Assembly: GCA_919901565.1 (NCBI GenBank)
Contig: CAKKPE010000062.1
Location: forward strand, 1-37,201
Direction: 5' to 3'
From: a bacterium
GTDB lineage: Bacteria; CG2-30-53-67
DNA length: 37,201 bases
Part shown: one piece after another, positions 1 through 37,201 of the stretch
Position numbering within the stretch: the stretch's first letter is position 1
Layout: each line of letters opens with the position of its first letter
The notes under the pieces: model-generated
Databases searched by the model: none
Seen by the model: only the letters and a program-made list of their open reading frames with translations
What the model was told of the DNA's origin: nothing
Made by a program: the position numbers and the translations under genes

Positions 1-947
1 CTGGAGGCAATATCCATTATTCCGTCGTTGTTGAAGTCCGTAACCAGGACAGACCAGTAAAATCCCTTGTTTACAGGAAAGACAACATCCTTCCAATCGC
101 CTTTTCCATTACCGGTCCAGACCTTTATTCCCTGATCATAGGTTGTAGCCACGATATCCATCAAGCCGTCCTGGTTTAAATCTGCGACCGCCACGCCCCA
201 GAAGTCCCCTTCCCTGGCCGGACTCGGATAGGTCGACCAGGCGCCGTCACCGCTTCCCAGGTAGATATGAATCCCTCCGTAATGCCCCCAGGACGTAGCA
301 ATAATATCCAGGTTCCCATCGCCGTCTATATCGGCCAAAGCCACATCCCTGTAGATATGGGCGGCATCCGGACCCGCCTGCTGGGTCCAGTTTCCTTTGC
401 CGTTACCGAACCAGACCTGGACCCCTCCTTCCTGGTCCCCGGAACTGTTTGCTGCGACAAGATCCGGATTCCCATCCCTGTTGACATCAACGCACTTCAC
501 ACTCTCATAGCTTCCAACCTCTATAGGGGAGTCCCCTTGCCGCCAGGTTCCGTCCGTCTCCTGAAGCAGGACCACAACCCCTTTCAGATCCTTCTGGCCC
601 ACGGCCACCAGATCCTGGTTCCCGTCTCCATTGATGTCGCAGACCGCAATGGACCGAACATCCCCGTTTATCGGAGGTCTGCCGGAAAGGCGCCACTTTC
701 CTTTGCCGTCTCCGGCCCAGATTGTCACCCCTCCCTGATTGAACGACCCGGCAATCATGTCCGGATTGCCGTCCTTGTTCAAATCGGCAACAGTCACGGC
801 CCGGTACTGGCCGCCATTGATCGGCCCGGACTCAATGGACCAGATAAAATCGGATTTTTTGATCATATCAGGCGTTGAATGAGCACAACCCAGGAGAAGA
901 CTGAACCCCAGAAAAAGGATCAAAAACAAAAGTCGGCGATTCAACAT
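1..947 (-). CDS. FG-GAP/VCBS-repeat lipoprotein (3' end outside window)
   Basis: Read on the minus strand from ATG at 947, this open frame runs 315 codons without a stop and leaves the window at base 1. A GAGAGG ribosome site lies just upstream. The N-terminus has a basic start, a hydrophobic stretch (residues 6-19) and a lipobox LLGC with the acylated Cys at residue 21, so the protein is probably a surface or periplasmic lipoprotein. Six repeats of about 50 residues follow, each with a calcium-binding-type Asp/Asn loop (for example DLNKDGNPD at 55-63, DINGDGNQD at 104-112, DVNRDGNPD at 154-162, DIDGDGNLD at 206-214, DLNQDGLMD at 256-264, DFNNDGIMD at 304-312). This is the FG-GAP/VCBS beta-propeller family, often involved in extracellular binding. 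The ligand cannot be told. It is divergent from the T2SS operon; export through that system is only a guess. Confidence 0.9.
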   Translation of the reverse strand, partial: MLNRRLLFLILFLGFSLLLGCAHSTPDMIKKSDFIWSIESGPINGGQYRAVTVADLNKDGNPDMIAGSFNQGGVTIWAGDGKGKWRLSGRPPINGDVRSIAVCDINGDGNQDLVAVGQKDLKGVVVLLQETDGTWRQGDSPIEVGSYESVKCVDVNRDGNPDLVAANSSGDQEGGVQVWFGNGKGNWTQQAGPDAAHIYRDVALADIDGDGNLDIIATSWGHYGGIHIYLGSGDGAWSTYPSPAREGDFWGVAVADLNQDGLMDIVATTYDQGIKVWTGNGKGDWKDVVFPVNKGFYWSVLVTDFNNDGIMDIAS

Positions 948-1007
948 AGACCTCTCTCCATGATGGATTGTCCGGTAATGCAGATAATTTACTGTATTTA
1001 CTATTAA

Positions 1008-1035
1008 ATTTTATCACACAACCTGTATCAGTCAA
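1008..1035 (-). promoter_or_regulatory. Putative sigma-70 promoter of the FG-GAP lipoprotein gene
   Basis: On the minus strand a TTGACT box (1035-1030) is followed after 16 bases by TAAAAT (1013-1008), about 60 bases before the ATG at 947. Spacing and sequence are close to the sigma-70 consensus. It has not been tested, and AT-rich sequence gives chance matches. Confidence 0.4.
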
Positions 1036-1201
1036 GAAAAATGTATCGGTTTTATTGGCATTTCTCATCTATAATATTATAGGAATCTTTCTAAATATAC
1101 CTGCAATTTATTTCATGCCGTAAATTTAGAAATCTCATTGAGACAGTCATGACGGATATCAACGGCATTTATACAGGACCTTGTCTGGAAAGCAAATTTT
1201 C

Positions 1202-1230
1202 TTGACAGAACGTGTAAATTATTATAAATA
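1202..1230 (+). promoter_or_regulatory. Putative sigma-70 promoter of the T2SS operon
   Basis: A perfect TTGACA at 1202-1207 is followed by an AT-rich stretch with TAAATA after 17 bases (1225-1230) or TATAAA after 15 bases (1223-1228). The gspC start codon is at 1264, leaving a short leader. The 316-bp divergent spacer 948-1263 holds no recognisable gene besides this promoter and the one for the lipoprotein gene. Confidence 0.5.
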
Positions 1231-1263
1231 TAAATAATTTAGACACCCGTTAAGGCTCAGGAA

Positions 1264-2097
1264 ATGAACAAAAAGAGAGTTTTTCAGATTATTTTTATTA
1301 CCCTGGTGATACTCTTCATGGTTGACATTATTCTTAAAATATTAAACAGCCGTCTTCAAACAGAGAAAACGCATGATACTGCAGGTAAAAATGAATTTTC
1401 CCTGGAAAAAGAGGCTAAACCCTATTCGGCCTATGCCAAAATCGCCGAACGAAACCTCTTCCAGGGAACAGCCATAGCGCAGATTGCCGAAAACAACTCC
1501 GATAACTCCCTGGACCATCCAACAACCGATTTAAAATTAACCCTAAAGGGGACTGTAGTCAGCAACAAGGAACATTCCTTTGCCATTATCGAAGACGCAA
1601 ATCTCAAGATGCAGAATCTTTACCATATCAATGACAGCATCGGAAGCGGTGTAACCTTGAGCAATATTTATGAAGACCGTATAGTCATCAACCGCAACGG
1701 GCACAAGGAACTGCTGCTGATGTTCCAGGAAGACAATAAGGATACAAAAAAGGACACCCGGCCCATCACCCGTGCCGAACCCCCTCAGGTCATCCCGCAG
1801 CAGGAGATTCAGCAAGCGGCCAGTGATCTTAAATCTCTCATGAGAGATATCAGGATCATCCCCCATTTCACTTCCGGCAAGCGAGACGGTTTCACCGTGA
1901 CCTATGTTCGTGAAGGAAGCCGCATGTCGGAGGTTGGCCTTCAGAAGAATGACATCATAAAGTCAATCAACGGGACCCCTTCTGAAGACTTTCAAAACAT
2001 CTTTGAAATTTTCAACAAGTATTCGGATTCCACAACACTTAATCTGGAGGTGGATAGAAACAACCAGATCCTGACCTTCAATTATACGGTCGAGTAA
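1264..2097 (+). CDS. gspC: Type II secretion system inner-membrane protein GspC
   Basis: 277 residues. A short cytoplasmic N-terminus is followed by one membrane helix (about residues 7-27), then a homology region starting near AKIAERNLFQG (about 57-67) that in this family binds the N0 domain of the secretin, and a C-terminal PDZ domain (about 195-277, with GSRMSEVGLQKNDIIKSING). GspC links the inner-membrane platform to the outer-membrane secretin and helps choose substrates. It is the first gene of the operon, 26 bases upstream of gspD, and an AGGCTCAGGA-type ribosome site precedes ATG 1264. Length and domain order are normal for the family. Confidence 0.93.
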   Translation: MNKKRVFQIIFITLVILFMVDIILKILNSRLQTEKTHDTAGKNEFSLEKEAKPYSAYAKIAERNLFQGTAIAQIAENNSDNSLDHPTTDLKLTLKGTVVSNKEHSFAIIEDANLKMQNLYHINDSIGSGVTLSNIYEDRIVINRNGHKELLLMFQEDNKDTKKDTRPITRAEPPQVIPQQEIQQAASDLKSLMRDIRIIPHFTSGKRDGFTVTYVREGSRMSEVGLQKNDIIKSINGTPSEDFQNIFEIFNKYSDSTTLNLEVDRNNQILTFNYTVE

Positions 2098-2123
2098 CAT
2101 AATCTGAAACTCTGGAGCACAGG

Positions 2124-4592
2124 ATGAAAAAACATCAAACCATGTATACCTCTTGCTTGATCCTGTTGGCATTGTCTCTCTTCATACCCCTCTCTTTCGC
2201 CTCGGCTCAGCAGGTTCAAGGATCACCGCCTGCTGTACAGCCGGCACCGCCTGGGCCGGCCCCTGCCGTACAGAGAACTCCGGAATCACCGCCTGCCGTG
2301 CCGACTGCACCGTCATCCATTCCTGCGCTGCAGCCTGCACCTAAAAACGCTCCTGCCGTGCAAAGATCGACCGTAACTCCTCCCGGCGTACAGCCGGAAC
2401 TTGGGGTCGTACCTGCAGCACAGCAGACTCCGGGATCACCTCCCCCCCTGCCCCAGAAGGATGAATTGATCACCATGAACTTTGAGGATGCGGACATCCG
2501 TATCCTGATCAAGTTCATTAGTGAACTGATACAAAAAAACTTCCTTATAGATGAATCTGTTAAAGGCAAGGTCACCATTATATCCCCGGAAAAGATCACC
2601 GTGAATGAGGCCTACAGGGTTTTTGAGTCCATCCTGGAGATCAGGGGATACACCCTGGTGTCTGCTGGGAAAGTGATCAAGATCGTCCCGAGTCCTGAAG
2701 CCAAACAGCGGGGGATCGAGACTGTCATAGGGAAAACCCCTATCCTTTCAGAACGCACTGACGAATTCGTCACACGGATCTCACGACTTGAATATGTCAA
2801 CGCCGACGATCTGGCGGCCCTCATCCGTCCACTCTTCTCGAAAGACGGCTATCTGGTCTCATACAAGCCGACCAATACGCTGATCATGACCGACCTGAAT
2901 TCCAACCTCTACCGCATCCTTAAGATCATCAACGAACTGGATGTCAAGGGATATCATGCAGAACTCTACGTCATCCCCATCAAGAACGCTTCAGTCAAAA
3001 CCATGACCGATCATTTAAACGACATCCTCGGGCAGGGAGGCTCCACTTCGGCAGGAAAATCTCCTGCCGTAAGAACTGGCGGGCGGGTACCATCTTCACC
3101 GACTACGGTCTCCGGAGTCTCATCCGAGATTAAGATCATCGCTGACGAACGGACCAACTCTCTGATCGTCCTCGCCACAAAAAATGATTACGATAACATC
3201 GTCGATCTTGTCCGGAAGCTGGACGTGCCGTCCCCTGAGGGAAAGGGGCGGGTCAATATCTATTATCTCCAGAATGCCGTAGCCGAGGAGACCGTCGCAG
3301 TCCTGAATGAATTCATATCCGGAATCAAAGCGGAAAAAGAAAAGGGCGCAACGGGAAAGGGAACGGCAGAGAGAATACCAACCCAGACGGATATCAGGAT
3401 CGTTGCCGACAAGGCCACTAACGCACTGATCATCAACGCCGATCCCGATGATTTTGAGCAGATCAAGTCGGTCATTGAAAAGCTGGATATCCCGAGATCC
3501 CAGGTCCTGATCGAGGCCTTGATTATGGAAGTCCGCGGAAGCGATTCTTATAACCTCGGCGTGGAGTGGGAGACCTTTGGAGGCACGATCGGTACCGATG
3601 ATTCCATCGACCGTCTGGGTTTCGGCGGTTCGCTTCCACAGGGCACCCTTCTTCCTACAATAGGCTCTCTCAATGAAGGAACCATCCCCTCATCCGTTAC
3701 CGGGTTTAACCTTGGGGTTTTCGGAAACTTTATTGAATTCAACGGGCACACCTTCCCTTCTATCTCAGCGCTGATCACCGCCGTGGCCACCCGTTCCGAC
3801 ACAAACATCATCGCCACACCCCAGATCCTGACCATGGACAATCAGGAGGCGGAGATCCAGGTCGGCGAGAACCGCCCCTTCCTGACCCAGGCCCGTACCG
3901 GGCAGCAAGGTGTCAACGATGTATTCCAGACCTTTGAGTTCAAGGACGTGGGAGTAACGCTCAAGGTCACGCCCCATATCAGCCAGAACCGTTTCGTCCG
4001 GCTTGAGCTCTCTCAAGAGGTCTCCAACGTGGATGCCGCAGCCACGGCCGGGACCGGGGCTACAGCACCGGTGACCACCAAGCGGTCCGCCAAGACCACT
4101 GTTGTGATCAAAGACAACCATACCATCGTCATCGGAGGTCTCATCCAGGACGATATAAATGATACCAGTTCCAAGGTCCCCTGTCTGGGTGATTTGCCGC
4201 TGATTAAACATCTTTTCCGTTCCACTACGAACAAGAATAACAAAACGAATCTGATGATCTTTCTGACCCCTCATATTATCACCAACCCTATCGAGGCAGC
4301 GAGACTCTCTGAAAAGAAACATCAGGAACTTGAGTCCAACAAGGAGTACAAGACCCAGAAACCGGTATTTAATTTTAACGGCCCCCCTGAGAATCCGGAC
4401 ACAGACAAATCCACGGAAACCGGGATCAGTCCCTCATCAGGAGGAGAAACCGAGGCCGTTCCTTCAACCCCTCAGAAAGAGGATCTCAATTCAACAGTCC
4501 CGCCGGAGCCGGCGGATCCTCCGGTTCAAAACGGTCAGGGGAATGAAAACAGCATGCCGGAGGCACCCTCAAAAACGGAAGAAAAACCATGA
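2124..4592 (+). CDS. gspD: Type II secretion system secretin GspD
   Basis: 822 residues. The signal peptide (1-28, ending FASA) is followed by an unusual proline/alanine/glutamine-rich segment (about 31-111) made of degenerate units such as PPAVQPAP and APAVQR. The N0 domain starts near ITMNFEDADIRILIKF (about 116); N1-N3 ring domains follow (about 210-440), and the C-terminal secretin barrel runs from about 460 (QVLIEALIMEV) to about 715 (LMIFLTPHIIT). A further 100-residue Pro/Glu/Ser-rich tail ends the protein. Secretins form the outer-membrane gate of the T2SS. No lipobox is present and no pilotin gene is seen nearby, so targeting to the outer membrane is unexplained here. The stop overlaps the gspE start (ATGA). 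Confidence 0.96.
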   Translation: MKKHQTMYTSCLILLALSLFIPLSFASAQQVQGSPPAVQPAPPGPAPAVQRTPESPPAVPTAPSSIPALQPAPKNAPAVQRSTVTPPGVQPELGVVPAAQQTPGSPPPLPQKDELITMNFEDADIRILIKFISELIQKNFLIDESVKGKVTIISPEKITVNEAYRVFESILEIRGYTLVSAGKVIKIVPSPEAKQRGIETVIGKTPILSERTDEFVTRISRLEYVNADDLAALIRPLFSKDGYLVSYKPTNTLIMTDLNSNLYRILKIINELDVKGYHAELYVIPIKNASVKTMTDHLNDILGQGGSTSAGKSPAVRTGGRVPSSPTTVSGVSSEIKIIADERTNSLIVLATKNDYDNIVDLVRKLDVPSPEGKGRVNIYYLQNAVAEETVAVLNEFISGIKAEKEKGATGKGTAERIPTQTDIRIVADKATNALIINADPDDFEQIKSVIEKLDIPRSQVLIEALIMEVRGSDSYNLGVEWETFGGTIGTDDSIDRLGFGGSLPQGTLLPTIGSLNEGTIPSSVTGFNLGVFGNFIEFNGHTFPSISALITAVATRSDTNIIATPQILTMDNQEAEIQVGENRPFLTQARTGQQGVNDVFQTFEFKDVGVTLKVTPHISQNRFVRLELSQEVSNVDAAATAGTGATAPVTTKRSAKTTVVIKDNHTIVIGGLIQDDINDTSSKVPCLGDLPLIKHLFRSTTNKNNKTNLMIFLTPHIITNPIEAARLSEKKHQELESNKEYKTQKPVFNFNGPPENPDTDKSTETGISPSSGGETEAVPSTPQKEDLNSTVPPEPADPPVQNGQGNENSMPEAPSKTEEKP

Positions 4593-6133
4593 ACCCGGAC
4601 AACCTGAACATCGATATGCCTGTCCTCCAGGATATCCCGGAACCAAGATTGAGCGAAGAGACCCTGCAGAAGATCCCTCGCAGCTATCTCAAACGTTTTG
4701 TCCTCTTCCCTTTTTTTGAGGATGATCATGAAATCCGTGTGGCCATCTCTGATCCGGCAAACATCGTGCCTCTGGATGATCTTGGAAAACTGCTGCAAAA
4801 GAACATAGAACCCTATCTGGCCCCGGAGAACCAGATCAATCAAAAAATCAACCTGTACTTCGGAAGCGCCACCGATACAGCTGAGAGTGTAATCGACGAC
4901 CTTTCCGGCCAGGAATATGAAACCATCGCAGAGGAACTGGAGGAAGTTCAGGACCTGCTGGATGCCGAAACCGAGGCGCCCATTATCAAGCTCATGAACC
5001 TCATCCTCTACCAGGCCGTAGAATCCCGTGCCAGCGACATCCATATCGAACCCTACGAAAAGGAGAGGCTGGTCCGGTACCGGATCGACGGCGTCCTCTA
5101 TGAGAGAGTTCAGCCTCCAAGACGTTTTCTGTCCGCCCTGATCTCAAGAATCAAGATCATGGCCAACCTGAATATCGCCGAGAAGCGCCTCCCGCATGAC
5201 GGGCGGATCAGGATCAAGATTGCCAACAAGGAGGTCGATATCCGCGTCTCCATAATCCCCACAGCGTTCGGTGAACGGGTGGTGCTCCGCCTCCTGGACA
5301 AAAACGCCACGATCTATGATCTGGAAGATATCGGATTTTCCGAACAGATATACCAGCAAATTTCCAGGATGATCCGGAAGAGCCACGGGATCATCCTGGT
5401 TACGGGCCCGACAGGAAGCGGAAAGAGCACGACTCTTTATGCCGCACTGAACAAGATCAATTCCCCTGACCAGAATATTCTCACCATCGAGGATCCCATC
5501 GAATACCAGATAAAAGGCATCGGCCAGATGCAGGTCAATCCCAAGATTGACCTGACCTTCGCCCGAGGTCTGCGCTCCATCCTCCGGCAGGACCCTGACG
5601 TTATCATGATCGGTGAGATACGAGACCTGGAGACCGCTGAGATCGCCATACAGGCCTCGCTTACAGGCCATTTGGTCTTCTCCACTTTGCATACCAACGA
5701 CTCTGCCGGCGCCATGACCCGGCTGGTTGACATGGGAATCGAACCATTTCTGGTCTCATCATCTCTGCTTGGTGTTCTGGCACAGCGCCTGGTTCGGGTC
5801 ATCTGCCCCAAATGCAAGATTTCCTACAAGCCGGCACAAGCTGAACTCGATGAGCTCGGCTTGGACACCGCAAAGGTCAAAAACCCTGTGTTTTATCACG
5901 GCAAGGGATGCGAATCCTGCTTTCAAACCGGCTATTACGGCCGGTCTGGAATTTATGAGATGCTTTTAACCTCGGAAAAAATCACCAAACTGATTCTCCA
6001 GAACGTCGATTCCAATATGATCAGGGAAGCTTCAGTTCAGGATGGAATGAGAACACTCCGTCAGGACGGTGCCAGTAAAGTTCTAAAGGGCATCACCACC
6101 ATAGAAGAGGTCCTGCGCGTGACGCAGGAATAA
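4589..6133 (+). CDS. gspE: Type II secretion ATPase GspE
   Basis: 514 residues. The N-terminal GspE/PilB N-domain (about 15-90), which contacts GspL, is followed by the RecA-like ATPase. Visible motifs are Walker A GPTGSGKS (273-280), the Asp-box region around residues 150-240, Walker B DPDVIMIGEIRD (335-346) and the His-box STLHTND. The zinc-binding module is intact: Cys406-x2-Cys409 and Cys441-x2-Cys444. The hexamer powers pseudopilus assembly from the cytoplasmic face. It starts in a 4-base ATGA overlap with gspD. It is separated from gspF by 161 bases, the largest gap within the operon, which contains a repeat element. Confidence 0.97.
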   Translation: MNPDNLNIDMPVLQDIPEPRLSEETLQKIPRSYLKRFVLFPFFEDDHEIRVAISDPANIVPLDDLGKLLQKNIEPYLAPENQINQKINLYFGSATDTAESVIDDLSGQEYETIAEELEEVQDLLDAETEAPIIKLMNLILYQAVESRASDIHIEPYEKERLVRYRIDGVLYERVQPPRRFLSALISRIKIMANLNIAEKRLPHDGRIRIKIANKEVDIRVSIIPTAFGERVVLRLLDKNATIYDLEDIGFSEQIYQQISRMIRKSHGIILVTGPTGSGKSTTLYAALNKINSPDQNILTIEDPIEYQIKGIGQMQVNPKIDLTFARGLRSILRQDPDVIMIGEIRDLETAEIAIQASLTGHLVFSTLHTNDSAGAMTRLVDMGIEPFLVSSSLLGVLAQRLVRVICPKCKISYKPAQAELDELGLDTAKVKNPVFYHGKGCESCFQTGYYGRSGIYEMLLTSEKITKLILQNVDSNMIREASVQDGMRTLRQDGASKVLKGITTIEEVLRVTQE

Positions 6134-6157
6134 TAAACTCTTGAAAGTTCATAAAGA

Positions 6158-6283
6158 GACGGCACAGTAAAAAGCTCCGGATGCAAGGCGCGCGAATCCT
6201 GAGGAATGAGGCGTACTGATATGTACGCTGCAATGACGAAGGATGAAGCGTAACGTAGCAGACGGATTTTTTACGAAGCCGTC
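6158..6283 (+). repeat. Dispersed 126-bp palindromic element, copy 1 (gspE-gspF gap)
   Basis: A 126-bp unit bounded by GACGGC and GCCGTC. Its ends form imperfect terminal inverted repeats (GACGGCACAGTAAAAAG against GACGGCTTCGTAAAAAA). In the middle lies a small hairpin, CGTAC-TGATAT-GTACG. A near-identical 126-bp copy in the opposite orientation is at 31698-31823 and a diverged copy at 30785-30907. It has no ORF of note and looks like a non-autonomous, MITE- or REP-like element. Confidence 0.85.
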
Positions 6284-6294
6284 AAGAATAAAAT

Positions 6295-7512
6295 ATGCCA
6301 GTTTACGAATACAAGGCCCTTGACAGGAAAGGCAAGGCCATTACCGGGATCGTGGATGCAGACTCGTCCCAGGAGGCCAGAGGGAAGTTGCGCGAACAAG
6401 AGGTCTACATCACCGAACTGAGCGAGTCATCCTCTGTCCATGTGAAAGACCGATCCTCCAGCATTACCCTTTTTACCCGCATCAGCCCCATAGAGGTTTC
6501 CATCGTCATCCGGCAATTATCCACCCTTCTGAATGCCGGTATCCCTCTCGTGGAGGCCCTTTCAGCCATCATCGACCAGATGGACAACAAGGGGCTTGAA
6601 AAAATGCTTTCCCAGGTCCGTGAATCCGTGCGCGAAGGAAGAAGTTTTGCCGACAGCCTTTCCCCCCACACCCGGGCTTTTTCAACACTCATGATCAATA
6701 TGATCCGATCCGGAGAAAGCAGCGGATCTTTGGAAATCGTCCTTCTTCGTCTGGCTGATTTCCTTGAACAGCAGGTCATGACAAAACGCAAGGTCCAGTC
6801 CGCATTGATCTATCCTGCGGTTATTGTCTCAATCGCGTTCCTCATCCTTCTCTTTCTGATGACCTACGTGGTACCCTCGGTGACCAAGATCTTCGCCGAC
6901 ATGAAGCAGACGCTCCCTCTTCCAACCGCCGTTTTGATCGCTATCAGCAGCTTCATCCGCTCATACTGGTGGCTGTTTCTCCTGCTTCTTGTGGCAGCTT
7001 TTACGGGAATCAAGGCCTATATCAAGACCCAGGAAGGGAGGATTCATTTTGACCGCTTCAAGCTGAAGATGCCCATCTTCGGATCCATTTACCGCAAGAT
7101 CGCCATTTCCAGGTTCTCCAGAACACTCGGGACCCTTCTGGAAAACGGTGTCCCGCTCTTGAGCTCCCTGGATATCGTGAAAAATGTGGTCGGCAACAAG
7201 ATCCTGGAAATGACCATCGAGGAAGCCCGTACACATATTGGAGAAGGCTCTACGATCCACGAGCCGTTGAGACGGAGCGGCGTGTTCCCGCCCATCCTGA
7301 TCCATATGATCCATGTCGGGGAAAAAAGCGGCACCCTCGAGCAGATGCTGAACAAGGTAGCGGATATTACGGACAACGAGATCGACACGACCATCAACAC
7401 CCTGACCTCATTGCTGGAACCGCTCATGATCGTGGGGCTGGCACTGGTCGTAGGGTTTATCGTGATCTCTATCCTGCTGCCTATTTTCGAGATCAACCAA
7501 TTGATCCATTAG
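6295..7512 (+). CDS. gspF: Type II secretion inner-membrane platform protein GspF
   Basis: 405 residues, normal length. Two copies of the GspF/PilC cytoplasmic helical domain (about 70-190 and 270-390) alternate with membrane helices at about 170-195, 220-240 and 375-398. The protein forms the rotating platform on which GspE acts. Start ATG 6295 lies only 11 bases after the end of the upstream repeat element. The intervening AAGAATAAAAT has no good Shine-Dalgarno sequence, unlike the strong sites of gspG, gspH and gspJ, so translation may be weak or the element may supply the initiation region. A later start is unlikely because MPVYEYKALD is the conserved family N-terminus. Confidence 0.95.
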   Translation: MPVYEYKALDRKGKAITGIVDADSSQEARGKLREQEVYITELSESSSVHVKDRSSSITLFTRISPIEVSIVIRQLSTLLNAGIPLVEALSAIIDQMDNKGLEKMLSQVRESVREGRSFADSLSPHTRAFSTLMINMIRSGESSGSLEIVLLRLADFLEQQVMTKRKVQSALIYPAVIVSIAFLILLFLMTYVVPSVTKIFADMKQTLPLPTAVLIAISSFIRSYWWLFLLLLVAAFTGIKAYIKTQEGRIHFDRFKLKMPIFGSIYRKIAISRFSRTLGTLLENGVPLLSSLDIVKNVVGNKILEMTIEEARTHIGEGSTIHEPLRRSGVFPPILIHMIHVGEKSGTLEQMLNKVADITDNEIDTTINTLTSLLEPLMIVGLALVVGFIVISILLPIFEINQLIH

Positions 7513-7527
7513 GCAAGGAGATTATGT

Positions 7528-7962
7528 ATGGTCAATAAAAAAGGATTCACCCTGATCGAACTGCTTGTGGTTCTGGTCATTATCTCACTCCTGGTCTCCA
7601 TCATCGGGCCGAAACTCTTCGGCCGGACCGATGAAGCCCGCCGTACAGCAGCGACTGCACAGATGCGAAACATCGACAGCGCCCTGGCACTGTACGAGAG
7701 AGACAACGGGACATTCCCCACAACGGAACAGGGTCTTCAGGCCCTTGTAGAGAAACCGACCATAGAACCCGTCCCCAAGAACTGGCACGAGGGTGGGTAT
7801 CTGGATAAGAACAAGGTACCACCCGACCCCTGGCACAACCCCTATGTCTACATCTCTCCAGGCGTACACAACAAAGAATATGACATCAAGTCCTATGGAG
7901 CCGACGGCGAGGAAGGGGGCGAAGGGAAATATGCGGATATCGAGAGCTGGAACATCGAATAA
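7528..7962 (+). CDS. gspG: Major pseudopilin GspG
   Basis: 144 residues. The prepilin signal is short: cleavage after Gly6 (MVNKKG), then Phe7 and the FTLIE motif with the conserved Glu5 of the mature chain. A hydrophobic assembly helix follows, and the C-terminal globular part shows the GspG hallmarks YERDNGTFPTTEQGL and DPWHNPYVY, the latter leading into the calcium-site region. A GGAG ribosome site sits 7 bases before ATG 7528. GspG builds the bulk of the pseudopilus. Processing needs a GspO/PilD peptidase, which is not in this window. Confidence 0.97.
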   Translation: MVNKKGFTLIELLVVLVIISLLVSIIGPKLFGRTDEARRTAATAQMRNIDSALALYERDNGTFPTTEQGLQALVEKPTIEPVPKNWHEGGYLDKNKVPPDPWHNPYVYISPGVHNKEYDIKSYGADGEEGGEGKYADIESWNIE

Positions 7963-8533
7963 GGTCCGATCCGGCCGGCTATGGAACCGGAATCCTGACA
8001 GCGGGTTCACCCTCATCGAACTGACCGTTGTCCTGCTGATCCTTTCGGTCATTATAGGGTTGGTGCTCCCGAAAATCGGGAACGCCATTTATTCCAGCGA
8101 TCTTAAGCATTCCATCCGGCAGATCCGGGCCATCCTGAATGTGGCCAGGAGCAACGCCACCATGGAGCGCATTCCGCGCCGGATTGCCTGCGATATACCC
8201 AAAGGAGAGATCCGGATCGAGCGGGAAATAAGCGAGGATGGAGACGGCCAGTCCATAATCCACTATGAAAAAGACAACTCGATCCTGATTCAAACCTATA
8301 AATTTCCAAAGGGGATCCGGATAGAGGATGTGATTACAGAGACCGGACAGAAGGAACTGGACGGTGTGGCCTATCTCCGGATCAGCACAAACGGCATGAT
8401 TGCCGGCAACATCATCCATCTCCAGAAGGGGGATGAGAAATACACCCTCTTTATCAACCCCCTGACCGGAAACACCACAATCGAAGAGGGATATATCGAG
8501 GAATACAAGGTTGAGGCAAATAACAGACCATAA
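7931..8533 (+). CDS. gspH: Minor pseudopilin GspH
   Basis: 200 residues from ATG 7931, chosen because AAGGGA lies just upstream and because the frame contains few other plausible starts before the prepilin motif; the open frame itself reaches back to 7793 inside gspG. The predicted leader is 25 residues (cleavage Gly25/Phe26), longer than usual, followed by FTLIELTVVLLIL. The globular domain that follows fits the GspH/FimT family. It overlaps the end of gspG by 32 bases. GspH is a minor pseudopilin near the tip of the pseudopilus. Confidence 0.85.
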   Translation: MRISRAGTSNKVRSGRLWNRNPDSGFTLIELTVVLLILSVIIGLVLPKIGNAIYSSDLKHSIRQIRAILNVARSNATMERIPRRIACDIPKGEIRIEREISEDGDGQSIIHYEKDNSILIQTYKFPKGIRIEDVITETGQKELDGVAYLRISTNGMIAGNIIHLQKGDEKYTLFINPLTGNTTIEEGYIEEYKVEANNRP

Positions 8534-8915
8534 AACATCCGTTCAGGGGTTTACCCTGTTAGAGGTGCTCTTCGCCGTGGCGATCATCGGAATTTCCATG
8601 GTTACACTGGTCGGACTGGAGTTTAAAACCATCCGGCTGCAGCAGATCTCAAACCGGATCACCGTGGCAGCGCTCCTTGCTGAAGAGAAACTGAATGAAA
8701 AGATGGCTGAGATCAGCGCAACCCCTTCACCTTCTCTCTACAATGACGAAGGAGACTTCGAAGACGACGATGAGGATTTCCATTGGGAATATTCCCTTGC
8801 CACCACACCTGCCGCCACTCTCTACCGGATTGACCTCACAGTCTATTGGGACCCGGAAAACAAAGAGGAAAGTTCGGTGACGCTGAGCAGCTTCGTGGCT
8901 GCGGGAGGACCATGA
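8511..8915 (+). CDS. gspI: Minor pseudopilin GspI
   Basis: 134 residues beginning at a TTG codon (8511) with GAGGA 8 bases upstream; no ATG or GTG is available in frame before the prepilin motif. Cleavage is expected after Gly13, followed by FTLLEVLFAVAII. Length and the LAEEKLNEKMAE segment after the helix suit GspI. It overlaps gspH by 23 bases and gspJ by 4 (ATGA). GspI nucleates the GspI-J-K tip complex. Confidence 0.87.
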   Translation: MRQITDHKTSVQGFTLLEVLFAVAIIGISMVTLVGLEFKTIRLQQISNRITVAALLAEEKLNEKMAEISATPSPSLYNDEGDFEDDDEDFHWEYSLATTPAATLYRIDLTVYWDPENKEESSVTLSSFVAAGGP

Positions 8916-9598
8916 GAACCCGTCTTTCCCAGCAAGGCCTGACTCTTCTGGAGATCCTCGTCGCCATGTTTATCTTCTCCATCATTCTCGGCGTGGTTTA
9001 TTCCACCTTTTTCGGGTCGTCAAAAACCGCTTCTCTTATCGAATCCAACGAGGATGCCTACCAGACGGCCCGTTCATTTCTGGGCATGATTTCCCTGGAA
9101 CTCAGGGCCCTTTACTACGACTCTTCCAGCGGCCTGGGCCTGTCCGGAGTCAACAAGGAAACCGATGGAGACGCCGTGGATGAGATCTATTTTATCAGCA
9201 CGTCTTATCAGCGGACAAGCCCTGAAGCCCGGGAAGGTGAAATCGCAGAGATCGGCTATTTTTTTGACGTGGACCCAATCAGCGGGAAGAAACGCCTGAT
9301 CAGGAGCGTGGATTCCAGCGTGGACTCGGACATCAAGGATGGAGGTACGCTCATGCTGCTCACCGAACAGGTCAAAAGTCTGGATATCAAGTATTACAAG
9401 AAGGACACCAAGGAATGGCTTGATGAATGGCAGGCTCAGTCTCAACCCCAGTCCCAGGCATCGCCGCAGCCGCAGCAACAGCAGCAGCAACAGCAGCCGC
9501 AGCTGCCAGACGAAATCCGGATTGAACTCTCGGTGGTGGATGACCATGAGCATGAGACGAAGTTTCATAAAACCATTCAGCCTGTGCTGATGCGGTAA
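8912..9598 (+). CDS. gspJ: Minor pseudopilin GspJ with Gln-rich insert
   Basis: 228 residues from ATG 8912 (GGGAGGA ribosome site at 8903-8909). The prepilin leader is MRTRLSQQG with cleavage before LTLLEILVAMF. The globular domain fits GspJ (QTARSFLGMISLELRALYY, LLTEQVKSLDIKYY). Within the C-terminal part lies a Gln/Pro/Ser-rich low-complexity insert (about residues 174-199, bases 9431-9507) encoded by CAG/CAA runs, before a last conserved strand (LPDEIRIELSVVD). Such a stretch is not a usual part of GspJ and probably forms a flexible loop. Confidence 0.9.
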   Translation: MRTRLSQQGLTLLEILVAMFIFSIILGVVYSTFFGSSKTASLIESNEDAYQTARSFLGMISLELRALYYDSSSGLGLSGVNKETDGDAVDEIYFISTSYQRTSPEAREGEIAEIGYFFDVDPISGKKRLIRSVDSSVDSDIKDGGTLMLLTEQVKSLDIKYYKKDTKEWLDEWQAQSQPQSQASPQPQQQQQQQQPQLPDEIRIELSVVDDHEHETKFHKTIQPVLMR

Positions 9599-9603
9599 AC
9601 CCT

Positions 9604-10587
9604 ATGAAGCATGCTGAATATCAAGTCCAGAGAGAGGACGGCATTGCCCTGGTCCTGGTGCTCCTTGTAATCGGAGCGCTTTCGGTCATCATTCTGGATT
9701 TGAATTACACGACCCGCGTCAACCTCCACCTTGCCGAAAACTTCCTGGATGATACCAGGGCATACTTCCTGGCCAGGGGGGCCGTAGAGGCGGCCATATA
9801 CTGGATACAAAAAGATGAAGAAGATAGCCCTGATTACGATGCGATTTGTGATACCGGCGACCCCGCATGCGAGAACGCATGGTCCCTGGACAACCCCGGC
9901 ATGGAGGTGGGTGAATCCTTTGTGGAGCTCAAGATCCGGGATGAAGACGGAAAGGTCTGGGTCAACGACACAAAAAACCTGTTCAAGAACACCCCTATAA
10001 CAAATCTCCCGCCATTCCTCCAACTGCTGAAGGAACAGCTCAACCTTGCAGATGAGGTGTTGGATTCAATTCAGGACTGGATAGATACCAATCAGGATGT
10101 CTTCAGATATGGCGCCGAATCGGATCATTACCAGTCCCTGGACCCTCCCTACGACCCCCGTAACGGACCGATGTTGGACCTAAGCGAACTATTGATGGTA
10201 AAAGGCATAGACAATAAGATATATTACGGGAAAAATGACGATTATCCCTTGGGCCTCAACGATATCTTCACGGTTTACAGCGGCGGGAAAATCAATGTCA
10301 ATACGGCCCCGTCCGAAGTCCTGAGCGCCCTGGGGCAAGGAATCGACGGAGTGACTATTGCCGCAGACCGTGGAGCGGCGCCTTTTAAAACAAAGGAGGA
10401 ATTTGTAAAGTACCTCGGGGATCAGTTCCCCGGGGCATCCAGCGTGCCGCAGGAGCTTTGGGACGTGAAATCGGCCTTTTTTTCCGCTTACGTCACGGTC
10501 CGGGTCCATAAGGTTACGAAATTCGTTCATGCGGTCTTGCAAAGAAAGAATAAAAATGTTAGCATCGTTTATTGGCGGGAAGGGTAA
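9604..10587 (+). CDS. gspK: Minor pseudopilin GspK
   Basis: 327 residues. The prepilin-like N-terminus ends at Gly13 and is followed by IALVLVLLVIGALS; position +5 is not Glu, which is typical for GspK and fits its place at the very tip of the pseudopilus. The large globular domain contains the GspK alpha-domain with DEVLDSIQDWIDTNQD and the motif GGKINVNTAPSEVLSAL. It begins 5 bases after gspJ and has no strong ribosome site, so translational coupling to gspJ is likely. Confidence 0.93.
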   Translation: MKHAEYQVQREDGIALVLVLLVIGALSVIILDLNYTTRVNLHLAENFLDDTRAYFLARGAVEAAIYWIQKDEEDSPDYDAICDTGDPACENAWSLDNPGMEVGESFVELKIRDEDGKVWVNDTKNLFKNTPITNLPPFLQLLKEQLNLADEVLDSIQDWIDTNQDVFRYGAESDHYQSLDPPYDPRNGPMLDLSELLMVKGIDNKIYYGKNDDYPLGLNDIFTVYSGGKINVNTAPSEVLSALGQGIDGVTIAADRGAAPFKTKEEFVKYLGDQFPGASSVPQELWDVKSAFFSAYVTVRVHKVTKFVHAVLQRKNKNVSIVYWREG

Positions 10588-10611
10588 GAAAAAGCGAATT
10601 AAAAGGTGATT

Positions 10612-12156
10612 ATGGCAAGGATCATCACAGGCATTGAAATCAATAAATACGGCATCCAGGCTGTAGAAATATCGGTTCAACGAAAGTCGGTCCGGGTCCT
10701 CCGTTTCATCGAGGAGGTCATGGACGGTGACTTTCTCACACCGGATGCGCTCTCGCTTTTCTTCTCGGAACATCAGATCCAGAGAGAAAGCGTGGTCACG
10801 TCCGTGCCTGGGGATATGCTGATCACCAGGCAGGTCACGGTTCCCTTCAGGGATCGGTCCAGAATCAATAAGGTCATTCTTTACGAGCTTGAACCACTGG
10901 TTCCATTCCCGATCCAGGAACTTGAAGTCTGTTACCGGATTCTCAATCAGGGAAAAGGTAAAAGCGACCTTCTGGTCTATGCCCTCCCCCGAAGCATACT
11001 GGATCTCCGCAGCAGACTCTTCGAAGAGGCCGCAATCCCACTGAACATGATCACAGTCTCTTCACTGGCCTCATCCAATACACTCTTTCAGACGCACATG
11101 ATTCAAGAGGGACGATCCTGCATGCACCTTCACGTCTCCTCAAATTACAGCATTCTTTCCGTCTATGAGTCCGGTATTCTGGGGCACATTCAAAGGCTCA
11201 AATGGGGACTTGATGCTTTATTCACCAGGTTACAGGAGAAAACGGGGATTGATCCCTTGACCCTGTCCGAAAGGCTCCGGGAGGTCAACCCGCTTGAAAC
11301 CACCGAACTCATCAATATCCTGAAGGACGAGCCATTACCCATCGCTCAACAGGCCAGAAAGAGTCTTCAAACTTATCTCCTTAGATCCAAGGGCAAGGCT
11401 CCGGCAGTGGTTTATGTGACAGGAGACCGGCCAGGCATTCATCTGCTCCCCTCCCTCCTTGAAAAGGATCTGTCCATAAGGACGGAGATCCCGGATCCCC
11501 TGGCAGCCTTGCCGCATGACATCGGCAGAAGAGATCACCTGAGCGGAATCTACGCACCTTTGGGAATGGCTTTTATGGAAGGCGGGAAGGATGCCCTCTC
11601 CTGTTCCTTCAGAAGAAAGAAATTTTCTCTGATCTCCAGGATCATAGAGTCTAAAAAAGAACTCCGCTACGCAATAGCCATGTTAAGCTTTGTGATGTTC
11701 CTTTTCATCACAGACTATCTCATCGGGATTCAAACCAAGGAATACTATTACACCCAAATAAAAAAGGAAATGCTCAATATCCTGCAGGGAACATTCCCCG
11801 ATGTAAAAAACGTTGTGGACGAACTGGAACAGATGAAGCTCCATATCAAGGAAGTCGAGAAGCAGAATGATATTTTCAGGAGTGTTTTTGGGGAAAAGCC
11901 TTCAGCCCTGGATGTCCTCAACGAAATAAGTACCCTGATCCCCTCCGACATGGATCTCGCGATCTCGGATTTGACCATTGATGAGAAGTCTGTCCGCTTC
12001 GTCGGATGGACCGATTCCTTCAATACGGTAAACCGGATCGAACAGGAGCTGAAAAAGTCGCCGATCTTCGAACAGGTCAATGTGAGCAATGCAAAGGTTG
12101 AAAATGACAAAAGCCGTGTAAACTTCCAGATAAAGATCGTATTCAAAGGAGCATGA
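10612..12156 (+). CDS. gspL: Type II secretion protein GspL (PilM/PilN-like)
   Basis: 514 residues from ATG 10612, preferred over GTG 10606 because AAAAGG lies just upstream. The N-terminal actin-like cytoplasmic half (about 1-340) begins ITGIEINKYGIQAVEIS and resembles PilM/GspL; one membrane helix follows (about 350-370, AIAMLSFVMFLFITDYLIGI) and then a periplasmic region with a coiled coil and a ferredoxin-like PilN/GspL domain (about 420-514). It recruits GspE to the membrane and pairs with GspM. Its stop overlaps the ATG of a small ORF (ATGA). Confidence 0.88.
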   Translation: MARIITGIEINKYGIQAVEISVQRKSVRVLRFIEEVMDGDFLTPDALSLFFSEHQIQRESVVTSVPGDMLITRQVTVPFRDRSRINKVILYELEPLVPFPIQELEVCYRILNQGKGKSDLLVYALPRSILDLRSRLFEEAAIPLNMITVSSLASSNTLFQTHMIQEGRSCMHLHVSSNYSILSVYESGILGHIQRLKWGLDALFTRLQEKTGIDPLTLSERLREVNPLETTELINILKDEPLPIAQQARKSLQTYLLRSKGKAPAVVYVTGDRPGIHLLPSLLEKDLSIRTEIPDPLAALPHDIGRRDHLSGIYAPLGMAFMEGGKDALSCSFRRKKFSLISRIIESKKELRYAIAMLSFVMFLFITDYLIGIQTKEYYYTQIKKEMLNILQGTFPDVKNVVDELEQMKLHIKEVEKQNDIFRSVFGEKPSALDVLNEISTLIPSDMDLAISDLTIDEKSVRFVGWTDSFNTVNRIEQELKKSPIFEQVNVSNAKVENDKSRVNFQIKIVFKGA

Positions 12157-12281
12157 TTTTCAAGCCTCATGCAGACTGTTCCAGACTCATTGATGACGTG
12201 GCGCGCAAAGAAGCGGCGGGAATTTCTCATTTCAGCATGAATGATAACCGGGAGAAACCATTTGGCGGCAAGAGAAAATGA
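12153..12281 (+). CDS. Candidate 42-residue small protein between gspL and the ParA gene
   Basis: An ATG at 12153 overlaps the gspL stop (ATGA), and the frame ends in TGA 12279-12281, which overlaps the ParA-like ATG (ATGA). The ORF therefore fills the whole gap with 4-base overlaps at both ends, as expected for translational coupling. AAAGGAG lies immediately upstream, but only one base from the ATG, which is too close to be ideal. The product starts MIFKPHADCSRL and ends basic (KPFGGKRK). It has no membrane segment and resembles no family I know. A chance ORF of this length is possible, so it is a candidate only. Confidence 0.4.
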   Translation: MIFKPHADCSRLIDDVARKEAAGISHFSMNDNREKPFGGKRK

Positions 12282-13039
12282 GATCTATTTCCATTATCAA
12301 CCAGAAGGGAGGGATCGGCAAAACCACTACGGCCATCAATCTCTCTGCGTGCCTGGCGGAATTGGGGCAGCGTGTACTGCTGATCGACATGGACTCCCAG
12401 GCCAATGCAAGCATCGGGCTGAATGTCGATCCCGAGGATCTGGACAAGACGGTCTATGACCTCTTTATGGATGAAAAGACCAGGGTCAGCGATGTCCTGT
12501 GCCGGACCATGATAGACAATCTGGACCTGCTGCCGGCTCACATGGATCTTGCCGGCTGTGAAGTCCTGTTGGCCGGCAACGCTTCCCGGCCTTATATACT
12601 GAGAAACGCTCTCAAGGAGATCAACGGGAATTACGACTTTGTCCTGATCGACTGCCCCCCGTCTCTCGGGGTCCTGAGTTTAAATTCGCTTTTGGCGTCG
12701 AGCGACATCATTATCCCGACGGAGGCCAAATATTACGCAGTCAAAGGATTCGACATGCTGAACAAGATGATCAAGACCATTGATCAACAGCTTGGACATA
12801 AGATTAATATCATGGGTGTTCTGATCACCATGTTTGAAAAGAGGACCTCTTTACACAGGATCCTGTACAATGAGATCAAACAGACTTTCGGAGACAAACT
12901 CTTTGCCACACTGATCCCGAAAAACATCACTTTGAGCGAAGCGGAACTATACCGGGAACCGGTTATCAAATATGCGGCCAACTCCCCAGGGGCACTGAAC
13001 TATCGACACCTTGCCATCGAGGTACTGTTTCATGACTGA
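12278..13039 (+). CDS. ParA/Soj-like deviant Walker A ATPase inside the T2SS operon
   Basis: 253 residues. The deviant Walker A motif KGGIGKTT (10-17, signature Lys10 and P-loop Lys15), Walker A' LLIDMDSQANAS (34-45) and Walker B FVLIDCPPSLG (121-131) are all intact. The C-terminal half (about 180-215) is basic and matches Soj-type ParA, so non-specific DNA binding and ATP-dependent dimerisation are likely. ParA relatives segregate DNA or place protein complexes (for example TadZ, PomZ, FlhG-type systems). No ParB gene or parS-like array is nearby. It sits between gspL and gspM, coupled to both by overlaps, which argues for a role in placing or counting the secretion machine. That role is inference. 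Confidence 0.9.
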   Translation: MRSISIINQKGGIGKTTTAINLSACLAELGQRVLLIDMDSQANASIGLNVDPEDLDKTVYDLFMDEKTRVSDVLCRTMIDNLDLLPAHMDLAGCEVLLAGNASRPYILRNALKEINGNYDFVLIDCPPSLGVLSLNSLLASSDIIIPTEAKYYAVKGFDMLNKMIKTIDQQLGHKINIMGVLITMFEKRTSLHRILYNEIKQTFGDKLFATLIPKNITLSEAELYREPVIKYAANSPGALNYRHLAIEVLFHD

Positions 13040-14012
13040 TAAAGAAGACGCTCTGCGGAAAAAAGCAAAACAGAATTTGGATCCCAAAGGGTGGGAAGCC
13101 CTCCTGGAAGGCGCCCCCAGAGTTGACGAACAGGAAACCCTGGACCTTTCAGAGACAGCCCCGCAAAAGGATCCGGCCCCTGAGGAAAAACATATCTTTA
13201 AAGTCACCGATGAATCCGGGGACGTCTCGGAACAGGTCACATCCCGTGAACGGATTCCTGATCAAGCAGCCAAGGCGCCCCATTCAATCGAAGCAATGCC
13301 CGGCAATCCGGAGGAAACGTCTCCTGACGGGTCAGACTCCATGCAGGAACCCATCCCCCCTGATGCAGGGCCGTCCGCACTTCAAGGCCCTGAGGTCCGT
13401 GAAAAAATATCCATATACGGCCGGATACTGGACCGGGTCCGGAAACAGCCTCCGATCCAGCGCTTTCTCCTTTACTATCAGGGATTGAGCACTCGTGAGC
13501 AGCGGGTTCTCCTGCTGGGGTGCATCTTTCTTTCCGTCCTGGCGCTTTACACCCTGGTTATCAGTCCCATGTTCCAGAAAAATGAACTCATCAATATCAA
13601 GATCCAGAAAAAGAAAGCCGAACTCTCCGAAATGAACCGTCTCCAATCCTCAGTTGTGCAGGACCGTGGAGGCATGGAACGGATTAAAAAAATCATTGAA
13701 CAGCGCGGGCAGGGATTCTCCGTCTTCTCTTACCTGGAACAGCTTGCTACAAAAGCCGAGGTTAAGGACAAAATCCTTTACATAAGACCACAGCGTGAAA
13801 CCCCTGTCGGACAATTCCTGGAATCTCTGGCTGAGATCAAACTCAACAATATCAACCTTGAGGAGCTGACCCGGTTCCTCTATCAAATCGAGAGTTCGGA
13901 AGACTTACTGTATATCAAGAACCTGAAGATGACCACAGGTAAAGACCAGAATGCACTCGAAGCGACCCTTTCCGTGGGGACTCTGGTCCAGGGCGGTGAA
14001 AGTAGAAAATAA
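13032..14012 (+). CDS. gspM: GspM/PilO-like T2SS protein with long cytoplasmic extension
   Basis: 326 residues from ATG 13032 (GAGG at 13019-13022), overlapping the ParA-like gene by 8 bases. Residues 1 to about 150 are hydrophilic, acidic and Pro-rich, apart from a basic cluster near the N-terminus (RKKAK, residues 9-13), and are probably disordered. A membrane helix follows at about 157-180 (VLLLGCIFLSVLALYTLVI), then a coiled coil (about 185-225) and a small periplasmic domain of the GspM/PilO kind. Typical GspM proteins are about 160 residues, so the extension nearly doubles the length. Position after gspL supports GspM. The tail could contact the preceding ParA-like ATPase, since ParA partners often use a short basic N-terminal peptide. 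Confidence 0.85.
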   Translation: MTDKEDALRKKAKQNLDPKGWEALLEGAPRVDEQETLDLSETAPQKDPAPEEKHIFKVTDESGDVSEQVTSRERIPDQAAKAPHSIEAMPGNPEETSPDGSDSMQEPIPPDAGPSALQGPEVREKISIYGRILDRVRKQPPIQRFLLYYQGLSTREQRVLLLGCIFLSVLALYTLVISPMFQKNELINIKIQKKKAELSEMNRLQSSVVQDRGGMERIKKIIEQRGQGFSVFSYLEQLATKAEVKDKILYIRPQRETPVGQFLESLAEIKLNNINLEELTRFLYQIESSEDLLYIKNLKMTTGKDQNALEATLSVGTLVQGGESRK

Positions 14013-14082
14013 GGTTATATCGCCTCCTATCGTCAGCTGCCAATAAATAAGGTTCTTTCGTAAGAAAATTGACCGGCCATGG

Positions 14083-14353
14083 AAATCAAAGATAAAGAAT
14101 CAAAAATCAAAATCACAGATTAAAAATCAAATAAATATTCAAGACGGGTTCTGAAATTGGGTCTTTAGAGACTCGTGTTTATTGACGCGCGATAAAAGGC
14201 GAAGACCTCTCGATTCATTCGTCATCGGGTACTTCGACGTGTTGCCCGTTTGGGATCTCATGTTTTGAATCCAACGCAGGCTTCCCAAAAGAAGCTTAAC
14301 AATTTTTATATTTTGATTTGTCATTTTGATTTTTTATCTTTGATTTTTGATTC
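14083..14353. repeat. AT-rich inverted-repeat element (about 270 bp)
   Basis: Two AT-rich arms (14083-14139 and 14301-14353) are imperfect inverted copies built of AATCAAA units; the minus reading of the right arm contains AAAATGACAAATCAAAATAT. The GC-richer core (14140-14300) encodes only a 61-codon minus-strand ORF (14139-14324) with no recognisable domain, which I do not call a gene. The arrangement resembles a decayed or non-autonomous mobile element. The rest of the 541-base gap 14013-14553 holds nothing recognisable apart from the terminator at 14497-14526. Confidence 0.55.
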
Positions 14354-14496
14354 TTGAGGGGTATAAGAAGTACTTTGATTTCCAATTTTACGCGTGGTTC
14401 AACTTAAACACGAAAGAGGGATGAACAATAGAGCATAGTGTGACCTTTCGTTCCTTTATGGCACTCGGATGCAATCCATGAGGGTATCACCCAAAT

Positions 14497-14526
14497 AAAA
14501 AAGGGGCAGGATCTAAGTCCTGCCCC
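14497..14526 (-). terminator. Rho-independent terminator of the CTERM-protein operon
   Basis: A perfect 9-bp stem (GGGGCAGGA at 14503-14511 with TCCTGCCCC at 14518-14526) with a 6-base loop is followed on the minus strand by six T residues (14502-14497). It lies 28 bases after the end of the large minus-strand gene. Confidence 0.9.
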
Positions 14527-14553
14527 TTTCTCATGCTGCTTTTACAGTCCGGT

Positions 14554-17500
14554 TCAGTTCCGGTCCTGAGAACGCCTCCTTAATTTCATCATGGCAATGA
14601 CAAACACCGGCAGGAGCATCAACGCCATCTCACCCATGCCGTTCGACAGTGAGATTGGATTCGATGCAAGACTGCATCCTCCTCCTCCACTGCTTCCACC
14701 ACCACTGGTTACCGGTGTAGATACCGGAGTGTCCGCTGGGGTATCAGCCGGAGTATCCACAGAAGATGCAGTGACCACCTGGAACGGTGAGAGGCTGGTC
14801 ACGTCTGCGGTGATCGTCTTGTTCACGTCATCTATGGTCCGGTTTGTATCCTCGGCAACCCACTCTCCGCCGGTAAAATGGTAGATATGCAGGTCTGTGG
14901 TATCAGTGACCGAATCATTGTACTGGAGTGATACCGTCACAGCGGCGCCGGTTGTGATCGAATCCCCTGCAGGAAGCGAGATATCGTACAGGGCGCTCTC
15001 TGCCGTGGCATTGGAAGGGAGCGGGTCCGTAGTCTCAGAAAGGATTGACCTTGCTGATACGGAACTGGCATATACGCTATTCCCGCTGACTGTGGAATCG
15101 TCCTTCTGCATGGTCACAGTCGATACACCGCTACCGCTGGCGTCGCTAATGTCACCTGCCTCAAGGAATACCTGGGACTTGTCTCCCTGTCCCATACTGA
15201 CACTGCCGCCGAGCAGGGTATTTACCGTACCCTGGTTCCATGCCGTGGCATTCACGTCATAGGATAATGACGTGCTGACCTCGGTGTTGTTCGTTCCGTA
15301 ATGCGCCGTAAACGACAAGATAAAGATGGTATCGCCCGCGTCCGGCGTATACGTGGCACTGATCTGCGTTTTATCTGCACTCAATGTTGACGACAGAGAT
15401 CCTCCTCCCTGACTGAGAGAAAGGATATTGGATGCGGACGCATCATTTAAAATACTCGTGCTGAAAATACCGATGGAGAAAGTCCCATCGTCGTTCTTAA
15501 TTGCACGGGCCGTGATAATCGGCGCGTTGTCTCCGATCACGGCATTGTACGTATCGCCAGCCTGGACAGGATCAGGCATCACATGGATATCACCGGCACC
15601 CTTGTCGCCGTCATTGACAAAGACCAGCATATAGGATTTCCCCGCCTCGAGGCCGCTGACGGAATAAGCCGAAACCTCGCGTGAAGCCTCATTGGACGTC
15701 AGGGTCCCGAATATCAGCACTTCCAGATCCGCAGAGACCGCAACAACTTCTGAAACCTCGGAGGTCGTGGGATAGGTCCCGTCGTCCATGACCACTGTAC
15801 CCGAAACCGTACCGCCTTCGACCATCTCCAGAGGTGTGGAGATGACGTTGCTCCCTTCTGCAATCACGATGCCTTTGACGATCTTCGTGGTATATCCCCT
15901 GCTGAAGATCTTGAGGTTGTACGTACCCGGAACGATCCCGCTGACACTGAAGGCTGACGTGTCACTGTCACTCGGTTCCCCTATGGTCTCGATACCAGCC
16001 ATGGGATCCGAATAGACCTCACCCTGCTTCTGGAGCAGGACAAAGGGCGCCGGCATGTCTGCATCATCCATGAAGGGGAGCGTCCACGGCGAACTTCCGG
16101 TCTTATGGATGGTCCCGGAGAGCGTCGCGTTGGCTGCCGGAAGCGCAAAGTCCAAACCGGTCAGTCCTGAGGATGTCACTTCCACGTTCTTTTTCACCTC
16201 ACCCCAGGTCACAGGGATGAACTGCATGAAATCCGGTCTTGAGCCGGCAACCACGGTGTAGTATTTGACGTTGGGATCCACACCATAAATCGTGTATATG
16301 CCTTTTGAGTCCGTAGTGGCAAACGCCGACGTGGCCCCGTCCTTCGAATCCACAGGCCTGGCCTCAACATCGATGTTCCCCAAGAGAGCTCCCGTCGAGG
16401 CAGACGTTACCGTACCGCTGATGGAAACGCCTTCACGGAGTTCCATGGTTCCGATGTCCACGCTCGCCCCAGAGGTTTCAGGGACCACCACACCGGCCTT
16501 GCGGATACCGATGTAGTTCTTGGCGCCGTTCTGTTTCATGCCGTTTTCAGCTTGCACGGTCACTACGTAGGTACCGGCAGGAAGGTTGGCCAGGGTGAAC
16601 GCCCCGGTATAGACTCCGCCCTGATCCTCGAACCGGCTTGTGGACCATGGGTCCTGTCTGGTTTCTCTCCAGCTCCCCTCAACCCACGGATAGGCTTCAC
16701 AGCGGACCATGATGCCGTCACTGGGTGTCACGGCTTGGCCGTTGCCGGCATTGATAAGTGTTCCGGTAATGTTTGCGCCTTTCTTCAATTCCAGGTTTGC
16801 ACCGGCCACATCACTGCCGTTCACGGAAATGTTCTGGTAGGCGACGGTGTAGTTGTTCGTCCAGGCCTGGATCACATAGTCCCCGTCCATGACATGTTCC
16901 AGGGTAAAGGAATAAGTTTTGGTCCCGTTGAAATCCTTGACAAAGACCGGCATGTGCCGTCCCATCCCGGCCTTTCTGGGATGCCGGAGTTCCAGTTCAC
17001 AAACATAATCCCAATCGTTTCCTGTCTGAACCTCAGGAAGGGTCAGTGTCCCGCTCACCGAATACCCGTCAGAGAGGACGAAATCGACCCCTGACTTGGT
17101 CTGCCCGGCCGAGACCGTAACCATCTGGCCGTCGGCCGCGATGTCGGGTTCAAAAGCAGCCTGCATCATCTGGGCACTGGGGTCGAAAATCTGCACGGTC
17201 AGTTCCGTGGGAGGTGAGACACTGTACGCCCCTGACCCCAAACCGGAGATGGCGTAGGTCCCGTCAGGCATGATCGGTCCCATGAACATGGTGGAACCAC
17301 CCATCATGGCCGTCTTCATGGGTATGGCCGTAACCATCTTGCCGACCAGATCCGTGTTGAAATTAACAGTGCCGCTGTAGCCCGGCTCCAAGGAAACGGT
17401 ACCCGTTATGACACCGCCGGTGCTTAATGTAACGTTCTGACCTGATGTGGTCTCGCCATTGGTCACCGGGACCCTGATTATTTCGGTCCCGAAGTTTCCG

Positions 17501-19461
17501 GTAGGCTGCGGCGGAGCACCGTTCATCATATCTGCTGAATTGCTGTACTCATTGACTTCAAGGATATATTCCGAAGTCCCGAGATCCGTCAACGTATAAG
17601 ATCCGTCTCCGGAAGGCTGGGCTGTTACCGGGGACTGCCATCCCCATCCGGCCTTCATGGCTCTTACAACGACTTTGGACATGTCCAGGCCCGTTCCTGA
17701 AACGGTTCCGGTAACCTGGCCGGAATATGGAGCAAAAGACATATCCACGCCGGTTACATTACTGGTATCTCCGACAAGCGTTGCCGTGAGCGGGATGGGG
17801 GTCTGCTCATACCCTTCTCCCATCCATGAGTGGATTTCATAAGTGCCCGCGCCAAGACCACCGACGGTATAGGAGACACTCTGGTTGACCCCGCGCGGGA
17901 TTTGTACCTGTGTCCCGCTCCATCCGTTGCTGTCAGGAGACCATGCGTCGATCCACAGCCATATGGGCTGGCTCCCGTCATCTCCCATATACATCTGATA
18001 GCTGGTGGTATCTCCGCTAATGGTAATGGTCCCGCTGATGGTCCCGCCCTGGGAGATATTGATGCTCCCAAGATCCGCATCCTGGCCTGCGGTAACCACA
18101 ACACCGGAAACCGTACTGGTCTTATAACCCATGACCTGAACTTCCACGGTATAGGTCCCTTCGAGTGCCGAATTTATCTGAAAAGTTCCCTGAGTCTGGC
18201 CGACCTCCACGGAACCGCCGCCCCAGGCCATGGTACCGCTTGAAGTCTTTGCATTGACATTAACCCAGATAGGTGTTGACCCGGCATTCGCTGATGGCAG
18301 GACCACTGTCCCGAAAATACTGCTTGCCTTGGTCATGGTGATATTCTGCGCACCGCCGTTGGCGTCCACGGTCACGGTATATTCCGCACTGGCGTAACCA
18401 TTGGCCTCGGCCCGGATATGGTACGTCTTGGTCTGGCCTGAAGCCGGGGGGTTGACATCAAGAGCAAAGGTTGTGGATGTGGCGTTGCTGCATTCATCCA
18501 CATCAGCGTTCCCGTCAAAATCCATATCATCCCCTGGCTGAGGGTTGTTCATGCAGATCCAGCCGTCCGTAGCATGGATATGGGCATTGCCCCAAGCCCA
18601 GCCCGAACCGTCATCCGTCCATCCATTGATATTGATCCAGAGCTGGTCCTCCATGCCTCCCCACATATTCATCGAGCTCGTGAACGCAGAAGGTATTGAA
18701 ATGCTTCCTGTAATCTGGATTGAAGGAGACATCGTCATGTTGATCCCGGATGTATTCTGTCCCGCCGTCACGGTGACATTTCCGCCGGAATAATTAGCAG
18801 AGACATACCCGTTCTTCTGTGCATTAACATTGTAGCTTCCCGCCCCGAGACCCGATATGGTGTAGTTTCCACCGGCGTCGGTCTCAGCATTTCCCCAGCC
18901 GTACTGGGACCCGGCATTCACTTGTACCCCGGACAGCGGGTTCCCGTTAGAGGTTACGGTCCCTGAAAGAGAGGCTGTCTGAACCGTAGCCGTCAATGTA
19001 TCATCTACGGACTCGTCCAATGTCGTATTGATCCAGTCACCGTCTTCATCGACGATAATCCTTATGGAATAAACCCCATTGGCAAGGACACGCCATGTGT
19101 TGTCCCTTCCCTCGAACATGAACTGATTGGATCCTCCGGCGCCGGCCCAGCCCTCCATGGTCGTATCCGATGTCTGCCAAGAGTTCGGATCGGCCCAATC
19201 AGGTGTCTGGAATCCCGCTGTACCGTTCGTGTCCACAATCACCTTGAAAGACCCGGACACATCCGATGAAAAATGGACGTAGGCCCGGTCATCGGTCCCA
19301 TCATTATCCGGCGAAATGGTGACGTTGGTCAGACTCCCGGGCGTCCCCGTATCAATGCTCACGCTGTTAAGCGCGGCATAAGCCGGATGAATTAAAGTAA
19401 CGAACAGGAAAAAACTGAACATCGTGAACCAACCTTTGACTGAAATTATTTTTGCCATCAT
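14554..19461 (-). CDS. Giant secreted multi-repeat protein with CTERM-type sorting tail
   Basis: 1635 residues. A signal peptide (about 1-30, ending PAYA) follows AAGGAGGA, with ATG at 19461 or the next codon. After an N-terminal domain with DNDGTDD come about eleven beta-sandwich repeats of the carboxypeptidase-regulatory/Cna-B-like kind (about 157-1290), each starting near a [VI][ST]GT[VIL] strand and containing YTISGLGAGSY-like motifs. Two further beta domains and a Thr/Pro/Asp linker (TPADTPADTPVSTP) precede the tail: a Gly/Ser run, Cys1596, a hydrophobic helix (about 1610-1626) and an Arg cluster (LRRR). This tripartite tail resembles Cys-containing CTERM signals (MYXO-, JDVT-, Synerg-CTERM class), whose carriers reach the surface with help of a T2SS. 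It probably forms a long surface stalk or adhesin. No sortase-like protease is in the window. Confidence 0.88.
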   Translation of the reverse strand: MMAKIISVKGWFTMFSFFLFVTLIHPAYAALNSVSIDTGTPGSLTNVTISPDNDGTDDRAYVHFSSDVSGSFKVIVDTNGTAGFQTPDWADPNSWQTSDTTMEGWAGAGGSNQFMFEGRDNTWRVLANGVYSIRIIVDEDGDWINTTLDESVDDTLTATVQTASLSGTVTSNGNPLSGVQVNAGSQYGWGNAETDAGGNYTISGLGAGSYNVNAQKNGYVSANYSGGNVTVTAGQNTSGINMTMSPSIQITGSISIPSAFTSSMNMWGGMEDQLWININGWTDDGSGWAWGNAHIHATDGWICMNNPQPGDDMDFDGNADVDECSNATSTTFALDVNPPASGQTKTYHIRAEANGYASAEYTVTVDANGGAQNITMTKASSIFGTVVLPSANAGSTPIWVNVNAKTSSGTMAWGGGSVEVGQTQGTFQINSALEGTYTVEVQVMGYKTSTVSGVVVTAGQDADLGSINISQGGTISGTITISGDTTSYQMYMGDDGSQPIWLWIDAWSPDSNGWSGTQVQIPRGVNQSVSYTVGGLGAGTYEIHSWMGEGYEQTPIPLTATLVGDTSNVTGVDMSFAPYSGQVTGTVSGTGLDMSKVVVRAMKAGWGWQSPVTAQPSGDGSYTLTDLGTSEYILEVNEYSNSADMMNGAPPQPTGNFGTEIIRVPVTNGETTSGQNVTLSTGGVITGTVSLEPGYSGTVNFNTDLVGKMVTAIPMKTAMMGGSTMFMGPIMPDGTYAISGLGSGAYSVSPPTELTVQIFDPSAQMMQAAFEPDIAADGQMVTVSAGQTKSGVDFVLSDGYSVSGTLTLPEVQTGNDWDYVCELELRHPRKAGMGRHMPVFVKDFNGTKTYSFTLEHVMDGDYVIQAWTNNYTVAYQNISVNGSDVAGANLELKKGANITGTLINAGNGQAVTPSDGIMVRCEAYPWVEGSWRETRQDPWSTSRFEDQGGVYTGAFTLANLPAGTYVVTVQAENGMKQNGAKNYIGIRKAGVVVPETSGASVDIGTMELREGVSISGTVTSASTGALLGNIDVEARPVDSKDGATSAFATTDSKGIYTIYGVDPNVKYYTVVAGSRPDFMQFIPVTWGEVKKNVEVTSSGLTGLDFALPAANATLSGTIHKTGSSPWTLPFMDDADMPAPFVLLQKQGEVYSDPMAGIETIGEPSDSDTSAFSVSGIVPGTYNLKIFSRGYTTKIVKGIVIAEGSNVISTPLEMVEGGTVSGTVVMDDGTYPTTSEVSEVVAVSADLEVLIFGTLTSNEASREVSAYSVSGLEAGKSYMLVFVNDGDKGAGDIHVMPDPVQAGDTYNAVIGDNAPIITARAIKNDDGTFSIGIFSTSILNDASASNILSLSQGGGSLSSTLSADKTQISATYTPDAGDTIFILSFTAHYGTNNTEVSTSLSYDVNATAWNQGTVNTLLGGSVSMGQGDKSQVFLEAGDISDASGSGVSTVTMQKDDSTVSGNSVYASSVSARSILSETTDPLPSNATAESALYDISLPAGDSITTGAAVTVSLQYNDSVTDTTDLHIYHFTGGEWVAEDTNRTIDDVNKTITADVTSLSPFQVVTASSVDTPADTPADTPVSTPVTSGGGSSGGGGCSLASNPISLSNGMGEMALMLLPVFVIAMMKLRRRSQDRN

Positions 19462-19484
19462 CTCTCTTCCTCCTTGTTAATGGT

Positions 19485-20240
19485 TTAATGGCCAAAATTT
19501 CTTGACAAGCTTGTCTTTGCCGCTTCATACCTTTTGTGTTCAAAAGCGATCTTATCCATGGCGGCTTTTTTCTGCTGGAGTTGTAATGCCGTCCTGGCTT
19601 CATAATTATTCATGTTCTGATTCATGGTCTTGGCCTTGAGTTCCTCGTATTTCTGCATTTTTTTTGCCCGCTGCAAGGCCTCATCGACAAGCGACCTGTT
19701 TCCAGGGGTATTACCCATGTCCTTTCCATTCTTTCTTCCGGCATTTTCCTGTGACACACGGGACAGGTTCACCTGTTCGTCCATTTCCAGAATGTCATCC
19801 ACCTCTTGAGGGGTCAAAACAGTTGCACCTACAGATGTTAACCCGGCAAGACCGTTGGCATTCAATGAGACATACCGTGCGTTATCCTCTTTACCTTTTG
19901 GGCAAACCTTGATCGCCTTCACCGGATGATTTCCAGTCTCGTCGATTCCTGATGAAAAAATCATCATGTAGCTCTGCGCTCCAAGGATTTTTTTCAAGCC
20001 CTCTTCAAAACTTAACCCATGGAATCCAACCGATACGGGAACGGCAGATAGCGAAGGATCAATGAAGATATGTATACCCGTTTTCCCTGCCACGGCCTCC
20101 ATCACCTGCTGCATAGGCACCCCTTGAACCATGGCATCCATGCGCCCCTGCTCGATGTTCAGCATAAAACCCCCGGCAAAGGCACGGACTGGTTGAAAAA
20201 AGATAAAAACGGATAATAGATATATCGTTATTTTTTCCAT
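19485..20240 (-). CDS. Periplasmic STN (secretin/TonB N-terminal) domain protein
   Basis: 251 residues. A signal peptide (about 1-22, ending AFA) is followed by an STN domain (about 30-95): VPMQQVMEAVAGKTGIHIFI and SVGFHGLSFEEGLKKILG match the fold shared with the N0 domain of secretins and the plug-side domain of TonB receptors. The C-terminal half is hydrophilic and helical, with a basic, Gln-rich coiled-coil-like segment (about 180-245). It is the first gene of a minus-strand pair; the giant CTERM protein begins 23 bases downstream. An N0-like protein next to both a T2SS and a likely T2SS client could act as a periplasmic adaptor. That role is inference; the domain call is reasonably firm. 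Confidence 0.8.
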   Translation of the reverse strand: MEKITIYLLSVFIFFQPVRAFAGGFMLNIEQGRMDAMVQGVPMQQVMEAVAGKTGIHIFIDPSLSAVPVSVGFHGLSFEEGLKKILGAQSYMMIFSSGIDETGNHPVKAIKVCPKGKEDNARYVSLNANGLAGLTSVGATVLTPQEVDDILEMDEQVNLSRVSQENAGRKNGKDMGNTPGNRSLVDEALQRAKKMQKYEELKAKTMNQNMNNYEARTALQLQQKKAAMDKIAFEHKRYEAAKTSLSRNFGH

Positions 20241-20243
20241 ATC

Positions 20244-20262
20244 ACTGCCTTTTATCGGCAGT
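20244..20262 (-). promoter_or_regulatory. Small hairpin overlapping the STN-gene ribosome site
   Basis: ACTGCC and GGCAGT (20244-20249 and 20257-20262) form a 6-bp stem with a 7-base loop. On the minus strand the loop and 3' arm contain AAAAGG, the likely ribosome site of the ATG at 20240. Folding could limit translation start. The remainder of the divergent spacer 20263-20574 contains the promoter at 20450-20478 and no gene. Confidence 0.3.
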
Positions 20263-20449
20263 ATGAAAAATGACTTTAGAGATTATTCAAAATATTGTTG
20301 ATGTTTTTTTGTAAATATCAGTGAATTGGAATATCTTGATAGTTGAATATCGGTGGATAAGAACTGGCCTCTTCATCTATCATGGTCGGAGGCGGCTCTT
20401 TAGTGCCAAAACCTTTGAGGCATTCTCAAGATGCGGAATATATATTTTA

Positions 20450-20478
20450 TTGAAGATCTGCAATAAAACACATATAAT
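20450..20478 (+). promoter_or_regulatory. Sigma-70 promoter of the L,D-transpeptidase gene
   Basis: TTGAAG (20450-20455), a 17-base spacer and a perfect TATAAT (20473-20478) precede ATG 20575, leaving a leader of about 90 bases. Confidence 0.65.
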
Positions 20479-20574
20479 GACAACACCATTTCTGCCCGGG
20501 CACAACACCATCGGCTTCAATGATCTTGATGAGATAAAGTGAATTATAAAATCACCCTGCAGGATGAAAGATAA

Positions 20575-22263
20575 ATGTATAGAATCCTGACATGCACAAC
20601 CCTGTTGTTTCTGCTCATCATCCCCATATCTGTCTCTTCCCGGGAGACGGTTCCCGGCCGACCCGTGCAAGCGGATATCGCTGAATACATAAAAACACGC
20701 ATCACCGAAGACGGTTCTCCCCCGAATATAATCATTGGAGAAGAACGTATCCACAATATCATGATGCTTGCCCGTTTCTACAGGGGAAGAGAGTTCAGTC
20801 CCGCATGGACCCGGGCGACCGGCGCCTCTTTGCAGGCCGGTGCCATGATCAGGGCCATTGAAGATGCCCGGGATGAAGGGCTGACGCCGGACTACTACCA
20901 CCTCATGAAGATAAAAACGCTCTTATCGGAGATACGCCGCAGCCCGGCAGGTAAAAGTCTGCCCGATCCGGAAACTCTGAGCGACCTTGACCTGCTCCTC
21001 ACCGACGCCTTTCTCCTGCTGAGCTGTCATCTCTCTGCCGGATGTGTCAACCCGGTTACGCTTGATGTAGAGTGGCATGCCGACCGCGGGTCCGTGGACG
21101 TGGTCTCCATCCTGGAGACGGCCCTGAAAGAAAACCTCATCGAAGAAACCCTGATCAACCTTCTCCCCTCTCAGTACGGCTACTCCAGGCTCAGGCAATC
21201 TCTGGCTCATTACAGGAAAAAGGCCGAGGCCGGCGGATGGCCGGACGTCTCCAAGGGACCCTCCATGAAAAAAGGCCTCACTGACAAACGGGTCATTGAA
21301 CTGAGCAACCGGCTGATTGCTTCCGGTGACCTGGAACCTGGCGGAAAAAACGCAGATGAACTTTTCGATGATCGCCTTGAGCAGGCCGTTATCAGTTTTC
21401 AGAAACAGCACGGGCTTGATACCGACGGGGTTGTGGGCCAGGCAACGCTCAATGCACTGAACGTCCCGGTGGAGGCACGAATCCGCCAGATCGAAATCAA
21501 CATGGAGCGCCTGCGCTGGATACCCAGGGATCTCGGGCAGAGATACATCATCGTCAACATCGCCAACTTTGAACTGGACGTGTTGGAAAACAGCCAGACC
21601 GTGCTCTCCATGAAGGTCGTGGTGGGCAAGGACTTCTGGCACACCCCGGTGTTCCGCTCCGACATGACCTACCTGGAGTTCAACCCCTACTGGAATGTGC
21701 CGAAGAATATCCTGATCAGAGATATCCTGCCCAAGATGGAAAAGGATCCCGATTACCTCTCCAAGATCAATCTGAAGGCTGTATGGGTAGGGCAAGGCCG
21801 CACAGAAGTCATAGATCCCAAGGCCATGGACTGGTCCCAGGCCTCGGACAGCAACTTTCATTACAGGTTAAGGCAGGACCCGGGGCCCCAGAATCCCCTC
21901 GGCCGCATCAAGTTCATGTTCCCGAACAGATTCAATGTCTATCTCCATGACACGCCGGTCAAAGGACTTTTCGCAAAAAATGTCCGGACCTTCAGCCACG
22001 GCTGCATACGGATCGAAAAACCCATGGAGTTGGCGGAATACCTGTTGAAGAGCGACCCATCGTGGACCGCAGATAAAATCCAGGCCGCAATAGATGACGG
22101 CAGGAATAAAGCCGTACGGCTCGCCCGGACCGAGACCGTCTATGTCCTCTATCTTACCGCATGGGTGGATGAAGCGGGCACACTTCAATTCCGGGATGAT
22201 GTGTATAAAAGAGATATCAAACTTGACAAGACCCTGCGAAAGAGACCGCCCAATGGGTCGTAG
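20575..22263 (+). CDS. YcbB/LdtD-like L,D-transpeptidase
   Basis: 562 residues. A signal peptide (about 1-22) leads into a helical scaffold domain (about 35-240), a peptidoglycan-binding type 1 domain (about 245-300, FQKQHGLDTDGVVGQATLNAL) and a YkuD catalytic domain (about 320-500). The active-site motif SHGCIRI is present with His475 and Cys477. Order and size match the YcbB (LdtD) family, which makes 3-3 crosslinks between diaminopimelate residues in the periplasm. It is followed by a MepK-like peptidase, the usual enzyme pair. The 239-base gap 22264-22502 holds only an AT-rich, decayed-looking stretch. Confidence 0.93.
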   Translation: MYRILTCTTLLFLLIIPISVSSRETVPGRPVQADIAEYIKTRITEDGSPPNIIIGEERIHNIMMLARFYRGREFSPAWTRATGASLQAGAMIRAIEDARDEGLTPDYYHLMKIKTLLSEIRRSPAGKSLPDPETLSDLDLLLTDAFLLLSCHLSAGCVNPVTLDVEWHADRGSVDVVSILETALKENLIEETLINLLPSQYGYSRLRQSLAHYRKKAEAGGWPDVSKGPSMKKGLTDKRVIELSNRLIASGDLEPGGKNADELFDDRLEQAVISFQKQHGLDTDGVVGQATLNALNVPVEARIRQIEINMERLRWIPRDLGQRYIIVNIANFELDVLENSQTVLSMKVVVGKDFWHTPVFRSDMTYLEFNPYWNVPKNILIRDILPKMEKDPDYLSKINLKAVWVGQGRTEVIDPKAMDWSQASDSNFHYRLRQDPGPQNPLGRIKFMFPNRFNVYLHDTPVKGLFAKNVRTFSHGCIRIEKPMELAEYLLKSDPSWTADKIQAAIDDGRNKAVRLARTETVYVLYLTAWVDEAGTLQFRDDVYKRDIKLDKTLRKRPPNGS

Positions 22264-22502
22264 ACCTGCGCCAGAGAACGTGGCTTTGCGTTACCCCTGA
22301 AAGGGGCTTGACCAGGATCTCGCAGAAAATACGAAATCCTAATATCTAAATCCTAAACAAATCCTAAACTCAAAATTCAAATGTCCAAAACCTCGTATAG
22401 ATCTGTATGTTACAGCCTTAATTTTTTTGTGTACATTTCTTTTTAATTTATTTATAATAAAATCAAAACGTCTCACACACAAAAAACACAAAAAAAACGG
22501 CC

Positions 22503-23084
22503 ATGCATATATTTCATAAAATATCGAACGGATCGGGTGATGACATCAGCCGCAGAGGATTTCTTACCATGGGACTGCTGACTGTATCCGCATGTCTCGT
22601 TCCCACGCCCGCCCAATCCGCGCTGAAAAACTTTTTCTTTCAGAAGAAATCCATCTCCTTCTATAACACCCACACGGAGGAGAGCCTGGAAACCGTCTAC
22701 TGGAGCCACGGGAAATATATTCCGGATGCCTTGGATCAGATCAATTACATCCTCCGCGACCACTATACCGGAGAGATCAGCCCCATTGACCCGGAATTAC
22801 TGGACCTGCTTTTTGCCCTCAGGGCTAAAGTTAAAACCCGGGAGCCCTTCCACATCATATCCGGTTTTCGTTCGGCCAGAACCAACGAGCTTTTGTACAG
22901 TCAGGGGCATGGCGTGGCAAGAAACAGCATGCATCTCTACGGCAAGGCCGCTGATATCAGGCTGCCGGACCGCAACCTTTCGGTTTTAAAACGGGCAGCG
23001 ATGGATCTCGGGCGCGGCGGCGTGGGATTTTATCCAAGCTCCGACTTCGTCCATGTGGACACAGGAAGGATTCGCTACTGGTAG
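22503..23084 (+). CDS. MepK/DUF882-like murein endopeptidase with Tat signal
   Basis: 193 residues. The N-terminus carries a twin-arginine motif SRRGFLT (16-22) and a hydrophobic stretch ending near PAQSA, so export by Tat is likely. The catalytic region belongs to the M15A/DUF882 (YcbK/MepK) family; the zinc ligands appear to be His144 and Asp151 (HLYGKAAD) and His184 (VHVD). MepK cleaves 3-3 crosslinks made by L,D-transpeptidases, matching the gene upstream. AT-rich sequence precedes the ATG and no strong ribosome site is visible. The 185-base gap to recJ (convergent) shows no clear terminator. Confidence 0.9.
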   Translation: MHIFHKISNGSGDDISRRGFLTMGLLTVSACLVPTPAQSALKNFFFQKKSISFYNTHTEESLETVYWSHGKYIPDALDQINYILRDHYTGEISPIDPELLDLLFALRAKVKTREPFHIISGFRSARTNELLYSQGHGVARNSMHLYGKAADIRLPDRNLSVLKRAAMDLGRGGVGFYPSSDFVHVDTGRIRYW

Positions 23085-23269
23085 GCAATCGACCCCGCGA
23101 GAATTCAGTTGACTTACCCAACCGGAATGAAAGTCATTGCGATCAGTCATCGTGGCGCAAGAAGAGATTTTCTGAATCCCTTCTTCATGAGGTTTTTCTT
23201 CCAATAAGAGGAATCGGAATCAATGGCATCGTTTAATCATGTATGGTCTCCCCACAATTAGGAAGCCGG

Positions 23270-25168
23270 TCACGAGTTCTGTGACGGCATCAGGTCCACC
23301 AGCACGGCCTGGATGGAGCGGGTCCCATTGTATTCATTGTACCGGAGGTGATAGAGCAGATCCAAGGGAGTGTCTTCACTCAGAGAATTCAAAAGTTCCT
23401 TCATCCTGAATCCGATGACGGTCATGGGCCCCTGCCGAGACTGGATCTGGAATCGCAGGTGCTCCTCCCCCACCAACCGGAGGTTTCTGATCCGCACGTT
23501 CCGTGAAACAAAGATCGGTTCTGGATTCCCCATGCCAAAAGGTTTTAGCTTCTCCAGATCCTGGAGCAGACCGTCGGAGATGTGATGGGTGTCTATGATT
23601 CCATCCACCTTGATCGTAGGGATCAGATCCTCTGCGTTTAAATGGTCTTCTGCATACCGGTTGATCCTCTCCCTGAAGCGTTGAATCCGGTCCCAATCGA
23701 TGGTCAGGCCCGCGGCGAGCCTGTGGCCGCCGAATCCCAGAAGTTCCTCCCGGCATGCATGGAGCGCCTCGTACAGGGAGAACCCCGGAATGCTTCTCCC
23801 CGATCCCGTGCCTATCCCGTTCTTCATGGTAATCAGGATCGTTGGCCGGTAAAATCGCTCAACGATCCGTGAAGCCACAATGCCGATAACCCCGGCATGC
23901 CAGTCTTCGGCATGGGCCACAATCACCTTGTCGTCCCTCCCCTCCTTTTCTATCCTCTCCAATACCTGTCCTAAGATCTCTTTCTCAATCTCCTGTCTCT
24001 TCTGGTTCTCCTGATTCAGGATCAGGGCTGCCGCTTCCACTTCCCTCTCATCAGAAGAGACCAGGAGCCTGAGCGCGGTCCCGGCATCCCCGATCCGTCC
24101 TGCTGCGTTGATCCTCGGGGCCAGGACAAACCCGACCTGGCCCGGAGTCACCATGGAGCCGTTCAATCCCGAGACCCGCATCAAGGCACGGATACCCTTG
24201 TTTTTGCTCCGTGCAATCTTTTCAAGCCCGTGTCTGACCAGAATCCGGTTTTCACCGGTGAGGGGAGCCACATCCCCGATGGTTCCGATGGCCACAAGAT
24301 CCAGATATTCACTGAGATTTGGAAGTTCCCGCTCACTAACATGGTACCCTGAGCCTGTCGAAGGGGAGCCTGTCGAAGGGGAGCCTGTCGAAGGGGAGCC
24401 TGTCGAAGGGGAGCCTGCCGAAGGGGAGCCTGCCGAAGGGGAGCCTGCCGAAGGACGAAGACGCGCACGGACAGCAACTATGAGTGCAAAAGCCAGTCCC
24501 ACACCTGCAAGAATGGTAAAGTCTCCTTCCAGGCTACTGGACAGATTAGAAGAAGAGTCAGACAAACGTGATGAGGAGTCATCAATGGTTGATCGTCCGG
24601 ATACTTTTGGATTTATGATGTACTTTGTCTCGGGCAGTTCAACCGGTGGTTCATGGTGGTCCGTGATGATGACTTCCATGCCCAGAGCGCGTGCAAGGGC
24701 AACTTCATCATTTGCCGAGATGCCATTGTCCACCGTGACCAGAAGATCCGTACCCGCTTTTCTGATCTCCCGGATAGCCTCGGCGTGAAGACCATAGCCG
24801 TGTTCCATTCGGTTCGGAATGAAATAAAAAACATCAGCGCCAAAACGCTCAAGCAGCAGAAACATCAGGGATGTGGCTGTAACACCATCCACATCATAAT
24901 CCCCGTAAATGCAAATCTTCTCTTTGTTCCTGATGGCATCACAGATCCGGTCTGCCGCAGGAATGATGCCTGGAATTTTCGTGGGGTTGCTGAGGTGTTT
25001 GAGGCTGGGTTCAAGAAAGATATCACCCTGCTCTTTGATGCGGATCCCCCGGAGGAACAAAACTCCTGCGACAGCCGGTTCGATGGAGAGGGCCTCGGAG
25101 AGTTCCCTCACCACCCGGTCATCCCGTTCCTGGACCAGCCAACGTTTTCCTGTTAATGAGATAGGCAT
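23270..25168 (-). CDS. recJ: Single-strand-specific exonuclease RecJ with low-complexity inserts
   Basis: 632 residues; usual RecJ proteins are about 560-580. The DHH phosphoesterase core is intact: DYDVDG (90-95), VDNG (146-149) and DHH (170-172), followed by the DHHA1 domain ([11 protein letters not shown]) and the C-terminal OB-like domain. Two inserts lie between the DHH part and the connecting helix: a Ser-rich stretch (about 190-214) and a Pro-Ser-Thr/Ala-Gly-Ser array (about 239-273) encoded by a 15-bp tandem repeat. RecJ degrades 5' single-stranded ends in recombination and repair in the cytoplasm. The inserts sit in a surface loop region and keep the frame. The ribosome site before ATG 25168 is weak. 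Confidence 0.95.
24351..24455. repeat. Seven-copy 15-bp tandem repeat inside recJ
   Basis: Seven head-to-tail units of GAGCCTGTCGAAGGG occupy 24351-24455; units 1-4 carry TGTCG and units 5-7 TGCCG, and the last ends in GGA. The unit is a multiple of three, so the recJ frame is kept. The flanking CCCT plus first unit resembles the widespread dispersed sequence CCTTCGACAGGCTCAGG read on the other strand. Confidence 0.97.
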
Positions 25169-25462
25169 CCGTCATTCAAAAAATTGAAGGCGATCATTGC
25201 CGCATATCCTATCATATCCATGTTCAAGCCTCCACCACAATTTAATATTAGAATATGTGCTATTTATGTACTTCGAATACATCTTTGCCATTTATAGTGT
25301 AACTGATTGATATTTCAATTTATTTTAATTTCAAATCCGAATATGTTGAGACATTTTGTCACATTCTATAACATTGCTTCTCATTCCTAAGAAATGATCG
25401 TTGTTCTATTTTCTCTTTCATTTTCAATGCATTATTACTTATTCTCCATGGATTAATTAAGC

Positions 25463-25478
25463 TGGCACGGTTATTGCT
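25463..25478 (+). promoter_or_regulatory. Sigma-54 (RpoN) promoter of the sulfur gene cluster
   Basis: TGGCACGGTTATTGCT is a full match to the -24/-12 consensus: GG at 25464-25465 and GC at 25476-25477 with 10 bases between. It is 44 bases before ATG 25522. Expression therefore probably needs an enhancer-binding activator. The rest of the 353-base gap 25169-25521 is AT-rich; GACATTTTGTC and the imperfect palindrome TCATTCCTAAGAAATGA within it are possible activator sites. No activator gene is in the window. Confidence 0.88.
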
Positions 25479-25521
25479 TTTTAACTGAACAGAACACTGG
25501 TTTGCAAAGGAGAAGCAGATT

Positions 25522-25926
25522 ATGACTCAGGAAACAAAAAAGATTTCACTCATTCTATCCTCAGATAATCATGAAAAGGTTCAGTTGGCAGGCATGATCA
25601 GTTCTGTGGCTGCCGTGACTGGAATCGAGGTCCTCGTCTTCGTATCCATGGGAGCCGTCAAAAAATTCAAGAAGGGAATTTCTGATGATGAAAGGTTCTC
25701 CGGCGGGAGTTTTTCCAAGATCCTTCGGGAGAAAAAGGTTCCTCCTTATATCGATCTCTTCCGGCAGGGAAAAGAATTCGGCGGCGTCAGGATGTTCGCC
25801 TGCCCCATGGCACTGGAAGTCCTCGGATGGACCAAAGACGATTTGGAAGACAATCTGTTTGACGAAGTTGCAGGCATGACCAAGTTCTTGATCGAAGCGG
25901 ACGGCAGTCAACTGCTTAATTTGTAA
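25522..25926 (+). CDS. DsrE-like protein
   Basis: 134 residues, preceded by AAAGGAG. The chain has the alternating strand-helix pattern of the DsrE/DsrF family (KISLILSSDNHEKVQLAGMI, then GIEVLVFVSMGAVK) and a conserved-type Cys at residue 94 in FACPMALEVLGW, the position of the sulfur-carrying Cys in DsrE2-like proteins. Members bind and pass on sulfane sulfur in the cytoplasm. It is first in a cluster with a TusA-like carrier (27 bases downstream) and an SQR-like flavoprotein, which supports sulfur handling. Direction of the pathway (oxidation or reduction) is not shown. Confidence 0.82.
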   Translation: MTQETKKISLILSSDNHEKVQLAGMISSVAAVTGIEVLVFVSMGAVKKFKKGISDDERFSGGSFSKILREKKVPPYIDLFRQGKEFGGVRMFACPMALEVLGWTKDDLEDNLFDEVAGMTKFLIEADGSQLLNL

Positions 25927-25953
25927 TCCACTTAACAATGGGAGGAAAATATT

Positions 25954-26193
25954 ATGTTAGATCTCAAAGTATCCAAGACCGTTGATGCAAGAGGCGCCTT
26001 TTGCCCTGGACCCTTGATGGAACTGATCGGCAGCATGAAGACAGAACCTGTCGGATCGGTCATCGAGATTCTTTCGTCTGACCACGGGTCTGCAAAGGAC
26101 ATTCCGGAATGGATCGGCAAGGTCGGACACGAATACATCGGGACTGAACAGAAAGAAGGCTACTGGAGCATCGTAGTCAAGAAAGCCAAATAA
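25954..26193 (+). CDS. TusA-family sulfur carrier
   Basis: 79 residues with a GGGAGGA ribosome site. The hallmark CPxP motif is present (Cys17-Pro-Gly-Pro20) in DARGAFCPGPLMELI, and the rest shows the usual two-layer fold pattern ending WSIVVKK. TusA-like proteins carry persulfide on the first Cys and exchange it with DsrE-like proteins. It stands between the DsrE-like and flavoprotein genes in the sigma-54 cluster. Confidence 0.92.
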   Translation: MLDLKVSKTVDARGAFCPGPLMELIGSMKTEPVGSVIEILSSDHGSAKDIPEWIGKVGHEYIGTEQKEGYWSIVVKKAK

Positions 26194-26296
26194 GGCTTGA
26201 AGGCCCGCAGCGAGTTGAATCAGGAACAGCGCTCTGTCCGGTCAATGTTTCATCCAAAGCATGGGTGGAAAACCAACCAAACGAGAGGTGCATAAC

Positions 26297-27436
26297 ATGG
26301 GAAAAAGAATCTTGATCTTAGGCGGAGGAACAGGAGGAACCATCGTCGCCAACCTGTTGGCGCGTGGTCTCAGAACCGAGATGAGGCGCGGCGATGTCAC
26401 CGTAAACATGCTGAGTGCATCGGACAAGCATGTTTACCAGCCGGCCTTTCTCTACGTGGCCTTCGGCCGGATGCAGGATGACGAATTCATCCGTGACCAG
26501 AAAAGCCTGCTTGACCCGCTGATCAACTTTTATGTTGACCCGGCTGTGAAGATCAACACCGATAAACAATCGGTCCTGGCTAAAAGCGGTAAAGAGTACC
26601 CTTATGATTATCTGGTCATCGCCACCGGTTCCCGGATCGTGCCCGAAGAGATCCCGGGTCTGAAAGAAGGGGCCCACTGGTTCTATGATCTCGAAGGGGC
26701 CAAGAAGCTGCGTACCGCCCTCAAGGCCTTCCAGGGAGGAAGGATTGTCATGGCTGTAGGTATTCCTCACAAGTGCCCGGTGGCCCCATTGGAGATGACC
26801 TTCATGCTCGATGACCTCTTCTCCCAGAACGGCCTTAAGAACAAGTACGAGATTTATTATACGTATCCCATTGGCCGGGTGCATGCCATGGAGCCGGTCG
26901 CTCATTGGGCGGTCAAGGCATTCGAGCAGCGCGGGATCAAGTATGAAACCTTCTTCAACATGAAAAAGATCGATCCGGTGAAAAAACAGATCCACAGTGA
27001 GGAAGGATCCATTGTAGACTACGATCTCCTGATCGCGGTACCGCCGCACAAAGGTCAGCCGGTCATAGAGGATTCCAATCTCGGCACATCCGGGTGGATC
27101 CCCACCAATAAAAAGAATCTGAAAATGGATGGCCAGGAAAACGTCTTCGTCGTCGGTGACACCACCAACATCCCGATCAGCAAGGCCGGCTCCACGGCCC
27201 ACTTCGAAGCCGATACGGTGGCTGAATCCTTGATCTGCCAGATCAAGGAAGGATGCCCTGGCCGGGATTATGACGGCAAGGTCTTCTGCTTTGTGGAAAC
27301 CGGTCTGGAAAAAGGGACCTATGTATGGTTCAACTACAATACACCCCCCAATCCCGGCGAACCTTCACAGATGATCCACTGGTTCAAACTGGCCTATAAC
27401 CGGCTCTACTGGCTGAGTGCCCGCGGTATTCTTTAG
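26297..27436 (+). CDS. SQR-like FAD-dependent pyridine nucleotide-disulfide oxidoreductase
   Basis: 379 residues from ATG 26297, chosen over 26261 because GAGAGGTG lies 6 bases upstream and because the FAD-binding ILILGGGTGG follows at once. It shows the second flavin motif (ENVFVVGDTTNI, about 281-292) and a Cys in GIPHKCPVAP (Cys160), the place of a redox Cys in sulfide:quinone oxidoreductases; Cys331 (KVFCFVETG) may be its partner. A Cys near residue 128, found in canonical SQR, is absent, so it may belong to another subtype or act on a different sulfur substrate. The C-terminal WFNYNT and HWFKLAYNRLYW segments may be amphipathic and membrane-attached. Confidence 0.85.
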   Translation: MGKRILILGGGTGGTIVANLLARGLRTEMRRGDVTVNMLSASDKHVYQPAFLYVAFGRMQDDEFIRDQKSLLDPLINFYVDPAVKINTDKQSVLAKSGKEYPYDYLVIATGSRIVPEEIPGLKEGAHWFYDLEGAKKLRTALKAFQGGRIVMAVGIPHKCPVAPLEMTFMLDDLFSQNGLKNKYEIYYTYPIGRVHAMEPVAHWAVKAFEQRGIKYETFFNMKKIDPVKKQIHSEEGSIVDYDLLIAVPPHKGQPVIEDSNLGTSGWIPTNKKNLKMDGQENVFVVGDTTNIPISKAGSTAHFEADTVAESLICQIKEGCPGRDYDGKVFCFVETGLEKGTYVWFNYNTPPNPGEPSQMIHWFKLAYNRLYWLSARGIL

Positions 27437-27449
27437 GGGAGGATTCGGG

Positions 27450-28235
27450 ATGATCGAAACAAACGGAAATATCAAGGTACTCCTGGAACATCTGGGACGT
27501 CCTGAAACATCTTCCCATGTCCAGGAACTGATGGGACAGGCTGCTACCCTGGACGAAGTCACCAAAATAATCGGAGCCTACCAGAACTCCCAGACCGATA
27601 CCATGATCGAGCGAATGGCTTCCATCATGGAACCCTTGGGGGCGCTGGCCAACGAGATCTCCAAACCCGAGACCTTTGAAGCAATCAGGACCTCCATTTC
27701 CAAGATTACGGAACTCCACAACAGCGGTGCGCTGGACGCCCTGACTCAGATGGCCTCCTTTGCCACCGCCGCCAAGAATTCCATGACCGACACCCTTCTT
27801 GAGCGTTCCTCGGATACCCTGGGCAAACTGGTCGAGATCGCCGATGAGGTTGTGAAGGCTGACGTGGTCCGGGTCATGCCTGCCCTCCAGGAACTGATCA
27901 ACTCCGGGAGCCTTGAGATTCTCACTCAGATGGCCACCTTCATGGGGTCTGCCACACATGCCTTTACGGACAGCATTGTGGAACGGATGCTCTCCATGTT
28001 TGAAAACTTCGTGAGCAGGATCATGAATCCGCAGGTACAGGAACTGCTCGGGGCCATGGTCGAAGGTGTGCACGTGACCATGGCGGAGATGAAGAAGGAG
28101 CCTTACAAGAAAGGGGTCATAGGGCTTATTAAGACGGCCCGGGACCCCGAGGTACAAAAAAGTCTCCATTTTGTCATGAATTTCGCTAAAAATTTTCACA
28201 GGAGTCTGACTTCCGAAGGCGGACCGAAGCTGTAA
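27450..28235 (+). CDS. DUF1641-family helical protein with internal repeats
   Basis: 261 residues from ATG 27450 (GGGGAGGA just upstream); an upstream in-frame start at 27417 lies inside the flavoprotein gene and is less likely. The chain is all-helical and contains repeated units, clearest at ELHNSGALDALTQMASF and ELINSGSLEILTQMATF, each followed by a TDTLLER/TDSIVER-like segment; a weaker third copy ends TDTMIERMASIMEPLGAL. DUF1641 genes are often found beside SQR-like flavoproteins and formate dehydrogenases, but their role is not established. It may be a membrane-associated or scaffolding subunit of the flavoprotein; this is inference. Confidence 0.8.
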   Translation: MIETNGNIKVLLEHLGRPETSSHVQELMGQAATLDEVTKIIGAYQNSQTDTMIERMASIMEPLGALANEISKPETFEAIRTSISKITELHNSGALDALTQMASFATAAKNSMTDTLLERSSDTLGKLVEIADEVVKADVVRVMPALQELINSGSLEILTQMATFMGSATHAFTDSIVERMLSMFENFVSRIMNPQVQELLGAMVEGVHVTMAEMKKEPYKKGVIGLIKTARDPEVQKSLHFVMNFAKNFHRSLTSEGGPKL

Positions 28236-28267
28236 CGATCATCCATAAAAGGATAACAGGTCATATT

Positions 28268-28741
28268 ATGGAATCACATCAGGATACATCACACAGAACA
28301 TCCGCCGGGCCTTCAGCAGACCAGGAGAAGACCCGAACCATACCCGAACTCGGCAAAGAGGTCGCGGATGAAGACGGCATTTCCGTTACGATCCCGGAGG
28401 GCCGTATCGGAGAACTGCGCTGCGCCTTCAAAGCCGGGTGTGACTGCATGGGGGTCATCTATGCGAGACCGGACTCGGATGAGGTCCATGTCATCGGGAA
28501 CTGCCACGACGGCACGCAGACCGGCGACCAGGCCAACCACCGTTTTACCTCCGGACCATGGAACCTCTGGGTCTACAACAAGACCAAGGCCAGGTTTGAA
28601 AAGATCATGAAAAAATCCGTTCACATGCAGGACGGCAAAGACTCTTTTATCCTCGGCGCCACTCACCGGATCTCCGCCACCAACAAGACCTGCATCGTCT
28701 GCATCATGGACATGGTGCCTGAAGATCAGAAAATTCCTTAG
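28268..28741 (+). CDS. Cys-rich protein of unknown function
   Basis: 157 residues. I do not recognise the family. The first 35 residues are hydrophilic and likely disordered. The rest has six cysteines: Cys52 and the cluster Cys58-x-Cys60 (AGCDCMG), Cys78 (GNCHDG) and Cys142-x2-Cys145 (KTCIVC), plus several His and Trp residues, suggesting a metal or thiol site. No signal peptide or membrane segment is seen, so it is probably cytoplasmic. It is last in the sigma-54 sulfur cluster, 32 bases after the DUF1641 gene, and converges with uup 18 bases downstream without a visible terminator. Confidence 0.75.
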   Translation: MESHQDTSHRTSAGPSADQEKTRTIPELGKEVADEDGISVTIPEGRIGELRCAFKAGCDCMGVIYARPDSDEVHVIGNCHDGTQTGDQANHRFTSGPWNLWVYNKTKARFEKIMKKSVHMQDGKDSFILGATHRISATNKTCIVCIMDMVPEDQKIP

Positions 28742-28759
28742 GCCTCCTTCACCGGGAGA

Positions 28760-30649
28760 TTATCCTTTCAGCGCATCCAGCGCCTCCCACCGCTCATAGA
28801 CCACGGCCAGTTCTTTGTCCAAGACCTCAAGCCTTGCTTTCATTGCAGAGATCTTGCTGCCGCTTTCACGGTAAAAAACCGGGTCAGCCATAGATGCATG
28901 GATCTGCCGACGTTCTGATTCGAGCGCTTCGATTCTACCGGGAAGGGTATCAAGCTCCTTCTGTTCCTTGAAACCCAGTTTTCGCTGTTTATCAGATTGA
29001 GGACGCAGGACCTTCTTCCTCTCCTCCTTCGTGACCTGGACAGGGGGAGCAGAGTTTCTCCTCTGCCTTAGCCAGTCGTCATACCCCCCCACGTATTCAT
29101 TCACCCTTCCCTGTCCTTGGAACACGAGCGTGCTTGTAACCACATTGTTGATGAACGCCCGGTCGTGGCTCACCAGGAGTACGGTGCCTGGATAGTCCAT
29201 CAATAGCTCCTCGAGCAGATCGAGTGTCTCGATATCCAGGTCATTTGTGGGCTCGTCGAGCACGAGCACGTTCGATGGTTTGGTAAAGAGCCTGGCGAGC
29301 AGCAGGCGGTTCCGCTCTCCGCCGGACAGAACCTTCACGGGACTGCGCGCCCGATCCGGCGGAAAAAGAAAATCCTGCAGATAACCGATCACATGCCTGC
29401 GATTTCCGTTAATAGTCACATAGTCGCTCCCGCCCGCGACATTATCCTGAACGGACTTTTCATCATCGAGCAGCGCTCGCTGCTGGTCGAGGTACGCCAC
29501 TTCCATATTCGTGCCGTGCCGGACTGTTCCTTCCTGCGGGGCCGGATCACCGAGCAGGATCTTGAGCAGCGTGGTCTTCCCGGAACCGTTCGGACCGATG
29601 ATACCGACCTTATCGCCCCGCAGGATGGTCGTGGAAAAACAGCGGATCACCTCGTTTTCGTTGTACCCGTAGCTCACGCCCTTGGCCTCGATCACGAGCC
29701 TGCCCGTACGTTCCGCCTCCTGCACCTGCATCCGCACCGTGCCCGTCAACTCCCGGCGTTCGATCCTGGTCCTGCGCAATTCCTGGAGTGCCCGCACACG
29801 GCCTTCATTCCGCGTCCGTCTCGCCTTCACACCCTGCCGGATCCAGGCCTCCTCGGCAGCCAGCTTTTTGTCGAACTTCGCGTTTTCCACAGTCTCGTTA
29901 TTGAGTGCCGCCTCCTTGAGATCGAGATAGGTCTTATAATTCCCGGGCCAGCTCGTGAGCCTGCCCCGGTCAAGATCAACGATTCGGGTGGCCAGCTTCC
30001 GGAGCAGCATACGGTCGTGGGTCACAAAAACAAGGGTCCCGCTGAAATCAAGCAGGAACTCCTCAATCCAGGCAATGGCATCGATATCCAGATGGTTTGT
30101 GGGCTCGTCCAGAAGCAGGAGGTCCGGCTTGCCGGCCAGTGCCTTTGCGAGCAGAACCAGGCGCTTCCGGCCGCCGGAGAGATCGGAGAACTCAGCGTCA
30201 TCGGGAAGCTTCAGGCGGGAGAGGATGGTCTCAACACGCTGCTGAATCTGCCAGCCTCCGGAAGCCTCGAACCTGTGCTGAACATCCTCGAGCTCTTCCA
30301 TCAGCTTATCACTGTGTTCATGGGCCAGCCTGGTGCTCACATGATGATATGCCGCGAGCAGCTTCCCCTGTTCGCCGAACGCGCTCGAAACAACATCGAA
30401 CACGCTGCCTGAAAGCGACTGCGGGACCTCCTGCGCCAGGTGCGTGATGCGCAGACCCTGCTGAAACACGATCTTTCCGCCATCCTGCCTGACTTCGCCG
30501 GTGATGAGCCGCATGATCGTGGACTTGCCTGTCCCGTTCCTGCCGACGATGCAGACCCGCTCGCCCCGGTCAATGGAGAGGTCCACACCTTCGAGCAGCG
30601 GCGACCCGCCGAAGCTGACCCGGATACCCTGCAAACTGACTAATGCCAT
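28760..30649 (-). CDS. uup: ABC-F ATPase, Uup type
   Basis: 629 residues with two ABC domains and no membrane segments, as in ABC-F proteins. Domain 1 has Walker A GRNGTGKS (36-43), signature LSGG (157-160) and DEPTNHLD (181-188). Domain 2 has GPNGSGKT (352-359), LSGGERNR and DEPTNDLDIETLDLLEELL. A C-terminal charged coiled coil (about 555-629) follows, the feature that separates Uup from most other ABC-F members. Uup acts on DNA structures and ribosomes and affects precise transposon excision in E. coli. The ribosome site before ATG 30649 is poor. Confidence 0.9.
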   Translation of the reverse strand: MALVSLQGIRVSFGGSPLLEGVDLSIDRGERVCIVGRNGTGKSTIMRLITGEVRQDGGKIVFQQGLRITHLAQEVPQSLSGSVFDVVSSAFGEQGKLLAAYHHVSTRLAHEHSDKLMEELEDVQHRFEASGGWQIQQRVETILSRLKLPDDAEFSDLSGGRKRLVLLAKALAGKPDLLLLDEPTNHLDIDAIAWIEEFLLDFSGTLVFVTHDRMLLRKLATRIVDLDRGRLTSWPGNYKTYLDLKEAALNNETVENAKFDKKLAAEEAWIRQGVKARRTRNEGRVRALQELRRTRIERRELTGTVRMQVQEAERTGRLVIEAKGVSYGYNENEVIRCFSTTILRGDKVGIIGPNGSGKTTLLKILLGDPAPQEGTVRHGTNMEVAYLDQQRALLDDEKSVQDNVAGGSDYVTINGNRRHVIGYLQDFLFPPDRARSPVKVLSGGERNRLLLARLFTKPSNVLVLDEPTNDLDIETLDLLEELLMDYPGTVLLVSHDRAFINNVVTSTLVFQGQGRVNEYVGGYDDWLRQRRNSAPPVQVTKEERKKVLRPQSDKQRKLGFKEQKELDTLPGRIEALESERRQIHASMADPVFYRESGSKISAMKARLEVLDKELAVVYERWEALDALKG

Positions 30650-30664
30650 AAAATAACCCGATGG

Positions 30665-30702
30665 AAAAGGGGTTGCGGAAATATCCGCAACCCCTTGTTT
30701 TT
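30665..30702 (-). terminator. Terminator after the tRNA cluster
   Basis: A perfect 11-bp stem GGGGTTGCGGA (30669-30679) with TCCGCAACCCC (30684-30694) and a 4-base loop lies just downstream of tRNA-Lys. On the minus strand it is followed by TTTT. On the plus strand the T run is longer (TTGTTTTTA), so it may work in both directions and shields uup from the tRNA transcript. Confidence 0.75.
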
Positions 30703-30703
30703 A

Positions 30704-30779
<76 letters not shown>

Positions 30780-30784
30780 GTGTT

Positions 30785-30907
30785 ATTTTGTTCCAAACAC
30801 CTCATCTGCTTCGTTGCACTTCGTCCTTCGTCATTGCAGCGTACCTCTCAGTACGCCTCATTCCTCAGGACTCGTGCGCCTTGCATCTGAAGCATTTGTA
30901 ACAAAAT
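30785..30907 (-). repeat. Dispersed palindromic element, copy 2 (diverged)
   Basis: 123 bp between tRNA-Lys and tRNA-Arg. The central part matches copies 1 and 3 (GCAATGACGAAGGA and CCTGAGGAATGAGGCG on the minus strand) around the hairpin CGTAC-TGAGAG-GTACG. The ends differ from the other copies (ATTTTGTTCCAAA and, inverted, ATTTTGTTACAAA), yet they still pair with each other. Confidence 0.8.
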
Positions 30908-30959
30908 CACATTTCTATTTCAGCTTTTATATTAATAGGGAAAAGCTTTCCCTTATTTC

Positions 30960-31036
<77 letters not shown>

Positions 31037-31079
31037 TAAATTTTACTTCGTAAAATTTAGAATTTTTGCTCCGCAAAAA
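31037..31079. repeat. Two tandem triloop hairpins between tRNA genes
   Basis: TAAATTTTAC-TTC-GTAAAATTTA (31037-31059) and TTTTTGC-TCC-GCAAAAA (31063-31079) are perfect hairpins upstream of tRNA-Arg(TCG). Read on the transcribed minus strand the tips are CGAAG and CGGAG, so the loops are GNA-type. A third hairpin of the same kind is at 31488-31510. They could be processing signals in the tRNA precursor. Confidence 0.75.
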
Positions 31080-31207
31080 GCACCTTCTAAAAAAAGTGAA
31101 CAAAATCTTTTCTAATTTGCAATGCAAATAAATATCCTTCGGCAAAGCCGGAGGTATTACGATTGCTGGCCCCTCAAAGGGGCCTAATCGCAATCGGTTA
31201 AAAAACA

Positions 31208-31372
31208 CCCTCCCCTCAATCCCCTCCCATCAAGGGAGGGGAAGCCCACTGGCAGTTCCCTCGCCCCTTGTGGGAGAGGGTAAGGGTGAGGGGTAAAACA
31301 TTTAGGTTAACTGCATACTCCCGGAATTGTCAAACTCTGGGAGTCCCCCGGCAGAGCCGGGGGTTTACCTAA
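31208..31372. repeat. Cluster of GC-rich palindromes between tRNA-Arg and tRNA-His
   Basis: Within the 370-base gap 31037-31406 there is no gene. It has CCCCTCCC-ATCAA-GGGAGGGG, a CCCTCGCCCCTTGTGGGAGAG palindromic stretch, and a branched structure: outer arms TTAGGT (31302-31307) and ACCTAA (31367-31372) enclose ACTCCC/GGGAGT (31317-31344) and CCCCCGGC-AGA-GCCGGGGG (31345-31363). GC-rich CCCTC palindromes of the same flavour recur at 36546-36572. Confidence 0.6.
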
Positions 31373-31406
31373 GTGCTAATTATTTTTTTTCTCAAAGAGA
31401 AACAAT

Positions 31407-31483
31407 TGGGGTGAGTGAGGGGACTTGAACCCCCAACCCCTGGAGCCACAGTCCAGTGCTCTAACCATTGAGCTACACTCACC
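31407..31483 (-). tRNA. tRNA-His (anticodon GTG)
   Basis: 77 bases on the minus strand including the extra 5' G typical of tRNA-His (31483). Acceptor GTGAGTG/CACTCAC, discriminator C, anticodon loop CTGTGGC, T-arm GGTTCAAGTCC and encoded CCA (31407-31409). Confidence 0.97.
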
Positions 31484-31487
31484 ATCA

Positions 31488-31510
31488 TGAATTTTGCTTC
31501 GCAAAATTCA
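31488..31510. repeat. Triloop hairpin between tRNA-Arg(TCT) and tRNA-His
   Basis: TGAATTTTGC-TTC-GCAAAATTCA is a perfect 10-bp stem that fills almost all of the 28-base spacer between the two tRNA genes. The minus-strand tip reads GCGAAGC, a sequence known to form an unusually stable mini-hairpin in DNA. Confidence 0.8.
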
Positions 31511-31511
31511 T

Positions 31512-31588
<77 letters not shown>

Positions 31589-31602
31589 ATTCTCCGTTAT
31601 AC

Positions 31603-31679
<77 letters not shown>

Positions 31680-31697
31680 TCGTCAACTCCCATGATT

Positions 31698-31823
31698 GAC
31701 GGCTTTGTAAAAAGTCCATCTGCGTCGTTCCGCTTCATCCTTCGTCATTGCAGCGTATCTCTCAATACGCCTCATTCCTCAGGATTCGCGCGCCTTGCAT
31801 CCGGAGCTTTTTACTGTGCCGTC
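31698..31823 (-). repeat. Dispersed 126-bp palindromic element, copy 3
   Basis: Same length and nearly the same sequence as copy 1 (6158-6283) but inverted. Terminal GACGGC/GCCGTC boundaries are kept. The central hairpin is CGTAT-TGAGAG-ATACG: the C-G pair of copy 1 is replaced by a T-A pair, so pairing is preserved. It lies in the 241-base gap between rdgB and tRNA-Pro, which holds no gene. Confidence 0.88.
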
Positions 31824-31920
31824 CCACTTGATGACTTTTTGCGAGACCATCATGATTCAGCGAGATACCACGTAATTCCCCTGATGAACATCTCGAGTAT
31901 ATCGGCTTCATAGCAGAAAT

Positions 31921-32532
31921 TCAACCTTTTTCCTGCTCTGACAGGCCGGTCAGGATCTCCACGGCCTTCTGAATGGCGATGGCCCGATGGCTGATCTTGT
32001 TCTTTACGGCGCTCCCCAGTTCAGCAAAAGTTTTGTCGTATTCCGGCACGATGAAGAGGGGATCGTAACCAAAACCATCTGCCCCTCTGATTTCCTTTGC
32101 AATGAGCCCTTCGCATAGCCCTTCAACCACACTGACCTTGCCCGAAGGCCTCGCAACCGCAATCACGCAAACAAACCGGGCCGTTCTTTTCTTGGTCGGA
32201 ACGTCCTTGAGTTCTTCAAGCAGTTTCCGGTTGTTTTCTTCGGGTGTTGCATCCTTGCCGGAATAACGGGCGGAATGGACCCCCGGCCTGCCGTTCAGCG
32301 TATCCACCATCAGCCCGGAGTCGTCCGCAAGCGTGAGACGACCGGTCAGTTTTGCAATGATCAGGGCTTTTTTCCTTGCGTTTTCCTCAAAGGTCAGCCC
32401 GTCTTCTTCGATCTCGGGGAGATTCTTGTCCTTAAAATCCAGCAGGGAGATAATCTTGAACTTCGACCCCTTCAGCATCTGCGAGATTTCCTCGACCTTG
32501 TTCCGGTTCGTGCTTGCGATAACAACGTCCAT
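31921..32532 (-). CDS. rdgB: XTP/dITP diphosphatase (RdgB/HAM1)
   Basis: 203 residues, normal length. N-terminal VVIASTNRNKVEEI, the LADDSGLMVDTLNGRPGVHSAR motif region (about 68-88) and the C-terminal GFGYDPLFIVPEYDKTFAEL and SHRAIAIQK segments are the hallmarks of the family. The enzyme hydrolyses non-canonical purine triphosphates to keep them out of DNA and RNA. It follows rph by 9 bases, a common operon pair, and the tRNA genes lie downstream on the same strand. Confidence 0.97.
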   Translation of the reverse strand: MDVVIASTNRNKVEEISQMLKGSKFKIISLLDFKDKNLPEIEEDGLTFEENARKKALIIAKLTGRLTLADDSGLMVDTLNGRPGVHSARYSGKDATPEENNRKLLEELKDVPTKKRTARFVCVIAVARPSGKVSVVEGLCEGLIAKEIRGADGFGYDPLFIVPEYDKTFAELGSAVKNKISHRAIAIQKAVEILTGLSEQEKG

Positions 32533-32541
32533 CCTGCTCCT

Positions 32542-33276
32542 TTATGGAAGGCGGAGAATATCGCCGATAATTTCTCTCTGAATGCCGATCAGTTCCTGGA
32601 TCCCTTTTCCAGCGGAAGAGAGCATCTCATCAAGTTCCTTGCGCGTATAGGGATTGCCTTCTGCCGTGCCCTGCACTTCAATAAACCGCTCATTCCCCGT
32701 CATGACGACGTTCATGTCCACCTGGACCCGGGAGTCCTCATCATAGCACAAGTCAAGGATGACTTCACCGTCCAGGATCCCCACACTGACAGCGGCAAGA
32801 TAGTCGCTCACCGGGATTTTCCTGACCAGACCGCCACGGCCCATCCAGTCAAGTGCATCCACAAGGGCAATAAAAGAACCGGTAATCGACGCCGTCCGGG
32901 TCCCGCCATCGGCCTGAAGCACGTCGCAGTCCAGCATGATGGTCCTTTCCCCCATGGCTCCCATATCCACTACGGAGCGCATGGATCTGCCGATCAGCCG
33001 CTGGATCTCATGGGTCCTGCCGCCGACCTTTCCTTTTATGGATTCGCGCACGATCCGCTCGGATGCCGACCGAGGAAGCATGCCGTATTCCGCCGTGATC
33101 CAGCCACGCCCCGAATCCTTAAGGAATGGAGGGACCCTGGATTCCACCGTGGCCGTGCAAATCACACGGGTCTCCCCCATCTCGATGAGTACCGATCCTT
33201 CTGCATGCCGGATGAATCTGCGGGTTATCTTGACCGGTCTGAGGGCATCGCTTGCCCTGCCATCCATCCGAATCAC
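32542..33276 (-). CDS. rph: Ribonuclease PH
   Basis: 244 residues starting at GTG 33276 with AAGGAGG 5 bases upstream. Conserved family segments are present: [58 protein letters not shown] and the C-terminal VQGTAEG. RNase PH trims the 3' ends of tRNA precursors by phosphorolysis. It is the first gene of the rph-rdgB pair, upstream of five tRNA genes. Confidence 0.97.
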
Positions 33277-33388
33277 AGCGACCTCCTTGAGTTAATAATG
33301 GCAGGTCAAAACGAGTCCCATGGACACGCCCTGCCTGCCCGATTTCACCTGTCATCCCGAGTCTGTGCCGATTTGCTATAAAATATAT

Positions 33389-33417
33389 ATAATAATGATT
33401 TTGTCATTCCGAGTCAA
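33389..33417 (-). promoter_or_regulatory. Sigma-70 promoter of rph-rdgB
   Basis: On the minus strand TTGACT (33417-33412), a 17-base spacer and TATTAT (33394-33389) match the consensus well. The rph GTG is about 113 bases downstream. The rest of the 260-base gap 33277-33536 shows no gene. Confidence 0.6.
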
Positions 33418-33536
33418 GAATTATTCACAAAATATGCGCAGAAATTATTCTTGCCCTGAATATTTCACAAGTCTGGAATTCTGCAGCACTTGATATAGTT
33501 TCTCTAAAAGAGAAGCCAGTCAGTCTACGACTTGGA

Positions 33537-35054
33537 TCAGTGCATGCTGACCGGTCCAGGACTTTTGGACCTTCTCATGAAAAAGACAAGGAAAAGAATG
33601 AGCGCCATAAGGATAGAGAGGAATTGAAAGGCATCGTTAAAGGCCAGCATATGCGCCTGCCTCTGCAGTTCTCCGTAGATCAGTGTATCGGGATTCAGGT
33701 TATGGATCCCTTTGAAGGTAAGGATATCTGCAATCTTCCCCTTTCCGATCACGTAAGACATATCGAATGGGGTCAGGTGTTCAACGAGTCTCGCCTGGTG
33801 GAACTGGGCCCTCCGGGCGAGAATGGTGGTTACAAAAGCCACGCCCACACTCCCGCCGATGTTTCTTAAGAGGTTATACATGGACGTGGCATCAGTCATC
33901 CTCTCCCTGGGGATGTGCGACAAGGTCAGGGTGGTCAGTGGTATGAAGATAAACCCCATGCCGATCCCGAGGATCACCCTGGGCCAGACCAGTGTCCAGA
34001 AATCCGTATGGAGATTAAAGCGTGACATCAGGTACGTGGAGAGGGCGCTCATCACGATGCCGAAAACCAGCAGCCATTTGGGGTTGGTCTTCTGACTAAG
34101 CCGACCGGCTATGGCCATGGCCATCATGGTGGATATCCCACCGGGACCCAGGACCACACCCGCAAGGAACGCAGTGTATCCCATGAGCGTCTGAAGGTAG
34201 ATGGGAAGGAGCACAATGCTTCCGAAAAGATTGAAAAAAACGAAGAACATCAGGACATTCCCCATGGAGAAGGTCCTGTCTTTGAACAGCCTCAGGTTGA
34301 TGACCGGATGATCTGAAAAGAATTCAAGGATCACAAGGAGCGCCAGGGCGGCCAGGGAGATGATAAAAATTGTGGTGATCATGGAAGAAGCGAACCAGTC
34401 CTCTATTTCGCCCTTGTCCAGAACAAACTGGAGTGCCCCCAGACCTACGACGAGGAGGATGAGCCCCGCGTAGTCTATCTTCATCTTTATCCGCTTCATG
34501 TACGGCGGGTCTGAAATCACGAACAGGACCATGAATATCGAGAGAATTCCGATGGGGATATTGATATAGAAGATCCAACGCCAGGACCAGGTGTCGGTGA
34601 TCCAGCCGCCAAGGAGCGGCCCGACAATGGGGCCGAACATGATGCCGATGCCGAAGATCGCCATGGCGATGCCGTGCTGGGCCGGAGGGAAGGCCTCGAG
34701 CAGTATGGACTGGCTCAGGGGCTGGAGCCCGCCCCCGCCGATCCCCTGTATGATTCTGAAAACGATCAGGCTCGTCAGGCTCCAGGCTGAGCCGCAGAGG
34801 AAAGAGCTCGCGGTAAAGAGGGTGATAGATCCCATGAGGTACTTTTTTCTTCCGAAGAACCTGCTCAGCCACCCGGTCATGGGGATCACAATGGCGTTGG
34901 ATACGAGATAGGCCGTGATGGCCCATGTGGACTCTTCGATCCCTGCGGAGAGCGATCCCCTGATATGGTCCAGGGAGACATTGACGATGGAGATGTCAAT
35001 AATCTCGATCAGGGTGGGAAGCATGACGGTCAGTGCAATCAGCCAGCGACTCAT
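33537..35054 (-). CDS. emrB: DHA2-family drug:proton antiporter, EmrB type
   Basis: 505 residues with about 14 membrane helices, the DHA2 layout. The N-terminal helix contains IEIIDISIVNVSLDHI, equivalent to motif D1 of EmrB-like pumps; motif A appears as GWLSRFFGRKK and motif C-like glycines as IFGIGIMFGPIVGPLLGG. It starts in an ATGA overlap with emrA. With EmrA and an outer-membrane channel (none here) it would export hydrophobic drugs or metabolites across the envelope. Confidence 0.92.
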   Translation of the reverse strand: MSRWLIALTVMLPTLIEIIDISIVNVSLDHIRGSLSAGIEESTWAITAYLVSNAIVIPMTGWLSRFFGRKKYLMGSITLFTASSFLCGSAWSLTSLIVFRIIQGIGGGGLQPLSQSILLEAFPPAQHGIAMAIFGIGIMFGPIVGPLLGGWITDTWSWRWIFYINIPIGILSIFMVLFVISDPPYMKRIKMKIDYAGLILLVVGLGALQFVLDKGEIEDWFASSMITTIFIISLAALALLVILEFFSDHPVINLRLFKDRTFSMGNVLMFFVFFNLFGSIVLLPIYLQTLMGYTAFLAGVVLGPGGISTMMAMAIAGRLSQKTNPKWLLVFGIVMSALSTYLMSRFNLHTDFWTLVWPRVILGIGMGFIFIPLTTLTLSHIPRERMTDATSMYNLLRNIGGSVGVAFVTTILARRAQFHQARLVEHLTPFDMSYVIGKGKIADILTFKGIHNLNPDTLIYGELQRQAHMLAFNDAFQFLSILMALILFLVFFMRRSKSPGPVSMH

Positions 35055-36232
35055 TTCACATACACCGTGGGCACCACGGACATGCCGACCCTCAGGGCAT
35101 GGTCAGGGTCCGTATCTTTGTCCAGAAGAATCCTGACCGGAATCCTCTGCACAACCTTGACATAGTTCCCTGTGGCATTTTCCGCTGGGAAAAGGGAGAA
35201 GACCGCTCCGGTGCCGGCCATGATGCTCTCCACCTTCCCCGAGAAGGCCCGTCCCGGATAGGCATCCACCCGGATCTTCACCTTCTGCCCGGGCTTGATC
35301 CGCTCAATCTCGGTCTCCTTGTAGTTGGCGATCACGTAGACATCTTTCAGTGGGACAACGGCCATGAGGGGTTGACCCGGCTGGACCTGGTTCCCCACCT
35401 CCACATTCTTGCGGGTGACATAGCCGTCGGCAGGTGAAGAGATCTTCGTATAGGATAAATTCAGCTTCGCAATATTCAGCTTTGCCGCTATCCCTTTAAT
35501 ACGTTCCTCCTGGGTCTTCAGCGAGGACCTAACCTGCAGGGCCAGGCCCTTCTCGGCAGTAAGAGAAGCCTCCGCCTGTAAAATAAGACTCTCCTGGGAT
35601 TTCTGGGAGACAGCGGCCTGTTTTTTCAGCTCATCCGCAACTTTGAGTTCGGCAGCAGCGGTCTCGTAGGCCGTTTGCGCCCGGTCCAGACGCTCTCTCG
35701 GGATGACCTCTTTCGTAAAGAGGCTTTCCGCCCGCCTGAGGTCGAGTTCAGCCTGCCTGAGAAGCGACTGTTTCGCGGCCACCTCAGCCTTCCTCGCACC
35801 TTCAGCCGCTGCACGTTCATCCCTCCCCGCAATGGCCTGCCCCAGTGTGGCGGCGGCGGCAAGGACCTTCTTCTCCTGCACGTCGATCATGACATTCAGT
35901 TCAGATGCCCTTTGCTGCTCGGCTTCAAGCTCGGCTTCAGCCTCACGGACTTTCTGGATGAAGAGATCCGGTTCCAACCCGACCAGAAGGTCTCCCGCGT
36001 GTACACTCTGGTTGTCCGAGACATGGACCTTTAAAACCGTCCCGGAAACCCTGGGGGCGATCACATGGATGGCCCCCTGCACAAAGGCATCATCCGAGGT
36101 GATGTGCGTTTGTCTGTAGACCATATAAGCGAATATCAGGATGAGACCGGTGATCAGAACCGCTCCGAATATCTTGAGGGCATTCGTTTTTCTTCTATGG
36201 CTGTTTTCTGAAGAGGTCTCTTCCTGGTTCAT
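35051..36232 (-). CDS. emrA: HlyD/EmrA-family membrane fusion protein
   Basis: 393 residues from ATG 36232, preferred because GAAGGAG lies 6 bases upstream; the frame stays open to 36427 but through palindromic non-coding-like sequence. A single N-terminal membrane helix (about 21-42) is followed by a biotinyl-lipoyl half (IHVIAPRVSGTVLKVHV), a long alanine-rich coiled-coil hairpin (about 90-215) and the second lipoyl half plus beta-barrel (SPADGYVTRKNVEVGNQVQPG). It bridges EmrB to an outer-membrane channel. No regulator gene is adjacent. Confidence 0.92.
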   Translation of the reverse strand: MNQEETSSENSHRRKTNALKIFGAVLITGLILIFAYMVYRQTHITSDDAFVQGAIHVIAPRVSGTVLKVHVSDNQSVHAGDLLVGLEPDLFIQKVREAEAELEAEQQRASELNVMIDVQEKKVLAAAATLGQAIAGRDERAAAEGARKAEVAAKQSLLRQAELDLRRAESLFTKEVIPRERLDRAQTAYETAAAELKVADELKKQAAVSQKSQESLILQAEASLTAEKGLALQVRSSLKTQEERIKGIAAKLNIAKLNLSYTKISSPADGYVTRKNVEVGNQVQPGQPLMAVVPLKDVYVIANYKETEIERIKPGQKVKIRVDAYPGRAFSGKVESIMAGTGAVFSLFPAENATGNYVKVVQRIPVRILLDKDTDPDHALRVGMSVVPTVYVK

Positions 36233-36279
36233 GATTGCTCCTTCGGTCTTATTATCAATGATGCTGTCATTCCACGACC

Positions 36280-36381
36280 CCCCGATCGGGCCTGTCCTCT
36301 GACTTGATCGGGGGATCGGAGGGCAGGCTCGATCGGGGAATCCAGACATTAGAAACTGGATCATCCGGTCGAGCCGGATGA
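36280..36381. repeat. Three consecutive palindromes upstream of emrA
   Basis: CCCCGATC (36280-36287) pairs with GATCGGGG (36331-36338) around an inner 10-bp stem GCCTGTCCTC/GAGGGCAGGC (36290-36299, 36319-36328; one G-T pair). ATCCAG/CTGGAT (36340-36361) and TCATCCGG/CCGGATGA (36361-36381) follow. The first is 48 bases before the emrA start on the minus strand. They may be leader structures or intergenic palindromic repeats. Confidence 0.6.
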
Positions 36382-36445
36382 TGACAAACCAGATCAAGTC
36401 CTGCATGACAAAATATCCTATATGCACCGATAGTTATCCCCCTCA

Positions 36446-36535
36446 CCCCGTTAGAAGTCGCTGCTATAACGACTAAGACGGGAAAGGCTTTATAGCTAAT
36501 GCTGAACCCGTTACGACATGCGACTTCTAACGGGG
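36446..36535. repeat. 90-bp element with perfect 16-bp terminal inverted repeats
   Basis: CCCCGTTAGAAGTCGC (36446-36461) and its exact inverse GCGACTTCTAACGGGG (36520-36535) bound a 58-base core with a nested ACGGG/CCCGT pair (36478-36482, 36507-36511). A second strong hairpin, CCTCTCCCCCTT with AAGGGGGGAGAGG (36546-36572), follows. No gene is seen in the 359-base gap 36233-36591. Confidence 0.8.
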
Positions 36536-36591
36536 CTCACCCTCCCCTCTCCCCCTTTGAAGGGGGGAGAGGATAGCAGTTGTCAATATTA

Positions 36592-37146
36592 TTACCATGC
36601 TTCGTGAACAAGTTCAATGACCGTGATTTCCGGAGGGGCCAGAAAACGGATAGGAGGCCCCCATGTCCCTGAGCCCCTGCTCACATATAGATGCGAACCG
36701 TTTCCAAGGACCGACTCCCCGGCGCGGAGCGGATAGTAAAACCACGCGATAAGATTGAACGGAAAGATCTGCCCCTTGTGAACATGCCCGGAAAGCTGAA
36801 GGTCAAAGAGGCCGACGCTCCCCTGGTCCACAACGGGCCTGTGCTTGAGCAGCAGCGTGAATGGTCCATGGGGTAACCCCTGCAGAAGCGCCTTCTCTGA
36901 AACCTGGTCTTTCAGCCCGTATCTCCTGCCCGCGGGATCATCCACACCTGCGATGCTGATGCCGCATCCTGCACTCACCCCCTCGTCCCTCAGCATGGTG
37001 AAGCCCGCCTTGCGGGTGAAATCCAGTGTCTGGCCGATCCCGGCATAATACTCGTGGTTTCCCATGACCGCAAACTTCCCGTACCTCGGCCGGATCCCGG
37101 CCATGAGTTCGGAGAGCCCGTCGAGATTGTCCATCTGGCCGTCCAC
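36592..37146 (-). pseudogene. Metallophosphoesterase, 5' half missing
   Basis: The frame ending at 36592 encodes the C-terminal half of a calcineurin-like (YkuE-type) phosphoesterase: VDGQMDNLDGLSEL, the GNHEYY motif, and GHVH (SGHVHKGQ) are present. The N-terminal metal-binding motifs (DxH and GDxxD) should lie just upstream, but an in-frame TAA occurs at 37158-37156, only three codons before VDGQ, and the sequence from there to the window edge does not continue the family. Either the gene is broken by a rearrangement or the last ~55 bases are an assembly join. Expression of this fragment from GTG 37146 would give a protein without a full active site. Confidence 0.7.
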
Positions 37147-37201
37147 CGTAACAGTTTAGTCCTTTTCACCGACGTGCTGAAGAGATAACGAGTCGCTCCT
37201 C

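Follow-up and report, generated by a model that had tools for sequence, protein, structure and literature searches.

A ParA-type ATPase encoded between gspL and gspM as a candidate positioning factor for type II secretion machines

Cells use ParA ATPases to place or partition DNA and large complexes, and placing of the ParA type is known for plasmids, chromosomes, carboxysomes, chemoreceptors, pili and flagella. In the 37,201-nucleotide stretch of bacterial DNA analysed here (the window), a ParA-type ATPase is encoded within a type II secretion system (T2SS) operon, between gspL and gspM. On balance we think it probable that this protein is a dedicated ATPase with GspM as its partner and activator, in a ParA-type system whose cargo, to be positioned or partitioned, is the inner-membrane platform of the T2SS (GspL and GspM with GspE, GspF and GspC). 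More tentatively, GspM may take the role of ParB by means of a ParB-like peptide and form, with the operon-encoded ParA, a system that places or shares T2SS machines across the nucleoid, a class of cargo so far undescribed for ParA. A search of the literature found no paper that joins ParA to the T2SS or that puts GspM in the role of ParB.

The T2SS operon of the window is complete, occupies positions 1264-14012 of the + strand and runs from gspC to gspK, followed by gspL, the ParA gene and gspM; all the core genes by which a T2SS is recognised, gspC to gspM, are in this one operon. The block of gspC, D, E, F, G, H, I, J and K (1264..10587, +; Pfam and NCBIfam matches) is syntenic in relatives. 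(Note that C, D, E, F, G, I, J, K and M were called via Pfam or NCBIfam and L as the PilM-PilN type, and that gspH was assigned from its N-methylation motif and its position in the operon.) The upstream neighbour of the ParA gene is gspL (10606..12156, +; likely start ATG 10612), which matches Pfam PilM_2 and PilN and is syntenic in six genomes. An intact Soj-like ATPase had been predicted at this place, and the ParA gene (12278..13039, +) does encode a complete protein of 253 aa (Pfam AAA_31, E 5e-61) with its catalytic residues intact. It is followed by gspM (13032..14012, +; 326 aa; Pfam T2SSM, E 8e-9, residues 144-212), whose product carries a cytoplasmic N-terminal extension of about 150 aa. 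The original prediction also had the ParA gene overlapping both of its neighbours, which is correct on one side only: it overlaps gspM by 8 nt (gspM ATG at 13032, ParA stop at 13037-13039), an overlap that is missing in two of the six relatives, but is separated from gspL by a gap of 121 nt (12157..12277, +) with no conserved gene. (A 42-codon open reading frame in this gap, at 12153-12281 (+) and with an ATGA overlap at each end, is probably no gene; its sequence is unconserved within the genus and absent from other genera.) The lack of ParB and parS that had been predicted was borne out, in that the window has no parS-like site at up to three mismatches, the gene next to the ParA gene is gspM rather than parB, and the ParB of the host cell adjoins Soj on a separate contig (L001). 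Besides the T2SS ParA, the genome encodes this Soj and a ParA of 385 aa.

The T2SS ParA has the signature Lys (Lys10), the Walker A Lys (Lys15), the catalytic Asp (Asp39) and the Walker B motif of deviant Walker A ATPases of the ParA/Soj type, and K10, K15, D37, D39, N43 and IDCPP are all kept in six of six T2SS ParAs. Among solved structures it is closest to Myxococcus ParA (8RAY) and to Thermus Soj, with E values from 1e-56 to 1e-53. By inspection, we found no MinD-like, membrane-targeting amphipathic helix at the C-terminus, which reads YRHLAIEVLFHD and aligns with the C-terminal helix of Soj with no extension. Moreover, a comparison of the two species in the genus gives the T2SS ParA a dN/dS of 0.08, indicative of strong purifying selection; that of GspL is higher, at 0.14.

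The GspM proteins of the family that carries this ParA are about 315-326 residues long, with about 150 cytoplasmic residues ahead of the membrane segment. Some 34 GspM proteins from other lineages were inspected, and in these about 10-45 aa likely precede that segment, as reckoned from start codons judged by eye. Among the lineages compared, the long extension is restricted to the ParA-bearing family. Its tip, residues 1-29 (13032..13118, +), is near-invariant in an alignment of the six proteins (dN/dS 0.09), with the consensus M-x-D-K-E-[DE]-x-L-R-K-[KQ]-x-K-x-x-L-x-P-K-G-W-E-A-L-L-E-G-x-P, and is predicted with modest confidence (AlphaFold2, pLDDT about 58-69) to form two short helices, at residues 3-14 and 18-25. 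The tip is joined by a variable linker, residues 30-125 (13119..13406, +; dN/dS 0.32), that is predicted to be largely disordered. Within the tip, the segment K19-G-W-E-A-L-L25 (13086..13106, +), invariant in all six proteins, is a putative ParB-like ParA-binding motif. The ParA-binding motif of ParB is L-G-[KR]-G-L-x-A-L-[IL] (PMC12462528), and the 62 distinct ParB motifs that we collected mostly take the form L-G-[KR]-G-[LIFM]-x-[AST]-[LI]-[ILMF]; the PKGWEALL of GspM fits the core of the motif, [KR]-G-hydrophobic-x-A-L-[IL]. When the genome was searched for another copy of this peptide, GspM was the only match.

A comparison of the ParB-binding pocket in the six T2SS ParAs and in 99 Soj proteins indicated that the T2SS ParA retains the hydrophobic floor (Val96, Leu130, Leu135 and Leu172) together with Tyr60, and that the acidic rim is lost. 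In particular, the position of Glu97 (Mx Glu117) is Gln, Leu or Arg in the T2SS ParAs, and Glu151 and Glu156 (Mx Glu176) are each replaced by Lys in six of six, and the mapped rim has a net charge of about -5.1 in the 99 Soj proteins versus about -0.5 in the T2SS ParAs. Re-charging of this kind is as would be expected for an interface that has been re-specified to a partner other than ParB, and a pocket so re-specified would prevent cross-talk between the T2SS ParA and the cell's own Soj and ParB. Because GspM carries an invariant N-terminal peptide that is specific to the family and contains the core of the ParB motif, and because the pocket of the ParA is changed, the case for linking this ParA to the T2SS is far stronger than synteny by itself would make it. 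From the peptide and the altered pocket we therefore infer, on good grounds, that this ParA may set the number or place of T2SS machines, as had been proposed.

In the mechanism that we favour, ParA would be the motor-like ATPase and GspM a ParB-like adaptor, cargo and activator in one. ATP-bound ParA dimers would be held by a matrix. The nucleoid, contacted through a rebuilt basic surface, is the likeliest candidate, and some other scaffold is less probable. Many GspM molecules per machine would make the T2SS a multivalent cargo that could space itself or be shared between daughter cells, such that the platform would be moved, spaced or shared out. The binding of GspM by ParA, the activation, the matrix and the positioning are steps that we infer from sequence.

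The surface through which the T2SS ParA might contact the nucleoid differs from that of Soj. The comparison took as reference the non-specific DNA-binding residues R189 and R218 of Bacillus subtilis Soj and R221 and K233 of Caulobacter crescentus ParA. Arg218 of Bacillus subtilis Soj, like its counterparts R224 in Caulobacter and R238 in Myxococcus, is required for DNA binding (PMC3778016, PMC7229837, PMC12462528). This position is Thr or Ser in six of six T2SS ParAs, and is Arg or Lys in the Soj, 385-aa, chemotaxis-type and plasmid ParAs aligned alongside; the Arg189 position is basic in four of the six but not in the other two, and the equivalent of Caulobacter crescentus R221 is basic in all six. 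Since Arg215 remains basic and Arg226 and Lys231 are newly basic, the T2SS ParAs carry more positive charge on the mapped surface (+4.8 on average) than Soj does (+3.2). Binding of the nucleoid, with the nucleoid as matrix, is plausible but uncertain. The loss of Arg218 and the variability at Arg189, which weaken canonical DNA binding, fit another role, in which the ParA would serve the T2SS in assembly or polarity, as TadZ/CpaE serves Tad pili, BcsQ cellulose synthase and FlhG flagella, and would bind GspM to recruit or license assembly of the platform via the membrane or a polar hub instead of the nucleoid. GspM is already located in the membrane, and the layout of one subunit and one ATPase in an operon is generally known from tad and flagellar loci, both of which would suit such a factor. 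We nonetheless regard this role as unlikely, given that the closest structural matches are to Soj/ParA and not to MinD, TadZ or FlhG, that the Soj-like C-terminus offers no membrane-targeting helix and that the mapped DNA surface is more positive than that of Soj.

Another account would have the GspM extension serve a different purpose, for example the binding of GspE or GspL, with the ParA acting elsewhere and the KGWEALL match being due to chance. The match is indeed partial and was noticed after the fact: D-P replaces the L-G that precedes [KR], Trp occupies the hydrophobic position of the motif in none of the 62 ParB motifs, and against a strict ParB matrix the GspM peptide scores 5.9 bits versus 15.5 for the lowest-scoring real ParB motif. 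However, the pattern [KR]G[LIFMW]xAL[LIMF], which was written post hoc to include Trp once the GspM peptide was known, has three matches outside GspM and ParB in 915,000 background residues, from which the chance of finding the core motif in a 34-residue tail is about 1e-4. Moreover, the charges that serve ParB have been lost from the ParA, and the ParA and the extension share the same six genomes; both are missing from the roughly 39 other genomes with a gspL-gspM pair, including a genome of the sister family (G007). This account therefore strikes us as improbable, and GspM as the partner of the ParA remains the reading we prefer.

The order gspL-ParA-gspM, the wider occurrence of which was to be checked, is found well beyond the genome of the window, in six of six genomes of the family in the set, spread over three genera and with 69-87% identity between the ParAs; its presence in six genomes of three genera is more than would be expected by chance. 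The sister family, which belongs to the same class, has no ParA at this place: in G007 (L160), gspM comes directly after gspL. Among about 38 genomes of other lineages with a readable gspL-gspM pair none has a ParA between the two genes. No T2SS-ParA pair was found in four more phyla, which are small in the genome set and one of which gave zero matches; the set includes only eight genomes of the phylum of the window's organism, and all T2SS-ParA cases come from one family. Thus, present in one family and absent from its sister family and the other lineages, the T2SS ParA is a clade-specific addition and no general part of the T2SS. (In one relative, G004, gspD, which encodes the secretin, is matched twice in tandem within the T2SS operon, at 1661-3610 and 3820-5793 of L128.)

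In a tree of 59 rows the six T2SS ParAs form one clade on a long stem (support 100/100), apart from chromosomal Soj and from the plasmid ParAs tested, which was the outcome that the original prediction called for. The Soj proteins of the same six-genome family sit in a separate Soj clade, and uniting the T2SS ParAs with them is rejected by the AU test (p 0.014). The clade closest to the T2SS ParAs, with weak support (81/76), is that of the 385-aa ParA type, which is found in these genomes and also in other phyla. No ParA of a plasmid collection exceeds about 45% identity to the T2SS ParA; of the three included in the tree, two are Soj-like and fall among the Soj proteins, and the Geobacter plasmid ParA also lies outside the T2SS clade. 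We therefore rejected a plasmid origin on the strength of these identities and placements. That a plasmid or chromosomal Soj copy was recently inserted and has no function in secretion is highly improbable, and already close to refuted, because the Soj-like character of the protein (42-45% identity both to Soj and to ParAs recorded on plasmids or chromids) is outweighed by its own long-stemmed clade, the rejected union with the family's Soj, a dN/dS of 0.08 and its presence in three genera.

At the locus of the 385-aa ParA, the third ParA of this genome (L219, 1594-3714; G000:C107), the gene downstream encodes a MinD-like protein of about 290 aa, not a ParB, that begins MKGRRLGRGLEEIS. This start is a ParB-like ParA-binding motif, parallel to the case of GspM, and the pair of 385-aa ParA and MinD-like neighbour is conserved in relatives (L042, L204, L206).

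The intergenic region after gspM contains an AT-rich inverted repeat with arms of 45 nt (14083-14127 and 14302-14346) that are 80% complementary and lie 174 nt apart. Convergent with gspM is a gene (14554-19461, -) for a protein of 1635 aa with carboxypeptidase-regulatory-like repeats, which adjoins gspM in three of five relatives (G001, G003 and G005) and was not found in those parts of G002 and G004 that were read. The C-terminus of the protein consists of GGGSSGGGGCSLASN, a hydrophobic stretch and LRRRSQDRN, and resembles a CTERM-type sorting tail; the NCBIfam CTERM models gave no match to the protein. Given this tail, the 1635-aa protein may be a T2SS substrate. Further along, a gene that by eye is recJ-like (23270-25168, -) contains an in-frame coding repeat.

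How cells control the place and number of their T2SS machines is largely an open question. If GspM is the partner of the T2SS ParA, one ATPase and one peptide would provide a direct genetic handle on T2SS placement, and part of a machine would have become ParA cargo through the gain of one short tail. The pair would also be a natural example of a re-specified interface between ParA and its partner that is accompanied by a shifted DNA-binding surface.

Like Soj of the ParABS systems (Soj/Spo0J), the T2SS ParA has the ATPase fold, all catalytic residues and the pocket floor of Tyr60, Val96, Leu130, Leu135 and Leu172, and its putative partner bears the [KR]-G-hydrophobic-x-A-L-[IL] motif at the N-terminus of a disordered tail. 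Unlike ParABS, the T2SS locus has neither ParB nor parS, the putative partner belongs to a secretion machine as one of its membrane subunits, the charges of the pocket are changed, the DNA-binding Arg218 is lost and the ParA lies outside the clades of Soj and of the plasmid ParAs tested. According to one survey (PMC10241942), partners of ParA/MinD ATPases have a charged, disordered N-terminus and may themselves be components of the cargo. Like McdA/McdB, PpfA/TlpT, ParC and PomZ/PomX, the T2SS ParA is encoded beside its putative cargo, with a putative partner that has a charged N-terminal peptide and possibly belongs to the cargo itself; unlike in those systems, the proposed cargo is the T2SS, which is not among the cargos in the available part of that survey. 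TadZ/CpaE of Tad pili, FlhG of flagella, BcsQ of cellulose synthase and VirC1 of conjugation are likewise MinD/ParA-family ATPases encoded within operons for envelope machines, but these belong to other subfamilies, whereas the T2SS ParA is of the short canonical Soj type with no membrane helix or extra domain. Finally, the operon shares all its core genes and their usual order with the canonical T2SS (gspC-M), from which it differs in having a ParA between gspL and gspM and a GspM with a cytoplasmic extension of about 150 aa.
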